Notes under the pieces: generated by a model
Told to the model about the DNA's origin: nothing
The model's database searches: none
The model's input: only the letters and a program-made list of their open reading frames with translations
Shown here: one piece after another, positions 1-64,000 of the stretch
How positions within the stretch are numbered: position 1 is the first letter of the stretch
Layout: every line of letters begins with the position of its first letter
Program-made: the position numbers and the translations under genes
Origin: Halobaculum sp. MBLA0143
GTDB taxonomy: Archaea; Halobacteriota; Halobacteria; Halobacteriales; Haloferacaceae
Direction: 5' to 3'
Length of the DNA stretch: 64,000 bases
Assembly (NCBI RefSeq): GCF_041361465.1
Contig: NZ_JBGKAC010000002.1
Span: 124,001 to 188,000 of the forward strand

Positions 1-479
1 AGTTCCACGCCGTCCAAAGTGGCGCAGCCGAGCTTCCCGCCGACAGTGAAGGTGTTGGAGTACTGACTTTGGTACCTCTGATCGAGTGTGATTGGAACGT
101 CCCGTTCCTGGTACGCACCGGGCTGGGAGATCTTGTAGTACTCACCGGACGGCGGTCGTGCGTTTCTGAACTCACCGAAATAGATGTCTGGGTGGTCTTC
201 ACCCATCGTCACGGACTCGTCGACTTCGCGGAGCGAGTCGGCTCCGCCGAGAAGTTCCTCCCGTCGGTCGTTGTACTTGCGACGGAGGCCAACGTGGCGC
301 GACTCGCGCAGCGACTTTTCGAGTTCGTCTGCGGTCAACTCGTCACTCTCTGCTGCAACCTGTCCGGTGATGCCGCCCAGACCGATCACTGCACCGCCGA
401 GTCCGCCCGACGCTGCGAGTACGTCCCGTCTGGTGGTGTCCTGACGCTCCTGTGACATTTTGTCTCTGTTGTCTTCCAT
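1..479 (-). CDS. Tat-secreted protein of unknown function (N-terminal part)
   Basis: Reading leftwards from an ATG at 479, this frame runs open to the window edge, so only the first ~159 residues are present. Residues ~16-42 form a twin-arginine signal (RRDVLAASGG, then a Gly/Ala-rich hydrophobic stretch ending near GQVAAE), which predicts folded export. The mature part is charged, then has a Tyr/Gln-rich stretch (QRYQSQYSNTF). I do not recognise the family. A second in-frame ATG at 458 (MSQERQ) is a possible alternative start; both precede the Tat motif. An A/T-rich TATA-like element near 509-519 fits the ATG at 479. Confidence 0.75.
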   Translation of the reverse strand, partial: MEDNRDKMSQERQDTTRRDVLAASGGLGGAVIGLGGITGQVAAESDELTADELEKSLRESRHVGLRRKYNDRREELLGGADSLREVDESVTMGEDHPDIYFGEFRNARPPSGEYYKISQPGAYQERDVPITLDQRYQSQYSNTFTVGGKLGCATLDGVE

Positions 480-508
480 CGCAGCCACTGATATGCATTC
501 CCGGCATT

Positions 509-519
509 CATAGATTTTG
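509..519 (-). promoter_or_regulatory. TATA-like promoter element for the Tat-secreted protein
   Basis: On the minus strand the sequence reads tcaaaatctatg about 30 bp before the ATG at 479, the usual position of a haloarchaeal TATA box giving a very short leader. The whole 485-580 stretch is much richer in A+T than its surroundings. No other feature is seen between 480 and 664. Confidence 0.45.
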
Positions 520-664
520 AAGATCATGAAATGTGCATACTTATCAAGACTGAAAATAAATCATAGACTCTGTTTCTGATCTCAAGCTGACACTGACCAT
601 CCCGACAAGCGAGTGTAATTTGGGTCGTTCCGACGGACCAGGCTCTCTCGTGAGAACGACTCGT

Positions 665-1531
665 TTACTGGCCGTTCGAACGGCTGGGTTGTGGCGTCGA
701 TCCGTCACCAGAGTCTCCCTCCGGCGGGGGCGTCGGTGAGAGTCTCGCCGTGGACTCCTCACCGTCGAGTCCCGGCCGTCGTTCCCCCCGGACACGGGAC
801 CGTTCGAGAACGAGCTTGGCAGCCCCGCCAGTGACGGCAGCGACGACGACCCACAAGAGGAGTGCCGTCAACTCGCCGATGGCTGAGGCCACGAGAGAGT
901 CGGCGACGAGGCCAGTCACAAACACGAACACGGCGAACGGGAACAGTCCGAAGGCGTACAGCAGCATGTACGTCACTTGCATGTCGAGCACCATGTACGC
1001 CGTCAGCCGTTCGTGTCTGCCGGTGGCGACGTGGCTCCTGTAAAAGCGGGCCACCTGTGCGAGAACGACGGCCGCCCCGACGACCGCGACGGCCGGCCGT
1101 TCGAGCACGGCGAGCGCGCCGAGCAGTTCCGAGACGGTCCCGCCGCTCCGCCGACCGAGGCCCCCGTCGGTGGCGACGCCGGTCCCTACCCCGAGCACGA
1201 CAATCGACATGAGGATCGACACCGGAACGGCGAACCGGAGGTTCTTCGGGTAGATCGATGGCATCCCCGGGAGCGACACCCGGGAGTCCGCTCCGAAACG
1301 GTCGTCGATCCACCCGACCGGCCCCGGCAAGAAGAGGTTCCCACGGGCCTGAACCGTCTCTTCGGGCTTCGTGACCATCGCAACACCACCGTACAGGAGC
1401 CACACCGTCGCTAGGTCGAGAAACAGCCACACGCCGACCACACTGATCCCGGCGTCGAGCACGACAGCCGTGACCACGGCGAGCGCCACCGGAACCGCGA
1501 GAATCACAAAATCAATTTGTTCGTCGTCCAT
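665..1531 (-). CDS. Multi-pass membrane protein, uncharacterised
   Basis: A 288-residue protein with about six to seven hydrophobic segments: two or three within residues 8-52, one near 105-125, one near 140-160, two in 185-215 and one near 220-240. The last ~50 residues are a hydrophilic, Arg/Ser/Pro-rich cytoplasmic-type tail. No catalytic motif is visible. The segment with MSIVVLGVG between polar loops could suit a channel or integral accessory protein, but I cannot name the family. The start is supported by a TATA-like gatatactcc on the minus strand at about 1563-1573. It is transcribed divergently from the regulator at 1826. Confidence 0.8.
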   Translation of the reverse strand: MDDEQIDFVILAVPVALAVVTAVVLDAGISVVGVWLFLDLATVWLLYGGVAMVTKPEETVQARGNLFLPGPVGWIDDRFGADSRVSLPGMPSIYPKNLRFAVPVSILMSIVVLGVGTGVATDGGLGRRSGGTVSELLGALAVLERPAVAVVGAAVVLAQVARFYRSHVATGRHERLTAYMVLDMQVTYMLLYAFGLFPFAVFVFVTGLVADSLVASAIGELTALLLWVVVAAVTGGAAKLVLERSRVRGERRPGLDGEESTARLSPTPPPEGDSGDGSTPQPSRSNGQ

Positions 1532-1825
1532 TTCGAGTGCGTGCCGAGCGTATCGAGCCGTGGAGTATATCGCTTTCGATGGGTCGGCCCACTACTGAAC
1601 AGACGGCGTCTGCTCACGGGCACGAAACACCTGTTTACACGAGACGCGGGGAGAGAAAACCCGGGCTTTTCGAGCACACGCTTCCGGGTGTGTTCGGTCT
1701 CCCACGCCAGGAGACCGCGGTGAGGCCGGTCCCGGCTACCGACTGAGGAGGGATGATCTGATCGTTCAAGTCGACTAGATTGTCGTTCCGTAAGATACAC
1801 AACACAGCCCGACCCCGTGTGACGT

Positions 1826-2212
1826 GTGCCACAGTCGAGAGACGAACTGAAGACACCCGGTGAGGTGAACTCGGCCCCCGCTCCGGGCTCACACAAGGCG
1901 TCCGTCCTCGCGCTCCTCGTCCGCGATCCGGACACGGGCTACGAGCCCAGAGAGATCACGGCCGAGACGCCCGTCCCGCAGTCCAGCGTGTACAAAGTCC
2001 TCCAGCGACTCCGTGAGAGGGACTTGATCGAGAAGCTCTCTGGGCACTATCTCGTGAACCCCGACCGTGTCGACGAGATCGAGGACATGGTGTTGACGAG
2101 TCGACAGATGGCCGTCGTCGAGACCGTCAGCACCCGGAACACCGCGCCGGAGGAGGTCGACGCGCCCGAGCCAGAGGAGATCGGAGTGCCGGACGACGTT
2201 CTCTCCGAGTAG
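1826..2212 (+). CDS. Small winged-helix (MarR-like) transcriptional regulator
   Basis: A 128-residue protein with a GTG start. Residues ~28-80 form a winged helix: VLALLVRDPD, then TPVPQSSVYKVLQRLRERDLIEK as turn and recognition helix, then a wing (LSGHYLVNP). This matches haloarchaeal MarR/TrmB-type HTH proteins that test promoter occupancy by pairing short helices. The C-terminal ~40 residues are acidic and probably disordered. A TATA-like aagatacac at ~1789-1797 lies about 30 bp before the GTG. The divergent neighbour at 665-1531 or the downstream ABC pair could be its targets; the sequence does not decide which. Confidence 0.75.
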   Translation: MPQSRDELKTPGEVNSAPAPGSHKASVLALLVRDPDTGYEPREITAETPVPQSSVYKVLQRLRERDLIEKLSGHYLVNPDRVDEIEDMVLTSRQMAVVETVSTRNTAPEEVDAPEPEEIGVPDDVLSE

Positions 2213-2447
2213 CCCGCGGGCGACCGGGAGTGATACCCCGAGCGGTGAGTCGCACCGAGGCTGTAGATCACCGCCCGCAATCGCCACTGACGGGGACTTT
2301 CCCGTCGGCCACCTGTCCGTCGTCGTGCTGTTCCCGACGCACCTCCTGGCGGCGGCGCTGCTCGGTCGCGTCGCGCGGTGATCGCCGTGATTTCCCGAAA
2401 GCGAACGCTGCGAAAATTATATGAGGTGTGAGTCACTTCCGTCGGTC

Positions 2448-3266
2448 GTGACAGACGGCTACGCCATCGAGACGACGAATCTCTCGAAGTCGTTCGAGGA
2501 GACGACCGCGGTCGACGGCGTCTCGCTGCAGGTGCCACGGGGGTCGATCTACGGGTTTCTCGGGCCGAACGGTGCCGGCAAGACGACGACCATGCGGATG
2601 TTGGCGACGATGACGGAGCCGTCCGGGGGGAGCGCTCGCGTCGCCGGCCACGACATCGCCGACCGCGAGCGTGTGGTGACGGAGCTGGGCTACCTCCCAG
2701 AGGACGCCCCGGTGTACGACGAGTTGACGGGCGGAGAACAGCTCCGACACGCCGCTCGGCTCCGGGACGTGCCGGACGCGACCGAACGGATCGACGACTT
2801 ACTCGCCCGGTTCGGGCTCCAGGAGGCCCGCGACCGCCGGATCGACTCCTACTCGAAGGGGATGCGTCGGAAGCTGGGACTGATCCAGACGTTGTTGCAC
2901 GACCCGACCGTGTTGCTGTTGGACGAGCCGACCTCCGGGCTGGACCCCCGCGCCGCCCGGACGATGCGAGAGACGCTGTCGGGACTGGCCGACGACGACG
3001 TGACGATCCTCCTGTCGAGTCACGTCCTGTCGGTCGTCGACAGCGTCGCCGACCGGGTGGGCGTCCTCTCGGACGGGCGACTGTTGGAGGAGGCGCCGCC
3101 GTCGGAGCTGAAGGCGCGCGTCGACGACACGAGCGACCAGACGCTGGAAGACGCCTTCTTCGAGGTGACTGCCGACGGCACGACGACGGGGTTCGAGCGA
3201 GACGGGACAGAGCCGAAGCGAACCACTGGTGCCAGTGCCGGTGCCACGACCGACGGCGAGGAGTGA
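2448..3266 (+). CDS. ABC-2 type transporter ATP-binding protein
   Basis: The nucleotide-binding subunit of an ABC-2 (NatA-like) transporter, energising the permease encoded 3 bp downstream. Walker A GPNGAGKTT is near residue 40, the signature reads YSKGMRRKL, Walker B is VLLLDEPTSGLD and the switch His is in LLSSHVL. About 272 residues is normal for the family, with a short Thr/Gly-rich C-terminal tail. I prefer the GTG at 2448 (VTDGYAIE) to the upstream ATG at 2421, because the A/T-rich aaaattat at 2413-2420 looks like the TATA box and would put the transcript start just before 2448. Substrate is unknown. Confidence 0.88.
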   Translation: MTDGYAIETTNLSKSFEETTAVDGVSLQVPRGSIYGFLGPNGAGKTTTMRMLATMTEPSGGSARVAGHDIADRERVVTELGYLPEDAPVYDELTGGEQLRHAARLRDVPDATERIDDLLARFGLQEARDRRIDSYSKGMRRKLGLIQTLLHDPTVLLLDEPTSGLDPRAARTMRETLSGLADDDVTILLSSHVLSVVDSVADRVGVLSDGRLLEEAPPSELKARVDDTSDQTLEDAFFEVTADGTTTGFERDGTEPKRTTGASAGATTDGEE

Positions 3267-3269
3267 CCG

Positions 3270-4889
3270 ATGGGCGGGTTCTCACTCCGGACCGCGCTGG
3301 AACTGATCCGGATCGACTTTCGGCGACAACGCCGGGCGTTGTTCTCGGAGCCGTTTTCCATCCTGTTGCTCGCGGTGCCGGCGGTGTTCGGTGCCGTCGC
3401 CGTCGTCGGCGAGGTCCCCGTCCCCGGGCTGTCGGCCGTGTGGTCGGAGCCGGGGGCCTACCAGTACGGGCGCCAGGTGGCCGCCGGCGAGGAGCCGACG
3501 TTCCGCGGGCAGGTCCGGATTGCCACCGGGCTGTTGGTGGTCGCGACGGTGTACCTCACGACGATCAGAGACATCCAGGCCGACCTGGACGTGGACAACG
3601 GGCTGGAACTGTACGCACTCGGCCGTGAGCCGGTGTCGACCGTCACCGCCGAGTTGGTGGGGTCTGCCGCGGTCGGAGCGCGACTCGCCGGGCCGGCGGC
3701 GCTCGCGGGCGTCGTCGCGTTCGCGGTCGGGAGCGGTCGGCTCCTCGTGATCCCCCTCGGCGTCGCGGCGGTGGCGGCGTTGTTCCTGTCTGCGACTGCG
3801 GTGACGCTCCTCGTCACGACCGTCGGACGGTGGGCGTTGGCGGAGTCGGCGTTCGTCTACCGGATTCGACGGCTGTTGGGTGGGCTCGTGCTCGGGGGGT
3901 TCGTCGTTGCGATTACGTCGTTCCGCCGGACGGGCGACGCGCTCTCCGGGACGCCGGTGACATGGTTCGCGGACGTGGTGTTCCTCGCCGCCGGGCTGCC
4001 CGGGTCGGCGACACACGCCGGGGTGGCGCTCGCCGCCGGCGTGGTCGTCCCCGCGGTCACAATCGTGGTCGCTGCCGGTCCGCGGCGTCGGCTCCGCCTG
4101 CGCGACACGGTCGAGGTGACCGGTTCGTCGCTGGGGCTGGGCGAACGGCTCGTCGCACCCCTCGCACGGGTCGTCGGCCGGCAGACCGCCGGCGTCGCCG
4201 TCACCGTCTGGCTCCGAGTGCGGCGCAGACCCCGACAGCTGCTGTACACGCTCGCGTTGGCCAGCATCACCGTCGGCGCCGCGATCGACGTGGCGCCCAT
4301 CGTGGGCGTCCCGGTGTCGGCGGCGGTGGCGACGTACCTCCCGGCCGCCGCCGGGGTGACGCCCAGCATCAACCCGATCGCCAACGACGGCGTCGGACTC
4401 CCGTACACGATGACGACCCCGGAGGGGCCACGACACCTCGTCCACGGCTACGGCCTCGCCGTCTGGCTCCCGTCGGCCGTTCTGGCCGCCGGTGCGGTCG
4501 TCGTCGCGGCCGCCGTCGAGGGTGATCCGGCGGGGTCGACCGCGGTCGCCGTCTTCGTCGCCGTCGTCGGGACGACGACCGCCGTCGCCCTCTCGCTCGC
4601 CTTCGGCGCCGTGTTCCCCAGCTACGACGGTACGTCCCCGACGGCGAACCACGACCTCCAGACGCCGGCCGCCCAGGCAGCCGCGGCGGTGCTCCTCGCC
4701 GTGACAGTGACTTCGTTGCCGGCACTCGTCGGTCTCCGGGCGCTCGCGGCCGGCGAGACGGCGTTCGCCGTCCCCGCAGAGCTCGCGGCCGTCGTCGGCC
4801 TCGGCGCCACCACCCTGCTCGCCGCCGTCGTCGCCGTCGTGTGCTCGAAGGCGGCCGTCAGACGGATCCGGGGGTACGAACCGGAGTAG
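3270..4889 (+). CDS. ABC-2 type transporter permease
   Basis: A 539-residue membrane protein starting 3 bp after the ATPase gene, so the two are almost certainly one operon. It has a charged N-terminus (RIDFRRQRRALF) followed by hydrophobic segments near 30-50 and 90-105, then a dense set between 130 and 260, and a second set from ~320 to the end (about 12 in all). That layout fits two fused permease halves or an enlarged ABC-2 permease. Long Ala/Val/Gly runs dominate. Neighbouring genes do not indicate a substrate; lipid, drug or polysaccharide export are all possible. Confidence 0.8.
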   Translation: MGGFSLRTALELIRIDFRRQRRALFSEPFSILLLAVPAVFGAVAVVGEVPVPGLSAVWSEPGAYQYGRQVAAGEEPTFRGQVRIATGLLVVATVYLTTIRDIQADLDVDNGLELYALGREPVSTVTAELVGSAAVGARLAGPAALAGVVAFAVGSGRLLVIPLGVAAVAALFLSATAVTLLVTTVGRWALAESAFVYRIRRLLGGLVLGGFVVAITSFRRTGDALSGTPVTWFADVVFLAAGLPGSATHAGVALAAGVVVPAVTIVVAAGPRRRLRLRDTVEVTGSSLGLGERLVAPLARVVGRQTAGVAVTVWLRVRRRPRQLLYTLALASITVGAAIDVAPIVGVPVSAAVATYLPAAAGVTPSINPIANDGVGLPYTMTTPEGPRHLVHGYGLAVWLPSAVLAAGAVVVAAAVEGDPAGSTAVAVFVAVVGTTTAVALSLAFGAVFPSYDGTSPTANHDLQTPAAQAAAAVLLAVTVTSLPALVGLRALAAGETAFAVPAELAAVVGLGATTLLAAVVAVVCSKAAVRRIRGYEPE

Positions 4890-4918
4890 TCGCCGGCGAC
4901 TCGGGGGCCGCCCGCGAG

Positions 4919-5734
4919 TCAGTCGTCCGCGAGGAACGGGAAGGTGCCGGCGTCGAAGGCGTCGGCGCCGAAGTCGGTGATCGTGCGGTGGGGGAGCAGC
5001 CTGGGGAACTGACAGACGGCGGCGTCCTTCCAGTCGGGGAAGATCACGCGGTCGCCGGCCCGGTGTCGCTCCCAGGTCGTTCGGGCCACGTCCACCGGGT
5101 CGTGAGTGAGCCCGTCTGCGACGCCGCTGTCGGCCATGCCGCCCTGCTCGACGAACTCCGTGTCGACCGCCGTCGGGCAGACGACGGAGACGGTGATCCC
5201 CTCCGGCTCCAGCTCGGCTGCCAGTGCCCGGGCGAAGAAGTTGACGTACGCCTTGGTCGCGGCGTACGTCGCCGCCCGCGGCGCCGGGTAGTAGCCCGCC
5301 GCCGAGCCGACGAGCACTACGCCGCCACGACCCCGCTCCACGAGTCCGGGGACCACGCGGGCCGCCAACTCCGTCGTCGCGGTGGCGTTCACCCGGACCT
5401 CCGAGCGCAGCGTCTCCGGGTCCGACTCCGCGACCGGGCCGTACGTCGGGAACCCGGCGCTGTCGACGAGCCGCGTCACGGTGTGGTCCGTCGCCTGCAC
5501 TCGGTCGTGGAGCCGGGCGACGCCGTCGGGGTCCGAGAGATCCTGCGGCAACACCGTCGTCGTGACACCGTACTCCGACTCGGCCTCCCGTGCCACGTCG
5601 CGGAGCCGTTGCTCGCGGCGCGCCGTCAACAGGAGGTCGTAGCCGTCTGCGGCGGCCTCCAACGCCAGTGCCGCCCCGATTCCGCTGGAGGCGCCCGTCA
5701 CCAGTGCCGCGTCCGCGTCGGTCGTGTCGGCCAT
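4919..5734 (-). CDS. Short-chain dehydrogenase/reductase (SDR)
   Basis: A classical SDR of 271 residues, NAD(P)-dependent. The cofactor motif TGASSGIG is near residue 12, an Asn-containing strand follows, the active-site Ser is in VGSAAGY and the catalytic pair is YAATK. The C-terminal extension (RAGDRVIFPDW) is typical of the DltE/YohF-like subgroup. The frame is open upstream, but the ATG at 5734 (MADTTDADAALVTG) puts the Rossmann motif at the normal position. It ends 30 bp from the convergent permease gene and is divergent from the large sensor at 5921. Substrate unknown. Confidence 0.88.
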   Translation of the reverse strand: MADTTDADAALVTGASSGIGAALALEAAADGYDLLLTARREQRLRDVAREAESEYGVTTTVLPQDLSDPDGVARLHDRVQATDHTVTRLVDSAGFPTYGPVAESDPETLRSEVRVNATATTELAARVVPGLVERGRGGVVLVGSAAGYYPAPRAATYAATKAYVNFFARALAAELEPEGITVSVVCPTAVDTEFVEQGGMADSGVADGLTHDPVDVARTTWERHRAGDRVIFPDWKDAAVCQFPRLLPHRTITDFGADAFDAGTFPFLADD

Positions 5735-5920
5735 CGTCTGTCGGTGGGGACGCACCCACTTCAACCGCCGGCCGTCGGGCGACTCGACCGTCGGGTCCCG
5801 TCGATCGGACGGAGCGGTGGGCGAGACGACACGAGCGACGGGGAAGGGGGCGCGAGACGGTCGTCTCGTCGACGAGAGTCCGACAGGATTCAACCCGTTG
5901 GAACTCGTACCGTCGGCCGA

Positions 5921-8900
5921 ATGGGAGACACCGGCCGGGGAGACGACTCGTCTGGAGCCTTCGACGGCGTCGTAGGGTCACTCGCGGACCCAGTCTGTGC
6001 GCTGGACGGCGAACTCCGTGTCGTCCGGGTGAACGACGCCCTGACGGAGCTGACGGGCTACGACCGAGAGACGCTGACCGGACGGTCGCTGGGAGACCTG
6101 TTGGCGCCCGGCGGCACGGTGGACGACCGGCTCCGAGCGGTCGTGGCCGGCGAACGCGAGGAGGCGCGGCTGTCCGTCCCGTTGGTGACACGCGCCGGCT
6201 CGCGGCGGCGGACGGAGCTGAACGCCTCCCGACGGCCGGAGGGTGACGGCTGTCTGTGTGTGTTCCGGCGGACCGACCGCCGCGAGTGGGAGCGGCGCAG
6301 ACTGGAGACGACACGGCGCGTCCTCACCCGCGTGTTGCGCCACAACGTCCGCAACGAACTCGACGTGATCCAGAGCCACGCCGAGGTGGTGGCCGAGACG
6401 GACGCCGTCGCCGACCACGGTGCGGTGATCCGTCGCCGGGCCGAACGACTGCTGGCACACAGCCAGAAGGCGCGGGCGTTCGAGGAACGGGTCGGTCACG
6501 ACCGACTGGAACGGGTCGACCTCCGACGGCTCGTCGACGACGCGGTCGCCGCCGCCGCAGACGGGGCGGACGTGACGGTGTCTGTCGCGCTGGACGAGCC
6601 GCGCGAGGTAGTGGCACACACGGACGTGGACGCCGCGATCCGGGAGCTGGTGGCGAACGCGGTCGAGCACGCCCCCGCCGACGAGACGCCGCGGGTGGAG
6701 ATCTGGGCGGAAGACCGCGGCGACAGACAGACGCTGTTCGTGGAAGACACCGCGGGCGGCATCTCCGACCACGAGATCGACGTGTTACGCCGCGGGACGG
6801 AGACGCCGTTCGACCACGGCAGCGGCGTCGGCCTGTGGCTCGTCCGGTGGCTCGTCGACGCCTCCGGCGCGGAGCTGATCGCTCACACCACCCGCGAGGG
6901 GTCGTTGTTCGGCGTCGAGTTCGAGACGGCGTTCGACGCCGTCGACCGGGCGGGTGACGGCTCGCCGGTCCGGGCGGGTGACGAGACGGACGAGCCGACC
7001 GCCGTCGGTCGGGTGCGCGAAGAGCTGGTCGGCGAGCGGGAGCCGGTGGTGCGACGGCTGTCGGAGACGCTCACGGACGTCTCCCGGGTCGGCGGCCAGA
7101 CGGTGCTGTTGACTGGCGAGCCGGGTGTCGGGAAGACGGCCGTCGTCGACCGGTTCCGTGGGTCCGTCGCCGCCGGCGACGCCCGCGTGATCGGCGGGCG
7201 GTGTCGCCCGGCCACGACGGAGCCGCTGACGGTGTTCCGAGAGGCGTTCGACGGCTCGCTGGGCGGTGAGGCCGCCGCGGCGCTGACCGACCCGGAGCCG
7301 TTGCGGGCCGACGACCCGGAGACGGCCGTCCGGCGACGACGGGCGTTGTTCTCGGCCGTCACGGACGCCGTCCGCGACGCCGTCGCCGACAGCCCCGTCC
7401 TGCTCGTCTTGGAGGAGCTCCACCTCGCCGACCGGGAGTCGCTGGCTCTGTTGGAACACCTCGTCGCCGAGGTGGGTCAGTGGGGGCAGCCGTTGTTCGT
7501 GCTCGCGACCGCCGGCGTCGCCGCCGACGAGGCGCCGCCGGAGAAGCTCCAGGACGTGTTCGACCGAGTGGCCGAGAGCCGTGGCGAGGTGGTGGCGTTG
7601 GAACGGCTGGACCGCGAGGCCGTCAGCGAACTGCTGGCCGCCGGGCTGTCCGTCGACCGGGTGCCGCCGTCGCTGGCCGCGGCCACCCACGACCGGACGG
7701 ACGGCGTGCCGTTGCTCGTGCAGGCGGTGACACGCCAGTTGGCCGACAGGTACGGGACGGGCGACACGGCGGCGCTACCGAGCGATCTCTCGGCGATCGC
7801 CGTGCCGGCGTCGTTGGAGTCGGCCGTCGACGCCCGGCTGTCGGAGCTGGACCCGGAGACGGAGACGGTGATCGAGACCGGTGCGGTGTTGGGGAAGACT
7901 ACGTTCGACGAGCTCCGGGCCGCGACACACCTCGGGGAGTCGGAGCTCGTCGCCCGGATCGACGACCTAGTCGCCCGAGGGCTGTGGCACCGGACGGAGG
8001 CACGGCTCGCCTTCGGCGAACGGGTGGTCCGCGAACGGGTGCGCGACCGGCTGTCGCCGGAGCGCGAGCGGACACTCCACCGCCGGGCGATTCGGGCGAT
8101 CCGGACGGTCTACGACGACCTGGCCCCACACGCCGGGCGGCTGGCGACCCACCACGCCGCCCTCGGCGCGTCCGCGACGGCCGCGGCGTGGGAGTGGCGT
8201 GCCGGTCGTCGGGCCGCCCAGTCGCACGCGTACGAGGAGGCCGTGGGACGGTACCGAGCCGCACGCGATCGCGCCGGCGACGTGACGAACCTCCCGACGA
8301 CGTTCGCCGCGGACTTCGCCCGGGCGCTTCGAGTGACCGGCGACCCGGACCGCGCGCAGGCCGTCGCCGCCGCCGGTCTCGCCGTTCTCGACGGGACCGA
8401 GGGTGGTGAGGTCGACAGTGACGCCGCAGGGGTCGCGCACCTCGACGGCGACGACGACCGGGTCGACACCGCCGGGCCGGAGCCACGGCCGGACGACGAG
8501 GGGACGACCGTCGGCGGGCGACTGTCGAACGAGTTGGCGACGGTCCAGCGCAACTGGGGACGGAAGGAGGCGGCACGCGCCGCCTCGCGCCGACAGCGTG
8601 CCGTCGGCGCGACCGCGGACGAACTCGACGCCAGACTACGGCTGGCGGCGATGGACCGTGTCGACGGCGACTGGGCGACCGCTCGCGAGACGTACGAGCG
8701 GGCGCTGACCGTCGCTCGCCGGGAGGGGCTGCCGGCGCGGGAGGCAGACGCCCTCAGTGGGCTCGGAACCGTCGCGGTCGACCAGAGCCGACACGTGGAC
8801 GCGGAGGCGCGGTACCGAGCGAGCCTGGAGATCCGCCGCGACCTGGACGACCGCGTCGGCGAGTCGGCCGGGCTCAACAACCTCGGCGTCGTGGCGTACG

Positions 8901-9961
8901 CTCGCAACGACCAGGCGGCGGCGGCCGACTACTTCCGCCAGGGGCTGGAGATCGACCGCGAGATCGGCGACGACGGCGGTGCCGCCCAGGGACTGTACAA
9001 CGTGGCGATGGTGGAGATGGACCGCGGCGACTACGAGACGGCGGCCGAGCGTTGCCGCGAGAGCCTGGCGATTCGCCGCGAGACGGGCGACACCCGTGGA
9101 GAGGCGGAGTGTTACGAGGGGCTCGGCATCGCACACCTCCACTGGGGGGCGTACGACGACGCGCGGGAGTACTTCGAGGATTCGCTCCGTCTGCGCGAAC
9201 GGATCGACTACCGCTACGGCCAGGTGAACGCCCGGGCCAATCTCGGCGAGGTGGCGTACTTCCAGGGGCGGTACGACGACGCCGCCGAGCGGTTCGGGGC
9301 GGCGCTGTCGTTGGCCCGGGACCTCGACTCCCCCGCTGGCCGGGCGCTGGCACGGGGCGGGCTCGCCCAAACCCGTCTCCGACAGGGTGAGCCGGCGGCG
9401 GCCGCCGAACACGCCGACGAGGCAGACCGGCTGGCGGCGGCAGACGACGACAGCCGCCGACGGATGACCGCCCGCCGGCTGCGGGCCGCAGCCGCTCGCG
9501 TCGCCGGCGAGACAGAGGCCGCGCGGGCGGCGGTACGGGCCGCCCACCGGCTGTCCGACACCGCCGACGACCCGCGGCTGTCGCTGCGTGTCAGTCTGGA
9601 GGCCGGGCGGGTCGCGCTCGCGGCCGACGAACCGGACCGCGCCACCGACTGTGTCGACACGGCCGAGACACTGGCGTCGGAGCTGACCGTCCCGTACCTC
9701 GAGGCGAGTCTGGACCTGTTGGCCGGACGGACGGCGCTGGCCCGTGGCGAGACGGCGGTGGGGCTCGACAGGCTCCGGACGGCACACGATGCGTTTCGGG
9801 AGTTGGGCTGTCCGGACCCGGCGCTGCGGGCCGCCGAGGCCGCTCTCTCGCAGTTGGCGGTCGACGGGGAGACGACACGGCTCCACGGCTGGGCCCGGGA
9901 CGCTCGGGCCGTCGTGGAGACGGCGCCGGAGCCGGTCCGCCGGCAGTTCGAGCGGTCGTGA
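5921..9961 (+). CDS. PAS-histidine kinase fused to STAND-type ATPase and TPR repeats
   Basis: A 1346-residue fusion. Residues ~13-115 are a PAS sensor (FDGVVGSLADPVCALDGELR). Residues ~130-190 carry the haloarchaeal phosphoacceptor motif RHNVRNELDVIQSH, with His141. Residues ~230-340 are a GHKL ATPase (ELVANAVEH N-box, GSGVGLWLVRW). After a linker, residues ~365-700 hold an AAA/STAND ATPase (Walker A GEPGVGKT near 399; Walker B-like VLLVLEELHLADRESL) as in MalT- and adenylate-cyclase-linked regulators. From ~890 to the end there are TPR-like helices with recurrent units such as GLGTVAVDQSRHVDAEARY. No receiver or DNA-binding domain is visible. No frameshift is seen at the junctions, so it looks like one polypeptide. 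The ATG at 5921 starts the PAS domain cleanly; the frame is open further upstream over the SDR. Confidence 0.85.
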   Translation: MGDTGRGDDSSGAFDGVVGSLADPVCALDGELRVVRVNDALTELTGYDRETLTGRSLGDLLAPGGTVDDRLRAVVAGEREEARLSVPLVTRAGSRRRTELNASRRPEGDGCLCVFRRTDRREWERRRLETTRRVLTRVLRHNVRNELDVIQSHAEVVAETDAVADHGAVIRRRAERLLAHSQKARAFEERVGHDRLERVDLRRLVDDAVAAAADGADVTVSVALDEPREVVAHTDVDAAIRELVANAVEHAPADETPRVEIWAEDRGDRQTLFVEDTAGGISDHEIDVLRRGTETPFDHGSGVGLWLVRWLVDASGAELIAHTTREGSLFGVEFETAFDAVDRAGDGSPVRAGDETDEPTAVGRVREELVGEREPVVRRLSETLTDVSRVGGQTVLLTGEPGVGKTAVVDRFRGSVAAGDARVIGGRCRPATTEPLTVFREAFDGSLGGEAAAALTDPEPLRADDPETAVRRRRALFSAVTDAVRDAVADSPVLLVLEELHLADRESLALLEHLVAEVGQWGQPLFVLATAGVAADEAPPEKLQDVFDRVAESRGEVVALERLDREAVSELLAAGLSVDRVPPSLAAATHDRTDGVPLLVQAVTRQLADRYGTGDTAALPSDLSAIAVPASLESAVDARLSELDPETETVIETGAVLGKTTFDELRAATHLGESELVARIDDLVARGLWHRTEARLAFGERVVRERVRDRLSPERERTLHRRAIRAIRTVYDDLAPHAGRLATHHAALGASATAAAWEWRAGRRAAQSHAYEEAVGRYRAARDRAGDVTNLPTTFAADFARALRVTGDPDRAQAVAAAGLAVLDGTEGGEVDSDAAGVAHLDGDDDRVDTAGPEPRPDDEGTTVGGRLSNELATVQRNWGRKEAARAASRRQRAVGATADELDARLRLAAMDRVDGDWATARETYERALTVARREGLPAREADALSGLGTVAVDQSRHVDAEARYRASLEIRRDLDDRVGESAGLNNLGVVAYARNDQAAAADYFRQGLEIDREIGDDGGAAQGLYNVAMVEMDRGDYETAAERCRESLAIRRETGDTRGEAECYEGLGIAHLHWGAYDDAREYFEDSLRLRERIDYRYGQVNARANLGEVAYFQGRYDDAAERFGAALSLARDLDSPAGRALARGGLAQTRLRQGEPAAAAEHADEADRLAAADDDSRRRMTARRLRAAAARVAGETEAARAAVRAAHRLSDTADDPRLSLRVSLEAGRVALAADEPDRATDCVDTAETLASELTVPYLEASLDLLAGRTALARGETAVGLDRLRTAHDAFRELGCPDPALRAAEAALSQLAVDGETTRLHGWARDARAVVETAPEPVRRQFERS

Positions 9962-10033
9962 AACCGTGTTTCGTGACTCGCCACACGGCCGCCGGAACTA
10001 CGTCGGTCAGTCGTGTCAGTCCTCGGCACGGCT

Positions 10034-11830
10034 ATGTCACAGACCGAAGTGCCGGACGGCTACCACGAGGCAGTCGAACTGTCGACGCTGACGGAGTCTG
10101 GACGCGAACTCGTCCAGATCGACGGGACGGCGGTCGTGTTGTTCCACCACGAGGGCGAGGTGCGGGCGGTGAACAATCGCTGTCCGCACATGGGGTTCCC
10201 GCTGACGGAGGGGAGTGTCGAGGATGGTGTGTTGACGTGTGAGTGGCACCACGCCCGGTTCGAGTTGTCGTGCGGGGACACGTTCGATCCCTGGGCGGAC
10301 GACGTGGACGCCTACCCGACGACGGTCGTCGACGGCACGGTGTACGTCGACCCGTCTCCACAGCGGGACGTACCGCCGGCGACACACTGGCGCGAGCGAC
10401 TCGGCGACGGCTTGGAGCAGAATCTCGACCTCGTCGTCGCCAAGGCGAGTGTCGGGCTGATCGACGTCGGGGTGGACCCGACCGAGGCGGTCCGGGAGGG
10501 GGTGACGTTCGGGACGCAGTACCGCCAGGGCGGGTGGTCGACCGGGCTGACGATCCTCGTCGCGCTGGCGAACGTCCAGGGTGAGTTGGCGCCGACGGAC
10601 CGCAAGCGAGCGTTGTTCCAGGGGCTCCGGAGCGTGGCCGACGACTGCGCCGACCAGCCCCCGAAGTTCGAGCAGGAGGAGTTCACGGCGCGTGACGTGC
10701 CGTTCGAGCGACTGCTGTCGTGGTTCCGGGAGAACGTGGAGGTGCGGGACCCGGACGGCGCAGAGCGGGTGCTCCGGACGGCGGTCGCGTCCGACTGCAC
10801 GCCCGAACAGCTGACGCGGATGTTGACGACGGCCGCGACGGACCACCGCTACCTCGACCGCGGCCACACGTTCGACTTCGTCAACAAGGCGACGGAGGCG
10901 CTGGACCTGATCGGCTGGGAGCACGCCGACGACGTGCTCGCGTCGCTCGTCCGTGGGCTGGCGACGGCCGACCGGGCCGAGGAGCGTTCCTCGTGGCGCC
11001 AGCCGGTCGACCTCGCCGGGCGGTGCCGGGAGTCGTTCGACCGGTTGGACGACCTCGTCGCCGCCGGCGCAGACGAGTCGTGGACGGCCGACGAGGCGAC
11101 GCTCGCCGGGCTCCTGTCGGACGACCCGGACGAGGTGTTCGAGACGCTGGAGACGGCGATCGAGGGAGGCGCGACGCCGGCGGAACTGGCCGGCGCCGTC
11201 GCCCGCGCCGCGACGCGACGGATCGTCCTGTTCGGCACCGGCAACGAGTTCTCCGACTGGGACACCGTCTTACACACGTTCACGTACGCCAACGCCGTCC
11301 ACCGGGCGACACAGCGCACGGACGCGAGAGAGCTGTACCGCGGCGTGTTCGACGCCGCCGTCAACGTGTACTTGGACCGGTTCCTGACGACGCCGCCGGC
11401 GCCCGAGCCCGACCCCGACCCGGACGGCGACCCGGAGGCGTGTCTCGACGAACTCCGAGAGGCGTTCGAGACCCGCGGACGGGTGAACGCCGCCGGCAGT
11501 GCCGCGGCCCAGTTCCTCGCCGCCGGCGGTGACCCGGCGGAGCTGAAACAGACGCTGGGGGCGGCGGTCGTCCAGGAAGATACCGGATTCCACACGTTCC
11601 AGGTGTTGGAGGCCGGGTTCCGGCAGTTCGACCACCACTACGACGACGGCACCGTCGGGCCGGTGGCGCGCGACGCACTCGTCGCCGTCGCGCGGTACGC
11701 GGCCGCCCACTTCCCGACGCGCCGAGAGCGCGAACAGACGTTCTCCATCGCCGCGCGGCTGTTGCGCGGGGAGACCGTCCACGGCGGAGACGACACTGAC
11801 GGCGCCGACACGGCGACCGCAGACGACTGA
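10034..11830 (+). CDS. Rieske [2Fe-2S] domain fused to a large helical domain
   Basis: A 598-residue protein. Residues ~10-105 are a Rieske domain: the cluster ligands are Cys50/His52 (RCPHMGFPL) and Cys69/His72 (CEWHHARFE), the soluble ferredoxin-like pattern. The remaining ~480 residues are predicted mostly helical, without a signal peptide or obvious membrane segments. That region contains many conserved-looking polar motifs (GTQYRQGGWSTG, GHTFDFVNKATEALD, FHTFQVLEAGFRQFDHH), with histidines that could bind metal. It may be an oxidoreductase whose catalytic part is the helical region; I do not know its reaction. The ATG at 10034 is preferred to the GTG at 10013, because the Rieske domain begins soon after it. 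Confidence 0.82.
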   Translation: MSQTEVPDGYHEAVELSTLTESGRELVQIDGTAVVLFHHEGEVRAVNNRCPHMGFPLTEGSVEDGVLTCEWHHARFELSCGDTFDPWADDVDAYPTTVVDGTVYVDPSPQRDVPPATHWRERLGDGLEQNLDLVVAKASVGLIDVGVDPTEAVREGVTFGTQYRQGGWSTGLTILVALANVQGELAPTDRKRALFQGLRSVADDCADQPPKFEQEEFTARDVPFERLLSWFRENVEVRDPDGAERVLRTAVASDCTPEQLTRMLTTAATDHRYLDRGHTFDFVNKATEALDLIGWEHADDVLASLVRGLATADRAEERSSWRQPVDLAGRCRESFDRLDDLVAAGADESWTADEATLAGLLSDDPDEVFETLETAIEGGATPAELAGAVARAATRRIVLFGTGNEFSDWDTVLHTFTYANAVHRATQRTDARELYRGVFDAAVNVYLDRFLTTPPAPEPDPDPDGDPEACLDELREAFETRGRVNAAGSAAAQFLAAGGDPAELKQTLGAAVVQEDTGFHTFQVLEAGFRQFDHHYDDGTVGPVARDALVAVARYAAAHFPTRREREQTFSIAARLLRGETVHGGDDTDGADTATADD

Positions 11831-11913
11831 CCGGGCGGGTCCGTCACACACCGACCGAGAACGGGTGCCGGGGTGACGACCCCACCGCCGGAGTCGACGG
11901 ACGACGGCAGACC

Positions 11914-13158
11914 TCAGAAGAACTGCCGGAGTCGGACCGCACCCGGCCGGAACACGTCGTCCAACGCGGCTGCGACCCCGTCCGTCCGGACGGAGAGGTC
12001 ACCGACTCGGCGAGCGGTCGCAACGTCGTGTGTCCCGACTGCGAGCTGTGAGAGCGTGCCGACGCCGACGGTCGCGTCCGCGTCGTCACTCTCCGTTCCC
12101 TCACTCACGTCGTTCAACCGTTCGACCGTCGCCTCGCCGTCGGCGACTCGGAGACGGACGAGCCCGTCGGCGACACCCAACGGATCCGTGACGGCCAGCC
12201 GGCAGTCGACGGCACCGGGCCACGCGAAGTGTTCTAACGCCGACAGCTCGGTGAGACGGACCATCGGGCCGCGGCGGAGCTCACACGACGCCGGACCGGG
12301 GTCGTCCAACCGGGTCAGCAGTTCGGCGTCCGGCTCCCCCCGGAGGAGGACGGACTCCACCTGTGCGCCGTGGTTGCCGAGGAACGACAGCAGCGCCCGG
12401 CGAGCCTCTTCGTCTGCCGTCAGGAGGTTCTGAACCCGGAGCGTGGTCGTCTCGCCGCCGTCGACGTGGTACAGCAGGGCGCCCACGAGGTCGCCGTCGC
12501 GCTCGTAGCCGTAGCAGTACGGCACGTCCTGCCACCCCTCGTCGTCGAAGACCCTCTCTCGCCACCACGTCTCCGTGCGCCGGACGGTGAACGTCGCCCC
12601 CTCGTCGTTGCGGGCCGCGGCCCGCGAGAGACGCTGCCAGTCGTCGGCGTCGAGTCGACGGAGGTCGCCGGCCGCGTCGTGGGCCGGGAGCTCCGCCGGC
12701 GGCGTCGTCACCTCCGTGTAGCTGTACGCCGTCGCCCACCCCAACCGCTCGTAGAAGGGCGTCGAGAACGCCCACAGCGCGGCGAACTCGACGCCGTCGG
12801 CGCGGTACCGTTCGACCGTGTCGGCCAGTAGTCGCCGGACGTGGCCTCGCGTCCGGTGCTCCGGGAGTGTCGCCACGCCGCCGATGGCGGCGACACTCGT
12901 CTCCCGCCCTCGAATCGTCGCCGGCGGGGTGTACAGCTTTGCAGTCGAGCACAGCGTGTCGTCGTCGTACACACCACGGGGCTCCCACAGCGACGGCGGC
13001 CAGTCGTCGTCGGAGTCACCGCCGGTGGTGTCAGAGTCGCCACCACGGCCGTCGCGGTCGTCGCCGTCCGTCGGGCCACGCTGTGGCGCGAAGGCGTACC
13101 GGAGGATTCGGTCGAACTGTTCACGGTCCGTCGCGGGGACGGTTCGTACCGATACCAT
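11914..13158 (-). CDS. Eis-like GNAT N-acetyltransferase
   Basis: A 414-residue protein with the three-part layout of the Eis family: N-terminal GNAT fold, second degenerate GNAT fold, and a C-terminal SCP2-like domain. The acetyl-CoA loop is at VAAIGGVATLPEHRTRGHVR. FYERLGWATAYSYTEV is the typical end of the first GNAT domain. The chain ends in RQFF; in Eis enzymes the C-terminal carboxylate takes part in catalysis, and this end is compatible with that. A low-complexity Asp/Gly linker (residues ~28-52) interrupts the N-terminal region. The start at 13158 (MVSVRTVPATD) fits the fold better than an upstream in-frame codon. Natural substrate is unknown. Confidence 0.82.
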   Translation of the reverse strand: MVSVRTVPATDREQFDRILRYAFAPQRGPTDGDDRDGRGGDSDTTGGDSDDDWPPSLWEPRGVYDDDTLCSTAKLYTPPATIRGRETSVAAIGGVATLPEHRTRGHVRRLLADTVERYRADGVEFAALWAFSTPFYERLGWATAYSYTEVTTPPAELPAHDAAGDLRRLDADDWQRLSRAAARNDEGATFTVRRTETWWRERVFDDEGWQDVPYCYGYERDGDLVGALLYHVDGGETTTLRVQNLLTADEEARRALLSFLGNHGAQVESVLLRGEPDAELLTRLDDPGPASCELRRGPMVRLTELSALEHFAWPGAVDCRLAVTDPLGVADGLVRLRVADGEATVERLNDVSEGTESDDADATVGVGTLSQLAVGTHDVATARRVGDLSVRTDGVAAALDDVFRPGAVRLRQFF

Positions 13159-13298
13159 ACCGGGTCTCGCCGCGAGCCGTGGTGAAACTACCGACTGCGT
13201 GTGACCCTCCAGCAAGATTTTCCCCCGGGTGGCCCGAGGGGAGCGTTTCAGTTCCCGGTACTTATTTCTAGCTAGCGTTCAGGAGAGACAGCCAGGAG

Positions 13299-14111
13299 AT
13301 GTCGGCAAATATTTACGAAGAGGATACGGCAGCAGTGATCGCGTCTGCGCTTCGAGAGGCGGGTGAGCGGCCGATCGTCGTCGCACCGACGCGAGACGCG
13401 GTCGCGGCAGTCGGACGCGTCGGGCGGCGAGAGGTGTCGCCGACTGGCGTCCGGCTGCTGGCACACGAGGAACTGCTACGAGAGACGAGGCGGGACTTCT
13501 TCCTGTCGACCAGAATCGCGGACGTGGTCACGGACCCGGCCGACGACGTGCGGACGCTGCCGGATCAGTACGGCGACACGGTCGTCGTCGGACCGGACGC
13601 GACGTTCGCGCTGGCGACGGGCGGCGACGCGGCCGCGGGGATCGCCGCCGTCGACAACACCGGCGCGCAGACCCTCTGGAGGGAGTACGAGAGCCTGTTC
13701 GACGAGGCGGAGGCGATGGGGCTGCGGGTGCCCGGCCGGACGGCTCTGCTCGACGCCGCCGCCGAGACCCTGGGTGAGGAGCTGACGACCGACCTGGCCG
13801 CCGCGGCTACCGCCGCCGACGACGGCGACGGCGGCGACCTCACGGACGGTGTCTCGTTGCTCGTGTTGGTCGGCGCGGCCCACGGTCGACAGTTCTACAC
13901 GCTCGGCGCGTGGGCGGAAGACGCCGGCGTCGCCTCGAAGGCGACCGTCTCCCGGGCGAAACAACGGCTGGAGGACGCCGGCCTCGTCGAGACGGAGAAG
14001 GTCCCCGCCGACGTTGGCCGTCCGCGTCAACGGCTCAGGCTCGTCGACGAGTCGCTGGCGAACGCCGACGGACGACGACTGCACGAGGTCGTCGCCGCTA
14101 TCGACGACTGA
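13299..14111 (+). CDS. TbsP-like (DUF5821-type) transcriptional regulator
   Basis: A 270-residue protein starting MSANIYEEDTAAVI. Its overall layout, a ~190-residue alpha/beta sensory part followed by a winged helix at ~205-250 (LGAWAEDAGVASKATVSRAKQRLEDAGLVE), matches my recollection of the haloarchaeal TbsP/DUF5821 family, regulators tied to central carbon metabolism; this assignment is from memory. A TATA-like ttatttcta stretch at 13263-13271 lies ~30 bp before the ATG. The last codons are inside a 39-bp unit repeated three times (14073-14189). It is divergent from the acetyltransferase. Confidence 0.6.
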   Translation: MSANIYEEDTAAVIASALREAGERPIVVAPTRDAVAAVGRVGRREVSPTGVRLLAHEELLRETRRDFFLSTRIADVVTDPADDVRTLPDQYGDTVVVGPDATFALATGGDAAAGIAAVDNTGAQTLWREYESLFDEAEAMGLRVPGRTALLDAAAETLGEELTTDLAAAATAADDGDGGDLTDGVSLLVLVGAAHGRQFYTLGAWAEDAGVASKATVSRAKQRLEDAGLVETEKVPADVGRPRQRLRLVDESLANADGRRLHEVVAAIDD

Positions 14112-14189
14112 CGACGACTGCACGAGGTCGTCGCCGCTATCGACGACTGACGACGACTGCACGAGGTCGTCGCCGCTATCGACGACCGA
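14073..14189 (+). repeat. 39-bp tandem repeat, three copies, at the end of the TbsP-like gene
   Basis: The unit begins cgacgactgcacgaggtcgt and ends in gacgactga. Copies lie at 14073-14111, 14112-14150 and 14151-14189; the first two are identical and the third differs near its end (gaccga). Copy 1 supplies the last twelve residues and stop codon of the upstream gene. Because 39 is a multiple of three, each of the first two copies carries an in-frame TGA. Confidence 0.95.
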
Positions 14190-14373
14190 CGGCACCCGGT
14201 CGACCCAACCGACGGGTCGACTGTCGTCCGCCGCCACGAACTGTGACACTGTCGGGGAGTGCCACCGGAGTCTTTGTCTGTCACCACGGACGACGTGGTA
14301 CCGATGGGTGACGAACACAGACGAGCGAGCCTCGATCGTGTCTCGGGCGGACAGTCGACGGAGGTGTGTCGTC

Positions 14374-14556
14374 GTGGCCAACGGTGACGGGTACGTCGTC
14401 GTCGCCCTCGGTGTGGTGATCCTCGCAGTCGTCGGCGTGCCGCTGGCGCTCCTGTTCGGCGGTGATCTCTCCGTCGACGGGCTGTCGGTCGAACTCGCCG
14501 TCTCCGCGGTCGTGCTTCTGACCGTACTCGTGATCGTCGGTGTGTTCGCACAGTGA
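14374..14556 (+). CDS. Small two-helix membrane protein (60 aa)
   Basis: A GTG-initiated 60-residue frame with two hydrophobic segments (YVVVALGVVILAVVGVPLAL and a second from ~38 to 58) separated by a short acidic loop (GGDLSVDG). Codon usage has the G/C-rich third positions of the neighbours. No start codon further upstream in the frame gives a better protein. Small membrane proteins of this kind are common in haloarchaea and mostly uncharacterised. It could alternatively be a chance open frame, but the paired helices argue against that. Confidence 0.5.
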   Translation: MANGDGYVVVALGVVILAVVGVPLALLFGGDLSVDGLSVELAVSAVVLLTVLVIVGVFAQ

Positions 14557-17305
<2,749 letters not shown>

Positions 17306-17584
17306 TCGCAGCAACGGGCCTGGCGACTCTCGTCTCTTTCGTACGGTAGCCACGAACCGCTGTTCACGCCGAGAGACGCTCCGAAACGTACTTGACCGGA
17401 CCGAACGTTCGTTCAGTTGCCGGGAACGCTCTCTCTCACCCCATCACGCTTCCCGGCGACCGACTAGAGTCACCCCACGACGCCACGTCGTCGCGCGCCG
17501 GGACACGGCCGCGACGGCGGACGCCCGCGGCCGGACGGAACACGTCCGCCAGGGCGACGGCGCTCTCTCTCGGACGATACCCAC

Positions 17585-18046
17585 TCAGTCGTCACTCGGC
17601 GCCGGACGCGCGTCACTGCCAGCGTCACGCGACCGCCAGGCGCCCTGGAGGTACGCACCGAGGAACATGCCAGCCAGCGCCCAGAGAATGGTGACGTTGC
17701 CGACGCCGAGGCTGGCGTACGCGGCGCCCGGGCAGATCCCGGACAGCCCCCAGCCGACGCCGAACACGACGCCACCGACGGCGACGTTGCGGTCCATCGA
17801 CTTCAGCCGGCGGCCGTACGTGTCGCCAGTGAGCGGCGCGGTGTCGCGGAGTCGCGGGACGACGACGAAGACGACGGCGGAGACGGCCGCCGCCCCGCCC
17901 ATCACGAACACGAGCCCGAGGTCCTCGAACTGGAGGAAGTCCAAGACGACCTCCGGGCGGGCCATACCGCTGTAGGCGAGTCCGAACCCCTGGATCAGCC
18001 CGCCGAGAACGACCGACGGGTAGAACGCGGGGTGACGGTCCGTCAC
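17585..18046 (-). CDS. YeeE/YedE-like membrane protein, second half
   Basis: A 153-residue membrane protein with about four helices and the motif GWGLSGICPGAAYASLG, containing the Cys characteristic of YeeE/YedE transporters that move sulfur compounds such as thiosulfate. It begins with GTG at 18046 and overlaps the stop of the preceding gene by 4 bp, so the two halves are probably translated together and form one transporter. Full-length YeeE proteins contain both parts in one chain. The neighbouring TusA-, DsrE- and rhodanese-like genes support a role in sulfur trafficking. Confidence 0.8.
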   Translation of the reverse strand: MTDRHPAFYPSVVLGGLIQGFGLAYSGMARPEVVLDFLQFEDLGLVFVMGGAAAVSAVVFVVVPRLRDTAPLTGDTYGRRLKSMDRNVAVGGVVFGVGWGLSGICPGAAYASLGVGNVTILWALAGMFLGAYLQGAWRSRDAGSDARPAPSDD

Positions 18047-18555
18047 GGCGACACCCCCGAGGCGGCGACGACGGTCGCGGTCAGGATCGCCACGCCGACG
18101 AACAACACGACGTTGACGAGCGACGTGCGCGACCGCGACCCCAGCCCACAGACGCCGTGACCGGCGGTACACCCCTTCCCGATCCTGGTGCCGACGCCGA
18201 CGAGCACACCCCCGACGAACAGCCGCCACGGCTGGACGGCGGTGGTGAACGCGCCGGGGTCCAACACGAGCCCCCAGATCGCGCCGCCGGCGACGACGCT
18301 GGCCGCGAACACGACACGCCAGTCGCGGGAGTCGACGAACCGCGGTCGTTGGAACCGCGACCGATCGGAGACGTACGACAGCGTCGTCTCCAGGAACGTG
18401 CTGTTGCCGGGAACGATCGCCGTCGCGGCGTAGACCACGGCGATCCCGCCCGCGACGAGCAGGCCGCCGACGGCGTACCGCGTCACGCCGTTCGGGAACG
18501 ACCCCGTCCCGCGTGCCAGCGCGTCGATGCCGGCCTGCGCGAGCACTGCCGTCAC
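18043..18555 (-). CDS. YeeE/YedE-like membrane protein, first half
   Basis: A 170-residue membrane protein carrying GKGCTAGHGVCGLG, the conserved Cys-containing pore motif of YeeE/YedE thiosulfate-type transporters. There are about five hydrophobic segments. I chose the GTG at 18555 (VTAVLAQAGIDALARG): a TATA-like element (minus strand cttattgcac, ~18616-18626) predicts a transcript starting near 18600. The longer frame (to 18621) would need a TTG start inside that promoter. It overlaps the following half-transporter by 4 bp. Confidence 0.78.
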   Translation of the reverse strand: MTAVLAQAGIDALARGTGSFPNGVTRYAVGGLLVAGGIAVVYAATAIVPGNSTFLETTLSYVSDRSRFQRPRFVDSRDWRVVFAASVVAGGAIWGLVLDPGAFTTAVQPWRLFVGGVLVGVGTRIGKGCTAGHGVCGLGSRSRTSLVNVVLFVGVAILTATVVAASGVSP

Positions 18556-18782
18556 TGTGCCGTCACCCCTCGCCGCGTGTCGCTTCGAGTCATCTGTGTC
18601 TGTCTCGGTGCTGATGTGCAATAAGGCTTCACATCTGCAACTCTCTTCGGCCGTTTCTGGATCTCACTTGACCTCTTACAGGTCTTGAGCGCCACATACC
18701 GGAGATATTGGGTACTGTAGATTAGTGGAAACTGTACAAGACAGTCGACAGTGTTTTGATCCCAGGGCCGGAACGGGGAGGT

Positions 18783-19025
18783 GTGAGCTCCACAGTCGAC
18801 GCGACGGAGACGCTGGACGTACAGGGGAAGAACTGTCCGATGCCGGTCGTCGAGACGAAGCAGGCGGTCGGTGGCCTCGACGTGGGGGCGGTGTTGGAGG
18901 TGGTCGCCACGGATCCCGGTAGCGTGAGCGACATCGCCGGCTGGGCGGAGTCGACCGACGACGTCGAACTCGTCGATCAGACCGAGAGTGACGGGGTCTA
19001 CCGCCACTTCGTCCGGAGGACGTGA
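18783..19025 (+). CDS. TusA-like sulfur carrier protein
   Basis: An 80-residue protein with the TusA/SirA motif: LDVQGKNCPMPVVETKQAV, where the Cys of CPMP carries a persulfide during sulfur transfer. The rest follows the family (VLEVVATDPGSVSDIAGW). A GTG start at 18783 gives the normal length; the frame extends a few codons upstream to a TTG. It ends 1 bp before the DsrE-like gene and is divergent from the YeeE-like pair, so it is likely the soluble acceptor for sulfur brought in by that transporter. Confidence 0.88.
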   Translation: MSSTVDATETLDVQGKNCPMPVVETKQAVGGLDVGAVLEVVATDPGSVSDIAGWAESTDDVELVDQTESDGVYRHFVRRT

Positions 19026-19026
19026 C

Positions 19027-19647
19027 GTGAGTACCGACACACCGACAGGTGAGTCAGGTGCCGAGGCGGGCGCGGCCGGCGAGTCGACCCCGAGCCGGGC
19101 GGAGCTCGCCGCTCGCGTCACCGAGCTGGAGACGGAGTTGGCGGAGGTGCGCGAGGAGGCGGCCGCGGCGAAGGCCGCGAGGGAGGACAGCCAGAAGGTG
19201 GTGATCGTCGCCACGGACGGCACCCTCGACGGCGCCTACCCGCCGTTGATCCTGGCGTCGACGGCGGCCGCGTTCGGCTACGACGTGACCGTCTTCTACA
19301 CGTTCTGGGGGCTGGAGGTGCTCCACGAGGAGCACGCCGGCGACCTCTCGCTGTCGCCCGTCGGCAACCCGAACCTCGGGGTGCCGGACGCAGTCGGGAT
19401 CCTGCCGGGCGTCGACGCCGTCGCCACCCGGATGATGCGCCGGAAGATCGACGCCGAGAACGTCGCCACCGTGGCGGAGCTGATCCAGACCTCGCTCGAC
19501 ACCGGAGTCGACCTCCAGGCGTGCCAGATGACGATGGACCTGTTCGACTACGAGGAAGACGACTTCTTCGACGGGGTCACGACCGGCGTCGGCGCCGCGA
19601 CGGCGTTTCAGGAGATGGCCGACGCCGACGTGCAACTGCTCGTCTGA
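19027..19647 (+). CDS. DsrE/DsrF-like sulfur-transfer protein
   Basis: A 206-residue protein with a GTG start one base after the TusA-like stop. Residues ~1-55 are an Ala/Glu-rich segment with a coiled-coil pattern (ARVTELETELAEVREEAAAAK). Residues ~58-206 match the DsrE/DsrF/DrsH fold: KVVIVATDGTLDGAYPPLILASTAAAFGYDV, FYTFWGLEVLH, and the Cys near the end in LQACQMTMDLF, the likely persulfide site. Such proteins pass sulfane sulfur together with TusA and rhodaneses. The frame is open upstream over the TusA gene, but the 19027 start fits tight operon spacing. Confidence 0.85.
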   Translation: MSTDTPTGESGAEAGAAGESTPSRAELAARVTELETELAEVREEAAAAKAAREDSQKVVIVATDGTLDGAYPPLILASTAAAFGYDVTVFYTFWGLEVLHEEHAGDLSLSPVGNPNLGVPDAVGILPGVDAVATRMMRRKIDAENVATVAELIQTSLDTGVDLQACQMTMDLFDYEEDDFFDGVTTGVGAATAFQEMADADVQLLV

Positions 19648-19670
19648 ACCGTTCCGCCGGTCGCCCTCGG

Positions 19671-19724
19671 GGTCGTCGTCGGTCGCAGTCGTCGTCGGTC
19701 GTCGTCGGTCGCAGTCGTCGTCGG
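19671..19724 (+). repeat. 26-bp direct repeat after the DsrE-like gene
   Basis: Two copies of a GTC/GTCG-rich unit (ggtcgcagtcgtcgtcgg) with a period of about 26 bp begin at ~19681 and ~19707, starting 25-35 bp downstream of the DsrE-like stop codon. The low-complexity composition makes it less informative than the other arrays. Confidence 0.6.
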
Positions 19725-19883
19725 CCGCCACGGACGCCAGTCGGGGACTGCGACGGCTCAACTTCTGCTTGAACTGGGGAGACGGCCCGGAGACGGTCGT
19801 AAACCTCCGCGTAACTATATTCTTATAGTCCTTGGGACCATCGTGACACGGAGACAGAACACGACGGGCCGGGGGCGGTGATC

Positions 19884-20087
19884 GTGAACGCGAAGGCCGT
19901 CTCGGCGTTGTTCGCGGCGGCAGCCGTGACGGCGACGCTGGGGGCAGGGGTGCTGTGGTCGCCGTCGCCGATCGATCGTCGTCTCGCGGAGCCGTACGGT
20001 CTCACCGCGGACACGCTCGTCGTCGTGATTCTCCTGGCGGTGTTGCTCGCGGTCGCGGTCGCGGTCACGAGAGAGAGGCGTCGGTGA
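19884..20087 (+). CDS. Small two-helix membrane protein (67 aa)
   Basis: A GTG-initiated frame (VNAKAVSALFAAAAVTATL) with one hydrophobic helix at ~5-25, a polar loop, a second helix at ~42-62 and a basic end (TRERRR). A GTG six bases earlier (19878) is the alternative start. A TATA-like tatattcttatag lies at ~19816-19828, though 55 bp before the start. It sits between the DsrE-like gene and the convergent rhodanese-hydrolase gene. Its function is unknown; context suggests only a loose link to the sulfur genes. Confidence 0.5.
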   Translation: MNAKAVSALFAAAAVTATLGAGVLWSPSPIDRRLAEPYGLTADTLVVVILLAVLLAVAVAVTRERRR

Positions 20088-20114
20088 CACACGCCGACGG
20101 CGAGTGGGGGGGCG

Positions 20115-21317
20115 TCAGTCGTCCGCGAGCGAGCCCTGGCTCGCGGCGCAGTTGTTCGGGCCCAACTCCAGTTGGAACGCTTCCTCGTCGTCCGTCTCGC
20201 GCTGGCCGAGGTTGGTGGCGATGATCTCCTCGTAGTTGGCCGGCCGCGGCGGCATGTCCGCAAGGACGGTGTCCACGAAGCGGCCTTCGTCGTACGACAG
20301 CGGCGCCATCGCGTCGACGAGCTCACCCAGACGGGCGGTGTAACTGCCGTCTGCGGCCGGCGTCGCGTCGTCCCCGACGTGTGCGCCGCCGATCAACAGG
20401 TCGTCGTCCGACGGGAGGATCCGTTCGTGGAGCGTCTCGTACAGCTCGCGGGCGGCCTCCGGGGCACCGTCGTCTCCCTCCTCTAAGTCCGGTCGAGCGA
20501 CGCTGTCGACGAACAGCCCGTCGCCGGTCGCCAACAGCGAGCCTCCCACGAGGTAAGACGTCATCCCGGAGGTGTGACCGGGCGTGTGGCGGGCCTCGAT
20601 CTCGGCGTCGCCCACGGCGAAGCGGTCGTCGTCTGCGGCGGTCGTCACGGCGCCGGTGTAGGTGATCCCGCGCGGGACGGCCGCCTCGGGGATCACGCCC
20701 GTCACGTCCGTCTCGCTCGTCTCGGAGAGGTCCCTGACGCCGCTGACGTGGTCCGCGTGGACGTGGGTGTCGAGGGCGTACTGGAGGTCGGCGTCCGACG
20801 CGGCGACATCCGCGAGGTAGCGGTCGGTGAACGCTCGCAGCGGGTCGATCACGGCCGCCTCTCCGTCGGAGACGAGGAGGTAACCCAGGCAGCCGGAGGA
20901 GGGCCGCTGGTACTGGTACAGCGTCCCCGGACCGTCGTAGCGCGTCACCTCGTGACGCTCGTAGATCTCTGCCCACCCTTCCATCCCGTCGGCGAGGCCG
21001 ACGACCGCCCGGCCGGCGGCGGCGAGTTCGCCGGCGACGTACCGGCTGGCGTACCCCTTGGCGCACAACACCACGAGCGGATCGCCCGTCGGCACCTCCG
21101 CGAGCAGCTCCTCGTCGACCGTCTCGCCGACGAACTCGTAGTACGGGACGTTCTCGACCTCGACGCCCGGTCCGCCGAGATTCCACTCCTCGAAGTCCGC
21201 GGGGCTGCGGGCGTCCAACACGGTCACTTGCTCTCCGTCGTCGATCCGTCGCTTCAGTTCCGTCGGCGCGAGCGTCTCCGCCTCGACCGGCGGCGTCGGG
21301 AAGTCGTCCTGATTCAC
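20115..21317 (-). CDS. Rhodanese-metallo-beta-lactamase fusion (persulfide dioxygenase/hydrolase-like)
   Basis: A 400-residue two-domain protein. Residues ~15-125 are a rhodanese domain (VTVLDARSPADFEEWN) with active-site Cys in LCAKGYASRY. Residues ~130-400 are a metallo-beta-lactamase fold with the metal motif THVHADHVSG, the downstream His in HTPGHTSG and the Asp in ATGDGLF. Such proteins resemble persulfide dioxygenases (ETHE1) or glyoxalase-II-like hydrolases acting on sulfur-loaded thiols. The frame is open far upstream; the GTG at 21317 (VNQDDFPTP) gives a compact N-terminus. Its location beside TusA/DsrE/YeeE genes supports sulfane sulfur metabolism. Confidence 0.88.
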   Translation of the reverse strand: MNQDDFPTPPVEAETLAPTELKRRIDDGEQVTVLDARSPADFEEWNLGGPGVEVENVPYYEFVGETVDEELLAEVPTGDPLVVLCAKGYASRYVAGELAAAGRAVVGLADGMEGWAEIYERHEVTRYDGPGTLYQYQRPSSGCLGYLLVSDGEAAVIDPLRAFTDRYLADVAASDADLQYALDTHVHADHVSGVRDLSETSETDVTGVIPEAAVPRGITYTGAVTTAADDDRFAVGDAEIEARHTPGHTSGMTSYLVGGSLLATGDGLFVDSVARPDLEEGDDGAPEAARELYETLHERILPSDDDLLIGGAHVGDDATPAADGSYTARLGELVDAMAPLSYDEGRFVDTVLADMPPRPANYEEIIATNLGQRETDDEEAFQLELGPNNCAASQGSLADD

Positions 21318-21471
21318 GGCTACGACACAGTCGACGACGCGTGCACTTAGGAGTTGTGTATCTTCTGCAATACTCTCAGATTCGACGTGAGTGTGCGTGG
21401 TGTGCCCACGTCGTGACACTCCGGACGGGCCGGACCGTGTCGCTCTTGCACGCGGCGTTCTACGATTCGCT

Positions 21472-21645
21472 GTGAACCAGACAGCAGTTCTGCACGGAGT
21501 GTTCGCCGTCCTGCTCGTAGCCGGAATTCTCGTCCAACAGACGCCCCTGCGGGTCGGGCTGATCGGACTCGGCGTCGTCTGTTTCGTCGCCGGCATCGTC
21601 CTCGCCCGCCGCGACGACGACGGCGGTGCCGCCGCCGCAGAGTGA
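21472..21645 (+). CDS. Small two-helix membrane protein, paralogue of 28290-28457
   Basis: A 57-residue frame starting GTG (VNQTAVLHGVFAVLLVAG). Two hydrophobic helices are joined by a short turn, ending FVAGIVLARRDDDGG. It aligns along its whole length with the small protein at 28290 ([18 protein letters not shown] ... [14 protein letters not shown]), which argues that both are real genes of one family. The start is chosen from this alignment. Divergent from the rhodanese fusion. No function is known to me. Confidence 0.6.
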   Translation: MNQTAVLHGVFAVLLVAGILVQQTPLRVGLIGLGVVCFVAGIVLARRDDDGGAAAAE

Positions 21646-22168
21646 AGACGAGCCGACGAACGGTCGAGATGGGTGGGAAGAGCCCCGTCGGTCGGCGACT
21701 CCGTGGAGTAGCACGCCCGACGGTCGGCTGGGGAGGATTCGAGGGGCCGACCCCCGGGCACGACGAACTTGTAGCCGCTATACAATAATCGTCCCGCGGT
21801 CTGCCGTCGCGGGTGCACGGTCAGTCGTGTGCAGTCCGTGAGCCTCCGACCGGGTCGTGTCGGCGGTCGCCCGCTCACTCCCCGGGGAGGCGAGTCGTGA
21901 CGAGTGTCGTCACCGCGAGCACCGGACGCGTGGGCGTCGCGGCGACGACCCGACAGTCGTCGTCTCCGCTTCGGTCGACGGCGACACTGTCAGTGTCCGT
22001 CTCTCTCACGTTCGACGTTCCCGAGTTCGGGGCAGATTGAGCGTTTCCCAGCCCGTCGAGGCGTTCGCCCGGTAGGACAGCTACAGTCGGACACCGACGG
22101 CTTCAGTGCGTCGTGGTCTCCGTGGACCTCGTACCCACGTCGTTGCACGCCTCGCTCAACTGGAGGTG
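21646..22168. other. Intergenic region with possible decayed coding trace
   Basis: About 520 bp without a complete gene. A TATA-like ctatacaataatcg at ~21778-21791 could drive rightward transcription. Around 21940-22010 the plus strand has a short run with haloarchaeal codon character (DDPTVVVSASVDGDTVSVRL) that is not part of any complete frame; it might be a remnant of a gene for an extracellular beta-rich protein. It could equally be chance. Confidence 0.35.
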
Positions 22169-22741
22169 TCACACTGTGAGCTCCTGTGAGATCACGATTG
22201 TCTCGGAGGGGGTGTGTACGACTGCCACTCGGAGTCGATCACCCTCCTGGACCGGACAGCCGTCGTCCTGGTCACCCGAGAGCCGGAGTTGAAACGACTC
22301 GCCAACTTCGAACGCGTTGTCAGTGTGGTCTCCGAGAGGGCCGATGTTCCACTCCTCCTGATCGAAAGGGTGTCCCTTGACGAGAATAGAACTGTCACCG
22401 TTCACGAAGTTCTCGTCGTCGAGCTGATCGCCGCCGTAGCTGTAATCCGCTGGCAAGTTCACCACACGTGCTCGCTGTCCACAGGCATCGGTAGCGTCGA
22501 CGACGATTTCGATGTTACTCACCTGGACAGGGTCACCGCCCTCGTGTGTCACTGTCAGGATACCGCCGGCGCCGCCGTCGGCTGGGTCGACGTCCCCACT
22601 CGATTGGGCGACGAACGGCGGCTCGGTGTTCACGTCGTTGCCGAAATCGAGCGCGAAGGCGGAGATGGTCGCAGCGAGAATCACAACGATTGCCACCAGT
22701 AGGATCACCGAGACGACTGGTGACACGCCGCGGTTCTTCAT
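22169..22741 (-). CDS. Archaeal type IV pilin-like protein
   Basis: A 190-residue secreted protein. The N-terminus MKNRGVSPVVSVILLVAIVV is a class III (prepilin) signal: a short basic leader, then the hydrophobic stem that would form the pilus core after cleavage by prepilin peptidase PibD. The body is acidic and beta-rich (GGILTVTHEGGDPVQVSNIEI), with two conserved-looking cysteines (DACGQRA and DGCPVQ) that may pair outside the cell. Haloarchaeal pilins of this type act in adhesion. It stands alone, with no pilB/pilC genes nearby. The ATG at 22741 is set by the signal; an A/T-rich region lies upstream. Confidence 0.85.
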   Translation of the reverse strand: MKNRGVSPVVSVILLVAIVVILAATISAFALDFGNDVNTEPPFVAQSSGDVDPADGGAGGILTVTHEGGDPVQVSNIEIVVDATDACGQRARVVNLPADYSYGGDQLDDENFVNGDSSILVKGHPFDQEEWNIGPLGDHTDNAFEVGESFQLRLSGDQDDGCPVQEGDRLRVAVVHTPSETIVISQELTV

Positions 22742-22954
22742 GTGTACCGGAGTACGCTCTACCTTTGTGTAAGCTTGGCGAATGACAGTACGCAAGAACT
22801 TTGCGGGGTGTATTCGGTCTCGATCACCGCCGCTCTGCAGATCCACTCCAGTGTTCGGCGGTCGAAGGACTCTGTAGCGAGCCACAGGCGTGCTCACTCG
22901 AAGTCGAGAGCTGGGCAGCCCGAGGTGTGTGACAGCTCCTGCCGGTCGAGTGTC

Positions 22955-24964
22955 TCAGTCCGACTCGACGCGGTCGAACGGGTCGGCCTCTCCCGACTGT
23001 GCGGCCCACAACGAGGCGTACTCGCCGGAGGCGGCCAGGAGTTCCTCGTGGGTGCCGCTCTCGACGATCTCACCGTCGTCCAACACCACCACTCGGTCGG
23101 CGCTCTCGACGGTCGAGAGCCGGTGTGCGATGACGAACGCGGTTCGATCCGCGATCAGTCGGTCGACGCCGGACTGGATCTCCTCTTCCGTCTTGGTGTC
23201 GACGTCGCTGGTCGCCTCGTCGAAGACGATGATCGCCGGATCGTTCAACAACGCACGGGCGATGGCGAGCCGTTGGCGCTGGCCGCCGGAGAGCTTCACC
23301 CCTCGCTCGCCGATCTGTGTGTCGTACCCGTCCGGCAGTTCCCGGATGAACTGGTGGGCGGCGGCTGCCCGGCTGGCGGCGACGATCTCCTCGCGGTGTG
23401 GCGGCCGGTCCGACGAACTGGCTCTGCTCGACTGCCCCGGCGCCGTGTCGGACACGCTGTCCGTCTCGGCTGCCAGTATCTCGTCGTCCGTCTCGGCGGC
23501 AATCTCGTCGTCCGTCTCGGCGGCCAGTATCTCGTCGTCGCCGTACGCGATGTTCTCTGCGACGGTGCCGGAGAACAGGTACGGGTTCTGTTCGATCACC
23601 GCCACTTCCCCGCGCAGGCGTTGGAGGTCGTACTCCCGGACGTCGACGTCGTCGACTGTCACCTGGCCCGCGTCGGCGTCGTGGAACCGCGGAACGAGCT
23701 TGACCAGCGTCGACTTCCCGGCACCGGTCTCGCCGACCAAGCCGACTGTCTCGCCCGGCTCCACGTCCAACGAGACGTCGTGGAGCACCGTCTCGTCGTC
23801 GGTGTAGCCGAACGAGACGTCCTCGAACGCGACGGCACCCTCGACCGTCGCCGGTCTGTGTGGGTCCGTGGGGGTCGTCAGCGTCCGTTCTCGCCCGAGC
23901 AGGCCGAACACGCGCTCGGCACTGGACTTGGCCTGTTGGTACTTGTTGGCCGACCGCCCGATCCGGCGCATCGGCGAGTAGAGCCGACGGAGGTAGAGGA
24001 AGAACGCCGCGAACGCACCCGTCGAGACGAGCGCCTCCCCCGGAGCCGACGTGACGATCGACCGCCCACCGAGGTAGAGCACGATCACGAACACCACGCC
24101 GGTGGTGAACCGGAGCGCCGCGAAGAACGCTCGCCGGAGACGGAGCGCACCCACCTGCTCGTCGTGGTACGTCTCACTCTGTGCCTCGACACGGCCGAGT
24201 TCGAAGTCGTAGCGGTCGAACGCCTTCACCACCGCCACGCCGCCGAGGTTGTTCTCCAACCGAGCGTTGAGTCGGCTCACGGTCTCCCGGATCGACTTGT
24301 ACCGGGGCTCGATCGCCCGGAGGAACAGGGCGCTCGCGATCCCGACCAACGGCACCGGCGCGAGCGCGACCAGCGCCAGCGTCGGCGAGTAGTACCACAA
24401 CACCGCCGAGATCCCGCCGACGGTGGCGACGACTCGGATCGCCTGTCTGAACTCCGTGTTGAGGAACTGCTCCAGTCGATTCACGTCGCTGTTGAGGATC
24501 GACATCATCCCGCCGGTCTGGTGGTCGGCGAAGAACCCCATCGACAGCCGTTGGAGGTGGTCGTACGTGTCGTTCCGGAGGTCGCGTTGGACCTTCTGTG
24601 CCGACGACTGTAGCAGGTACCGCGAGCCGAACCGTGCAACCGATCGTAGCAGATACGCGAGCACGGCGATCACGACCAGCCGTTCGAGCAGCATCAGTCG
24701 GGCGCTCTCCCCGACGATCGCCGCACCTGGAAGTAACCCGACGTCCGCGAGCAGTCCCGGACTGCCGGTTTCGAGCACGATCCGGTCGATCGCCGTCGCG
24801 ACGACGATGGGCGGGATCAGCCGCGACACCCGAGTCACGATCGCCGCGAGGATCCCGATCGACAGTCGTGGCCAGTACCGCGTCGCGTACCGGAGCAGAC
24901 TGACCATCGGGTGGCCGTCGACGTTCTCCCGGACGTTCTCGAAGCCGCCGTGGCCGTCACTCAC
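22955..24964 (-). CDS. ABC exporter, fused permease and ATP-binding domains
   Basis: A 669-residue half-transporter of the MsbA/multidrug type; it would act as a dimer. Six membrane helices lie in residues ~30-345. The ATPase domain follows, with Walker A VGETGAGKST, Q-loop IEQNPYLFSGT, signature KLSGGQRQRL, Walker B IIVFDEATSDVD and the switch His in IAHRLST. An insertion at residues ~475-525, between the Q-loop and signature, contains near-repeats of DDEILAAET followed by a Ser-rich stretch, encoded by a DNA repeat (23459-23541). That position normally contacts the permease coupling helices. GTG start at 24964. Substrate unknown. Confidence 0.92.
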   Translation of the reverse strand: MSDGHGGFENVRENVDGHPMVSLLRYATRYWPRLSIGILAAIVTRVSRLIPPIVVATAIDRIVLETGSPGLLADVGLLPGAAIVGESARLMLLERLVVIAVLAYLLRSVARFGSRYLLQSSAQKVQRDLRNDTYDHLQRLSMGFFADHQTGGMMSILNSDVNRLEQFLNTEFRQAIRVVATVGGISAVLWYYSPTLALVALAPVPLVGIASALFLRAIEPRYKSIRETVSRLNARLENNLGGVAVVKAFDRYDFELGRVEAQSETYHDEQVGALRLRRAFFAALRFTTGVVFVIVLYLGGRSIVTSAPGEALVSTGAFAAFFLYLRRLYSPMRRIGRSANKYQQAKSSAERVFGLLGRERTLTTPTDPHRPATVEGAVAFEDVSFGYTDDETVLHDVSLDVEPGETVGLVGETGAGKSTLVKLVPRFHDADAGQVTVDDVDVREYDLQRLRGEVAVIEQNPYLFSGTVAENIAYGDDEILAAETDDEIAAETDDEILAAETDSVSDTAPGQSSRASSSDRPPHREEIVAASRAAAAHQFIRELPDGYDTQIGERGVKLSGGQRQRLAIARALLNDPAIIVFDEATSDVDTKTEEEIQSGVDRLIADRTAFVIAHRLSTVESADRVVVLDDGEIVESGTHEELLAASGEYASLWAAQSGEADPFDRVESD
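23459..23541 (-). repeat. In-gene repeat inserted in the ABC exporter
   Basis: Imperfect 24-27-bp units containing ctcgtcgtccgtctcggc occur about three times. They keep the reading frame and add an acidic repeat to the ATPase domain. Expansion by slippage is the simple explanation. Confidence 0.8.
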
Positions 24965-25203
24965 GCCCAGTCACCTCCACCCGAGCTGTTCCACTCGACC
25001 CCACCCCACTGCCGTCTCGTAGCCGTCGCCGGCCAGGCTGTCGCGTCTCTCACCGAGATCTGTGTTCGGCGTCTCGGCGACGAAACAGTTGTGATGTCGG
25101 CACGCTGTGTGGTGGGGACGAGTGCGTGGCCGTTCGTGACCGTCGGCGGCGACGTGGCGACGCCCGTGGTGGAGTCGTGAGTGTCGTCGTCCGGCGGTGA
25201 CGG

Positions 25204-25683
25204 CTACTCTCGTGCCGCTGTGACGGCCGCACACACCGCGTCGGCGACGCCGGCGACCGCCGACTCCCAGTCGTCCGGGAGGTCACCGCCCCGCTTCGGT
25301 GGGTCGATCGCCAGATCGACCGGCTCGTAGCGGACGCGAGAGTCCGAGTCGGCGGCGCGTCCGCCGACGAACTCCGCGTTCAGCCGCTTCGACGACACAC
25401 CGCCACGAGCGAGGTCGTAGTACCCAGTGAACAACTGGACGACGATCACCGTCGCGGCGTCGACAGTCCCCTCGTGGAGGTGACGGAACAGCTTCGCGGT
25501 GTTGTCCGCCGGGTCCGCGCGGCGCCACTCCAGTTCGACCAACACCCGCGTGTCGTCGTGAGAACCGGCGACGTCGACCGGCGTCGACGCGGCCGTTACC
25601 TCCGTCGCCCAGTCGTACGCCGCCGCACGACTCCGCAGCTCCTCGCAGAGTCGCACCTGGACGCGATTTGCCGTCTCACCCAC
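25204..25683 (-). CDS. Uncharacterised protein, possible nuclease-like fold
   Basis: A 159-residue acidic cytoplasmic protein (MGETANRVQVRLCEELRSR). The pattern DVAGSHDDTRVLVELEWRR, an Asp, a short gap, then a beta strand with Glu-x-Glu, is reminiscent of the restriction-endonuclease-like (PD-(D/E)XK) superfamily, and the following TAKLFRHL helix fits that fold. The usual Lys after the second acidic residue is not obvious (EWR), so this is only a suggestion. The codon usage and full-length frame support a real gene. It stands alone between the exporter and the alcohol dehydrogenase. Confidence 0.65.
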   Translation of the reverse strand: MGETANRVQVRLCEELRSRAAAYDWATEVTAASTPVDVAGSHDDTRVLVELEWRRADPADNTAKLFRHLHEGTVDAATVIVVQLFTGYYDLARGGVSSKRLNAEFVGGRAADSDSRVRYEPVDLAIDPPKRGGDLPDDWESAVAGVADAVCAAVTAARE

Positions 25684-25837
25684 GGGAGGACGCCTCTACA
25701 CTGACGGATGGCGGTTGTCGACTTGTAACTGCCGTCCCGACGGGGCCGACCGCTCGCTGTCCGTCGTCACTCCGGGCCGCAGATTCCTCACGGTCGAACC
25801 TGAAGAACTATGACCCAGCGACACGTTATCACGTCGC

Positions 25838-26878
25838 ATGGAAGCAGCGCGACTCCACGAGTACACCGACGACGTGTCGACGGGGCTGTCGATCGACGAG
25901 GTCGACGCGCCGCAGGTGACGGACGGCTCGGACGTGATCGTCGAGGTAGCGGGGGCGGGGTGGTGCCAGACGGACAACCACATCGTCGAGGGGATGTGGG
26001 AGTCGTACGTCCCGCAGCCGTTGCCGATGACACTCGGCCACGAGAACGCCGGGACGGTCGTCGAGACCGGTGACGACGTGAGGACCGTCTCTGAGGGAGA
26101 CCAGGTCGTCTGTCACCCGGTTCAGACGTGCGGCACCTGTCGGTACTGCCGGCAGGGTGAGACGATGTACTGCGAGAACGACGCGTTCAACGGGCTGACG
26201 ACGGACGGCGGCTTCGCGGACCTGTTGGCGACGGGCGAGCGGTCGGTCGTGCCGTTGCCCGACGGTGTCGACCCTGTCGCGGTCGCCCCCCACGCCGACG
26301 CGGGGATCACCGCCTACCACGCAGTCAAGAAGGCCGTCGGCGCGCTCGTCCCGGGCGACACCGCGGTCGTGATCGGTGTCGGCGGACTCGGCCGCATCGG
26401 CCTCCAGTGTCTCGACGCCACGAGCGCCGCAGACATCGTCGCCGTCGATGTCAAGCAGTCCGCCCGCGACCTCGCCGCCGATCTCGGTGCCGACGCGACG
26501 GTCGACCCGACGACGGCGGACGTAGCCGACGAGATCAGCGCCCTCACCGACGGTCGCGGCGCGACGCAGGTGTTGGACTTCGTCGGATCGGACGAGACCA
26601 CCGCGCTCGCGCCGGACGTGTGCGCTCCCGGCGGCGACCACCACGTCATCGGCTACGGCGGCCACATTCACGAGCCCGCCCAGGCACTCGTCGACGGGGA
26701 GTTCGCCTACCAGGGCAACATCGTCGGTCGGTACACCGAGCTTCGGGAGTTGGTCGCGCTCGTCGAGCGAGGGGACGTGAGCCTCCACACGAGCCGCTAC
26801 GACCTGGGCGAGGTCAACGAGGTCGCCGAGCGGCTGGAACACGGGGAGATTGACGGACGAGCCGTGATCACACCGTAG
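25838..26878 (+). CDS. Zinc-dependent alcohol dehydrogenase
   Basis: A 346-residue medium-chain dehydrogenase, NAD(P)-dependent. Catalytic zinc ligands are Cys43 (GAGWCQTDNH) and the His/Glu of LGHENAG. The structural zinc site has four Cys in QTCGTCRYCRQGETMYC. The Rossmann motif is VIGVGGLGRIGLQ, with VDVKQSARDLAADLGAD after it; Asp at the end of the second strand suggests preference for NAD. Its closest relatives are probably archaeal ADHs acting on alcohols or on reduced central intermediates. A separate transcription unit, convergent with purT. Confidence 0.92.
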   Translation: MEAARLHEYTDDVSTGLSIDEVDAPQVTDGSDVIVEVAGAGWCQTDNHIVEGMWESYVPQPLPMTLGHENAGTVVETGDDVRTVSEGDQVVCHPVQTCGTCRYCRQGETMYCENDAFNGLTTDGGFADLLATGERSVVPLPDGVDPVAVAPHADAGITAYHAVKKAVGALVPGDTAVVIGVGGLGRIGLQCLDATSAADIVAVDVKQSARDLAADLGADATVDPTTADVADEISALTDGRGATQVLDFVGSDETTALAPDVCAPGGDHHVIGYGGHIHEPAQALVDGEFAYQGNIVGRYTELRELVALVERGDVSLHTSRYDLGEVNEVAERLEHGEIDGRAVITP

Positions 26879-26950
26879 GGCGGAGAGTCACACTCACCCG
26901 TCGCGTCACTCTCGGCCGCCCGTCACCTCACTCCCTCACGCCCGCTTCCC

Positions 26951-28165
26951 TCACTCCTCTCCGTCCGTCGCTCCCTCAAATACCTCGATCCTCTCGGCCG
27001 CGTCACTCGCCCGTTCTCGCGCCGTCTCCACGTCATCCGCGTCCGCCACGGCGACTGCCATCCGGCGGCCGTCGTAGGCGTCGGGCTTCCCGAACAGCCG
27101 CACGTCGACGGCGGGGTCGGCGAGTGCGTCGTCGACGCCGTCGAACTCCGGCAGATCGATCGATTCGTCGGCGACGACCGCCGCACTCGCGCCCGACTGC
27201 TCCAGCTCCACCTCGGGGATCGGCAGCCCGAGGATCGCCCGGAGGTGCAACTCGAACTGATCCAGCGACTGGGTGGCGAGCGTGACGAGCCCGGTGTCGT
27301 GTGGTCGGGGCGACAGCTCGCTGAACGACACCTCGCCGTCGGCGACGAAGAACTCCACGCCGAAGATGCCGTGGCCGCCGAGGCCGTCGGTCACCGCGCG
27401 GGCCATCTCGCGGGCGTCCGCCAGCGCGTCGTCGGCCATCGGGTGTGGCTGCCAGCTCTCGCGGTAGTCGCCGTCGACCTGGCGGTGGCCGACGGGCGGG
27501 CAGACGGTCGTCTCGTCGCCGTGCCGGACGGTGAGCAGCGTGATCTCGTAGTCGAGATCCACCAGTTCCTCGACGATCACGCGACCGGTGTCCGAGCGGG
27601 AGCCCTCCGTCGCGGCCGTCCAGGCGGCGTCGACCTCCGACTCCTCGCGGACGACCGACTGGCCCTTACCCGAGGAGGACATCGTCGGCTTCACGACCGC
27701 CGGGAGCCCGATCTCCTCAACCGCGTCCCGGTATGCCGATTCGGAGTCGGCGAAGCGGTAGTCGCTCGTCGGGACGCCGACCTCCTCGGCGGCGAACTCC
27801 CTGATCCACTCGCGGTCCATCGTCAGCCGGGTCGCCTCCGCGGTCGGGACCACGTCGTACCCCGCCGACTCGAGCCGTCCGAGTTCGTCCGTGGCGACCG
27901 CCTCGATCTCGGGGACGATCAACGCCGGGTCTTCCGCCTCGACGACGCGCCGGAGTTCGTCGGCGTCCGTCATGTCGATAGTGTGAGCGCGGTGGGCGAC
28001 CTGCATCGCCGGCGCGCCGTCGTAGCGGTCGACCGCGACCGTCTCGACACCGAGCCGCTGGGCCGCCGACAGGAGTTCCTTCCCGAGTTCGCCGCTGCCG
28101 AGCAACAGGAGGCGCGTCGCGTTCGCACCGCCGGGCGTCCCCAACGGGCCGTGGTGGAGTGTCAC
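26951..28165 (-). CDS. purT: Formate-dependent phosphoribosylglycinamide formyltransferase PurT
   Basis: An ATP-grasp enzyme that formylates glycinamide ribonucleotide with formate and ATP, the third step of purine synthesis. The N-terminal nucleotide motif is [21 protein letters not shown]; the ATP-grasp core includes [16 protein letters not shown] and [25 protein letters not shown], with the metal-binding Glu residues. Length (404 aa) is normal. The GTG at 28165 is used; an upstream frame extension is Arg-rich and unlike the family. Haloarchaea commonly use PurT instead of the folate-dependent PurN. Confidence 0.93.
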
Positions 28166-28289
28166 AGGGGAGTCTCGGCGGGAGCCGATATATGTTCGAC
28201 GGTTCCCGCGTCGGGCCGACACGCGCGTCGCTCGCGCTGCTTCGACCGACGAAGAGAGGATACTTACTCTCGGCGAGTCGAGTGTCCGC

Positions 28290-28457
28290 GTGAACTACAC
28301 GGCCGTCTTCCACGCCGTCGCCACTGTCACGGTCGCCGCCGGCTTCGTCTTCCTCTCCGGCGACGCGCGACTCGTCGCGTTCGGTGTCGGCGGGGTGTTG
28401 TTCGTCGCCGGCGTCGTCACCGCACGACTCGACGTCGGAGACGCCGAAGCCAGGTGA
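28290..28457 (+). CDS. Small two-helix membrane protein, paralogue of 21472-21645
   Basis: A 55-residue GTG-initiated frame beginning [19 protein letters not shown]. Two hydrophobic helices are followed by [18 protein letters not shown]. It matches the protein at 21472 in length, start and the FVAG-V-AR-D end. A TATA-like gatacttactct at ~28258-28269 lies ~25 bp upstream. It is divergent from purT. Function unknown. Confidence 0.6.
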
Positions 28458-28707
28458 GCCGAGAGCGGGGCCGACGGCAGCCGACGTGCCGTCGCCGAGC
28501 CGCCGACACCGGTTACTCGTAGCCTCCGCCATCGGTGTCGTCTCCCCACTGTCGATCACGGAGGCGGTGTCGCCGCGGTGTCGGGGTCGGCGTTCGGGGC
28601 GGGCCGGTTACGCTCGAGTCCCGTACGCCGCGAGTGCAGCCCGGTCGCGTGCGGCGTTCGACCGACCCGACAGCCCGAATCTGCCGTAGTTCACACGAGG
28701 GAGGGGC

Positions 28708-31700
28708 TCAGTAGCCGAACACGTCCACGACGGTCCCGTCCGCGTCTCGGATCGTCGCCGTGTCGCCGTCGTTGTTCCAGACGAACCCTCTGTCCCAGTT
28801 GAGCGTGAGCGCCGCCGACGGTGCGGTCCCGGCGGGCGTCTCGTTCGTCGTGACGACCGCCCGCTCGCCCGCTGCGAGCGTCGCCGACGGGAAGGTGAAC
28901 GTCTTGTCCGTCTCGTCTGACAGCGTCCACCCGTTCAACGCGACCGGCTCCGTTCGGTCGTTGCGGACGACGACGTACTCGTTTTCTCCGTCCACCTCCT
29001 CGATCGACACCGCGGCGGTGAACAGCTCGGGGAACGTCGTCGTGTCGAAGTTCGTCGTCGTCGGGGTGAAGGCGTCGCCCGTGTTGTTCTGGTCGTCGAA
29101 GACCTGTGCGTCGTCGAACCGGAAGCCGACGCCGAGAGAGTCGGCCACCGCGTTCAGATTCGCCGTCTGGTCGAAGTCGTTGGAGTCGGACTGGTCGACC
29201 AACACCACGACACCGCCGTTCGAGACGAACGACGACAGCGCCGACAGTTCCGTGCTGGTGAACGCAGACGGCGACGTGACGACCAGTGCGTCCGCTCCCG
29301 ACAGGTCGGTCGTCGCTTCGACCGTGTAGCCCGCCCCCTCGGCGAGCCCCTCGAACGTGGAGAACTTGTCGAGTGTGTAGAACTGACCGTGGCTCTCGTC
29401 CCACAACACCGTTCCGTCGTCGACGTACTCCTCCAACAGGTTGAGCACGAACGACTCGTTGCCGACTGCCGAGAAGTCCGTGCCGTCTTGGAGGAACGGA
29501 GCCGTGATCCCGGCGACCGTCCCCGACCCGGTCGTCTCGACCGCGACGAGCGGAATCTCGTCGTCCGTGCCCGGGTCGTCGTCGTACGGATCGACGGCGT
29601 CGCCGTTACCGTCGCTGTCGCCCACTCGTGCCGTCGGCTCCGAACGGACGGCGACGATCGAGTCGTCCGTCAGCGCCCGGTCTGCGTCGTCCGCGCCGGT
29701 GTCCGCGTTCAGGAGTGCAGACCCGGAGTCGAACACCAACCGATCGATCACACCCGTCCCCGGGCCAGGCGTGAACGCGGTGAACAACCCGTCCGGGCCG
29801 GGGAACGCGGTCGTCGTCGGGAGCGTCTCGTCCCCACCGAGGTTGTTCGTCCCGTCGGTCACCGCGTTCGTCGTGAACCCGACGTCCGCGCCGAGGTCGG
29901 ACACGAGCGCGTCGAAGTTCGACAGTGCCTCGGTGTCGGCCGCCGAGCCGATCAGCAGTACCGCACCGCCCGCGTCCGCGAAGTCGGCCACGACCTGCCG
30001 TTCCGCGTCGGTGAACGACTCCGTCGGCGTCGTGACGATCAGTGCGTCCGACGCCAGATCACCGTTCGCCAGCAGTTGTGGGCCGGCGTCGTCGGTGAGC
30101 GTGTTGGTGCCTTCCAGCGCGATGCTGCCAGTGTCGTCGGCCCCGTCCGGCTGTCCCTCCAGGTATCGCTGGTAGTACGCGACGTCCTCGCTCGACAGCC
30201 CGAAGTCCGCCCCGAACTGACCGTGACCGCCGTCGATCACGACCCGGTCGGTGAGCCCGCCGTCGGCGAGCCGATCCAACAGATTCGTGACGAACGGGTA
30301 CACCTGGGTCCCGTCGTTCGTCGGCTCGCCGTCGCCCGTCTCGCTCGGTTCGAACCCTTCGTCGATCAGGGGGCCACCGACGGCGGCCACCCTGGCGTCG
30401 TCGTCGAACGCGGCCAACGGGTCGCCCGCCTCGCTCTCGACGGCGGTCGTCCCGCCGGAGACAGCGACCGGCTCCGGGAAGAACAACGTCGAGACCGGAT
30501 CGTCACCCGACTCGGGCACACTCCCCGGGTCGGACAACTGCCAGATCCCACTGCCGTTCGCCTGTGCCTGGTTCTCCGCGTCCCAGTAGTCGTCGTGTCG
30601 GGCGAACCCGGAGGAGTAGACGCGTGCCCAGCCGTCCGCGACGATCTCGCGGTTGTACACGTCCCCGTTCGGCAGTTCGAGGAAGCCGAGCAGCCGACCG
30701 AAGTCACCACGAACCGGCTCGTTCGGGTCGAACGAGAGTGTCACCGTCTCGTCGGCCAGGTCGTCTTCGGCGTACGCCGTGGCCCCCTGGTCGGCGATAC
30801 TGCCGCCGTCTTCGGCGAGTGCCTTCAGATCGCTCGCCTGGTCGGGGGTGATCCCCTCGTACTCCACGATGCGTTCGTCCGTATCGCCGGTCTCTGGCGT
30901 GTCGATTCCGACGATCCGGACCGTGTCCGACGGGGTGTTCAGGAAGTTCTGGAACTCCACGTTGACGGTGTCGCCGTCCGTCACCTCCGTCACCGCCACC
31001 TCGTACTCCTGTGTCGGATCGATATCGATCCCCAGCCCGGAACGGTCGTCGAACAGTCTCGGGAACCGATCCGTGTTGAACGCAGTCGTCGTCGGGACGA
31101 ACGATGCGCCGGTGTTGTTCTCGTCGTCGAGCACCTGGTCGTCGTTGAACCGGAACGACACGTTCAGTGCCTCCGCGATCTCGTTGAGGTTGTCTGTCGC
31201 GTCGAAGTTCCTGAAGTCCGACTGGTCGTGGAGGAACACCGTGCCGCCGGCGGCGACGAACTCGGAGAGTGCGTCCAACTCGTCGGTGGTGAACCCGTCC
31301 GACGGTGACGTGATCACGACTGCGTCGGCCGGGTCCGGTTCGGACAACACTGCTGTGAGGTCGTCCCCCTCCTTCCCGTAGCTGTAGCCGTTATTTTCGG
31401 CGTACGTGGCGAACGACTGGAAGTCGTCGCCGCCGTTCGGGGACAACGAGTAGAACTGTCCGTGACTCTCGTCGTGGACCACCGTCCCGCTCCCACCGAG
31501 CAGTTCGTCGAACGCGTTGAGGAACAGTTCCTCGTTGCCGAAGTCGCCGAACCGAGTGTCGGACGCGACGAACGGCCCGGTGACCGCGAACACGTTGCCG
31601 TCGAGAGCCGCGATCGGGATCGGCGTCCCCTCCGGGTACGACACTGCGTCGCCGTCGCCGTCTTCGTCGACGTTGGTCGCCGTCGGCTCTGCCGTTGCGA

Positions 31701-32349
31701 CGATCACCGAGTCGTCGGTCAGCGGCTCGCCGGTCGCTCCGTCGCCACTGTCGTCGTACGAGGCTAGGAGACTCGACACGGAGTCGAGCTGCAGCGGCTG
31801 GATCGGGTCGGTCACCGGCTGCGTGGGGCCGGACCCACCGGCCGGCCGGTCGGCAGTCGCCCTGATCGTCACGTCGACGTCGAACTCGCCGGTGTCGAGT
31901 CCCGTCGTGTCGAGGAACACACCGACCGAGACGGCCTCACCGGTCCCCAGTTCGACTGCGTTCGCCGCCGTCAACGGCGTGTCTGCGCTCTCGGTGAACA
32001 GTTGGAGTCTCCCGTCGCCCAGTGAGTCGTCTGTCACCTCGGTGAACAGGAACACGGGCTGTGTCCCCTGGTTCCGAACACTGAGTACGTCGTCGAAGGT
32101 GTACCGAGAGTCCGTACCGACGCCGTCCCCCAGTCCGCCCTCCCCGAAGTCGATCCGTGCCGTCCCGCCGTCCGTCTCCACGTACGCGCCGTTCTCGTCT
32201 CCCGGCCGGAGTGCCAGGAGTGCGTCGCCGTCGTCCGCCGTGGAGACGTTCACACTACGCTGTGCCGTTACAGTCGTGAAGGCGCCCGTCCCGAACACGA
32301 GGCCACCGCTGGCCGCCGCGCCCAACCCGAGCATCGTTCGTCGTTTCAT
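28708..32349 (-). CDS. Giant secreted protein: SNase domain, three DUF4350-like modules, lamin-tail domain
   Basis: A 1213-residue exported protein. Residues 1-30 (MKRRTMLGLGAAASGG...) look like a Tat-type signal; ~31-168 resemble small haloarchaeal secreted DUF1102-like proteins. Two similar modules lie at ~190-435 and ~870-1110 (HDESHGQFYSL / WDESHGQFYTL; FVAAGGTVFLHDQSD / FVSNGGVVVLVDQSD; DDENNTG / DDQNNTG). A third, more distant one is at ~645-850 (VIDGGHGQF). These look DUF4350/GATase-like. A staphylococcal-nuclease (thermonuclease) domain lies at ~448-604, with EVTDGDTVNV, VRIVGIDTPETG and FGRLLGF supplying the Asp, Arg, Glu and Arg expected at the active site. Residues ~1110-1213 form a lamin-tail (LTD) beta fold (VALNGWTLSDETDKTF). 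I infer an extracellular or surface DNA-processing role. The ATG at 32349 is set by the signal peptide. Confidence 0.85.
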   Translation of the reverse strand: MKRRTMLGLGAAASGGLVFGTGAFTTVTAQRSVNVSTADDGDALLALRPGDENGAYVETDGGTARIDFGEGGLGDGVGTDSRYTFDDVLSVRNQGTQPVFLFTEVTDDSLGDGRLQLFTESADTPLTAANAVELGTGEAVSVGVFLDTTGLDTGEFDVDVTIRATADRPAGGSGPTQPVTDPIQPLQLDSVSSLLASYDDSGDGATGEPLTDDSVIVATAEPTATNVDEDGDGDAVSYPEGTPIPIAALDGNVFAVTGPFVASDTRFGDFGNEELFLNAFDELLGGSGTVVHDESHGQFYSLSPNGGDDFQSFATYAENNGYSYGKEGDDLTAVLSEPDPADAVVITSPSDGFTTDELDALSEFVAAGGTVFLHDQSDFRNFDATDNLNEIAEALNVSFRFNDDQVLDDENNTGASFVPTTTAFNTDRFPRLFDDRSGLGIDIDPTQEYEVAVTEVTDGDTVNVEFQNFLNTPSDTVRIVGIDTPETGDTDERIVEYEGITPDQASDLKALAEDGGSIADQGATAYAEDDLADETVTLSFDPNEPVRGDFGRLLGFLELPNGDVYNREIVADGWARVYSSGFARHDDYWDAENQAQANGSGIWQLSDPGSVPESGDDPVSTLFFPEPVAVSGGTTAVESEAGDPLAAFDDDARVAAVGGPLIDEGFEPSETGDGEPTNDGTQVYPFVTNLLDRLADGGLTDRVVIDGGHGQFGADFGLSSEDVAYYQRYLEGQPDGADDTGSIALEGTNTLTDDAGPQLLANGDLASDALIVTTPTESFTDAERQVVADFADAGGAVLLIGSAADTEALSNFDALVSDLGADVGFTTNAVTDGTNNLGGDETLPTTTAFPGPDGLFTAFTPGPGTGVIDRLVFDSGSALLNADTGADDADRALTDDSIVAVRSEPTARVGDSDGNGDAVDPYDDDPGTDDEIPLVAVETTGSGTVAGITAPFLQDGTDFSAVGNESFVLNLLEEYVDDGTVLWDESHGQFYTLDKFSTFEGLAEGAGYTVEATTDLSGADALVVTSPSAFTSTELSALSSFVSNGGVVVLVDQSDSNDFDQTANLNAVADSLGVGFRFDDAQVFDDQNNTGDAFTPTTTNFDTTTFPELFTAAVSIEEVDGENEYVVVRNDRTEPVALNGWTLSDETDKTFTFPSATLAAGERAVVTTNETPAGTAPSAALTLNWDRGFVWNNDGDTATIRDADGTVVDVFGY

Positions 32350-32532
32350 GGTAGCCGCGATCTCTCGACCGCGTCTCACCACTCGACCGGGTGTTACCTC
32401 GTTGTGTGCCGCCAGAAACATCTCACGTCTCGGTTGAACGTTCGAAATCTGTTCAATACCTATATAGAGTGGTGTGAAACACATTCACATCCGAATCCAA
32501 CTCGTCGTGAAGTCGACACTCCTGCCGACGGC

Positions 32533-33498
32533 TCAGTCCGCCCGTGGCGGGTCCGCGTCGGGGGCGTTCTCCGTCCCGCCCGAACCACGCCCGACGAGCC
32601 GCCGGAGGCCGTCGGCGCCGAGATCGTCGGCCAGCACGATCGAGAAGCCGGCGGCGACGACTCCGAAACCGACGAGTGTGGTCGTGCCGACGGACTCCCC
32701 CAGGAGCGCCCAGCCGCCGACGGTCGACACCAACGGGACGACGTAGAAGACGAGGTTCGCCCGCTGTGGGCCGACGCCGTCGATCAGCGCGAAGTACGCG
32801 AGGTACGCGACCGCACCGGAGCCGACGCCGACGTACGCCACCGCGAGCAACGCCGTCGGACCGAACGTCGCGGCGGCGACGGACTCGCCGGCGGCGACGC
32901 TGGCGGCGTGTGACAGCAGCGCCGCCAACGGCACTCCCCACACCGTGCGGGCCGTGCTCGACAGCGTCGGCTCGGCCCACCGCAGCAGGACCGTCCCGAC
33001 GGCGATGCTGACTGCGCCGGCCGCCAACAGCAACACGCCGCCCGCGTCACCCGTCAGCGCCGCCTCCGGTCCGGCGACGACGACGATTCCCGCCAGTCCC
33101 AGGAGCGTGCCGACGACACCCAAGAACGTCGGTCGGCCGTTCGGGAGCACCCACGCCGCGATTGCGACCGTGAGGATCGGGTTGAGGCTGAACACGATCG
33201 CTGCGACCCCGCTGGTCGTGGTCTGTTGGCCGAGGAACAGGAGGGCGTTCGTCAGCCCGACGACGAGCCCGCCGGTGGCGAGAATCCCGATCACGTCGCC
33301 GACGGTCTCCGGTCGAAGCTCCGACCGAGAGAGCCGGACGGCGGCGTAGCCCGCCAACACGGCCGCGCCGAGGTCGAACCTGAGCGCCAGGAACAACAAC
33401 GGCGGGAGCTGTTCCAATCCGGCTTTCGCGGCGACGAACGTCCCGCCGAACAGGAGTGCGGTGACGGCGAAGGCTGCGAGACTGCGGCGACGCGACAC
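32533..33498 (-). CDS. EamA/DMT family membrane transporter
   Basis: A 321-residue protein of the drug/metabolite transporter superfamily with ten predicted helices in two EamA repeats (first near 8-135, second near 150-290). Hallmarks are GGTFVAAKAGLEQLPPLLFLALRF in helix 1-2 and LLGESVGTTTLVGFGVVAAG at the end of the second repeat. It would export a small metabolite; the substrate cannot be told from the sequence. It ends ~180 bp from the giant secreted protein and both are on the minus strand, but each probably has its own promoter. Confidence 0.88.
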   Translation of the reverse strand: MSRRRSLAAFAVTALLFGGTFVAAKAGLEQLPPLLFLALRFDLGAAVLAGYAAVRLSRSELRPETVGDVIGILATGGLVVGLTNALLFLGQQTTTSGVAAIVFSLNPILTVAIAAWVLPNGRPTFLGVVGTLLGLAGIVVVAGPEAALTGDAGGVLLLAAGAVSIAVGTVLLRWAEPTLSSTARTVWGVPLAALLSHAASVAAGESVAAATFGPTALLAVAYVGVGSGAVAYLAYFALIDGVGPQRANLVFYVVPLVSTVGGWALLGESVGTTTLVGFGVVAAGFSIVLADDLGADGLRRLVGRGSGGTENAPDADPPRAD

Positions 33499-33772
33499 TA
33501 CCGAATCACCCGCCGAAAGCGCCGCTCTCGCCCGATCGCTCCGTCCGCCCGTGTCGTCTCAATCGGCGTCTCGCTCACGTCAGTCGTAGGGGCTACACGT
33601 ACGTGAGTGACGCCGTGAACTGTTGCACGCGACGGCGACGTTGCGCGTCGTGACCGGATTTCACGGGGTGAAAGCCGAACTCGGTGGGGGGCGCAGGCGA
33701 CGCTCGGGTGGGCTGTCCCGTCCCGGCTACCGCCCCCGAAGGTCGTTTCCCTCTCTCGACAGTACAGTCCGT

Positions 33773-34579
33773 ATGGACGCTATCGAGGAGGCGGAGTTTC
33801 TCGCCCGGTCGGACAACCGGGTCGCGGTGTTGCGGCTGTTGGCCGAAGAACGGCACAGCCGCGCGGCGCTGGCGGAGGCGGTCGACGTGTCGCAGGCGAC
33901 GCTCGGCCGGATCCTGGACGACTTCGACGAGCGGTCGTGGATCAGACACGAGGGGACGGGCTACGTCGCCACGGCGACGGGGGAGTTGGTCGCGGCCGCG
34001 TTCGGCGACCTGTTGGACACGCTGACGGCCGAACAGACGCTGCGAGACGTGATCCGGTACCTCCCGACTCACGCGATGGAGTTCGACCTCCGCCGGCTCG
34101 CGGACGCGGAGATCACGGAGCCGTCCCGGACGCGACCGAACGCGCCGCTCCAGACGACGACGGCGCTGATCGACGACGCGGCGGCACTCCGGGCGTTCTC
34201 ACACACCTTCAACGAGGAGACGCTGACGCAGGTCCACGGCCGCGTGATCGACGGCGACCAGACGTTCACGGGCGTGTTCTCCAGACGGGCGTACGCCGGC
34301 CTCGCCGCCCAGCCGTCCGCCTGGGAGCGGACGCTGGAGCTGATCGACCACCAGGACGCGGAACTGCGGATCCGCGAAGAAGGGGTCCCGCTGGCCGTGT
34401 TGCTGTCCGACGACCGTGTCAACCTCCTGTTGCGCGACGAGGAGGGACTGCTCCAAGCCGCGCTGGAGACGACCGACGAGGCGGTGTTCGACTGGGCGGA
34501 AGGGAGCTTCGACCACTACTGGCGAACGGCGACGACCGTCGACCGCGAACGGGCCGAAGAACTGACGACAGAGGAGTGA
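33773..34579 (+). CDS. Winged-helix regulator with FilR1-type ligand domain
   Basis: A 268-residue regulator. Residues ~10-70 form a winged helix (NRVAVLRLLAEERHSRAALAEAVDVSQATLGRILDDFDERSWI). Residues ~115-250 match the FilR1 middle domain pattern common in haloarchaeal regulators (FNEETLTQVHGRVIDGDQTFTGVF, then LRIREEGVPLAVLLSDDRVNLLLRDEEG). The ATG at 33773 gives the standard length; an upstream extension of the frame is not protein-like. It is divergent from the EamA transporter, a likely target. Downstream lies a disturbed stretch with 39-bp repeats. Confidence 0.82.
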   Translation: MDAIEEAEFLARSDNRVAVLRLLAEERHSRAALAEAVDVSQATLGRILDDFDERSWIRHEGTGYVATATGELVAAAFGDLLDTLTAEQTLRDVIRYLPTHAMEFDLRRLADAEITEPSRTRPNAPLQTTTALIDDAAALRAFSHTFNEETLTQVHGRVIDGDQTFTGVFSRRAYAGLAAQPSAWERTLELIDHQDAELRIREEGVPLAVLLSDDRVNLLLRDEEGLLQAALETTDEAVFDWAEGSFDHYWRTATTVDRERAEELTTEE

Positions 34580-34584
34580 GGGTG

Positions 34585-34967
34585 GAACCGACGGGACCGG
34601 CGCCGCCACGTCGGACGCTTCCGGGGTGCGGGTCACGTTCACGACGCCCCCGTCGCGGCCGGCGACGAGCGACGGGCCGGCGACGAGTGTGACACTCCGT
34701 TCGCCGGCGAACACCTCGACCACGGGCGCGTCCGTTCGACGTCGCCGTTCCAACACTGCCAACACCACCAGGGTCGCCGACGTCGCCAACGCTGCGAGCG
34801 CCGTCGACACCCTCGACGCTACCAACGCCGCCAGCGCCGTCGGCGACGCTCTCGACGCTACCAACGCCGCCAGCGCCGTCGGCGACCGAAGGGGCGGAAT
34901 CGTACGTCCGACCGGCGGCCAGTGACCCGAGGTACAGACCGGGGAGTGGGACTGCCGGGTGCCACAC
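34585..34967 (-). pseudogene. Candidate frameshifted small membrane protein gene with internal repeats
   Basis: On the minus strand two overlapping frames carry protein-like sequence with haloarchaeal codon use. The first begins at a GTG at 34967 (VWHPAVPLPGLYLGSLAAGR). The second, in another frame, has a hydrophobic helix (TALAALATSATLVVLAVLE), then a basic turn and a beta-like stretch (VVEVFAGERSVTLVAGPSLV). Neither forms a clean gene alone, and the second lacks a stop before running into the neighbouring regulator. A frameshift within the repeat at ~34795-34890 would join them. It could instead be an assembly error or chance. Confidence 0.35.
34790..34895 (+). repeat. 39-bp tandem repeat, about 2.5 copies
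   Basis: The unit contains gctaccaacgccgccagcgc. Two close copies begin near 34812 and 34851, with a more diverged one before them. It lies between the FilR1-type regulator and the flippase, inside the possible broken gene. Confidence 0.85.
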
Positions 34968-35112
34968 GGCGACGACCGTGGCACGCCTCGGATCTGACCT
35001 GCTGGCCTGCAGTACGTGTAGGCGGCGTGAGACGGCGGGCGAGACACCGGAACTGGTGTGTCGACACCCCGCGGGACACGGGGGTTTAGTCGCTGGCGCC
35101 CCTGGTGTTCCT

Positions 35113-36591
35113 GTGGTAGACAGACGCGACGGCGACGAGGTCGACCTGTTGGACGCCTCGCTGCGGACCGGGAGCGGCGCGTTGCTCTCGACGACGTTGT
35201 TCGTCCTCACGGGGGTCGTCTACGCGTTCGTCACCGACCCGGCCGCGACCGGGCGGTACTTCTTCGCCGCCATCGCCATCGCACTGTTGTTGCGGCCGGT
35301 GCGGGGCGTGAGTCAGGCGCTCCAGAAGGTGGGGAGTGAACGTGGCGAGGCGGTGCCCGCGTACTTCGGGCTGACGCTGTTGTTCGCGGTCGGCTACCTC
35401 TCGGTCGTGGGGGTAGCGACTCTCGTCGGTGCCGACCTCGTCACCCGGACGACGGCGTTCGACCGAGCGCTGTTGTTCCCGGCGGCGGTGCTCGCGGTCT
35501 CGACGACCGTCTCGGTCGTCACCGACAGTCTGTTCGGCGCGGTCGGCTACCCCAGCTACCAGACCTGGCTCAACGCCGCCCAGGCGACACTTCGGTTCGG
35601 ACTGTTGTTCGCGTTGAACCCACTCGTCTCGACGGCCGGTGACGTGATGTTGGTCGTCGCCGGCACCCGCGGGGTGACGCTCCTCCCGGTGTTGTTCTGG
35701 CTGGGTGAACGCCCGCAGCTCCCCGGCCGGCACGAACTCGAACGCACCTGGTCGTTCGCGCGGTGGAGTGTCCCGGACCAGATCCTCGACCGGTTCGCGT
35801 TCAACATGCCCACGCTCGTGTTGGGTGTCGTCGCCTCGCCGGTCGCGGTCGGGGTGTACGAGGCTGCCGACCGGTTCGCCGACCTGGGGGCGACCATCTC
35901 CTGGCGGCTGTCCTCACCGTTGCTCACGCGTGTGAGCGGCGACGCCGCCGCCGGCGACGAGACGTTCGCCTACCTCGACGCCGCGACCACCGGCGGCACC
36001 GGCGCCACGTTCGTCGTGCTCGGCTACCTGCTGGGCGCACACGAATCGGTCGCACAGCTCGCGTTCCCGTCCGTGCAGGGGGTGTTCTCGACGACCGTAC
36101 TCGCCGTCGGCGGTGTCAACCTCCTCCGTGGCTTCTGGACGTTGTTGTCACACGCTCTGGAGGGGGCCGGTCGGCCCGACTTCAGCTTCCGGACGAAGCT
36201 CTACGGGTTGGTCTGTAGCACACCCGTCACGGCCGTCTTCGGGGGGCAGTACGGGGCCGTCGCCGGCGCCGCCGGCTACGCGCTCCTCAACGTCGTCGTG
36301 TTCGGGCTCGTCGCGTACTACGCCCGCGAGACGTTCGGGCGAGTGCCGTGGGACCGGCCGCTCGTGTTCCGACTGACCGCGGGGCTGGCGGTCGCGTGGG
36401 GGGTGACGACCGGGTCGACGGCCGCGCTCGGAGCAGTCGGCGCGGCACCGACGGTCGTCGCCGTCGGCGGCGCGACGGCGTGTCTCGTCGGCTTCGTCGC
36501 GTTCCTCGTCGTCGTCTCCTCGCGCACCAGGCAGGCCGCACGGCGTGCCTACCGGCTCGGACGGAGCCGACTGGGTGTCGCACGCGGGTGA
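35113..36591 (+). CDS. Polysaccharide flippase (MOP/PST-like)
   Basis: A 492-residue integral membrane protein with about 12-14 helices and the family's usual opening (LRTGSGALLSTTLFVLTGVVYAFVTDP), then AIAIALLLRPVRGVSQALQKVG. Proteins of this group flip lipid-linked sugars for glycoproteins or exopolysaccharides across the membrane. Mid-protein GYPSYQTWLNAAQATLRFGLL and FARWSVPDQILDRFAFN are typical of haloarchaeal members. GTG start at 35113; the open frame upstream carries a Cys-rich stretch unlike the family. There are no glycosyltransferases nearby, so its partner pathway is elsewhere. Confidence 0.85.
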   Translation: MVDRRDGDEVDLLDASLRTGSGALLSTTLFVLTGVVYAFVTDPAATGRYFFAAIAIALLLRPVRGVSQALQKVGSERGEAVPAYFGLTLLFAVGYLSVVGVATLVGADLVTRTTAFDRALLFPAAVLAVSTTVSVVTDSLFGAVGYPSYQTWLNAAQATLRFGLLFALNPLVSTAGDVMLVVAGTRGVTLLPVLFWLGERPQLPGRHELERTWSFARWSVPDQILDRFAFNMPTLVLGVVASPVAVGVYEAADRFADLGATISWRLSSPLLTRVSGDAAAGDETFAYLDAATTGGTGATFVVLGYLLGAHESVAQLAFPSVQGVFSTTVLAVGGVNLLRGFWTLLSHALEGAGRPDFSFRTKLYGLVCSTPVTAVFGGQYGAVAGAAGYALLNVVVFGLVAYYARETFGRVPWDRPLVFRLTAGLAVAWGVTTGSTAALGAVGAAPTVVAVGGATACLVGFVAFLVVVSSRTRQAARRAYRLGRSRLGVARG

Positions 36592-36696
36592 GGCCGTTCT
36601 CCGACGGACTGACAGCAACGAGGGCACGTCTCGTCTCGGCGCCGGCACACCGGCTCCGGGTCGGCGAGTCACCGAACGAGAGCGGAGGGCGCAGCG

Positions 36697-37086
36697 TCAC
36701 CCGTCACAGACGAGGACGGGCCGGTCGGTGCCGAGCACGACCTCCTGGGTCGTGCTGCCGAACAACGCCTTGCCGGTCGGACTCCGCTTGCGGCCGGCGA
36801 CGACGATCTGGTCGGCGTCGTGGCTGTCGGCGACGTTGAGAATCGCGGTCGCTGGGTCGCCGCCGTACCCCTCTGCCTGGACGTCGAACCCGGCGTCTTG
36901 GAGTCGTTCGCGGGCCTCTCGAACCGGCTTGACCTGTTCGACGGTCCCGCCGGCGCTGTTCTCTTGGAAGGCGTGGAGCAGGACGACGGAAACCGACTCG
37001 GCGGCGAGCGGGAGCTCTGTGATCGTCTCCGCCTGCCGCCGTGCCCGGTCGGCGTCCGTGTCTACCCCGACGACGAACGTGTACAT
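36697..37086 (-). CDS. Universal stress protein (UspA family)
   Basis: A 129-residue protein with the UspA fold. The N-terminus is MYTFVVGVDTDADRARRQ, and the ATP-binding loop near the C-terminus is VVAGRKRSPTGKALFGSTTQEVV, the G-2X-G-9X-G(S/T) motif, followed by DRPVLV. It therefore belongs to the nucleotide-binding Usp class. The start at 37086 is fixed by the conserved first strand. It is divergent from the substrate-binding protein at 37206, with about 120 bp containing both promoters. Confidence 0.9.
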   Translation of the reverse strand: MYTFVVGVDTDADRARRQAETITELPLAAESVSVVLLHAFQENSAGGTVEQVKPVREARERLQDAGFDVQAEGYGGDPATAILNVADSHDADQIVVAGRKRSPTGKALFGSTTQEVVLGTDRPVLVCDG

Positions 37087-37205
37087 AGACACCGTCACAC
37101 ACACCCCGTACTTCAGTGTTCCGGGGGACCGTAACTCTCGTACGAAACGGAGTGAATGCATCGGAAACAATTATGTCAGTTGTGAACTACCCACAAGGGA
37201 GAGCC

Positions 37206-38453
37206 ATGACAGACACAGGTGACAGACGTCAGACGCGACGACGACAGTTCCTTCGTGGAGTTGCAGTCGGTGGGACGGGGCTCGCAGTCGCAGGCTGTAC
37301 TGGCGGCGGCGGCGGTGGTGACGGTGGCGCAGTGACGGTACCGGGACTGTACGACGAGTCCGGCGGCACGTCCGACGTGGGGCGACCGACGGCGCTCGGG
37401 TCCCGAGACACCATCAAGTACCTCAACGAGAACGACGTGTTGGACCGGGAGATCGACCACCCGAACGAGGACTACGCGTACGAGGTGCCTCAGGCACAGC
37501 AACTGTATCAACAGTACACGTCCGGGTCGGAGCCCCCGATGATGATCGGCTGGGGGACGGCCGACACGGAAGCGCTGTCGGGATCGGTCGCGGAAGACGA
37601 GATCGTCTACGTGTCGGCGTCGTACTCGGCGAACCTCCTGACGGAGGAGGCGCCGTACAACTTCTTCGGGAACCTGGACTACACGAGTCAGGCGCGGTCA
37701 CACCTGAAGTGGATCGCCGACAACGACGGCGGTGCCACGGTCGCGTTCATCTTCTCGAACACCCCGTTCGGAGAGTCGCCCGTCGAGGGGGGCAAGCAGT
37801 ACGCCGAGGAGTTGGGCCTAGACGTCGCGCCGGACATCAACCTCCCGCTGACGGCCAACTCCGCGACGACACAGCTCCGCCAGGCGAAGGAGGCGAACGT
37901 CGACTACCTGATCCACCAGAACACGTCGGCACCGATGCGCGTGCTGCTCCAGGACCGCCAGAGCGTCTACCCGGAGGTGACCGTCTGTGGGCTGACCTAC
38001 ACCGTCGACGAGCGGGTGGTCTCGGAGTCGCCGGAACTGTTCGAGGGGACCAGGTACGTCAACGCCTTCCGAACGTTCCAGGGAGCGTTGGACGCCGGCG
38101 GGCGCGGTGCGGAGATCATCGAGGCCAACTTCGAACGCGAGGGTCGCAGCATGGACGACCCGGAGGTCGCACAGCTCAACTACGTTCGTGGGGTGATCCA
38201 CGCGTTGCTCGTCGCCCGCGGGATGGAGAACGTCATCGAGGCAGGCAACGACCCGACGAGCGGCTCGGACGCCCGACAGGCGATGTTCGAGATCGAAGAC
38301 GACAACATGGGCGACCTGTCGCAGCCGTACACGTTCGTGGAGGGTGACCGTCGGCCGACGATGACCGGCCGGATCTTCGAGGTGACTGACGGCGAGTTGG
38401 CGTTCGACACGACCGTCGAACTGCCCCGTCGGGAGGACTGGATCGGACTGTGA
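37206..38453 (+). CDS. ABC transporter substrate-binding lipoprotein (branched-chain amino acid type)
   Basis: A 415-residue exported receptor. A twin-arginine motif (RRRQFLRG) is followed by a lipobox LAVAGCTGG; the Cys would be lipidated and anchor the protein outside the membrane. The mature part matches the periplasmic-binding type I fold (FIFSNTPFGESPVEGGKQYAEELG). It is followed without gap by LivF-like and other transporter genes, so it captures their substrate. The ATG at 37206 follows a gggagag ribosome-binding-like stretch; an A/T-rich element (caattatgtcag) at ~37169-37180 is the likely promoter. The linked acyl-CoA ligase suggests a carboxylic acid ligand rather than an amino acid. 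Confidence 0.9.
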   Translation: MTDTGDRRQTRRRQFLRGVAVGGTGLAVAGCTGGGGGGDGGAVTVPGLYDESGGTSDVGRPTALGSRDTIKYLNENDVLDREIDHPNEDYAYEVPQAQQLYQQYTSGSEPPMMIGWGTADTEALSGSVAEDEIVYVSASYSANLLTEEAPYNFFGNLDYTSQARSHLKWIADNDGGATVAFIFSNTPFGESPVEGGKQYAEELGLDVAPDINLPLTANSATTQLRQAKEANVDYLIHQNTSAPMRVLLQDRQSVYPEVTVCGLTYTVDERVVSESPELFEGTRYVNAFRTFQGALDAGGRGAEIIEANFEREGRSMDDPEVAQLNYVRGVIHALLVARGMENVIEAGNDPTSGSDARQAMFEIEDDNMGDLSQPYTFVEGDRRPTMTGRIFEVTDGELAFDTTVELPRREDWIGL

Positions 38454-39304
38454 CGACGAATCAGCGGTCCACCGGGGCGGACACGGTGGACGCAGAGACG
38501 GCAGCCGACCAGCCGGTCGTCGAACTGGACAACGTCGAGATCGTCTACGACCGCCACTTCCTGGCGGTCCAGGGGGTCTCGATGACGGTCGACGAAGGCG
38601 ACATCGTCGCCTTACTCGGACCGAACGGCGCCGGCAAGTCGACGATCCTGAAGATGATCTCCGGAATCGGTCGGTCGGAACGCGGCGAGGTGACCCGCGG
38701 GAGCGTCCACTACCGCGGCGAGGAGACGACCAACGCCGGAGCGACGGCGATGGTCGACCGCGACGTGACCCACATCCTCGAGGGTCGTCGGGTGTTCGAG
38801 GACCTCACCGTCGAGGAGAACCTCCGGTGTGGGCTCTACAGGGAGGGTCGACGGCTCCAGTTCGACGAGTCCGACTACGAGATCGCGTTCGACTACTTCC
38901 CACAGTTGGAGGAGATTCTCGACCTGAAGGCGGGCTACGCCAGCGGCGGGCAACAACAGATGCTCGTCGTCGCGCGGGCGCTGATCCACCGGCCGGACCT
39001 GTTGTTGTTGGACGAGCCGTCGCTGGGGCTGGCACCGAAGCTCGTGCAGGACATCTTCGAGACGCTCGTCGAGATCAACCGCGAGGAGGAGATCACGATG
39101 ATCGTCGCCGACCAGAACGCCAAGCGAACGCTCGAGGTCGCCGACTACGGGTACGTGATGGAGAACGGTCAGGTCGAACTCCACGACCCGGCCGACGAGC
39201 TCGTCGAGCGCGAGGAGATCAAGGAGTTCTACCTCGGCACCTCCGGCGACGACTCCCGATACACGGACGTACGACACTACAAGATCAGAAAGCGGTGGAC
39301 CTGA
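38450..39304 (+). CDS. livF: ABC transporter ATP-binding protein, LivF type
   Basis: A 284-residue ATPase overlapping the binding-protein stop by 4 bp (GTGA), so translation is coupled. Walker A is LLGPNGAGKST, signature YASGGQQQML, Walker B LLLLDEPSLGLAP, and the subfamily hallmark VADQNAKRTLEVADYGYVMENG is intact. LivF pairs with LivG to power uptake through LivH and LivM. The C-terminus extends ~25 residues beyond typical LivF (DDSRYTDVRHYKIRKRW), a tail I recall only for LivF proteins in acyl-CoA-ligase-linked clusters. Confidence 0.9.
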   Translation: MTTNQRSTGADTVDAETAADQPVVELDNVEIVYDRHFLAVQGVSMTVDEGDIVALLGPNGAGKSTILKMISGIGRSERGEVTRGSVHYRGEETTNAGATAMVDRDVTHILEGRRVFEDLTVEENLRCGLYREGRRLQFDESDYEIAFDYFPQLEEILDLKAGYASGGQQQMLVVARALIHRPDLLLLDEPSLGLAPKLVQDIFETLVEINREEEITMIVADQNAKRTLEVADYGYVMENGQVELHDPADELVEREEIKEFYLGTSGDDSRYTDVRHYKIRKRWT

Positions 39305-39408
39305 TGCAGGACGTACACACACACGCACACGACCGGACAGACCAGACGACCACGGCGACGCGGCTCGGCGTCGAGACACCGGCAGGTGTGCCGGGGGGAC
39401 AGCCGTGA
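39304..39408 (+). CDS. Possible 34-residue linking ORF between livF and livG
   Basis: An ATG at 39304 overlaps the LivF stop by one base (TGATG), and its TGA at 39406 overlaps the GTG of LivG (GTGA). The peptide starts MQDVHTHAHDRTDQ and is His/Thr-rich with no known domain. The exact fit between two genes suggests translational coupling, but peptide function is unproven. A similar ORF lies between livH and livM. Confidence 0.35.
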   Translation: MQDVHTHAHDRTDQTTTATRLGVETPAGVPGGQP

Positions 39409-40271
39409 GCACGGACGGCGGGCCGGAGGCCGAGGCGACCGGCGCACGGACGAACGGCTCGGCCACGGCTGCGCGGCTCCGCGAAGGGCCGGCGGTACCG
39501 CCGGAGGAGGCGGCGATCGGCTGTCGTGACACGACGAAGACGTTCGGGTCGATCACGGCCGTCGACGACGTGAACATCGGGATCGACCACGGGGAGTGGG
39601 TGTCTATCGTCGGGCCGAACGGCGCCGGCAAGACCACACTCCTGAACGTGCTCAACGGCTTCTACGACCCCGACCCCGGCGCACGGGTGTACGTCGACGG
39701 CCAGGACCTGACGGACACTCCGGAACACGAGCGTGCTCGTGCCGGCGTCGGCCGGACGTTCCAGGGGTTGGAGCTGTTCGAGACGGAGACGGTGTTGGAG
39801 AACGTCACGACGATCCGAGCGGTGGCGCAGTCGCCGTCGCTGGCGGCGGCGCTGACGTTCTACGGGAGCGGTCGCCAGACGGAAGCGGACAACGTCCGAC
39901 GGGCCGAGGAGATCATCGACTACCTCGAACTGTGGGAGTACCGTCACACCCCGGTGTCGACGCTGCCGCTGGGCGTCCAACGGCGCGTCGACCTGGCGCG
40001 GGCGCTGGCGCTGGAGCCGTCCGTCCTCCTGTTGGACGAGGCGATGAGCGGCCTGACGTTCGACGAGAAGTACGACATCATCCGGTTCCTGACGGACCTC
40101 CACGAGGAAGAGGAGCTGACGCTCGTGATGATCGAACACGACCTGGAGGTGGTGACGGCCGTCTCCGACCGGATGATCGTGATCCAGAAGGGCGGGGTGT
40201 TGGCGCGTGGGCCGCCGGAGGCCGTCACCGACGACCCGGACGTGGCTCGGGTGTACACGGGGGTGGACTGA
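39405..40271 (+). CDS. livG: ABC transporter ATP-binding protein, LivG type
   Basis: A 288-residue ATPase. Walker A is VGPNGAGKTT; Walker B is LLLDEAMSGLTF. The signature is LPLGVQRRVDLARAL rather than the LPYGQQRR of amino acid transporters. From memory, LPxGVQKRVEL with a DEPMAGM-type Walker B is typical of LivG proteins encoded beside long-chain acyl-CoA synthetases, so this is a subfamily trait rather than a defect. The first ~40 residues are a Gly/Ala/Glu-rich extension. It begins with GTG, and the ligase gene starts 1 bp after its stop. Confidence 0.88.
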   Translation: MSTDGGPEAEATGARTNGSATAARLREGPAVPPEEAAIGCRDTTKTFGSITAVDDVNIGIDHGEWVSIVGPNGAGKTTLLNVLNGFYDPDPGARVYVDGQDLTDTPEHERARAGVGRTFQGLELFETETVLENVTTIRAVAQSPSLAAALTFYGSGRQTEADNVRRAEEIIDYLELWEYRHTPVSTLPLGVQRRVDLARALALEPSVLLLDEAMSGLTFDEKYDIIRFLTDLHEEEELTLVMIEHDLEVVTAVSDRMIVIQKGGVLARGPPEAVTDDPDVARVYTGVD

Positions 40272-40272
40272 C

Positions 40273-42393
40273 GTGGCGGCGAACGACGCCGACGACGACG
40301 TGGTGTCACAGACGGCGGCCGGCGAGACGAGCGTCGACGACGACGGACGACACGACGGCGACTCGCTGACGGTGGAGTCCGTGCTGTCGGCACCACGCGA
40401 CGAGTCGGTCGAGGTGGTCACCGACCGTGTCCTGCCGGAGATTCTGGTCGAACACGCCGACGACCACCCGGACGACGTGGCGATGCGTCGCAAGGAGTTC
40501 GGGATCTGGCAGGAGTACACCTGGGGGGAGTACTACGACACGGTGGAGGCGTTCGCGCTCGGGCTCGAGACGTTCGGGTTCGGCACGGACGACATCGTCT
40601 TCACCATCGGCTACAACCGTCCGGAACAGCTCTGGACCTGGCTCGCGGCCCAGTCGCTGGGCGGGATGGCCGCACCGAACTACGAGGACATGCTGCCGGA
40701 AGACATCCGGAAGCAGTTGGAGCTGTTGGAGCCGCGGGTCGTGTACGCCGGCGATCAGGAGATGGTGGACAAGATCCTCCGCGTCGCCGACAGCGTACCG
40801 TCTGTCGAGACGATCGTCTACGAGGACGACAAGGGGATGTTCCGGTACGAGAACGGCGAGCGGACGGCGCCGGGCGACCCGGAGATCGTCGCGTTCGAGG
40901 ACGTGGCCGACCGTGGTCGGGCGCGGCTGGCCGACGACGAGGTGTCGAGCGACCACCTCCGCGACCGGATCGCCGAGTTGGACGCCGACCGGACGGCGAT
41001 GCTCGCGCCCACCTCCGGGACGACGGGGATGCCGAAGCGGGTACAGCTGTCGCACTTCAACTTCGTCAACCTCGCGGAGGCGACGATGGACATCGACCCG
41101 TTGCCGGCGGGCTCGGACTACGTGTCGTACCTCCCGATGGCGTGGGTGGGCGAGCAGATGATCCTGTTGGCGGCCGCGTTCGTCGGGGGCTGGACGGTCA
41201 ACTTCCCAGAGGAGCCGGAGACCGAGGCGGAAGACCTCCGCGAGATCGGTCCGGAGATCATCTTCTCGTCGCCCAACCGCTACGAGGGGTGGGTCGCCGA
41301 GGTGAAGGCGAAGATCGAGAACACCACACCGTTGAAGCGTCGCGTGTACGACCTCGCCATGGACATCGGCGAGCGGTTCGCCGACTACGCCGTCGGCGAC
41401 CGCGACGGCGACCCGCCGTTGTGGCTCCGGGCGGCCCACCGTGCCGCCTACTGGACGGTGTACCGCCCCGTGTTGGACGATCTCGGGCTCAAGCGCGCGA
41501 AGAACGTCTACACAGGGGGTGGGCCGTTGGGTGAAGACCACTTCGAGTTCTACCACGCGATGGGGGTGTCGCTGAAACAGATCTGGGGGCAGTCGGAGGT
41601 GTGTGGCTTCGTCACGATGCACCGCGAGGACGACGTGGACGTCGAGACCGTCGGCGAGGTGTTCCCGAACGTGGAGGTGGGGATCACGCCCGGCGGGGAA
41701 CTGCTCGTGCGTGGACCGGTCGTCACGTCCGGCTACTACGGCATGCCCGAGAAGACGGAGGAGGCGATGGAGGACGGCTGGCTCCACACGGACGACTTCG
41801 GCGAACTCACCGACGACGGCCACGTCGTCGTGTTCGACCGGATGGACGACGTGTTGGAGCTGACCGACGGCACCGCGGTCGCGCCGATCAGCGTCGAGAC
41901 GAAGCTGAAGTTCGACCCGTACGTCAAGGAGGCGATGGTGGTCGGCGACGGCCGCGACGAGCTCGCGGCCGTGCTCAACCTCCGGTACGACAACGTCGCG
42001 GAGTGGGCCGACCAACGCGACATCCAGTACACGGGCTACCACGACCTCACCCAGAAGCCGCCCGTGTTGGAGCTGTTGCGGCAGGTCGTCGCCGACACCA
42101 ACGCCGAACTGGACCACCCGGTCGAACGGTTCGTCGTCCTGTTCAAACAGTTCGACGCCGACGACGGTGAGCTCACCCGCACCGGCAAGCTCCGACGGGA
42201 GGTGGTCGTCGAACGGTACGACGACCTCGTCGAAGGGTTGTTCGACGGCAGCGACGAGATCGACCTGGACGTGACTGTCACCTACCAGGACGGTCGAGAG
42301 TCGACGGAGCGAGGGACCATCCGCGTCGTCGACGCCGACCGACCAGTCGAACGCGGCGACGGTGTCGTCGACGCGGAGGTAAGGGGTGAGTAG
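40273..42393 (+). CDS. Long-chain acyl-CoA ligase-like AMP-dependent synthetase
   Basis: A 706-residue adenylate-forming enzyme that would convert an imported carboxylic acid, ATP and CoA to acyl-CoA. The phosphate-binding motif is APTSGTTGMPKRV; further core motifs are KNVYTGGGPLGED, IWGQSEVCGF and DGWLHTDDFGEL; the C-terminal catalytic Lys is likely in TRTGKLRREVV. This is the FAA1-like large-ligase group. Its position between livG and livH, with almost no spacing, indicates that activation is tied to transport. An acidic N-terminal extension of ~40 residues precedes the domain. GTG start at 40273. Confidence 0.9.
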   Translation: MAANDADDDVVSQTAAGETSVDDDGRHDGDSLTVESVLSAPRDESVEVVTDRVLPEILVEHADDHPDDVAMRRKEFGIWQEYTWGEYYDTVEAFALGLETFGFGTDDIVFTIGYNRPEQLWTWLAAQSLGGMAAPNYEDMLPEDIRKQLELLEPRVVYAGDQEMVDKILRVADSVPSVETIVYEDDKGMFRYENGERTAPGDPEIVAFEDVADRGRARLADDEVSSDHLRDRIAELDADRTAMLAPTSGTTGMPKRVQLSHFNFVNLAEATMDIDPLPAGSDYVSYLPMAWVGEQMILLAAAFVGGWTVNFPEEPETEAEDLREIGPEIIFSSPNRYEGWVAEVKAKIENTTPLKRRVYDLAMDIGERFADYAVGDRDGDPPLWLRAAHRAAYWTVYRPVLDDLGLKRAKNVYTGGGPLGEDHFEFYHAMGVSLKQIWGQSEVCGFVTMHREDDVDVETVGEVFPNVEVGITPGGELLVRGPVVTSGYYGMPEKTEEAMEDGWLHTDDFGELTDDGHVVVFDRMDDVLELTDGTAVAPISVETKLKFDPYVKEAMVVGDGRDELAAVLNLRYDNVAEWADQRDIQYTGYHDLTQKPPVLELLRQVVADTNAELDHPVERFVVLFKQFDADDGELTRTGKLRREVVVERYDDLVEGLFDGSDEIDLDVTVTYQDGRESTERGTIRVVDADRPVERGDGVVDAEVRGE

Positions 42394-43347
42394 ATGTCGG
42401 AGCTGAGTACGTTCTTCGACATCGCCGTCTCCGGGGTCGGGCTGGGGGCGTTGTACGCACTCGTCGCCATGGGCTTCTCGCTCATCTACAAGGTGACGGG
42501 GGTGCTCAACTTCGCTCAGGGACAGATCGCGATGGTGGGCGCCTACAGCGTCGTGATCTTCGGCACCACGTCGTTGCTGCCGACGGCGCTGCCGGCGGCA
42601 GCGGCGCTCGGCGTCACCATCCTCGTCGGGCTCCTCTTGGGGCTCGCGTTAGAACGGGTCGTGTTCCGACCGTTCATCGGCGAGCCGGTGTTGTCGATCA
42701 TCATCGTCACGCTGGCGCTGGGGTCGATCCTGGAGGGGTCGATCGCGTTCCTGTTCGGTCGGAACTTCAAGGCGTACCCGAGTGCGCTCACGGTCGACTG
42801 GAGCGTGTCGCTCCCGCTCGGCGCCTCGATCCAGGGAGCGTACGCCATGGCGGTCGTCGCGGCGCTGGCGGTCGTGGGACTACTGATCGCCTTCTTCAAG
42901 CGGTCCGTCGTCGGGTCGATCCTCCGGGCGTCTGCCAGCGACGAGCAGGCGGCGATGGCGCTGGGTGTCTCGATCGAACGGACGGTCGCGCTCGCGTGGA
43001 CGATCTCGATCACGATCACCGCAATCGGCGGGATTCTGCTGGCGGTGTCCAGCGGCGGTGCGGCGTTCTCCATCGAGACGACCGGGATCATCATCTTCGC
43101 GGCCGTCGTGTTCGGCGGACTCGACAGTATCCTCGGGGCGTTCGTCGGCTCGATCGTCGTCGGACTGCTCCAGGAGCTCGGCTCCTACTACCTGGAGGGT
43201 GGCACCGCGGTGTTCCTCCCGGGTACTGGTATCCAGGCGAACCTCGGCGCCGGCTTCGGCGAGATTCTCCCCATGCTGTTCCTGCTGGCGGTGATCGTCG
43301 TGAAGCCGTACGGACTGTTCGGCACCGAACGTATCGAGAGGCTCTGA
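42394..43347 (+). CDS. livH: ABC transporter permease, LivH type
   Basis: A 317-residue permease with about eight to nine membrane helices. Family motifs are GLGALYALVAMGFSLIYKVTGVLNFAQGQIAM at the N-terminus, and RSVVGSILRASASDEQAAMALGVSIER, the loop that contacts the ATPase. It starts directly at the first base after the ligase stop. LivH and LivM together form the channel. Confidence 0.95.
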   Translation: MSELSTFFDIAVSGVGLGALYALVAMGFSLIYKVTGVLNFAQGQIAMVGAYSVVIFGTTSLLPTALPAAAALGVTILVGLLLGLALERVVFRPFIGEPVLSIIIVTLALGSILEGSIAFLFGRNFKAYPSALTVDWSVSLPLGASIQGAYAMAVVAALAVVGLLIAFFKRSVVGSILRASASDEQAAMALGVSIERTVALAWTISITITAIGGILLAVSSGGAAFSIETTGIIIFAAVVFGGLDSILGAFVGSIVVGLLQELGSYYLEGGTAVFLPGTGIQANLGAGFGEILPMLFLLAVIVVKPYGLFGTERIERL

Positions 43348-43349
43348 GG

Positions 43350-43490
43350 ATGAGACAGACACCACACACACCACCGACACGACACACACTCGCAGAGACA
43401 CGCCCGAGACGCACCGCCGACGACCGGACAGCGACGACGGAGTCTCGCGGCCGAACACGCTGGGACGGAGGGAGCCGTGCCCTGCGGTGA
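43350..43490 (+). CDS. Possible 46-residue linking ORF between livH and livM
   Basis: An ATG two bases after the LivH stop opens a 46-codon frame starting MRQTPHTPPTRHTLAE, Arg/Thr-rich, that ends 14 bases inside livM. As with the ORF at 39304, it is basic, low in complexity and without recognised domain. It could be real coupling or just a long spacer. Confidence 0.3.
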   Translation: MRQTPHTPPTRHTLAETRPRRTADDRTATTESRGRTRWDGGSRALR

Positions 43491-44523
43491 GTACTTCACC
43501 GACTACGAGTCCCGGATGGGGCTGTTCCGGTGGCGTATCCAACGGATCGCGCTCGTCGCCGGGCTGCCGATCCCGTTCCTCGTGCCGCTCCTGGCCGAGG
43601 GAGGGACGCTCACGCTGCTGTCACAGGCGTACATCTTCGCCGTCGCGGTGCTGGGACTGAACGTGATCTTGGGGTACGCGGGGGAGATCGTCCTCGCACA
43701 GGGGGCGTTCATGGCCATCGGCGCGTACACGACCAGCCGGATCGTGACGACCGGTGTCGGGCTGTTGCCGGCGTTGGCAGCCGGTGGGGCGGTGGCGGCG
43801 ACCGTCGCCGTTGGCTTCGGACTCCCCTCCTTCCGAGTGAAGGGGTTCTACATCGCCATCTCCACGCTCGCGCTCCAGTTCGTCTCCGAGTGGTTCTTCA
43901 ACAACGGCCAGGCGGCCTGGATCCACGGCGGCTCACAACAGCAGTTGCCGTCGTCCGTCGGGCTCGTCGGCCCGTTCCTGGAGGTCTCCGGGACGAACGC
44001 GAAGTACTACCTCGCGCTCGTCGCGATGCTCGTGTTCGCGTTGTTGTCGTTGAACCTCTCCCGGACGGGAATCGGCAAGACCCTGCGTGCGATCCACGAG
44101 AACGACCTCTCGGCGGCGGTGCTGGGCGTGGACGTGTTCCGGAACAAGCTCGTCGCGTTCGCGCTTGGCGGGTTCGCCGTCGGCGTCGCCGGCGGGCTGT
44201 ACGGCTACCAGATCGGCTTCATCTCGCCCGGTTACTTCACGCTGAGCCTGACGCTGGAACACTACGTGATGCTGTTGTTCGGCGGGCTCGGCTACGTCTG
44301 GGGGGCGTTGCTGGGCGTCGGTGTCGTCACCGTCGTCCAGGAGTACCTCCGGCAGATCCTGGGTGTCGCCGCAGACCTGACCGGGCTCAACGCCACCGCG
44401 ACCGTCCCGGTGTTCTTCGGTAGCATCATCATCGTCGTGTTGGCGGTGGAGCCCCGGGGCGTCCTCGCCGCGCTCGGGAAGGTGAAAGAGTACCTCCAGC
44501 AGTGGCCGTTCGCGTACGACTGA
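43477..44523 (+). CDS. livM: ABC transporter permease, LivM type
   Basis: A 348-residue permease with about ten helices and the LivM signature: NVILGYAGEIVLAQGAFMAIGAYTTSR and the cytoplasmic loop GIGKTLRAIHENDLSAAVLGVDVFRNKLVAFALGGFAVGVAGGLYG. The GTG at 43477 is used; an internal ATG at 43516 (MGLFRWRIQR) is also possible and would remove the overlap with the small ORF. It completes the transporter. A TATA-like ggttttatg after it indicates that the next gene can be transcribed separately. Confidence 0.93.
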   Translation: MPCGEYFTDYESRMGLFRWRIQRIALVAGLPIPFLVPLLAEGGTLTLLSQAYIFAVAVLGLNVILGYAGEIVLAQGAFMAIGAYTTSRIVTTGVGLLPALAAGGAVAATVAVGFGLPSFRVKGFYIAISTLALQFVSEWFFNNGQAAWIHGGSQQQLPSSVGLVGPFLEVSGTNAKYYLALVAMLVFALLSLNLSRTGIGKTLRAIHENDLSAAVLGVDVFRNKLVAFALGGFAVGVAGGLYGYQIGFISPGYFTLSLTLEHYVMLLFGGLGYVWGALLGVGVVTVVQEYLRQILGVAADLTGLNATATVPVFFGSIIIVVLAVEPRGVLAALGKVKEYLQQWPFAYD

Positions 44524-44586
44524 CCGACGCCGTCCGGTCGGCGCCGGCCCCCGGTTTTATGCCGTCTGCAAACCCCACGAAAGACG

Positions 44587-45750
44587 ATGTACGACACGGA
44601 GACACTGACGGCGCTCCGGGAACAGCTCGCGGCAGTCGCAGACCACGACCTCTACCGCGACCGGTTCGCCGACGCGGGTGTACAGCCCGCCGACGTCGAG
44701 ACCTGGGCGGCGTTCGAGTCGGTTCCGTTCACGACCGCCGAGGACCTGGTCGACGACTTCGAGGCCGACCCGCCGACGGGGTCGACGTACGACGGCGCGG
44801 CGATGGTGACGTTCTCGCCGATGGGTGACGGGCTCCGGCCCGTGATCGACACGACGGGAGACATCGGCCACCAGGCGGAGGCGAACGCGGAGGTGCTGCG
44901 ACGGGCGGGTGTCGCCCCGGACGACCGGGTCGCCGTCACCTTCGGCTACGACCTGTTCGGGACGGGGTACGTGTTCCACCGGGCCTTGGAGGAACTCGGC
45001 GCGGAGGTGTTCCCGCTCGGGCCCGGTGACTCCGAGCAGACGGCGGCGACGATCCAGCAGTTCGACCTCGACGGACTCGTCGGGAACCCGAGCTTCGCGC
45101 TGAAGCTCGGGGAGGCAGGTGCGCGCGTCGACACGTTCCTCGGCGCCGGCGAGCCGTTCACCTCCGTTCCCGGTCGCCGCGCGGCGGTGAAAAACGCCTT
45201 AGACGCGACGACGGCCGTCGATTACTTCGGCACCCGGCACGCGATGCCAGTCGCGGCCGAGACGGCGGCCGAAGACGGGTTGGTGGTGTGTTCCGACTAC
45301 GCCGTCGTGGAGATCGTCGATCCGGACACGGGTGAGCGACTGGAGCCGGGTGAGCGCGGTGAACTCGTCGTCACACACACCGCCAAGGAGGGGGTGCCGT
45401 TGGTTCGGTACCGCACGGGTGACCTCGCAGACCTGGCGGTCCGAGACGGCACCGTCGTCCTCCCGGACGGGGTCGTCGGCCGGACGGACGAACGCCTGAA
45501 GGTGAAGGGGGTGAAGCTGTACCCCGAGAGCGTCGAGACGGTACTCGCGGGGTTCGACGATCTCACCGGAGAGTACCGGGTGACGGTATCACGGCCGGAG
45601 ACGACCGACCGTCTCGAAGTGGTCTGTGAGGGGGACGCGGACACGGACCGACTGCGGGCGGCACTGAGCGACCGACTGCTCGTCGCCCCCGACGGGGTGC
45701 GGACGGTCGCGGAGCTGGACGAGCCAGGTGTCGTCGACGACCGGGTGTAG
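44587..45750 (+). CDS. PaaK-like phenylacetate-CoA ligase family protein
   Basis: A 387-residue adenylate-forming enzyme of the phenylacetate-CoA ligase (PaaK/CapK) type, shorter than PaaK (about 430). It has the N-terminal helix pair (LREQLAAVADHDLYRDRFADAGV), core strand GYDLFGTGYVFHRALEELGAEVFP and C-terminal LVRYRTGDLADLAVRDG...GRTDERLKVKGVKLYP, where Lys and Asp carry out adenylation. The usual Ser/Thr/Gly-rich loop is weak here (MVTFSPMGDGL), so substrate preference or activity may be altered. Its 3' end lies in a triplicated 37-bp repeat. Confidence 0.8.
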   Translation: MYDTETLTALREQLAAVADHDLYRDRFADAGVQPADVETWAAFESVPFTTAEDLVDDFEADPPTGSTYDGAAMVTFSPMGDGLRPVIDTTGDIGHQAEANAEVLRRAGVAPDDRVAVTFGYDLFGTGYVFHRALEELGAEVFPLGPGDSEQTAATIQQFDLDGLVGNPSFALKLGEAGARVDTFLGAGEPFTSVPGRRAAVKNALDATTAVDYFGTRHAMPVAAETAAEDGLVVCSDYAVVEIVDPDTGERLEPGERGELVVTHTAKEGVPLVRYRTGDLADLAVRDGTVVLPDGVVGRTDERLKVKGVKLYPESVETVLAGFDDLTGEYRVTVSRPETTDRLEVVCEGDADTDRLRAALSDRLLVAPDGVRTVAELDEPGVVDDRV

Positions 45751-45856
45751 CGACGGCTGGTCGCGGTCAGTCGACGAACAGATGTAGCGACGGGTGGCCG
45801 CGGTCAGTCGACGACCGGGTGTAGCGACGGGTGGCCGCGGTCAGTCGACGAGTCGG
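45746..45856 (+). repeat. 37-bp tandem repeat, three copies, spanning two convergent gene ends
   Basis: The unit begins tgtagcgacgggtggccgcg and continues gtcagtcgacga. Copies lie at 45746-45782, 45783-45819 and 45820-45856. The TAG of the ligase is in copy 1 and the TGA (minus strand) of the thioesterase is in copy 3. Every copy contains both potential stops. Confidence 0.92.
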
Positions 45857-46287
45857 TAGACGCCGGTGCCGGTAGCACACACCGTGTCGTCTGCGACCAC
45901 CTCGACGCGAGCGACACCAGTGCTGGTGCCGGCGCGCTCCACCGTCGCGGTCGCCGACAGCGGTGCCCGCGGGGCCGCCTCGAGGTAGTTCACCCGCAGG
46001 TCGACTGTCGGCGTGTACGCCCCACACAGTCCGACGAACACGGCCGCGCCCGTGAGGTCGACGGTCGTGCTGAGGGCACCGCCGTGCAGCACCCCCCGGT
46101 CCGGGTCGCCGACCAACTCCTCTCGGAACGGGACCGTCACGACCGCACGCTCCTCGGTGACCTCCTCGACGTGCACGTCCAACGCACGGTGGAGTGGGAG
46201 GCGTTCGTACAGCCGACGCACCGTCTCCGTGCGGGTCTCCGTGTCGTCGTCGGCGTTGGCCTCACCGTCGCCGTGAGTGTCTGTCAC
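45841..46287 (-). CDS. PaaI-like acyl-CoA thioesterase (hotdog fold)
   Basis: A 148-residue hotdog-fold thioesterase. The active-site helix is GVLHGGALSTTVDLTGA, with a Asp and Thr in the expected places; strands LRVNYLEAAPRAPLSATATV and ARVEVVADDTVCATGTGVY complete the fold. It would hydrolyse aryl- or acyl-CoA, releasing CoA trapped in dead-end esters. It is convergent with the PaaK-like ligase and fits a regulating or rescue role for this uptake cluster. A disordered acidic N-terminus of ~20 residues is present. Confidence 0.88.
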   Translation of the reverse strand: MTDTHGDGEANADDDTETRTETVRRLYERLPLHRALDVHVEEVTEERAVVTVPFREELVGDPDRGVLHGGALSTTVDLTGAAVFVGLCGAYTPTVDLRVNYLEAAPRAPLSATATVERAGTSTGVARVEVVADDTVCATGTGVYRLVD

Positions 46288-46331
46288 ACGTCGTCACACA
46301 CCGACCAGGCGTGTAAAGCTCCGGGCGAACG

Positions 46332-47195
46332 CTACCGTCCGAGGAACCGTTCGGCGGCACCCCGAAACAGTTGTGTGGTCGCCTCCGTCGACAGCGACCG
46401 CGAGAGGAGGTGCCGTCGCTCGTCGGCGTACGAGTGTGGGACGTTCGGGTAGTCCGAACCGTACACGATCTGCCCCGCCAGCTCCTCGAACACCGCGTCC
46501 GGCACGTCGTCGGGCTCGTAGTCGACGCCGACGGCCGCAGCGGCGTCGGCCGCGGTCGGCGAGCAGGCGAACGCCGTGTCGAGGAAGACGGTGTCGTGGT
46601 CTCGGGCCAACTCGACGAACGCCGGCCAGTCGTACGTCCCGAGGTGGGCACACAGGACCCGCAGCTCCGGGTGCCGCTCGACGACACGCTCGAACGCCTC
46701 GACGCCGACGTGTGGAGAGTCGAGCGACGCCGGGGCGGTTCCGGCGTGGAACAACGCCGGCCGACCACGCTCGGCGGCGGCCGCGAGCGCTCCCTCGATT
46801 CGGGGGTCCGCCGGGCCGAACCCCTGAACCGGACACTGGATCTTCAGCCCACGCGCTCCGGCGTCGAACGCCGCCTGGACGGTCGCTCGGGGGTCGGCGT
46901 CGCCGGCGTGGAGGGTTGCGAACGGAACTGCCCGGTCGGACGCCGCCGCAGTGTCGAGCACCCACTCGTTCAGCTCTCGTGCCACGCCCGGCCTGTGTGC
47001 GTACGGCAACACGACGTACTCCGCGACGCCCGCCTCCCGGAGCACCGCCTCGACTCCCTCGCGGTCGGCCGGGTGTGGGAACTCCCACCCCATCGACTCA
47101 GACAGCGACGTTCTGATCGCCCGCATCAGCCGCGGCGGCATCAGGTGTGTGTGGCAGTCGATCGCACCGACGAACGGTGACTGTGACTCTGGCAC
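46332..47195 (-). CDS. Amidohydrolase-2 family hydrolase/decarboxylase
   Basis: A 287-residue TIM-barrel metal-dependent protein of the ACMSD/amidohydrolase-2 group. It has the metal motif DCHTHLMPPR near the N-terminus, a mid-barrel His in LFHAGTAP, another in CAHLGTYDWPAF, and the catalytic Asp in IVYGSDYPN. Reactions include decarboxylation or hydrolysis of ring-cleavage products. Its location after a CoA ligase and thioesterase fits aromatic or carboxylic acid breakdown, by inference only. The start is set at the GTG at 47195 (VPESQSPFVGAID); a GTG at 47210 is also possible. Confidence 0.85.
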   Translation of the reverse strand: MPESQSPFVGAIDCHTHLMPPRLMRAIRTSLSESMGWEFPHPADREGVEAVLREAGVAEYVVLPYAHRPGVARELNEWVLDTAAASDRAVPFATLHAGDADPRATVQAAFDAGARGLKIQCPVQGFGPADPRIEGALAAAAERGRPALFHAGTAPASLDSPHVGVEAFERVVERHPELRVLCAHLGTYDWPAFVELARDHDTVFLDTAFACSPTAADAAAAVGVDYEPDDVPDAVFEELAGQIVYGSDYPNVPHSYADERRHLLSRSLSTEATTQLFRGAAERFLGR

Positions 47196-47237
47196 GTAAT
47201 TCGATACCACACCACACGGAAAGGCTCTGTCGGTCAC

Positions 47238-47385
47238 TGTCGTCCGGATCGGCGGACGACCGTCACCGTCGTCGAGGTGCGCCAGACGACTGTCACCGTC
47301 GTCCAAGTACGTCGGACGACCATCACAGTCGTCCGGATCGGCAGACGACCGTCACCGTCGTCGAGGCACGGCGGACGGCCCTCTC
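47238..47385 (+). repeat. About 30-bp imperfect tandem repeat, five copies
   Basis: Imperfect units of 29-30 bp built on cgtcgtc, a variable middle, then gacgaccgtcac. The copies differ at several positions, so it is older than the 25- and 27-bp arrays. It lies just upstream of the amidohydrolase start and of the first origin-box cluster. Confidence 0.8.
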
Positions 47386-47471
47386 GGCGACGCTGCCGAG
47401 CAACACCCGGGAGACGCGGTCGCGGCCGTGGCTCCCAGGACCTCGCGGCAGTGTGGGCTCTTACACGGGGT

Positions 47472-47663
47472 ATTTCATTTCGCACACGGGGGGAAGAGTG
47501 GGTGTCGTCCGTGCTCACGTCCAGATTTCATTTCGCACACGGGGGGAGGAGTGGGTGTCGTTCGTACTCACGTCCAGATTTCATTTCGCACACGGGGTGT
47601 GGGGTGCCGACTCGACGGAGGTGTGAGACCGAACGCGGGGGCTTTTCATTTCGCACACGGGGG
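47472..47663 (+). promoter_or_regulatory. Origin-box-like repeat cluster A (four copies)
   Basis: Four direct copies of TTTCATTTCGCACACGGGG at 47472-47493, 47525-47546, 47578-47597 and 47643-47663. The first three are 53 bp apart and their spacers are alike (gtgggtgtcgt ... ctcacgtccag), so the actual repeat is a 53-bp unit. A degenerate half copy (ttacacgggg) is just upstream at ~47461. They end in a run of four to six G. Interpreted as Orc1/Cdc6 binding boxes from their repetition around the orc gene. Confidence 0.7.
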
Positions 47664-47666
47664 ATT

Positions 47667-48060
47667 CGAGGGTACCTATCGGCACAACGACGTTGCCCAC
47701 CGACGGGAGTGGTCGCCTTGACGGTGATGGGCGGCAGTCTCTCGGTCTGCGTGGGCACGACCACGGACGCCCGTGCGTTGTCGTCGGGGAGCTCGACGAC
47801 CCACTCGGCGCCCGCGGGTACTTGACGGAACGTACTGGAGTCGTCGACTCCGTCACGGTCTCCACAGTCGTCAGCCAACCCGGAGACCGCACGGATCGCC
47901 GTCGCCACCGACGGCGCGAACGACGACAGTTGGGTCGTCTCGGCCGAACGACCCAGTTCGTCGGCGTCGGCCACGTCGGCGACCCCGAGCGCGTACGGGT
48001 GGGCCGGACGGTCTGTGTCGTCTCGAAGTCCACTTGCTCGACTTCGAACACGTGGGTCAC
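47667..48060 (-). pseudogene. Frameshifted remnant of an unknown gene
   Basis: On the minus strand a GTG at 48060 opens a plausible start (THVFEVEQVDFETTQTVRP); after ~20 codons the coding signal passes to another frame: HPYALGVADVADADELG, continuing to AEWVVELPDDNARASVVVP and ERLPPITVKATTP. Codon choice in both parts is clearly haloarchaeal. The end then seems to change frame again (VGNVVVPIGTLESP) and runs into an origin box without a proper stop. It is probably a decayed gene; sequencing error could account for one shift. Function unknown. Confidence 0.4.
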
Positions 48061-48215
48061 GCCGGCGACACTCCAGGATGCCGCCCCGAGGGCACTCTGA
48101 AGGGAGCGCCTCCTCTTCGTTCCGTTCGTTTCTGGTGGTTCGATTTGGACTCAAATGGTTCTGCTCCGATCTGGTGTCGAGTAGTTCTGCTATCCGGTGT
48201 CTACTGCCGATCCAG

Positions 48216-48310
48216 TGTCGTGTCCGGTTCGTGAGAGCAGTGTCGTGTCCGGTTCGTGAGAGCAGTGTCGTGTCCGGTTCGTGAGAGCAGTGTCGTGTCC
48301 GGTTCGTGAG
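48216..48310 (+). repeat. 25-bp tandem repeat, nearly four copies
   Basis: The unit tgtcgtgtccggttcgtgag plus agcag occurs at 48216, 48241 and 48266, with a partial copy to 48310. The three full copies are identical, so the expansion is recent. No coding role is seen. The stretch 48061-48402 otherwise holds no gene. Confidence 0.95.
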
Positions 48311-48402
48311 ATGACCGATGGAGAGTTCGAACCCAGGAGGGAGACCGAGACAGTATCGGCGTCGTCTCACCACTGGGATTAGGTGGGACGAGATCGCGGT
48401 AC

Positions 48403-48750
48403 ATGGCTCTTGACTTCGGAGTCAAGACCTCCGATTCGCTGCACGCGAGTCTTCGAACGGCGATCGAACGGACCCTCGCGCTGGAATCGTGGGTTCCCCG
48501 TTCCCGTAGGCGGGTCGCCTCGGGAACGTTCGTTCGCCGCCACACACAGTTCGACTCGGCCGAAGAGTTCTGTACGGCCTGTCCGTGCGACGAGGATACG
48601 ATCGGCGGCGTTCAACGACTCTCGGCCGAACAGCGAGACGCGTTCGTCGCGCGGACGACTGACTTCGACGAGTGGACAGAGATGAAGCGGGCCGCAGCGA
48701 CCGAGGATCTCGTGACGCTGCAGAACGTACGATCACGTCGGTCCGAGTAG
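48403..48750 (+). CDS. Uncharacterised small protein with a Cys cluster
   Basis: A 115-residue acidic/basic mixed protein starting MALDFGVKTSDSLHASLRTA. It contains FCTACPCDEDT, a CxxCxC pattern that could bind a metal or form disulfides, then LSAEQRDAFVARTTDFDEW. Codon usage is compatible with a real gene. No family is recognised. Its last 18 bp overlap the convergent phosphate transporter gene. Its position beside the origin does not show any function in replication. Confidence 0.6.
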   Translation: MALDFGVKTSDSLHASLRTAIERTLALESWVPRSRRRVASGTFVRRHTQFDSAEEFCTACPCDEDTIGGVQRLSAEQRDAFVARTTDFDEWTEMKRAAATEDLVTLQNVRSRRSE

Positions 48751-49941
48751 CGCAGCGAGTATGTGGTAGAGTGTGAAGCTGATCACGCCACCACCGACCA
48801 TCGAGGCGACCCACGCTCCGATCGTGTACCCCGTCTTCGTGGCCGACACCCCGTCGGAACTCGACGAACCGCCGACCAACCCGGCTCCGACGATACTAGA
48901 GATCATCACCTTGTTGAACGAGATGGGATAGCCGAGAACGATCGCGGCCTGCGCGACGAGAAACGCGGGGACGAACGCGGCGATCGATCGCTTGGGGCCG
49001 AGCGAGGCGTACTCACGGGCCACTGCCTGAATGAGACGCGGCGACCGGACCCAGCCACCGAGGAGAATGCCGAGCCCCCCGAGCCCGAGCAAGTACAGTG
49101 AGGGTAGACCGAGCGACGACTCGAAGACGGATTCTAGTGGTCCGGTGGCGAGGCCCACCTGCGAGCCGCCGCTGGTGAACACGACGACGAGGGCGAGCGC
49201 GATCAACATCCTGTTGATCCCGGTCGTCACGTCACGCCGGAGTTGCCAGTAGACCGTGGCCGCGACGAGAACTCCGATCGCGCCCCCGACGAGGACGACT
49301 CCGGCCTCGCCACCCCCTGTCGACGCGACATCGAGCCGGCGAGTGACGACGCCCGCGATCGACCCGTAGTCGTTCTGCGGGGCTGGGAGGAACGAGAGCT
49401 GGATGTTGGCGAGTGCGTAGCCGACACCGCCGGCGAGGAGTGGGACGCTCAGTGTGTCCGAGACTGTGTCGTCCAGCAACAGCCACGCGAGACCGTACGC
49501 CAGGACACCCTCGACGACGGGGATGGCGAACCAGAAGCCCAGGATCCTGGCGTAGGTCGCAACCGCGAAGCCACCGCCGAGAGCGACACCCGCACCGACC
49601 GCAGCGCCGGTGACGGTGAACGCCGAGGGGATCGGATAGCCACGAGAGTTCCCGATGGTGATGAGCGTCGCTGCCGTGAGGAGCGTCGCAGTGGCGGCCA
49701 ATGGGGTGATCGTCACGCCGGTCACCAGTCCGTGGCCGATGGTCTCTGAGATGCTGCCACCTTGTGCGATAGCCCCGAGGGCGGCGACGACACCGACCAG
49801 CAGCGCCCCTCGTAAGGTCGACAGCGCGTTCGCCCCGACGGCTGGCGCCATCGGAGCAGAGTTGCTGTTTGCTCCGACGGTGAAGGACATGAACAGCGAT
49901 GCGACCAGCGCGACGACGACGACGCCGAGTGCTGAGAACAT
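48733..49941 (-). CDS. PiT-family inorganic phosphate transporter
   Basis: A 402-residue membrane protein with about eleven helices. The two PiT signature repeats are GANSNSAPMAPAVGANALSTLRGALLVG near the N-terminus and FLVAQAAIVLGYPISFNKVMISSIVGAGL near the C-terminus; the Asn and Pro/Ser positions match the family, though the usual GANDVANA core is altered. It would take up phosphate (or a related anion) with a cation. The start at 49941 (MFSALGVVVV) is preferred, since the extra upstream 15 residues are Arg-rich and cross an A/T-rich promoter. Confidence 0.87.
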   Translation of the reverse strand: MFSALGVVVVALVASLFMSFTVGANSNSAPMAPAVGANALSTLRGALLVGVVAALGAIAQGGSISETIGHGLVTGVTITPLAATATLLTAATLITIGNSRGYPIPSAFTVTGAAVGAGVALGGGFAVATYARILGFWFAIPVVEGVLAYGLAWLLLDDTVSDTLSVPLLAGGVGYALANIQLSFLPAPQNDYGSIAGVVTRRLDVASTGGGEAGVVLVGGAIGVLVAATVYWQLRRDVTTGINRMLIALALVVVFTSGGSQVGLATGPLESVFESSLGLPSLYLLGLGGLGILLGGWVRSPRLIQAVAREYASLGPKRSIAAFVPAFLVAQAAIVLGYPISFNKVMISSIVGAGLVGGSSSSDGVSATKTGYTIGAWVASMVGGGVISFTLYHILAALLGPT

Positions 49942-50454
49942 ATATCGATTCAGAATGAACCCTACTCGTCGACGCGATTCTGGCACGCCACACTCTCCAA
50001 CAGATACGTATGATTCTGTCGGTAGCGTTCGTCTGTATCCCGGTGTGCGTCCGTCCTGCCGCGTACATCTGTATCTCGGTGTTCACCGTACCCGCGTCTC
50101 CAGTGTGTGTATCTGTGTTCCCCGTCGAGAGAAGGTAGCCGTGGCTGCGGAGGCGTTCCTCGTCGTGGTGTCGATTGTCTCGCTCGAGTTCGTCCTCGCC
50201 CGGCACGGGTAGTCTCGACTTGCGGTCGTCGTGAGCACGTGACACGGCTCGCGGCGTGGGCAGCGAGAGCGGGCCCGACGTCGGGACTCTCGGGGGGCAC
50301 ACACCAGATTTCCGGAGAGTGAGCCGGCTGCCGGTCCTCGGACACCAGACACAGCCTCACGATACTCCGTCGGAGAACTGTGCGATCACGGAACTCGTCC
50401 GAGGCGATCACCGCGAGAGCCAGGCAGTCGTGGCGCGACGTGAGAACGCTCGGG
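49942..50454. other. Intergenic region between phosphate transporter and origin boxes
   Basis: About 510 bp with no convincing gene. It contains weak near-repeats of ctgtatc-cggtgt (50030-50110) and a short hydrophobic frame on the plus strand (AEAFLVVVSIVSLEFVLARHG, ending 50212) without an evident start. It probably includes the promoter of the phosphate transporter. Confidence 0.4.
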
Positions 50455-50594
50455 ATTTCATTTCGCACACGGGGGGTAGACGGGGGACGACACGGCGGCG
50501 GTCACCGGTGAAGCCGGCCGCACACGTCCGAAAAGAGGCGTCGAGGGAGTCGGTGGAGGCCCGCAACCCCCTCCCCCCGTGTGCGAAATGAAAT
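50455..50594. promoter_or_regulatory. Origin-box-like pair B in opposite orientation
   Basis: One plus-strand copy at 50455-50476 (ATTTCATTTCGCACACGGGG) and one minus-strand copy at 50573-50594, with their G-strings facing each other 96 bp apart. The minus copy is the only inverted one in the window and lies immediately left of the A+T-rich stretch, which makes this the most origin-like segment. Confidence 0.72.
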
Positions 50595-50649
50595 CGGGCA
50601 GAGGGAGGGGGGTGGGGTAGAGCGGCGGATGCGGCCGCTGAGGGCGGCA

Positions 50650-50775
50650 AGTGGAAATTAGACCCGTATCAGGTGCTAAAAGACGAATTTCTACGATTAG
50701 GGAAAAGAAACTATTGTCACACGAACCTTTTTCACTTAGGTTGTTCAAAAGTGTCCGTAGTACCTAGATTTTGAC
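50650..50775. other. A+T-rich candidate DNA unwinding element
   Basis: A stretch including gtggaaattagac, gctaaaagacgaatttctac, ggaaaagaaactattg and cctttttcacttaggttg is far richer in A+T than anything around it and has no reading frame. It lies between the inverted box at 50573-50594 and the direct boxes at 51092-51221, whose G-strings point away from it. Haloarchaeal origins usually have an unwinding element flanked by inverted boxes, and this fits. The same stretch could also carry a promoter. Confidence 0.65.
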
Positions 50776-50919
50776 GCAGACACGGGGCGCGGGGACGTGT
50801 CTGCGTCAACTTCGTCGCTCCTTCTCCGAGCGGTGTTCCAGTTCCGTGACTTCCGCCTAGTAGTCGTCCGCGTTCCGTGGCCTCTGCACCGATCGCCCAT
50901 TCACTGACCGTACGTGTAG

Positions 50920-51000
50920 TGTTCGACCGGTCTACTGCACTGTTCGGCCGGTCTACTGTACTGTTCGGCCGGTCTACTGTACTGTTCGGCCCGTTTATCA
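50920..51000 (+). repeat. 21-bp tandem repeat, three full copies and part of a fourth
   Basis: The unit tgttcggccggtctactgta plus c occurs at 50920 (with small changes), 50941 and 50962, then a partial copy to ~50992. It contains the short palindrome ggccgg. It lies between the A+T-rich stretch and box cluster C, in iteron-like fashion. Confidence 0.92.
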
Positions 51001-51091
51001 GACGAGTACGACACGATCACGGGAGAGAACGGCTGTTCACAAACCAGTCTGTTCGGCTTCTCCTGGTCCCCCCTCCCCCCGCTCACGACGG

Positions 51092-51221
51092 ATTTCATTT
51101 CGCACACGGGGGGAGGGGGTGGCCACCCCCCATGCCTCTGTCCTGATTTCATTTCGCACACGGGGGGAGGGGGTGGCCGCCCCCCCTGCCACTGTCTCGA
51201 TTTCATTTCGCACACGGGGGG
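51092..51221 (+). promoter_or_regulatory. Origin-box-like repeat cluster C (three copies)
   Basis: Three direct, perfect copies at 51092-51113, 51146-51167 and 51200-51221, exactly 54 bp apart. Spacers are related and contain a G/C palindrome (gggggtggccaccccc or close) right after the G-string. A degenerate box (tcacttcgcacgcaggagg) lies at 51442-51463, just before the end of the orc gene. Confidence 0.75.
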
Positions 51222-51249
51222 AGAGGGTGGCCGCCCCCCTGTTCCCGCG

Positions 51250-51438
51250 CAAACGACTATCCCTCGTGTCCTCGTCCAAACGACTATCCCTCGTGTCCTC
51301 GTCCAAACGACCGTCCCTCGTGTCCTCGTCCAAACGACCGTCCCTCGTGTCCTCGTCCAAACGGCCGTCCCTCGTGTCCTCGTCCAAACGGCTGTCCCCC
51401 GTGATCTCGTCCAAACGGCTGTCCCCCGTGATCTCGTC
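51250..51438 (+). repeat. 27-bp tandem repeat, seven copies
   Basis: Unit caaacgaccgtccctcgtgt plus cctcgtc. Copies start at 51250, 51277, 51304, 51331, 51358, 51385 and 51412. Small changes grade along the array (actatc, accgtc, ggccgtc, ggctgtc), and the last two copies share cccgtgat. Located between box cluster C and the 3' end of orc1/cdc6. Confidence 0.95.
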
Positions 51439-51474
51439 CAGATGTCACTTCGCACGCAGGAGGTCCGCCGACGC

Positions 51475-52818
51475 CTACCGTTCGAGAAACTCCGAGACCT
51501 GCGCGTCGACGACCGACTCGATCAGTTCCTTGTTGTCCGTTATCTCGTCCATCCGTATCCCCTTCTCCAACGTCTCCATCACCGTCTTCGGGTCGTCGAC
51601 GAACGAGTACTCCTTGTGAACCCCGCTGCCGTACCCGTGGCCCTCTGTCTTAGAGACGACGAAGTTGTACGTCTCCGACTCGCTCAGATACCGGAGGTAA
51701 GTGTCCCGCGACTTCTGATCGATGTCCACGAGGTCGGCGAGGTACTGGTAGACGTCGTAGCCGAGAGTGTTCGGAACCGCGTCGAGCTGATCGTCGAAGA
51801 CCGAGACGACCGCTGCTGAGTACAGCGCGAGTTTCTTCTGTGCCGACAGTCCGCGCATCTGCGTCAGCGTCCGGTCACGCGCCGCCTCCTCTTGGGCCTC
51901 GCGGACGTGATCCTCCAGAACGGTGTTGTCACCGTGCCGGTCTGCGAGCTCCCCAGCCTTCCGGAAGAGGTCGATCGCCTTCCGCGCGTCACCGTGGTCC
52001 TGTGCCGCGTGCGCCGCGCTGAGGGGGACGACGTCGTCCCCCAAGACACCGTCGCGGTAGGCGTCTCGCCGGTAGGTCAGGATCGATCGGAGTTCGTTCG
52101 CGTCGTAGTCGGGGAACGTGACGTCTTCCGGGTTGAACGAGCTCTCTGCCCGACCGTCGAGGTCCTCCATGAACCGAGGGTCGTTCGTGAGCGCGGCGAC
52201 AGAGATCCGGCTGTCTATCTCACCGACCTGCGCCGTCCGAGACAGTTGGTAGAGGAGCTTGGAGTAGCCGGGTTCGGACCGCTGGTCTCGCGTCCGCCCG
52301 GTCAGGAGGTCGATCTCGTCCAGTATGATGATCCCCGAGTCGAACTCCTCGTCGAGAATCTCGTACAGTCGGCTCAGTTTGTGGTCGGTCGAGACGCCCG
52401 TCTGTGGGACTTCCGGCTCGACCCCGGCGGACTCGGCCGCGCTCTCGACGAGTCGATAGACTGCACGGTCGTGGGTGCTGATAGTCTGGCAGTTGATATC
52501 GATCACGCCGAACCGATCCCCCTGATTCACCGCGAGCGCCTCGATCTGCTGACAGACCGCGTTGATGATGAGCGACTTCCCCGTCCCCGAGGGCCCGTAC
52601 AGGAGGAGGTTCGGCGGGCGGCTCCCACGAAGAGCGGGCTGGAGGGAGTTGATGACGTCGTCCAACTGCTGGTCACGACCGACAATCCGGTCTTCGTCGA
52701 TAACCCTGTCGGGGTTGAGCAGGCTCTTGTCCCGAAAGACGGTGTTCTGCGTCCCCTCTTCGAGACGGCTCTTGATAGACTGTGAGGAGACCCCGTCTTC
52801 GGTCCCGTCGCTGACCAT
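51475..52818 (-). CDS. cdc6: Orc1/Cdc6 replication initiator
   Basis: A 447-residue initiator ATPase that recognises origin boxes and helps load the MCM helicase. Walker A is YGPSGTGKS, Walker B IIILDEIDLL, sensor-1 is in ISVAALTNDPRFM, and the sensor-2/lid region continues to HGDARKAIDLF. The C-terminal ~100 residues form a winged helix (GYDVYQYLADLVDIDQKSRDTYLRYL). The opening NPDRVIDEDRIVGRDQQLDDV is typical of Orc1/Cdc6. The ATG at 52818 is chosen over upstream extension because a TATA box lies ~22 bp before it. Boxes lie both downstream and upstream, so it probably binds its own flanking DNA. Confidence 0.95.
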   Translation of the reverse strand: MVSDGTEDGVSSQSIKSRLEEGTQNTVFRDKSLLNPDRVIDEDRIVGRDQQLDDVINSLQPALRGSRPPNLLLYGPSGTGKSLIINAVCQQIEALAVNQGDRFGVIDINCQTISTHDRAVYRLVESAAESAGVEPEVPQTGVSTDHKLSRLYEILDEEFDSGIIILDEIDLLTGRTRDQRSEPGYSKLLYQLSRTAQVGEIDSRISVAALTNDPRFMEDLDGRAESSFNPEDVTFPDYDANELRSILTYRRDAYRDGVLGDDVVPLSAAHAAQDHGDARKAIDLFRKAGELADRHGDNTVLEDHVREAQEEAARDRTLTQMRGLSAQKKLALYSAAVVSVFDDQLDAVPNTLGYDVYQYLADLVDIDQKSRDTYLRYLSESETYNFVVSKTEGHGYGSGVHKEYSFVDDPKTVMETLEKGIRMDEITDNKELIESVVDAQVSEFLER

Positions 52819-52839
52819 ACCGACCGGTGACTCCGGATG

Positions 52840-52850
52840 TATAAATAACC
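52840..52850 (-). promoter_or_regulatory. TATA box of orc1/cdc6
   Basis: The minus strand reads ggttatttata, 22 bp before the ATG at 52818, giving an essentially leaderless transcript as is usual in haloarchaea. It is the clearest TATA element in the window. Confidence 0.7.
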
Positions 52851-53064
52851 ACAGGACCGCGTGCGACATCAAATCTCCCGAATACTGGACTACTGGAGCA
52901 TTAGCTCCACTCACTGTGAGTGAACCACTACACCGTATGCGAAGTCTATCTCGACTCCGGGGAAGCACCACTGCCGAATCGAGCCCGTTCTCGACACGGT
53001 GTACCACCACCGGATGGCCTCGACCAGCGACGCGAACGGCTCTCTACGCCCGGCGACCGCCTGG

Positions 53065-53403
53065 ATTTTCATTTCGCACACGGGGGGTGGCGTGGCTCTC
53101 GCCCGCCTCCCAGTCCAGACTTTCATTTCGCACACGGGGTGTGGGGGGTGACTGTCACTCGTGCTCCCGTCCGGATTTCATTTCGCACACGGGGGGCCGA
53201 CCGCCACTCGGGTTCCCGTCCGAATTTCGTCTTGCACACGGATCGACCCCACCTGTGTTCTCATCTGAACTTGGCCTCGCACACGGGCCCGACCGCCACT
53301 CGGGTTCTCGTCCGAATTTCATCTTGCACACGGGGGGTGAGACGTCTCTTCTACGGAGGTGTGAGGCGCCAACGGCAGATATTTTCATTTCGCACACGGG
53401 GGG
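53065..53403 (+). promoter_or_regulatory. Origin-box-like repeat cluster D (four good and three degenerate copies)
   Basis: Good copies lie at 53065-53087, 53119-53139, 53175-53196 and 53382-53403; degenerate ones at ~53223-53241 (tttcgtcttgcacacgg), ~53267-53288 (ggcctcgcacacggg) and 53316-53337 (tttcatcttgcacacgg). All point in the plus direction. Spacing between neighbours is about 45-66 bp. Spacers again share sequence (ctcgggttctcgtccg). The cluster occupies the region upstream of orc1/cdc6. Confidence 0.72.
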
Positions 53404-53501
53404 TGCCCGGCGTGACCTGCCTCGCTTCGGACTACCAGATACGACTCACTCTAGCTGCCTGCAGAACGGGATCGACCCACAACCGCCCTCGAACCACGGG
53501 G

Positions 53502-53600
53502 GTCGACGGACACACAACCTGACCTCTGTGTATCGACTCACACACAACCCGACCTCCGTGCGTCGACGGACACACAACCCGACCTCCGTGCGTCGACGGT
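53502..53600 (+). repeat. 30-bp tandem repeat, three copies plus a partial
   Basis: Unit gtcgacggacacacaacccg plus acctccgtgc. Copies start at 53502, 53532 and 53562, and a partial one ends at ~53600. It lies between box cluster D and the ABC transporter ATPase gene. No coding function is seen. Confidence 0.92.
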
Positions 53601-53658
53601 ACCAGTTACTGGAACACACGAGGAAAGTTCATACCGTGTCGGTTGTCATGCACCGACC

Positions 53659-54957
53659 GTGTCAGACACCCCGGCCGTCGAGACAGAGGGAGTGACGCGC
53701 CGCTACGGCGACACTGTGGCAGTGAGGGAGTTGGATCTCCGGGTAGAGCGTGGCGAGGTGTTCGGCTTCCTCGGGCCGAACGGCGCGGGGAAGTCGACCA
53801 CGATCGATCTCCTAGTCGGGTTCGCTCGTCCGGACGCCGGCAGCGTCCGGGTGTTCGGGCGCGACCCGCTGGCGTCACCCGTCGCGGTCCGCGAACGGGT
53901 CGGTGTCCTCCCGGACGACCGCGGCGTGTACCCGAACCTCACGGGACGCGAGCAGCTCGCGTCTGCGGTCGACGTCGCCGGCACGGACGACGACCCGGAT
54001 CAGCTCCTCGACCGCGTCGGACTCGCGCCCGCGGCACGCGACCGGCCGGCGGGTGACTACTCGACGGGGATGCGCGGCCGGCTGTTGTTGGCGATCGCGC
54101 TCGTCGGCGACCCGGAGCTGTTGATCTTAGACGAGCCCTCACTCGGGCTCGACCCCGGAGGCGTCCGCGAGGTGCGCGCGCTCCTGGAGGAACGCGCGGC
54201 CGCCGGAACGGCCGTGTTCCTCTCGTCGCACCGTCTCGGCGAGGTAGAGGCCGTCTGCGACCGGGTCGGTATCCTGGCAGACGGGCGACTCCGAGCCGTC
54301 GCGCCCGTCGACGAACTCCGCGAACGACTCCGTGCGGGCGAACGCCTCCAAGTGACGACCGACGACCGACCGACGAACGAGACGCTGTCGGAGCTGTCGA
54401 CCGTCGGTGGTGTCGTCGACGTGACCCGCGGGGACGACGCCACCCAAAGTGACGACTCGGTTCGCAGTGACGGTGTAGTCCGTGGCGACGACCCCACCGT
54501 CGGGGCGACCGAACACGACGACGGAGGGACTCGGACGGGCTCCGACGAGAACCGCGGAACGCGGCCAGCGCCACCCGACGACGGGCCCCCGACAGTTACA
54601 GTGACCTGTGCCGATCCGGCGACGAAGGCGACGGTCGTGCGGCGTCTCGACCGTGCGGTCGGCGTCGCGGACTTCCGCCGCGGAGAGCCGTCACTGGAAC
54701 GAGTGTTCGAGGCGTTCGTCGACGGCACCGCGGGTACCGACACCGACGTTCACAATACCGACCGTGACGACACTGTCGTGGACGACACCGACGGTAACGA
54801 CACCGACGCGGACGACACCGACGCTCACAATACCGACCGTGACGACACCGACGCGCACGATAACGATCGTAACGACACTACCGTAGACGACGCCGACGGT
54901 GACACCACCGACGGGCACCATACAGTCGACCAGACGACGGGGGGTGACTCACGATGA
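53659..54957 (+). CDS. ABC-2 type transporter ATP-binding protein with Asp/Thr-rich tail
   Basis: A 432-residue ATPase. Walker A is FLGPNGAGKST, signature YSTGMRGRLLL, Walker B LLILDEPSLGLDPGG, and switch His in LSSHRLGEVEAVCD. The last ~75 residues are an acidic repeat of DD-T-D-N units (NTDRDDTDAHDNDRND), preceded by another low-complexity stretch. A typical member is ~300 residues, so both additions are unusual; I think they are slippage-grown and disordered. GTG start at 53659. Its stop overlaps the permease start by 4 bp (ATGA). Confidence 0.87.
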   Translation: MSDTPAVETEGVTRRYGDTVAVRELDLRVERGEVFGFLGPNGAGKSTTIDLLVGFARPDAGSVRVFGRDPLASPVAVRERVGVLPDDRGVYPNLTGREQLASAVDVAGTDDDPDQLLDRVGLAPAARDRPAGDYSTGMRGRLLLAIALVGDPELLILDEPSLGLDPGGVREVRALLEERAAAGTAVFLSSHRLGEVEAVCDRVGILADGRLRAVAPVDELRERLRAGERLQVTTDDRPTNETLSELSTVGGVVDVTRGDDATQSDDSVRSDGVVRGDDPTVGATEHDDGGTRTGSDENRGTRPAPPDDGPPTVTVTCADPATKATVVRRLDRAVGVADFRRGEPSLERVFEAFVDGTAGTDTDVHNTDRDDTVVDDTDGNDTDADDTDAHNTDRDDTDAHDNDRNDTTVDDADGDTTDGHHTVDQTTGGDSR

Positions 54958-55745
54958 GTCTGGCCGCGGTCGTCCGGCACGATCTGCTCGTGGTACGACG
55001 GTCGAGACTCGCCGCGGCGGTGGTGCTCGTCGGTGCCGTGACGCCGGTACTCGGCAGTCTCATGGAGATAACCGGGAGTTCCTTCGCCGGGCCGGAGTTT
55101 CGATCCACGTTGTTGTACGCCTGGTTGACGGTGTCGGCGGTGTACCCGGTGGTGGCGCTCGCGTGTACGGTCGGCGCGGTGGCCGGCGAACGCGAGACAG
55201 GAGCGCTCCGGATGATCGGTGGACTGCCGACGACGCGGGTGACGCTGTTCACGGGGAAGGCCCTCGCCCGGACGGCGGTCGTGGTGACGGGCGTGGTCGC
55301 CGGGCTGGCGGGACTCGCGGTCGTGCTCTGGCTCGTCTTCGAGCCGACGGCGATCGCGGGGCGCCGAGTCGCCGGCTTCTGTCTGTTCACGCTGCTCGTC
55401 GTCGTGTGCTACGCCGCGCTCGGGATGGCCGTCTCCGGAAGTGTCGAGACGCGGGGGCGGGCGGTCGGGCTCGCCGTCGCGGTGTTGGCCCTGACGATCG
55501 CCTGGCCGGCGGTCGTCGACGGACTCTCCGGAGTACTCCCGTTCGGGAGCACGACACAGCAGTTCGTCGGGACGCTGTCGCCGTTCGGCGCGTACGCTCA
55601 GGCGATCTCCGACGAGCAAGCGCTCCTGGCGGTGGCCGTCGACACGCCGTTGCTCGGTACGGGGGTGAACGCGGCGATCATCTGCGCCTGGATGGTCGGT
55701 GCTCTGGCCGTCGGCCGGCGCCAGTTCCGTGTGTCGGAGCTGTGA
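54954..55745 (+). CDS. ABC-2 type transporter permease
   Basis: A 263-residue membrane protein with six helices, overlapping the ATPase gene by 4 bp. The N-terminus MSLAAVVRHDLLVVRRSR is the usual amphipathic start; GERETGALRMIGGLPTTRVTLFTGKALAR is the conserved cytoplasmic loop of NosY/ABC-2 permeases. It forms an exporter with the preceding ATPase. The substrate is not indicated. The short stretch to 55876 holds no gene. Confidence 0.87.
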   Translation: MSLAAVVRHDLLVVRRSRLAAAVVLVGAVTPVLGSLMEITGSSFAGPEFRSTLLYAWLTVSAVYPVVALACTVGAVAGERETGALRMIGGLPTTRVTLFTGKALARTAVVVTGVVAGLAGLAVVLWLVFEPTAIAGRRVAGFCLFTLLVVVCYAALGMAVSGSVETRGRAVGLAVAVLALTIAWPAVVDGLSGVLPFGSTTQQFVGTLSPFGAYAQAISDEQALLAVAVDTPLLGTGVNAAIICAWMVGALAVGRRQFRVSEL

Positions 55746-55876
55746 GACGTGCTGGAGACCGATCCGTACTGCACCGTCGCAGAGCCGAACTACTCCCGGT
55801 GGTGCTCGTCGATCCGGTAGTCCACTCCGTCTAGACTTCGACAGTAGCCGTGGACGGCGTCACGACCGCTGGCTCC

Positions 55877-57454
55877 TCACCTCGTCGCCCCCTCGGCGGC
55901 GTCAACCGACGGAACCGACAGCCGGAGGACGGTGCCACCCTCCCCCGGTCGCGTGACAGTGAGTTCACCCTCGCTCGCGTCGGTGATCCAGGCGACGAGC
56001 CAGAGACCGATCCCGCGGCCGTGTTCCAGTTGGCTCTCTGCCCCGCTGTCGATCACCTGGGTCTCGTGTCTCGGAACGCCCGGCCCGTCGTCGGCGACGG
56101 TGACGGCCCCGGTCGCGTCCGTCGCGGTCACGGTAACTCTCACCGTCGGCGCGTCGCCGGCGTGGGTCGCGGCGTTCTCCAGCACCTCGCCGACGGCCAA
56201 CGGGAGACGTTCGTGGGCGATCACGGTCGGCGGATCGTCCGGCTCGACTGCCACCGTCAGATCGACGTCGGGGAACTCCTCGCCGACGGCGGCTGCCTGC
56301 TTGCGAACGATCCGTTCTAGGTCGAACCGTGTCCGGTTCTCGTTCGTCGTGCTGTCGACGAGTTCCTGGGCGGTCCGGGCCTTCCGGCTCCGGCGTTGGA
56401 GCTTGTCGGCCGTCGACACTGCGGCGGCCGCGTACTCTGTGACGGTCGTGTCGTCGACGGCTCGCTCGATCTGTTCGAGGTACGCTCGCACGACGGACAC
56501 GTCGTTGCGGACGTTGTGTCGGAGGAACCGGTTGAGCACCGCCATCTGCTCGCGTCGCCGCGACGCCTCGATGTCGACGTAGATCACGTAGCCCGTCCCG
56601 GTCTGTGTCGGTGCGTCCGGCCGACCCGGAACCGTCCGGACGAGGAACCGCCGCGTCCCGTCGGCCGTCTGGCGGTCGACTCGCCGCTCTGCCCGCTCGC
56701 CACGGCGTGCCGCCGTCCACTCCGGTGGTCTCGTCTCGTCCGTGCCGCCGGCTCCCGGGCCTCGAAGCGTGTCGTCGCTCCCACGCCCCTGTGACTCGTC
56801 GACCGTCCCACCGCCGACCACGGCCTCCAACGGCGCTCCGACGACGGTCTCGACGGTCGTGTCGAACTGAGACAACAGTGCGGCGTTCACCTCGTCCACG
56901 ACGGGCACCCCCTCGCGGACCTCGTACCGGAGCGTCGGATCGGGGACGTTCTCGAACAGGACGGCGAACTCGTCGGCTTCGCGGCGCGCCCGGTCCCGGG
57001 CGGTGACTCGCTGTAGCACACACTCCGCCTGCGAGCAGACGACCCGCACCGCCGACAGGGCCGCCGTCCCGTACGCTCCCGGCTCCGTCGACAGCAGTTG
57101 GAGCCCACGGTCGTCGTCGACGGGCGCGGTCAGCGCAGCCCGGAACCGGCCGGGGTCGCGCCCGGTCTCGGTCGTCGTCAGATCGTCCGTCACCTCGGCT
57201 TCGCCACGTCGGAGCACTCGTCCGGCCACGCCCGCGTCGCCGGACAGCGCCGGTCCCGTGTGGAGTTCGTCGGCCGCCGTCGCCAACGGCTGGAGCCGCC
57301 CGTCCCCTCGCTCGTAGACGACCGCCGCGTCGAAGTCGACGACCGTGTCCAGCGACTCCACGAGTGTCCAGGCGACCGCCGTCTCGTCTTCGCAGTCGGC
57401 CAACTGGCTCGTCACCGTCGCCAGCCCGTCGACCCGTTCGTCCGGTCCCGTCAC
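55877..57454 (-). CDS. GAF-PAS histidine kinase
   Basis: A 525-residue soluble sensor kinase. A GAF domain at ~20-150 (AVVYERGDGRLQPLAT) is followed by a PAS at ~165-295 (FAVLFENVPDPTLRYEV), the phosphoacceptor helix with His313 (RFLRHNVRNDVSVVRAY), and a GHKL ATPase with N-box EVLENAATHAG, G1 VADDGPGVP and G2 GRGIGLWLVAW. No membrane segments or receiver domain. It begins 46 bp after the large protein at 57501, on the same strand, so the two may be one operon. Partner regulator not seen in the window. Confidence 0.9.
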   Translation of the reverse strand: MTGPDERVDGLATVTSQLADCEDETAVAWTLVESLDTVVDFDAAVVYERGDGRLQPLATAADELHTGPALSGDAGVAGRVLRRGEAEVTDDLTTTETGRDPGRFRAALTAPVDDDRGLQLLSTEPGAYGTAALSAVRVVCSQAECVLQRVTARDRARREADEFAVLFENVPDPTLRYEVREGVPVVDEVNAALLSQFDTTVETVVGAPLEAVVGGGTVDESQGRGSDDTLRGPGAGGTDETRPPEWTAARRGERAERRVDRQTADGTRRFLVRTVPGRPDAPTQTGTGYVIYVDIEASRRREQMAVLNRFLRHNVRNDVSVVRAYLEQIERAVDDTTVTEYAAAAVSTADKLQRRSRKARTAQELVDSTTNENRTRFDLERIVRKQAAAVGEEFPDVDLTVAVEPDDPPTVIAHERLPLAVGEVLENAATHAGDAPTVRVTVTATDATGAVTVADDGPGVPRHETQVIDSGAESQLEHGRGIGLWLVAWITDASEGELTVTRPGEGGTVLRLSVPSVDAAEGATR

Positions 57455-57500
57455 GTCTCGTCGTAGATGTCAGTCTGGCCGTACATCGGTGTTGTGGCAG

Positions 57501-59585
57501 TCAGACGAGCGGATCGAGGAGTCGTCGACCCTCGTCGTCCCAGTACACCTGGCCGTCGTAGACGACCGGCACGCTGGACTTCACGACTCCCTCGCGGAGT
57601 GCCCGCGACGACAGCGGCGTGTCCACGGGTACCCCTCCGAGTGTGATCGTCCCCGGCGCACGGGCGCGCTGGAGGATCAGGTGGCCGCCCTGTCGCTGCA
57701 GCCCGACGAGCTCCCCGTCGCCGGTGTCGTCGCCGTCGTACCAGTAGGCCGACGGGAACTGTTCGGACGGCACCCGGAGCTGGCGGAACGGGTCGCCGAC
57801 GACGCGAGCGTCCGCGCCGGCGGTGCCGTAGCGACGTGCCAGCCAGACGGCGTCGCCGACGCGGGCACGGGCCATCAGCCAGCGGACAGTGTCGACACCC
57901 AGGGGGGCGTTCGTCCCGTCGTCGGTACGGACGACCGCCGCCGCGACGCGGTCGGTTGCGACGAGCTGGCTCCCGACCGACAGTGACGACGGCGCGTCGA
58001 GCACGACCACCTCGGCGACGGTCTCCGGGAGCTGCTCGACCGGAATCGTCCCCTCGGGACACACGAGCCCGTCCGGCGGCTCGGTGTCGGCGCAGTAGAG
58101 CAGGTCCGGTGGTTCGTCGAGTGCCCCTCGGAGCTGCGCCCGTGTCGGTGGCGACGGGTACGTGACGGTGACACCGGAGTCGTCGACGTCGAGCCGCTCG
58201 CGGACGGTCGCGTCCGTCCGGTCATCGGCGACGACCACCTGGAGCGGTCCGTCCGTCGCTCGCTCGAACTGACGGAGCGCCCCGGGGGTGGCCTCGTGCG
58301 CCCCCGGCGTCTCCGTCACGACCCGACAGCCGACGCGGGTGTCTTCGGGCCCGGTGGCGGGCGGTGCCGACGGCGGGGCGGTCGCGTCACCGGCCGAGCC
58401 GCCGACGGCCGGGTCGGCCCCGTCGTCGTCGGTGACGAACACCTTGGTGAGACCGAACGCCAGTCGGGGCATCGCCGGGACGCTCTCGACCGTCGGCGGA
58501 ACGACGGCGCCAGCCTGCCAGCGTGGGAACAGCTCCGCGACGGCCGAGTAGCCCGTCTCGAAGTACGCCGCCAGCCGTGCCGCCGGGCTGGCCTCGTACA
58601 GTGCCTCCGTGTCGAGGTCGACTCCGGCGTCGCGGATCCGTTCTGTGATCGCCAGGTCGACGCCGTGTGGCCCCCCGTTCCGGACGAGACAGTCCAGCCA
58701 GAACACCCGTTCCAACACGCTCCCGACAGCCGCAGACACGCTCCTCGGCTGCAGTGTGGTGTCGTCGAGTCCGTCGCCCGTCTCCGCAGGTGTGTTGTCG
58801 TCGCCCAGTCTGTGCTCGAAGTCGGCAGCAGGCGCCCGGACGACGGGGGTGTCGCGGTCGGCCACCCGGAGGTCGGCACAGAGGTAGTGGACGAGCGGGG
58901 CGACGACGAGCAGGGCGTCGATCCGACGGGGGGCGACCACCTCGATCCCGGTGTCGGGGACGCGCTCGGCGACGTCGTCGGGGATCACCGTCTCCTCGCC
59001 GATCTCGATTCGCGGGGGGTGGATCTGGAGACTCGGGAACGAGCGGTCGGGGGTGGCCGTTCGGAGCCCGGCCGGCAGCGTGGCGAGCGCCCGAGCGACG
59101 CCCGTCGGCGTCGGCGCGGCCGTGACGGCCCCTCGCGGGTGGTCTGCGGTGTCTCGAACGGCCAACTGCACCCGCGTCGGACGCTCGAAGCCGACGACCC
59201 ACGACCCCCCCGGGCGGTCGACCACCTTCGCGGCCGCCTCGAACTCGAGGTACAGCGACAGCGACTCCCGTTGGAAGGCCAGTCGGTACCTCGCGGCCGG
59301 CAACGACACCGTGTCCGAGAGGGTGTAGCCCGCGGCCGTCAGGACCGTCCGCCCGCCGAGGTGTGTCTCCAGGTCGACGTCCGGCGAGGTGACCACGGGA
59401 ACGCCTGTCGGCGCCCGAACCCGGGTGAGCGAGCCGGAGACGACCTCGTCGACCGGAACCGTCTCGGCCACGCCCGGCGTCTCGGTCGCCTCCGCCGACC
59501 GCCAGCCGTCCACGTCGAGGACGAGCGAGTCGCCACTCTCGCTCTCGATCCTGATCGCCGAGTCACCGGCCTCGATGACTGTCAT
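57501..59585 (-). CDS. Large uncharacterised protein with possible degenerate CHAT/C25-like domain
   Basis: A 694-residue acidic cytoplasmic protein. The N-terminal ~150 residues are beta-rich (IRIESESGDSLVLDVDGW); the middle is mixed, with LVVAPLVHYLCADLRVADRD. Residues ~490-600 have a pattern recalling CHAT/C25 caspase-like proteases: DLLYCADTEPPDGLVC at the His-Gly position, VVVLDAPSSLSVGSQL at the Cys position, then RVAAAVV and finally ARVVGDPFRQL, like the GDP end of that fold. The catalytic His and Cys would be missing, so it may be a binding relative. This is a weak resemblance by eye. It is located upstream of the histidine kinase gene. ATG start at 59585. Confidence 0.7.
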   Translation of the reverse strand: MTVIEAGDSAIRIESESGDSLVLDVDGWRSAEATETPGVAETVPVDEVVSGSLTRVRAPTGVPVVTSPDVDLETHLGGRTVLTAAGYTLSDTVSLPAARYRLAFQRESLSLYLEFEAAAKVVDRPGGSWVVGFERPTRVQLAVRDTADHPRGAVTAAPTPTGVARALATLPAGLRTATPDRSFPSLQIHPPRIEIGEETVIPDDVAERVPDTGIEVVAPRRIDALLVVAPLVHYLCADLRVADRDTPVVRAPAADFEHRLGDDNTPAETGDGLDDTTLQPRSVSAAVGSVLERVFWLDCLVRNGGPHGVDLAITERIRDAGVDLDTEALYEASPAARLAAYFETGYSAVAELFPRWQAGAVVPPTVESVPAMPRLAFGLTKVFVTDDDGADPAVGGSAGDATAPPSAPPATGPEDTRVGCRVVTETPGAHEATPGALRQFERATDGPLQVVVADDRTDATVRERLDVDDSGVTVTYPSPPTRAQLRGALDEPPDLLYCADTEPPDGLVCPEGTIPVEQLPETVAEVVVLDAPSSLSVGSQLVATDRVAAAVVRTDDGTNAPLGVDTVRWLMARARVGDAVWLARRYGTAGADARVVGDPFRQLRVPSEQFPSAYWYDGDDTGDGELVGLQRQGGHLILQRARAPGTITLGGVPVDTPLSSRALREGVVKSSVPVVYDGQVYWDDEGRRLLDPLV

Positions 59586-59920
59586 CGATCTCTCCTAAGA
59601 ATACTGTCGAAATATGCTTTTTGACAAGCAACCATCTCTCAGTAAGGATACGAGAGTGGCGTGGCGTCGCGACACTCGTCGACCCCCGCCACCGCCGTTA
59701 CTCGCCTCCGTCCCGAGGGAACACGCGTACAGTAGACCCCTGGCCAGGTTCACTGCCGACCCGAGCGACAGCGGCAGTCTCACGCCCATCGGGCGGGGCC
59801 CGAACGGATTTCGGCGGCGGCGGCTCGGTGTCCCCGTCTGCGGGTGAACGGTCGTCCGCCTCCGTCGGAGTTCTGCGGAGTCGACACTGTGGAGACCTCG
59901 CTCTACAGGTAGGCAAGGCG

Positions 59921-59949
59921 AGTGCCTCGGGGCTTGCCCCCGAGGTACT
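59921..59949. other. Strong hairpin, possible IS200/IS605-type end or PATE remnant
   Basis: AGTGCCTCGGGG, a cttgc loop, then CCCCGAGGTACT form a 12-bp stem with one G-T pair. Such a subterminal palindrome resembles the ends of haloarchaeal IS200/IS605 elements and their nonautonomous derivatives (PATEs), by memory. No tnpA or tnpB gene is present in the window. The hairpin sits in the 59586-60030 intergenic region, otherwise without a gene. It is too far from any stop to be an obvious terminator. Confidence 0.4.
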
Positions 59950-60030
59950 TCACACACTCCGTCGTGGCGTGACGAGCGGTCTCGGGAGAGTTCAACAGAG
60001 CTAATTGTCCCACGGGAGGTGGTTCTCACG

Positions 60031-60678
60031 ATGCCCTCCGACAGCCTCGAGCGATCACGCGAAGTGCTCGACGTTGTAGAGCAGTACCTGCGACGGGAGC
60101 GTCCGCTGAGTGCACTCGTCGTCGTGCTCGCGGTGTCCGCGTTCGTCGGCACGTACCTCGTGACCTCACTCCTCCCGGCGGCCGTCGTCGGCGTCGGCCT
60201 GGCCGTCGTTGCACGAGCCCCGGTACTCCGGTCCGAGGGGACAGTTCGACTCCGGACGGACGAGGACCCGGAGGCGGTCGTCGACGAGTTCACCGGGGCG
60301 ACGCCACCCGTGCTCGCACTCCAGTGGGGTGTCGCCGACGAAATCACCACAGACGACGGTGTGGCGACGTACTCCGTCTCGTACCTCTTCGGACTGCAGT
60401 CCGCCGACGTGGTCGTCCACACGCGGACCGACACCGCACCGAACGGAGACCGCTTGGTCGAGTCGGAGGTCAGCATAAACGACCGGCCCTGGGCGACGTA
60501 CCGTTCGACGGTCAGTGACACGGACGGACACACTGTCGTCGAGGTGGAGTACACCTCGAATCGGCGGTTCGGTCTCCGACGTGTCCCACAGCAACGAGTC
60601 GCACACCGGTACCGCGACGACGCGCTCGAAGCACAGGGGTACAGCGTCGTCGAGCGAGACACACACTTCGGCCTCTGA
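60031..60678 (+). CDS. Uncharacterised protein with N-terminal membrane segment pair
   Basis: A 215-residue protein. Residues ~28-65 are hydrophobic ([34 protein letters not shown]) and may form a hairpin in the membrane; the remaining 150 residues are polar and beta-rich (VRLRTDEDPEAVVDEFTGA ... VVEVEYTSNRRFGLRRVPQ), facing the cytoplasm or outside. This layout is common to a haloarchaeal hypothetical family. A gggaggtgg ribosome-binding-like stretch at ~60013-60021 favours the ATG at 60031 over the GTG at 60019. No catalytic motif. Confidence 0.75.
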   Translation: MPSDSLERSREVLDVVEQYLRRERPLSALVVVLAVSAFVGTYLVTSLLPAAVVGVGLAVVARAPVLRSEGTVRLRTDEDPEAVVDEFTGATPPVLALQWGVADEITTDDGVATYSVSYLFGLQSADVVVHTRTDTAPNGDRLVESEVSINDRPWATYRSTVSDTDGHTVVEVEYTSNRRFGLRRVPQQRVAHRYRDDALEAQGYSVVERDTHFGL

Positions 60679-60959
60679 GTGTGCCGTCGACGGCTCCCCC
60701 CCTCTCTCGCCCACACCGCCCGCCCTCACCGTCCCCCACTTCACTCGCCCACATCATCCGCCTTCGTCGCCCGCCCGTTCGTCCGCCTCTTCGTCCGCCC
60801 ACATCGTCCGCCCTCGAAGTGGGGTCCGAGTCCGTAGTGACGGACGACCTCCCGGCAGACTGGCTCGAACGCTCTCCTCCCGACGGCGACCGGTGGTAAC
60901 AGGCTCCGAGTTCGGTCGCACTCGCCCGAGAGGCACGACAGAGCGTGGACAACGGCGTG

Positions 60960-62369
60960 TTAGGCTTCGTGGAAGAAGCGACCGTGGAAGCCGAAGGGTT
61001 CGACGTGTGGGAGTGACGCGTCGGCGAGGAGGTCGAGCGTGTCGGCGTCGAAGACGAGGAGGCGCGTCTCCTCCGCGTGGCTGTCGAGCGCCGGCGCGAC
61101 GACGACACCGTCGTCTTCGGCGTCGGCTCCCGGCCGCCGTACGGGGACGGGCTCTTCGAGGAAGACACCGTCTTCCCACCACTCCCGTGTCCGACCGGTC
61201 TCGACGTCGAGTTTCACCAGTCCGTTCCCGCCCTCACGGTCCGTCGCCTGCGCGTACGCGTACCGGTACTCACGGCCGACGACGTCCTGGGCGACCCGAG
61301 GGAGTTCCACGCCGACCGGGTGGAGCACCGATCGGTCGACGCTGTCGTACCGGAGGTCGAGACGGTACCGGACGGGACGACCGTCCGGGATGTCGACGTC
61401 CGAGGGGTCGCCGTCGAGCGTGTCGATCCGCATCGCGTCGACGATGCTGGGGTCGGGGAACTCGACGAGGTCCAAAACGACCTCGTCACCTGTCGTGTAC
61501 GCGTTGATGTGGTGGAAGACGAAGACGGGCGGAAGCGTGGACTCGGAGACGAGCGTACCGGTCTCGCGGTCGACGACGAGGACGCGCGCGTCCCGCTCCG
61601 GCTGCCAGTCGAGGATGTCGAGGATACCCTCGGCGAACGGGCTCAGCGCACGGCGGATCGGCATGACGAGCGGTGTCTCGACGAGGACGACGTGGTCGGT
61701 CGTGATGCTGCAGTCGTGGATGTACCCGGGGCCATCCGCCGCGATCGACGCGATTCGTTCTCTCGAGCGACACTCCGGGTCGAGTCGGTAGACGTGGTAC
61801 TCGGGGGTACGACCGAACTCGGTCGTGAAGCCGAACCAGGCGCCGGTCTCGGGGTCGGGAGTGAGGTGAGCGGCGGCGACGTGTTCGCCGAGGTCGTCGT
61901 CGAACTCGAAGCTCCCCTCGGTCTCGAGCGTCTCGGGATCGAACGCGACGCGACGGGGTGCCTCCGTGAGCGCGACACACTCGCCGTCGAACCGGGCGAC
62001 GTGGACGTTGGCGTTGTCCGTAATCTTCGGTGGGCCGAGTGCTCGCAGCCACGACAGGACCTTCCCGACGCCCGTCCGGCCGGTGCCGAACTGTCCGGAG
62101 AGGGTGCCGTCCATCGCGTCCGTGTAGGCCTCCGTGCGGAGGAAGCGATTCGAGTACGAGAGCGTCCCGTCGTCGAAGGAGTACCGTCGGAGCATCGCGA
62201 GCCCGTCGAACCAGTGGCCGAGTCGCTCGTCGCCGACGTCGAACAGCCCCGGACCGTTCCGAACGAGCGTTCCCGACACCCACGAAGGGACATCCCCCTC
62301 GACCGTGGGACGGTGGTCCGTCACCTCCGTCGCGAGCGACCGAAACCCGACTCCGTAACCGTGCCCCAT
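60960..62369 (-). CDS. Carotenoid oxygenase (retinal pigment epithelium 65 family)
   Basis: A 469-residue beta-propeller enzyme that uses four histidines to hold non-heme iron and oxidatively cleaves carotenoid double bonds. The four probable ligands lie in HVAAAHLTPDP, YIHDCSITTDH, VFVFHHINAYT and the C-terminal PFGFHGRFF, each at a blade position typical of the family. The start MGHGYGVGFRSL ... GTLVRNGPGLFDVG also matches. It could make retinal for rhodopsins or another apocarotenoid; no rhodopsin or carotenoid synthesis gene is near. A TATA-like gattgatacac on the minus strand (~62388-62398) precedes the ATG. Confidence 0.9.
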   Translation of the reverse strand: MGHGYGVGFRSLATEVTDHRPTVEGDVPSWVSGTLVRNGPGLFDVGDERLGHWFDGLAMLRRYSFDDGTLSYSNRFLRTEAYTDAMDGTLSGQFGTGRTGVGKVLSWLRALGPPKITDNANVHVARFDGECVALTEAPRRVAFDPETLETEGSFEFDDDLGEHVAAAHLTPDPETGAWFGFTTEFGRTPEYHVYRLDPECRSRERIASIAADGPGYIHDCSITTDHVVLVETPLVMPIRRALSPFAEGILDILDWQPERDARVLVVDRETGTLVSESTLPPVFVFHHINAYTTGDEVVLDLVEFPDPSIVDAMRIDTLDGDPSDVDIPDGRPVRYRLDLRYDSVDRSVLHPVGVELPRVAQDVVGREYRYAYAQATDREGGNGLVKLDVETGRTREWWEDGVFLEEPVPVRRPGADAEDDGVVVAPALDSHAEETRLLVFDADTLDLLADASLPHVEPFGFHGRFFHEA

Positions 62370-62573
62370 ACAAATCGTAGACGACGACAGTGTATCAATC
62401 TATTGAACTGTCGGTACGATGGGGAGTACCCACCGTCGGTGTGTGAGGGCCGTCACCCCACCGATCCGTGTCTCCCGCAGACGGTCTCCTCCGAGCTCCC
62501 CGTATCTCTGGTGTCAGTTCGGACGGGTCGTCTCGCCGAGCACCACGAACGACGGTCCCGGCACTCCTCGATC

Positions 62574-63026
62574 TCACGGGTCGAGGCTCGGAGAGAACGA
62601 CTGGTCGCGGGCCACGACGGTCTCGGGGGTGAACTCGACGAACGCCCAGCGCTCGTCGTCGAGGTCGGCGAACCGTAAGTCCCACTCGTCGGTCTCCTCG
62701 CCCAGGTACCGCCGGAGGAGACGGAACGTCCGCCCCTCCTCCAACGGCGAGAGTTCGGCGTGACCGCGCATCCCGACGTGTTCGACCCGGCCAGTCCGGA
62801 CGTCGAAGTCGACGACCGCGACGGCAGTCTCGGAACGCCGTTCGACTCGCCGGGTGTACGACTTCCCCACCGTGTCGCCGAGACACCAGATCCGGCCGTT
62901 CTCCCAGAGGTACCACAGCGGCGAGACACGGGGCTCGCCGTCGGCGACCTGGCCGAGGAAACAGAACAACGGGCGGTCGAGAAACGCCTCGAGCGACACG
63001 TCGAGGGTGTCTTCGAGTAGTTCCAC
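62574..63026 (-). CDS. PNPOx-like flavin/F420-binding split-barrel protein
   Basis: A 150-residue protein of the pyridoxamine 5'-phosphate oxidase-like split-barrel group. Motifs are FCFLGQVADGEPRVSPLWYLWENGRIWCLG and SYTRRVERRSETAVAVVDFDVRTG, with HAELSPLEEG near the end. Such proteins bind FMN or F420 and reduce or protect against small molecules. The GTG at 63026 (VELLEDTLDVSLEAFL) gives the standard length; the open frame upstream has no family features. It is divergent from the TetR regulator, with the 20-bp palindrome between, so it might be under its control. Confidence 0.82.
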   Translation of the reverse strand: MELLEDTLDVSLEAFLDRPLFCFLGQVADGEPRVSPLWYLWENGRIWCLGDTVGKSYTRRVERRSETAVAVVDFDVRTGRVEHVGMRGHAELSPLEEGRTFRLLRRYLGEETDEWDLRFADLDDERWAFVEFTPETVVARDQSFSPSLDP

Positions 63027-63199
63027 ACGTGGGTGGCACGCCGACTGGAGAAAGACCCTTCGGAGAGCCACTGACGTCGGCGAGAGCGGCCGACCCCGAC
63101 AACCCCTGTCCACTGAGAGTCCGACAGACGGGTCGAGCGACGCCGACCAGTCACCTCCCGGGGCGAACACACCGGTGGGAACCGTCGAGCGCAACGCTT

Positions 63200-63219
63200 T
63201 TGATTGATCGATCAATCAA
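63200..63219. promoter_or_regulatory. Perfect 20-bp palindrome, likely TetR operator
   Basis: TTGATTGATCGATCAATCAA is a perfect inverted repeat whose right end lies 7 bp before the TetR start codon. A palindrome of this size in front of a tetR gene usually is its own operator. The A+T-rich sequence may also contain the TATA box, so binding would block transcription. Confidence 0.75.
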
Positions 63220-63226
63220 TAGAGGC

Positions 63227-63814
63227 ATGAGCGACGAGTCGACGGGGACGCGCGAGGCGATCCTGGCGGCGACCCGGGCCGCGCTGCGCGAACACGGCTA
63301 CGACGAACTGTCGATGGCGAAGGTGGCCGCGGAGTTCGACGGCAGCCAGTCGTTGATCCACTACCACTTCGACGACCGCGAGGGGCTGCTCGCGGCGTTT
63401 CTCGCACGACGGCGCGAGCGGTTCGAGGCGTCGTCGTCCGAGCTGCCGGCCGACCCGGACGAGCGGTTGGAACGGCTGGTCGAAGAGAGAATCGCCGGCC
63501 TCGACGAGCCGGAGGCGGCCTCGTCGATCGAGGGCTACCTCGGGCTGCACGGTGCAGCGCTCGACAGCGAGCCGATCCGCCGGGAGTTGGCGGCGTTAGA
63601 CGACGCGTTGTTCGAGGCGTTTCGGGAGACGATCGCCCGAGGAGTCGAGACGGGGGCGTTCCGCGAGTGTGATCCGGCGACCGTAGCCCGGGTGTTGGTG
63701 GCCGGCCACGACAGCGCGTTCCTCCGGGTGACGGTCGACGACTCCCCCGCGGCAGTGCGGGACGCGTTGGAAGACACCCTGTTGGCGAGTCTCCGTGAGG
63801 GTGATCGACAGTGA
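63227..63814 (+). CDS. TetR/AcrR family transcriptional regulator
   Basis: A 195-residue one-component regulator. Residues ~7-55 are the TetR DNA-binding domain: TREAILAATRAALREHGYDELSMAKVAAEFDGSQSLIHYHFDDREGLL, with the usual three helices and a HYHF turn. The remainder is the all-helical ligand domain (AASSIEGYLGLHGAALDSEPIRRELAALDDALFEAF). The ATG at 63227 is seven bases after a perfect palindrome. It overlaps the following membrane protein gene by 4 bp (GTGA), so they are one operon, and the regulator probably controls it. Confidence 0.93.
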   Translation: MSDESTGTREAILAATRAALREHGYDELSMAKVAAEFDGSQSLIHYHFDDREGLLAAFLARRRERFEASSSELPADPDERLERLVEERIAGLDEPEAASSIEGYLGLHGAALDSEPIRRELAALDDALFEAFRETIARGVETGAFRECDPATVARVLVAGHDSAFLRVTVDDSPAAVRDALEDTLLASLREGDRQ

Positions 63815-64000
63815 CTGCCGGCTGGAGCGTGCTCCTCGGGCTGGTCGTCGCCCTCGGAGGTGACTGGGCAGTCGGGAAGCTCAGTGGGTGGGTGACACCC
63901 TCCGACCGGTCCGGCGACGACGACACGGTGACGCTGAACCTCACGAAGTGGCTCGGGCTCGTCCCGATGCTGGCGTGGGTGTTCGCCGTCGAAGGCGCCG
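63811..64000 (+). CDS. Membrane protein (N-terminal part), co-transcribed with TetR
   Basis: A GTG-initiated frame overlapping the TetR stop by 4 bp and running out of the window after ~63 codons. Residues ~5-22 are a hydrophobic helix (WSVLLGLVVALGGDWAVG), then a polar loop with DRSGDDDTVTLN, and a second helix begins near KWLGLVPMLAWVF. Too short to name. Being in the operon of a TetR regulator, an efflux or membrane-stress function is plausible but unproven. Confidence 0.7.
   Translation, partial: MTAGWSVLLGLVVALGGDWAVGKLSGWVTPSDRSGDDDTVTLNLTKWLGLVPMLAWVFAVEGA

Follow-up and report, generated by a model that had tools for sequence, protein, structure and literature searches.

A predicted haloarchaeal nuclease with a fimbrial-type domain: a candidate surface-tethered enzyme

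A minus-strand gene (positions 28708-32349) in a 64,000-nucleotide stretch of the Halobaculum sp. MBLA0143 genome, hereafter the window, encodes a protein that joins a staphylococcal-type nuclease (SNase) domain to an N-terminal domain, here named TafN, which is by sequence a homologue of haloarchaeal fimbrial subunits. Four lines of sequence evidence, namely an export-type signal, the homology of TafN to a pilin, an intact predicted SNase active site and the co-occurrence of TafN genes, suggest a Tat-exported extracellular nuclease tethered to the haloarchaeal surface by its fimbrial-type domain, probably mounted on a fimbria. We give this reading an even chance, with fimbrial mounting the likeliest tether.

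The open reading frame translation yields a complete coding sequence of 1213 residues plus stop, and the plus-strand frame of the same interval contains stops. The original prediction of a 1213-residue exported protein stands, with the strand, which it left unstated, being minus. The frame starts with MKRRTMLGLG, while an alternative in-frame ATG at 32484 would give a longer product of 1258 residues. Position 32349 is the likely start, because a TATA-like element (ACTCTATATA; about 32461-32470, with CTATATA at about 32461-32468; minus strand; found by eye 5' of the proposed start) lies between both ATGs and because the TafN family alignment begins at MKRR. ACTCTATATA is read as promoter-like by its resemblance to the archaeal TATA motif; archaeal promoters are outside the scope of the sigma-70 promoter scan. 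Terminator-like sites were at chance level (2 found against 1.9 expected), and the search for tandem repeats found none. No phosphate or competence genes were recognized by eye among the neighboring window frames, and an operon of either kind around the nuclease gene was rejected on this ground. Elsewhere in the window, the frame at 22169-22897 (minus) contains a type IV pilin-like start (MKNRGVSPVVSVILLVAIVV).

The domain order proposed earlier proved correct: above its curated cut-offs, Pfam reports DUF1102, then DUF4350/GIFT-like matches in three stretches, as well as SNase and a lamin tail domain (LTD). All coordinates that follow are on the minus strand. A Tat-type signal peptide (residues 1-30, KRRTMLGLG...GAFTTVTA; 32260-32349), defined from the sequence and a 23-row alignment, precedes the mature fimbrial-subunit-like TafN domain (residues 31-166; 31852-32259; Pfam and profile searches), within which DUF1102 matches residues 55-166 with 31.8 bits (cut-off 22.2). 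Module M1 follows (residues 179-446; 31012-31815; Pfam), then the SNase domain (residues 447-606; 30532-31011; PF00565 at residues 476-604, 29.8 bits against a gathering cut-off of 21), module Mc (residues 619-866; 29752-30495; Pfam), module M3 (residues 867-1108; 29026-29751; Pfam and comparison with relatives) and the LTD (residues 1111-1213; 28711-29019; PF00932 at residues 1112-1213, 69.5 against 34.3 bits), which also matched lamin chains in the PDB.

The module boundaries are our own segmentation. Far from matching unrelated families, the modules score with DUF4350 (PF14258, three stretches, 79.4 against 30.4 bits), IFT52_GIFT (PF23355, 42.1 against 27.2 bits) and ABC_transp_aux/GldG-like (75.8 against 34.7 bits). 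The two outer modules, rightly described at the outset as homologous and sharing DESHGQFY, both match DUF4350; Mc, 3' of the SNase, is a third, diverged homologue carrying DGGHGQF. The idea that M3 is a fresh copy of M1 was rejected, since M3 most resembles the module nested in loci L011 and L014 (55-56%). Alignments A2-A4 were set aside because their modules were out of register. At another locus (L070:6899-10030), one DUF4350 module is apparently nested in another, 5' of the SNase.

A 65-row SNase profile (the window protein plus 64 relatives) matched staphylococcal nuclease with an E value of 5e-15. The predicted catalytic Asp-Arg-Asp-Glu-Arg set (D460, R478, D483, E486 and R552 in the window protein) is invariant in 65/65 rows and in register with 1syb, whose catalytic residues we take to be D21, R35, D40, E43 and R87. 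The claim that the catalytic residues are retained is thus borne out at the sequence level, with no active-site mismatch to staphylococcal nuclease seen. The EcnA equivalog (NF047969) cut-off was not reached (76 against 180 bits). An AF2 model of SNase-Mc (alignment A5) had a mean pLDDT of 57, mostly below 50 in the SNase part, and Foldseek with this low-confidence model gave no match at E<=0.001, its top matches being unrelated. In some relatives the SNase domain is split within a single open frame, where DUF4350 modules enter after its DTPE part and before the next helix (one insert in L011, L012, L014 and L015; two in L013 and L016), and a profile of the window protein with these split halves still matches staphylococcal nuclease.

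The DUF1102-like region reported by the original prediction is present above the Pfam cut-off; its most informative aspect, the homology to fimbrial subunits, had been overlooked. A TafN profile built from eight domains of the window genome (A1) was compared with all PDB sequences, and the sole match at E<=10 was the pilin 9p0a (E 6e-23), which from its sequence appears to be haloarchaeal. Since signal peptides could account for this score, the search was rerun with mature TafN only (25 sequences); 9p0a was again matched with an E value of 1.4e-8 over residues 34-189 of 215, against 0.75 for the second-best match. The best NCBIfam match of the N-terminus is TafE, a "fimbrial adapter" (E 7.5e-18; 1.8e-6 for the mature part alone), with a score of 58-65 bits (64.9 at best) that misses the equivalog cut-off of 155 bits (NF052522); the TafA and TafC cut-offs are likewise missed. 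We use TafN superfamily for proteins combining a Tat signal with a pilin-homologous mature domain, and the window protein has both. Positions M1, R3, R4, G22, A23 and F24 of the signal are invariant in the 23 rows of the TafN alignment, and this Tat-type RR signal, common to the Taf family, supports the predicted export. An AF2 model of TafN from a single sequence reached a pLDDT of 37. No TafN was found in viral contigs.

The window genome holds nine unbroken TafN genes, all on the 589-kb contig and seven of them with frames above 400 aa; TafE above its cut-off was absent from this genome. Six form a one-strand cluster of ~10 kb (L018:8341-17982; G000:C2 about 58-68 kb), of which two encode ~200 aa and four have large passengers, three of them beta-helix/NosD-like and one LamG. 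The nuclease gene, itself the ninth, lies on the same contig ~90 kb from this cluster. The remaining two encode a TafN-GH97 glycosidase fusion with C-terminal binding modules (L020:5450-9790) and TafN with a PAP2/haloperoxidase-like enzyme (L019:6467-8785; the PAP2 match is weak and below cut-off). Among ten large TafN proteins of other genomes, chosen by length, Pfam recognized beta-helix in two (one just below cut-off), NosL in two, LamG in one and VWA in one, and no passenger family in four. TafN matches also lie inside very long open frames (G160:C188:4389-4892, 2815 aa; G383:C3:1656572-1657051, 2613 aa). More tentatively, haloarchaea may build enzyme-bearing fimbriae, with TafN as a general plug that mounts unrelated, Tat-exported folded passengers on Tat-fimbriae (the nuclease, the GH97 glycosidase, the PAP2/haloperoxidase-like enzyme, beta-helix, LamG, VWA and NosL-like proteins) and with fimbria-losing lineages swapping the plug for another anchor; we hold this generalization possible rather than probable.

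Some part of the protein was matched in 254/293 genomes of the order (E<=1e-10), many matches covering the SNase region only, and the M1-SNase-Mc core is widespread. Our trees comprise proteins with retrieved loci, to the exclusion of further matches without loci, and omit the six nested proteins L011-L016, a broken copy from genome G120 and the second G362 copy. The 65-row tree resolves one clade of 22 rows, 19 with TafN (SH-aLRT 100), and the same split is found in a 31-row subset of these sequences (support 100/100). In the other clade, 42 of 43 rows lack TafN; the exception (L152, G473) sits on a long branch and is apparently a second, independent fusion. Since the N-termini inspected among these TafN-less proteins start with a plain RR signal in its place, TafN would seem unnecessary for export. 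Most clade members lack a module at the place where the window protein has M3, G361 being one that has a module there; the G109 frame has an interruption in its TafN part. A TafN-M1 gene lies directly 5' of the TafN nuclease in eight genomes (G004, G236, G389, G371, G383, G374, G370 and, counted by listing, G362). In G120 (L061), an unbroken TafN-M1 gene is accompanied by a nuclease core that is fragmented over different frames and resembles a broken copy. Outside the window, the genome of the window protein has three further SNase-DUF4350 relatives (G000:C1:402610, 2867185 and 284485), one with two internal stops.

Other TafN genes are present in all 19 genomes having a clade TafN nuclease. 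Three clade members lack TafN: two are in genomes with no TafN matches (G064, 99% complete; G391, 82%), while the third, against this trend, is in a genome with five (G361). Fisher's test of clade TafN against other TafN genes gives p 0.013, a value that ignores relatedness and includes the 82% complete G391. In the genus of G064, 9/13 genomes have TafN genes, and TafE-like matches (E<=1e-8) occur in 194/293 genomes. At its C-terminus the G391 protein (L126:1171-3729) carries a PGF-CTERM sorting signal (32.9 bits against a cut-off of 24.5), a predicted archaeosortase anchor that may replace TafN as surface attachment.

These observations suggest a mechanism in which the protein would leave the cell through the Tat route and TafN would then dock onto further TafN proteins on the cell surface, probably within a fimbria or at its base. 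The nuclease would thereby be displayed beyond the S-layer and cut extracellular DNA. The likeliest role of the DUF4350 modules is that of spacers or of binding or oligomerization units, and the lamin tail perhaps helps to hold DNA or the surface. We infer the docking of TafN in a filament, the cutting of DNA, the role of the modules and the use of the DNA, be it phosphate nutrition or biofilm turnover. Counting against the mounting are the missed Taf cut-offs, the lack of a TafE above cut-off in the genome, G361, G109 and the distance to the TafN cluster.

Some of these points would suit a cell-wall or freely secreted nuclease whose TafN does no more than provide an export cassette and a beta-domain and never enters a fimbria, an explanation that we consider less probable while taking it seriously. 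TafN scores far below the Taf equivalog cut-offs, the gene is solitary with its own TATA-like element, and clade members without TafN persist. However, the mature domain, beyond the signal alone, matches the pilin; the TafN genes in 19/19 genomes, together with the TafN-free genomes of two of the three TafN-less clade members, speak against it; and an export cassette is hardly needed when 42/43 rows of the other clade do without TafN. We find it unlikely that a fimbria-held nuclease binds and nicks DNA for import as part of a competence apparatus: LTD and SNase do occur in haloarchaeal extracellular-DNA proteins that used to be annotated as competence proteins, but uptake genes were not recognized by eye among the neighboring frames, and Hvo_1477 is, according to its authors (PMC3929857), no ComA/ComEC homologue. 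The LTD, the several modules and TafN-M1 partners without SNase could speak for an adhesin or matrix protein that binds DNA and whose SNase is decaying. This is very improbable, given that the SNase is the best-conserved domain against the nearest orthologue (76%, against 38% for TafN) and keeps its catalytic set throughout.

Tat-fimbriae (tafi) were recently described as a class of surface fiber in archaea. If fimbrial-subunit-type domains do carry enzymes, such fibers would be a scaffold for extracellular catalysis reached through a folded-protein export route, a natural surface-display system at high salt and, for the haloarchaeal extracellular-DNA economy, the basis of a second, fiber-linked nuclease class. 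Our full-text searches, judged by title and the start of the abstract and not covering the original tafi paper (Galeva 2025), returned no paper joining Taf domains to nucleases.

The window protein can be set against four known systems. PMC5898192 reports, on the basis of HHpred, that arCOG01314 (DUF4350) resembles GldG as well as the middle domain of beta-galactosidase; the module family is shared, but there a C-terminal membrane anchor follows the domain, whereas here three modules surround a nuclease. The TafN-less haloarchaeal SNase-DUF4350 proteins, annotated in plasmid records as "thermonuclease family" or "lamin tail domain-containing", share the M1-SNase-Mc core (42/43 other-clade rows) and differ in having the plain RR signal instead of TafN. 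TafA, TafC, TafE and the pilin 9p0a, the tafi being known here through PMC12687288, have a homologous Tat signal and mature domain; the Taf proteins are, by NCBIfam name, fimbrial subunits or adapters, whereas TafN of the window protein is joined to a nuclease and stays under every Taf cut-off. Closest in function may be Hvo_1477 of Haloferax volcanii, described in PMC3929857 as a 327-aa SNase and lamin tail lipoprotein with a lipobox. It shares the SNase-then-LTD order with the window protein, which would likewise be exported to the haloarchaeal surface, and because deletion of Hvo_1477 showed that it is needed for growth on DNA, extracellular DNA gains support, by analogy, as the natural substrate of the window nuclease too. 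Unlike Hvo_1477, the window protein has TafN, three DUF4350 modules and 1213 residues, and it lacks the lipobox Cys, residues 1-40 containing none. On our best reading, the window nuclease would be functionally near Hvo_1477 and differently attached.

What the first reader, a model, noticed from the sequence alone, without database searches (positions are those of the whole stretch)
37206..47195. Uptake operon with built-in acyl-CoA ligase, second ligase and thioesterase
Binding protein, LivF, LivG, ligase, LivH, LivM are nearly without gaps and are followed by a PaaK-like ligase, PaaI-like thioesterase and an amidohydrolase. LivG has the LPxGVQ signature that I recall from acyl-CoA-synthetase-linked systems of bacteria. 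This points to import of an aromatic or fatty acid with immediate CoA trapping, and a likely transfer from bacteria to haloarchaea.
Basis: partly seen in the sequence, partly recalled or inferred. Interest (0 to 1): 0.6.

Follow-up and report, generated by a model that had tools for sequence, protein, structure and literature searches.

The report
Acid importer with built-in CoA trap
A salt-loving archaeon carries a gene cluster that probably pulls an organic acid into the cell and at once tags it with coenzyme A; the cluster is a conserved package shared with other archaea and with bacteria, and it comes with an odd enzyme look-alike that seems to have lost its active site.

Summary
The operon is real: SBP-LivF-LivG-acyl-CoA ligase-LivH-LivM plus a PaaK-like gene on the + strand; PaaI-like thioesterase and amidohydrolase lie convergently on the - strand. 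It sits on a 589-kb second replicon. The six genes recur in the same order in 11 of 14 named haloarchaeal loci (the other 3 are cut by contig ends); the ligase occurs in 20 of 391 Halobacteria genomes. LivG and ligase trees group them with ligase-linked bacterial cassettes, away from ordinary Liv transporters. Best reading: an importer of a carboxylic acid, probably aliphatic, trapped as CoA thioester; neighbours elsewhere (acyl-CoA dehydrogenase, acyl-CoA carboxylase, MaoC, CoA-transferase, CoA lyase) fit. Substrate unproven. Two corrections. (1) The 'second ligase' lacks the ATP P-loop in all 25 cassette-linked copies examined, and in haloarchaea also the A5 Glu and A10 Lys, yet occurs in exactly the same 20 genomes as the ligase: a conserved pseudo-ligase. 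(2) Nearest relatives are not bacterial: archaea of another family of the same phylum (probably Archaeoglobi) carry the whole cassette, three of five loci read with the haloarchaeal order; direct bacterial transfer is not shown. No paper describing the cassette appeared in ten library searches.

The parts
37206..38453 (+). substrate-binding protein, Peripla_BP_6, Tat signal and lipobox
   Evidence: orthologues 54-81% in named haloarchaeal loci; nearest solved structures 3eaf and 3lkb
38450..39304 (+). LivF-type ATPase
   Evidence: 77-89% in named haloarchaeal loci
39405..40271 (+). LivG-type ATPase with LPLGVQRRVDLARAL signature
   Evidence: trees
40273..42393 (+). acyl-CoA ligase (AMP-forming) with intact motifs PTSGTTGMPK, QIWGQSE, LTRTGKLRR
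42394..43347 (+). LivH-type permease
43477..44523 (+). LivM-type permease
   Evidence: N-terminus resembles that of the L115 LivM
44587..45750 (+). PaaK-like protein without P-loop, A5 Glu or A10 Lys (pseudo-ligase)
   Evidence: co-occurs with the ligase in 20 of 20 genomes
45841..46287 (-). hotdog (4HBT) thioesterase, conserved neighbour, convergent to the operon
   Evidence: present in 13 of 19 haloarchaeal loci
46332..47306 (-). Amidohydro_2 (PF04909) hydrolase or decarboxylase, conserved neighbour; start codon uncertain
   Evidence: present in 18 of 19 haloarchaeal loci
36697..37170 (-). UspA-family protein, divergent from the SBP gene, frequent neighbour; start uncertain
   Evidence: homologue in 12 of 19 haloarchaeal loci

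Best explanation
The operon encodes a LIV-type ABC importer for a carboxylic acid together with the AMP-forming ligase that turns the acid into its CoA thioester as it arrives. SBP binds the acid outside; LivH/LivM carry it through, driven by LivF/LivG; ligase 1 traps it as acyl-CoA (metabolic trapping). The PaaK-like protein is inferred to be a non-catalytic partner (scaffold or acyl-CoA/adenylate-binding regulator) of the ligase or importer. The acyl-CoA then enters beta-oxidation-type degradation: beside the operon in several relatives, elsewhere in the genome in this organism. The thioesterase may release CoA from dead-end thioesters (inferred). Substrate most likely an aliphatic, perhaps branched or medium-chain, acid. 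Shown: gene content, order, motifs, co-inheritance, phylogenetic grouping. Inferred: import direction, substrate class, trapping, role of the pseudo-ligase.
For: Operon and families. Same six-gene order in haloarchaea; ligase in 20 of 391 Halobacteria and PaaK-like orthologue in exactly the same 20. Same components in 10 of 10 bacterial plasmid loci opened out of 60 listed (ligase between LivG and LivH in 8, before LivG in 2; PaaK-like gene after LivF in 4). Ligase keeps P-loop, A5 and A10 motifs. Neighbours elsewhere: acyl-CoA dehydrogenase in 5 haloarchaeal loci read, carboxylase in 4, MaoC in 2, CoA-transferase in 2, HpcH/HpaI-type lyase; similar sets beside bacterial cassettes. The dehydrogenase beside haloarchaeal operons is 38-40% identical to those beside four bacterial cassettes, against about 28-33% for most other dehydrogenases in the loci compared; it is over-represented in operon-bearing genomes, 12 of 20 against 64 of 371. 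Literature: few of 22 Liv-type (COG0683) binding proteins of R. palustris whose annotation did not match shifted with Leu/Ile/Val; they bound other amino acids and/or aromatic, fatty or dicarboxylic acids (PMC3223731, passages).
Against: No binding, transport or ligase data. The window itself has no beta-oxidation gene next to the operon, and its genome lacks the linked dehydrogenase. The enrichment is not corrected for kinship, and that dehydrogenase is common without the operon (64 genomes). The SBP model is too poor to read the pocket (pLDDT 55). The genome also encodes PaaA/PaaC-family (phenylacetyl-CoA epoxidase) genes, so an aromatic acid is possible. The linked carboxyltransferase is closest to propionyl-CoA carboxylase, which names no substrate.
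Confidence: 0.7

Rival explanations
1. Aromatic-acid importer: the system takes up a phenylacetate-, benzoate- or cinnamate-like acid and the ligase is an aryl-CoA ligase.
For: PaaK-like and PaaI-like neighbours; own genome holds PaaA/PaaC-family genes; Liv-type importers of aromatic acids are documented in R. palustris (hbaE and RPA1789, PMC3223731).
Against: PaaK-like protein has no ligase motifs; thioesterase far below the PaaI cut-off (30.3 against 118.9); ligase best resembles fatty-acid ligases (FadD11-type, 228 bits, far below that model's cut-off of 950); neighbours of relatives are acyl-CoA dehydrogenase, carboxylase, MaoC.
Confidence: 0.2
2. The PaaK-like protein is a working second ligase that binds ATP through a replaced loop, FSPxG(D/E)xLxPV, giving a second substrate.
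For: The replacement loop is itself conserved (F76, P78, G80, L83, P85 invariant in 12 haloarchaeal proteins); the TGD and GRTD/KVKG segments are kept; f21 archaeal copies keep the A5 Glu and alphaproteobacterial copies keep GK near the C-terminus.
Against: P-loop missing in 25 of 25 cassette-linked copies; in haloarchaea A5 Glu and A10 Lys are missing as well.
Confidence: 0.15
3. Ordinary branched-chain amino acid importer with a ligase that happens to be in the operon.
For: Family-level similarity to LivF, LivG, LivH and LivM.
Against: All below the E. coli equivalog cut-offs (LivG 196 against 362, LivF 187 against 441); trees separate them from ordinary haloarchaeal and bacterial LivG; ligase kept in the cassette in all 19 haloarchaeal loci tabulated and in the bacterial and f21 loci opened, all of which were found through the ligase.
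Confidence: 0.07
4. Direct bacteria-to-haloarchaea transfer of the cassette.
For: Patchy in Halobacteria (20 of 391 genomes, 10 of 86 genera); absent from 3 of 3 same-genus genomes; haloarchaeal LivG is one clade among cassette LivGs that are mostly bacterial.
Against: Another archaeal family of the same phylum holds the full cassette with somewhat higher ligase identity (39-45% against 35-39%) and, in three loci, the haloarchaeal order; archaeal and bacterial cassettes are split at 100/100.
Confidence: 0.2

Closest known systems
Bacterial Liv-type cassettes with an AMP-binding protein inside (e.g. Deinococcus taeanensis p_TS293_2, Azospirillum sp. TSH58 p03, Paracoccus alcaliphilus p429813)
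   Same: LivG, ligase, LivH, LivM, SBP, LivF and in 4 of 10 loci opened a P-loop-less PaaK-like protein
   Different: gene order LivG-Lig-LivH-LivM-SBP-LivF or a variant instead of SBP-LivF-LivG-Lig-LivH-LivM; ligase only 35-39% identical; no experimental description found
   Same: all seven proteins including P-loop-less PaaK-like; L117-L119 have the haloarchaeal order
   Different: PaaK-like keeps the A5 Glu; no amidohydrolase or PaaI-like gene detected in the stretches read
R. palustris Liv-type importers beside CoA-ligase pathways (hbaE-I; RPA3723-3725 next to pimFABCDE)
   Same: binding proteins for aromatic, fatty or dicarboxylic acids tied to CoA activation (PMC3223731, passages)
   Different: ligase described beside, not inside, the transporter genes; homology to this cassette not tested here
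Phenylacetate-CoA ligase PaaK
   Same: fold and domain layout (top Foldseek hits BT_0428, PaaK1, PaaK2)
   Different: no P-loop, A5 Glu or A10 Lys; far below the PaaK family cut-offs
FadL/FadD fatty-acid uptake ('vectorial acylation'; recalled, no call)
   Same: uptake coupled to CoA ligation
   Different: outer-membrane channel and diffusion there, a dedicated ABC importer here

Membership tests
LIV/HAAT-type ABC importer | Peripla_BP_6 binding protein, two BPD_transp_2 permeases, two ABC_tran ATPases in one cluster | tested here: met
LIV/HAAT-type ABC importer | transport of branched-chain amino acids | not testable with these tools
   no assay; equivalog cut-offs for LivF, LivG, LivH and LivM not reached
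Ligase-linked Liv cassette | AMP-forming ligase encoded within the Liv cluster and phylogenetically grouped with other such ligases | tested here: met
Ligase-linked Liv cassette | LivG of the cassette clade | tested here: met
   cassette clade 98/97 and 99/95; it also holds Rhizobium L082, which has the order but no ligase
AMP-forming acyl-CoA ligase (ligase 1) | P-loop, A5 Glu, A10 Lys | tested here: met
PaaK phenylacetate-CoA ligase | curated family score | tested here: not met
   205 against 700 bits (NF041878), 157 against 646 (TIGR02155)
PaaK phenylacetate-CoA ligase | ATP P-loop SSGTTGKP | tested here: not met
   absent in window and 15 other haloarchaeal, 5 f21 archaeal and 4 bacterial linked copies; SSGTT present in PaaKs of Haloferax, Pseudomonas, Thermus and in a Variovorax homologue
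PaaK phenylacetate-CoA ligase | A5 Glu and A10 Lys | tested here: not met
   haloarchaeal copies read YFGTR or YFGSR and have no GK near the C-terminus
PaaI hydroxyphenylacetyl-CoA thioesterase | curated family score | tested here: not met
   30.3 against 118.9 bits (TIGR02286); general hotdog thioesterase TIGR00369 met, 64.4 against 36.6

The most novel reading that the evidence does not exclude
A P-loop-less PaaK homologue is an obligate non-adenylating subunit of a transport-coupled acyl-CoA synthetase: importer, ligase and pseudo-ligase form one membrane-bound unit that hands the acid straight to CoA, a vectorial-acylation machine shared by Halobacteria, another archaeal family and bacteria.
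Probability: 0.25. Interest if true: 0.65.

Novelty: new variant of a known kind. Interest (0 to 1): 0.45.

Why it matters
Genome annotation calls the permeases of such clusters branched-chain amino acid transporters and often the PaaK-like gene a phenylacetate-CoA ligase; both labels look wrong here. If right, it gives a dedicated, testable route for acid uptake in haloarchaea and Archaeoglobi-like archaea, and a conserved pseudo-enzyme in the ANL superfamily whose role could be tested directly.

Tried and rejected
Isovalerate/isoprenoid-acid idea: I considered that the linked carboxylase is a methylcrotonyl- or geranyl-CoA carboxylase; the carboxyltransferase of L094 is closest to propionyl-CoA carboxylase (393 bits against 285 and 239 for the best methylcrotonyl and geranyl types), so I dropped it as a claim.

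Window genes near the operon give no pathway. A structural reading of the SBP pocket failed (pLDDT 55; a profile search of solved structures gave only 3eaf, 3lkb and a weak 4ru0). The PaaK-like model (pLDDT 68.9) is below 50 over residues 49-86, where the P-loop would lie, so it cannot show what replaced it. No PaaK relative was found in the 15 kb around the own-genome PaaA/PaaC genes; the whole genome was not examined for an intact one.

The first clade test on the five-gene tree (p-AU 0.001) is void: a name match put the Dehalococcoidia row into the haloarchaeal group. The tree was regrouped; that tree uses LG+G4 without the mixture model and carries a long-branch warning for the join of L117-119 with haloarchaea. 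In the LivG tree I left out two long rows (own3, Variovorax). The AU test (p 0.205) did not reject one clade of ligase-linked LivGs without Rhizobium L082. In the Lig1 tree several forks are open and one or two rows are partial; the f21 archaea were not yet in it. In the PaaK-like loci alignment L018 is partial.

Paper searches (10 of 10 used) listed nothing that described this cassette; only titles and starts of abstracts were seen there, and passages of PMC3223731, PMC12543098 and PMC8359953 were read. PMC12543098 shows predicted ABC transporters with fitness effects on pimelate and medium-chain fatty acids; the passages do not say that a ligase lies inside them. [quoted passage not shown] fulgidus on 2-methoxyphenol; whether they are this cassette was not checked.
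Full report
WHAT IS THERE. The window is bases 124001-188000 of contig C2 (589,226 bases) of a 3.58-Mb two-contig genome. Seven genes on the + strand run SBP, LivF, LivG, acyl-CoA ligase, LivH, LivM, PaaK-like (37206-45750); a hotdog thioesterase and an Amidohydro_2 protein lie on the - strand at 45841-47306 and point toward the operon. A UspA-family gene (36697-37170, -) diverges from the SBP gene.

CONSERVATION IN HALOARCHAEA. One scan of the GTDB contigs with the ligase gave 19 loci: 14 haloarchaeal (67-75% identity) and 5 others. Of the 14, 11 have all six genes SBP-LivF-LivG-ligase-LivH-LivM in this order (in L014 and L018 some genes are split in two pieces) and 3 are cut by contig ends with the rest in order. 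In a sample of 391 Halobacteria genomes 20 carry the ligase orthologue, in 10 of 86 genera; 0 of 3 same-genus genomes in the 60-relative sample had it. The PaaK-like orthologue (60-100% identity) is in exactly those 20 genomes; five more genomes have a 43-52% relative. Over 19 haloarchaeal loci (window included) the PaaK-like gene is present in 19, the amidohydrolase in 18, the thioesterase in 13, UspA in 12. So the - strand genes are real but more loosely kept neighbours, and the PaaK-like gene is a fixed part, whatever its orientation (with the operon in some loci, against it in others).

BACTERIAL AND ARCHAEAL RELATIVES. tblastn of the ligase against plasmids hit 1,039 records, 132 with at least 80% coverage. 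I opened 10 of the 60 listed hits: all 10 have Liv genes around the ligase; the ligase lies between LivG and LivH in 8 and before LivG in 2; 4 of 10 have a PaaK-like protein after LivF. A Dehalococcoidia MAG (L020) has the ligase between LivG and LivH too. A search of 294 genomes of the same phylum found the ligase in 11: 4 Halobacteria and 7 of one other family, f21, at 39-45% identity. Five f21 loci were read: three have SBP-LivF-LivG-ligase-LivH-LivM with a PaaK-like gene upstream of the SBP gene, two have the bacterial order ending in LivF-PaaK-like. f21 is unnamed; its proteasome ATPase is closest to the solved chain 6he5, which I recall to be Archaeoglobus fulgidus (one search gives no organism), so f21 is probably Archaeoglobi.

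TREES. LivG: haloarchaeal cassette copies are one clade (100/100) inside a clade of cassette LivGs (99/95; 98/97), apart from the organism's own Liv paralogues and ordinary bacterial LivGs. That clade also contains Rhizobium johnstonii L082, which keeps the order but has no ligase. Ligase: haloarchaeal cassette ligases are one clade (100/100), apart from other haloarchaeal fatty-acid ligases. Five-gene concatenation (unrooted): bacterial and archaeal cassettes separate at 100/100; f21 loci L117-119 join the haloarchaea at 94/89. Patchy distribution within Halobacteria still suggests transfer or repeated loss.

LIGASE VERSUS PSEUDO-LIGASE. Ligase 1 keeps PTSGTTGMPK, QIWGQSE and LTRTGKLRR (that these are the P-loop, A5 and A10 motifs of the ANL superfamily is recalled). 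The PaaK-like protein does not: where PaaK has SSGTTGKP it reads FSPMGDGLRPV; the P-loop is missing in 16 of 16 haloarchaeal, 4 of 4 bacterial and 5 of 5 f21 cassette-linked copies, and in three haloarchaeal relatives outside the cassette (L074-L076), while four comparison proteins (PaaK of Haloferax, Pseudomonas and Thermus; a Variovorax homologue) keep SSGTT. Haloarchaeal copies also lack the A5 Glu and the C-terminal GK. The replacement loop is itself conserved, so the protein is under selection. Its model (pLDDT 68.9) matches PaaK-type folds. In the tree, haloarchaeal, f21 and Deinococcus copies form one clade (100/99), separate from reference PaaKs and from alphaproteobacterial linked copies, so the P-loop may have been lost once or twice.

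WHAT IT WORKS ON. In relatives the operon stands beside an acyl-CoA dehydrogenase (L010, L016, L089, L090, L094), biotin carboxylase and carboxyltransferase (L010, L016, L094, L095), MaoC (L094, L095), an HpcH/HpaI-type lyase (L015), family-III CoA-transferases (L096, L090), an SDR and enoyl-CoA hydratase (L008, L009, L091; SDR also L096). The same classes flank bacterial cassettes of Polaromonas, Nitratireductor, Sulfitobacter, Tistrella and Sagittula; Azospirillum has isobutyryl- and isovaleryl-CoA dehydrogenases; Diaphorobacter has a B12-type acyl-CoA mutase; Deinococcus, Paracoccus and Aminobacter loci show no such pathway set. The dehydrogenase beside haloarchaeal operons is 38-40% identical to one beside four bacterial cassettes, against about 28-33% for most other dehydrogenases in the compared loci; a dehydrogenase in the Haloterrigena island L074 is equally close (39%) and one in L076 is at 35%. 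It occurs in 12 of 20 operon-bearing and 64 of 371 other genomes (Fisher p 4e-5, not corrected for kinship); 7 of the 12 have it within 14 kb. Against: the window's genome lacks it, though it has six other matches to the acyl-CoA dehydrogenase family, and it has PaaA/PaaC-family genes. I read this as import and CoA trapping of an aliphatic acid, with aromatic acids as the main rival. Published binding data on R. palustris Liv-type proteins make acid import by this transporter family ordinary (PMC3223731, passages).

VERDICT. A real, conserved transport-plus-activation cassette, best called a new variant of a known kind because of the constant pseudo-ligase. Substrate, complex formation and direction of transfer are open.

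Noticed in passing
window 47234-53010: Repeat-rich stretch (27-nt tandem array at 51207-51467; 25-nt array at 48188-48311; 21-nt array at 50915-50998; eight copies of a 26-nt element around TTTCATTTCGCACACGGGG) next to a Cdc6/Orc gene (51475-53010, -): possibly the replication origin of the 589-kb replicon.
   Followed up: partly
L074 13983-15185, L075 11983-13191, L076 7971-9209: P-loop-less PaaK relatives also sit in haloarchaeal beta-oxidation islands on plasmids (Haloterrigena pHTUR01, Natronosalvus, Natrinema); the first two islands have separate Liv operons nearby.
   Followed up: partly
L082 4872-10064: Rhizobium johnstonii plasmid has a Liv cluster in cassette order without ligase, among dimethylsulfone genes, with cassette-type LivG.
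   Followed up: partly
window 4841-9961: Very large reading frame (1706 aa) combining PAS, HATPase, AAA and TPR domains.
   Followed up: no
window 60960-62369: RPE65-type carotenoid oxygenase family protein.
   Followed up: no
window 15008-17305: Peroxidase-family protein with two PF00141 stretches.
   Followed up: no
window 28708-32484: 1258-aa protein mixing lamin-tail, SNase and DUF4350 domains.
   Followed up: no

Follow-up and report, generated by a model that had tools for sequence, protein, structure and literature searches.

Initiator-specific families of haloarchaeal origin recognition boxes (ORBs) that end in a G-string have already been described (PMC3528665). In Haloarcula hispanica, the origins of Cdc6I and Cdc6J have ARS activity (PMC3528665, PMC4441112), ORB clusters downstream of oriC2 titrate the initiator (PMC3936714), and origins that are dormant and have broken initiators also occur (PMC4441112). 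In Orc1 proteins that do not act as initiators, the winged-helix arginines that contact ORBs are missing from the equivalent positions (PMC9738581).

The locus described here lies in the window, i.e. the whole 64,000-nucleotide stretch of Halobaculum sp. MBLA0143 DNA that was analysed, at 175 kb of a 589-kb secondary replicon (C2). It is likely to be an orc1/cdc6-linked replication origin belonging to a widespread haloarchaeal initiator-box family. Judged by sequence comparison, this is a known origin type, widespread on haloarchaeal secondary replicons, and not a new class. What is unusual here is a reversed orc1 gene and an altered DNA-binding wing of its product, both absent from the first-pass annotation of this DNA.

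Boxes and elements of the candidate origin

The 19-base box TTTCATTTCGCACACGGGG is present in the window in 13 exact copies, 12 on the plus strand and one on the minus strand (50575-50593); 100 dinucleotide shuffles of the window contained none. With one additional near copy, this confirms the first-pass claim that at least twelve good copies, grouped into four clusters, surround an orc1/cdc6 gene, and of the eleven direct copies and one inverted copy counted then, the latter stands while the direct count was slightly low. The box was also correctly said to lack a TTCC/GGAA core, as there is no TTCC...GGAA-type dyad ahead of its G-string. When up to six mismatches were allowed, two more degenerate copies were found in step with the array (53225 and 53270), as were three weak boxes close to orc1 (51443 on the plus strand, 52855 and 52931 on the minus strand), and the only other weak matches in the window were three, at 10177, 46991 and 48037. 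Nor is the motif scattered: the rest of the 3.58 Mb genome, searched with up to three mismatches, yielded a single match, TTTCACTTCGCACACGGCG at C2:295320 (two mismatches), and a reversed-pattern control yielded none in the whole 3.58 Mb genome. A literature search for the letters of the motif gave no haloarchaeal match among the papers listed; the motif may already be printed in the box lists that supplement Wu et al. 2012.

Table 1. Features of the candidate origin (positions in the window).
Feature	Position	Strand	Remarks
Far-left cluster, four exact direct boxes (47473, 47526, 47579, 47644)	47473-47662	+	beyond the pho4 gene
Single exact direct box, left of the core	50456-50474	+	
Sole inverted box, left arm of the divergent pair framing the core	50575-50593	-	aligns with the inverted box of L074
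AT-rich stretch	50640-50760		55-67% A+T in 60-bp windows vs 34% in the surrounding 13 kb
Core right arm, three exact direct boxes (51093, 51147, 51201), 54-bp step	51093-51219	+	same orientation in the L074 alignment
orc1/cdc6 initiator gene, 447 aa	51475-52818	-	TIGR02928, E 8e-115, above the curated cut-off
Weak box TTTGATGTCGCACGCGGTC in the orc1 promoter, adjoining TTATTTATA	52855-52873	-	oriented as orc1
Right-hand cluster, exact boxes 53067, 53121, 53176, 53383; near copy 53317 (two mismatches); degenerate copies 53225, 53270	53067-53401	+	

The single direct box and the inverted box together make up the second of the four clusters (50456-50593), and tandem repetition with a 53-54 bp period is seen in three of the four. 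Helical phasing of the box spacing is not claimed, its resultants being weak (0.27-0.37) and drawn from non-independent data. The boxes are identical, and their spacers match at 71% (70% when shuffled) and at 75% between the outer clusters; 13 perfect boxes amid diverged spacers argue for their continued use. Comparison of the far-left and right-hand clusters (70 of 73 box columns and 95 of 126 spacer columns identical) points to the former being an old duplicate of the latter.

Two features by which haloarchaeal ORB origins are recognised (Wu et al. 2012) are found here: repeated G-string boxes lie in intergenic DNA beside an orc/cdc6 gene, and inverted boxes surround an AT-rich stretch, which in the window is flanked by the divergent pair 50575 (minus) and 51093 (plus) and is the probable unwinding element. 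As at oriC2D, a box-rich region is set apart from the core with the initiator gene in between (53067-53401, and also 47473-47662 beyond pho4), and by this analogy both outer clusters are probable titration sites. The right-hand one is the positional homologue of the direct cluster located after orc1 in relatives. The weak box in the orc1 promoter, with counterparts TTTGATATCGCAGGCGGT and TTTGATCTCGCAGACGGT in the promoter of the same-genus relative L074, is a probable autoregulatory site. The replicon shows a weak GC skew whose extremes fall at 204.5 and 479 kb and not at 175 kb; as proof of origin activity it was uninformative both on this replicon and on pHH126. A second complete origin candidate (orcB, C2:228 kb), with an intact Orc1 and 11 boxes of its own, is found on the same replicon about 52 kb away.

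Relatives of the origin and of its initiator

Among 392 genomes of the order, the motif was found in all 59 with a close Orc1 relative and in 18 of the 333 without one, which upholds the proposal of the first-pass annotation that the boxes are tied to their own initiator. In 71 of 71 relatives, spread over many haloarchaeal families, an inverted box is followed by AT-rich DNA and direct boxes, and then by orc1 and further direct boxes; many direct boxes with one inverted are the norm of this origin family. The same box in relatives rules out that it is unique to the window organism. The divergent origin class that had been suggested has to be abandoned, given this shared box and layout, the common register of the boxes of paralogous clades, and the G-string ORB families described earlier (PMC3528665). 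Identical boxes are also seen in a Haloquadratum relative, L158, and box homogeneity is thus not peculiar to the window.

The window Orc1 is 63-73% identical to its clade I relatives. In the tree, a branch with support 90/95 separates group I from the rest, and the window row is long and lies outside the starred sets; by the clade I box, TTTCATnTCGCACACGGGG, the window belongs with this group, having 13 exact copies. Paralogous Orc1 clades possess boxes of their own in the same register (TTnCAnnTCGnnnACGGGG), with CATCGATG or TCGA as cores; that of clade II is TTTACACATCGATGACGGGG and that of clade V is CTTACAACTCGAAAACGGGG. Since the boxes share a register and differ in a few bases, an Orc1-ORB recognition code becomes directly testable.

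The reversed initiator gene and the readings it allows

In 71 of 71 relatives orc1 points away from the core, along the direct boxes, whereas in the window it is inverted relative to this box frame; the locus is consequently a variant of the clade under an orientation rule that is a regularity found in this analysis, not a published criterion. In the alignment with L074, the window core and orc1 match in opposite orientations, and of the 72 organisms examined only that of the window has the flipped gene. An in-place flip of orc1 and its promoter box probably occurred in this lineage; alternatively, the region around orc1 may be misassembled. A search for inverted repeats across orc1, as mediators of a flip or a cause of misassembly, revealed short imperfect arms only (e.g. 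26 nt at 73%), and for this reason no flip mechanism is proposed. Near orc1 there are nine exact boxes, where relatives have 1.0 on average and five at most; counting all boxes, the ten of the window are inside the range seen in relatives (mean 7.6, maximum 11), and only the exact-copy count is outside it. The extra cluster beyond pho4 is likewise confined to the window.

If the locus is an origin, its likely working is as follows. The winged helix of Orc1 would sit on TTTCATTTCGCAC of each box and the AAA+/ISM part on the G-string; Orc1 bound at the divergent pair 50575/51093 would open 50640-50760, where MCM would be loaded for bidirectional replication. Surplus Orc1 would be taken up by the outer direct clusters, which would thereby restrain initiation in the manner of oriC2D in H. 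hispanica, and the weak promoter box would allow autoregulation. The flip would then have been followed by rapid change of Orc1 and the loss of basic residues from its wing.

Such changes could also mark a dormant or decaying origin, in which Orc1 came under weaker selection after the flip and lost its wing contacts, the orcB origin replicates C2, and the boxes are leftovers or a brake. The wing has lost basic residues (K391T, R392E, R394H), and its arginines are present in all 64 comparable relatives; the Orc1 branch is long (0.51 vs 0.11 for L074), and 23 of 228 near-invariant positions are changed, compared with four in L074. The intact second Orc1 with its own 11 boxes and the H. hispanica precedents with broken initiators (PMC4441112) also speak for dormancy. 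However, the 447-codon frame is open with a dN/dS against L074 of about 0.19 (0.185/0.975), indicating that orc1 is still constrained, Orc1 retains its Walker motifs as well as R371 and R376 in the helix, and the 13 boxes remain perfect while their spacers have diverged, so we regard dormancy as unlikely. Compensatory remodelling, in which the wing grip lost after the flip through the three substitutions is offset by more near-perfect boxes and the extra outer cluster, is a tentative and unlikely proposal; if true, origin strength would be set by the number and quality of boxes and not by initiator affinity.

It is far less probable that the boxes are mainly regulatory or titration sites and Orc1 a DNA-binding regulator comparable to the non-initiator Orc1-2 of Saccharolobus. 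The orc1 promoter does carry boxes, and others lie at a distance from the core, and non-initiators lack the ORB-contacting winged-helix arginines (PMC9738581), but the divergent pair with its AT-rich core is intact and boxes at other genes of the genome are essentially absent. Identical 19-bp repeats with a regular 53-54 bp period might even recall a mobile or CRISPR-like tandem repeat with no role in replication, whose probability is negligible: co-occurrence with Orc1 rules it out, the motif following the Orc1 clade across 392 genomes, and the within-cluster spacers are related to each other, the layout around orc1 is fixed in 71 relatives, and viral contigs gave no matches. An orc1-linked origin remains our preferred reading. 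The box and layout represent a common haloarchaeal plasmid or minichromosome origin type, of which the window is mainly a new member. It also offers a natural experiment: in a single lineage the initiator gene was turned round and the DNA-contacting wing altered, with perfect boxes kept, which asks if gene orientation and wing contacts matter for origin function.

Comparison with known origins

The intact Orc1 of H. hispanica pHH126 (WP_014030725) belongs to the window Orc1 family and is, by exclusion, very probably Cdc6I or Cdc6J; derivation of pHH126 from pHH400 (cdc6K) was ruled out, since the papers show its split from the minichromosome. Its origin, then the minichromosomal oriC6-cdc6I or oriC7-cdc6J, has an Orc1 68% identical to that of the window, shares the window box (one exact copy and variants), and has the same box layout: an inverted box, direct boxes upstream of orc1 and direct boxes downstream. 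In contrast to the window, its orc1 is directed away from the core rather than towards it, its Orc1 has the wing arginines, and exact boxes are fewer. In oriC2-cdc6E with oriC2D (PMC3936714), as in the window, the initiator gene stands between the core and an ORB-rich cluster; that origin is taken to be of a different Orc/ORB family, and titration is based on genetics there and only inferred in the window. Clade II origins (e.g. L079 and L080) agree with the window in box register and in having a core that lies 3' of orc1, but their Orc1 is about 54% identical to that of the window, their box core, CATCGATG, is palindromic, unlike that of the window box, and their upstream cluster is directed towards orc1 instead of away from it. 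With the other Orc genes of its genome, the window Orc1 shares only about 30-40% identity. The classic archaeal oriC1 ORB resembles the window box in its terminal G-string and in flanking an AT-rich stretch beside orc1, and differs from it in possessing the TTCC...GGAA-type dyad.

The box motif and its initiator clade

Judged from its sequence, the locus around the window orc1/cdc6 appears to be a genuine origin of a known kind, conserved and specific to its initiator. It is a variant of that kind in two respects, the direction of the initiator gene and the initiator's wing. Orc1 proteins of the same clade (clade I), with 63-73% identity to the window Orc1 (447 aa), are encoded in 59 of the 392 genomes of the order, Halobaculum sp. 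MBLA0143 included; they belong to many genera and are often located on plasmids. The 19-bp box TTTCATTTCGCACACGGGG was found at ≤1 mismatch in all 59 of these genomes and in 18 of the 333 lacking a clade I Orc1, 14 of the 18 having a single match (Fisher p ~2e-54 for the 392 genomes, uncorrected for kinship), so that the test for co-occurrence with close Orc1 relatives suggested in the first-pass annotation gave a positive outcome. No match was found in viral contigs.

A scan of the 64-kb window gave 13 exact copies and one with two mismatches, all at 47473-53401, and none were seen in 100 shuffles of the window. The clusters were as described earlier, the earlier count of copies being slightly low: 12 exact copies are direct and one is inverted. 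Tandem arrays in three clusters have a step of 53-54 bp. Throughout the genome (3.58 Mb in two contigs, C1 of 2.99 Mb and C2 of 589 kb, with the window at C2:124001-188000), the sole match beyond the window at ≤3 mismatches is a two-mismatch box at C2:295320. Such lone boxes, distant from orc1 on the same replicon (G000:C2:295320-295338 here; G265:C3:253244, G191:C4:188034 and G060:C1:37312 in genomes of relatives), are possibly distant titration sites. Five short tandem arrays unrelated to the box were also seen in intergenic stretches around the origin.

Constraint acts on the window boxes. All 13 are identical across the clusters, while their spacers show a mean pairwise match of 71%, which is not above the 70% of shuffled spacers. 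When the far-left and right clusters were aligned, 70/73 box columns and 95/126 spacer columns were identical, therefore the two clusters are probably duplicates of old date, and the far one, on the other side of pho4, is probably no fresh copy. Over the stretch that was scanned at every locus, 10 boxes were counted in the window (relatives: mean 7.6, maximum 11), nine of them exact (mean 1.0, maximum 5), although the latter count favours the window, from which the consensus was derived. The mean pairwise box difference within one origin, which is independent of the choice of consensus, is 0.4 in the window, among the three lowest (median 1.94).

Origin layout and the inverted orc1 gene

Features of the origin region (window coordinates) and of the second candidate on C2
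Feature	Position	Strand	Remark
Short tandem array	47250-47377		period 30 bp
Short tandem array	48213-48311		period 25 bp
Inverted box	50575	-	
AT-rich stretch	50640-50760		
Short tandem array	50915-50991		period 21 bp
Direct boxes left of orc1	51093, 51147, 51201	+	
Short tandem array	51250-51440		period 27 bp
orc1/cdc6 gene	51475-52818	-	
Weak promoter box TTTGATGTCGCACGCGGTC	52855-52873	-	adjoins TTATTTATA
Direct boxes right of orc1	53067-53401	+	
Short tandem array	53502-53599		period 30 bp
Second origin candidate	G000:C2:227760-229900		~40 kb right of window end
orcB	C2:228198-229340	-	intact wing VNRGRSGG

We compared 71 relatives with distinct Orc1 proteins, each oriented by its orc1, and all 71 share one order: inverted box(es), then (in most) AT-rich DNA, a set of two to four direct boxes, the orc1 gene, and direct boxes again. 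Inverted boxes number one or two, and were unseen in two loci, one of which ends at a contig end. Consequently, the pattern of many direct boxes and one inverted, noted in the first-pass annotation, is the norm for the family, with the divergent pair as its core. A comparison of 497 boxes from relatives shows essentially no variation at positions 4, 5, 8, 12, 17 and 19, and variation at positions 1 and 7. In archaea generally, Orc1 at divergent boxes opens an AT-rich stretch and loads MCM; most likely, the window Orc1 would act in the same way on its divergent pair.

Unlike in the relatives, the window orc1 appears to be inverted within the frame of boxes. Against L074, a locus from the same genus, the core aligns in the same orientation and orc1 in the opposite one (window 51500-52785 versus L074 12998-11710). 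The L074 promoter holds counterparts of the weak promoter box, therefore promoter and gene share the flipped orientation. The apparent flip may be a misassembly, yet the box clusters on either side of orc1 are direct repeats, which alone would not yield an inversion. No long inverted repeat was found flanking the flipped segment, and in two other genomes of the genus no Orc1 of clade I passed the search threshold. Left of the L074 core, a second orc1-like stretch with boxes (L074:8449-9946; 71% nucleotide identity over 1.2 kb) is apparently a decayed duplicate initiator with broken frames.

The initiator protein

Among solved structures, 2v1u and 2qby, both archaeal Orc1 proteins bound to DNA, are nearest to the window Orc1. 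Its tree branch is long (0.51 versus 0.11 for the L074 Orc1), and 23 of 228 near-invariant clade positions are changed, compared with 4 in L074. Its winged helix carries three substitutions, K391T, R392E and R394H, whereas both arginines are present in 64/64 relatives covering the two sites. An AlphaFold2 model (mean pLDDT 76.5, <50 in the wing loop itself) places these residues at or beside the wing, the loop that joins strands 387-392 and 401-406. In Aeropyrum pernix Orc1, R367 and R369 are near the ORB DNA, and Saccharolobus Orc1-2 lost its function and specific binding when the corresponding pair was mutated (PMC9738581). The distance between the two A. pernix arginines agrees with an SRGR motif in that protein, which was aligned with the clade I RGRG with an ambiguity of one residue. 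R371 and R376, in the helix preceding the wing, are retained, and this helix should read the box. With dN/dS of ~0.19 against L074 (0.185/0.975), the window orc1 is therefore still under purifying selection.

Other possible origins on the replicon and known systems

The replicon carries a second candidate origin at ~52 kb distance, which has an intact Orc1 and 11 boxes of its own. These boxes are of the form GAACACATGAAACAGTGGGGTGGGG (reverse complement form), five of the 11 being in a 69-bp array, and resemble TAACAGCGGAAACAGTGGGGTGGGG of Wu et al. 2012. The GC skew of the replicon does not tell whether the window origin fires. An orc1 fragment containing a TGA in frame (G000:C2:502448-502705; 56% identical over 88 residues), together with TTACAGTCATCTGTT repeats 2.5 kb from it (~499.9-500.3 kb), is probably what is left of a further origin.

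In Orc1 clades further removed, the boxes are different ones in the register of clade I: TTTACACATCGATGACGGGG (~54% Orc1 identity), GTTACAAGTCGACAACGGGG (53%), CTTACAACTCGAAAACGGGG and GATACAATCAGCAAATGGGG (~49%), and GAACACATCGATAGAGG (~50%), the form TTnCAnnTCGnnnACGGGG being common to most; in the tree, each of clades I, II, III and V is a single group. The window origin is therefore one member of an initiator-box series, in agreement with the link between Orc families and ORBs reported for haloarchaea (PMC3528665). In loci of the paralogous clade II (L080, L162, L163, L077), single clade-I-like boxes, e.g. TTTCATTTTGCACACGGGG, accompany the clade's own boxes at ~350-500 bp upstream of some of the orc1 genes, possibly as cross-talk or remains.

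In Haloarcula hispanica N601, pHH126 carries a clade I Orc1 as its only intact Orc1, plus a truncated orc. This plasmid split from the 489-kb minichromosome, where Cdc6G and Cdc6H are incomplete and oriC6-cdc6I and oriC7-cdc6J have ARS activity (PMC4441112, PMC3528665); by exclusion, clade I would contain cdc6I or cdc6J. The oriC1 of H. hispanica requires its G-strings, and at oriC2 a downstream box cluster titrates its Cdc6 and thereby restrains the origin (PMC3936714). By analogy with oriC2, the outer window clusters are probably titration sites.
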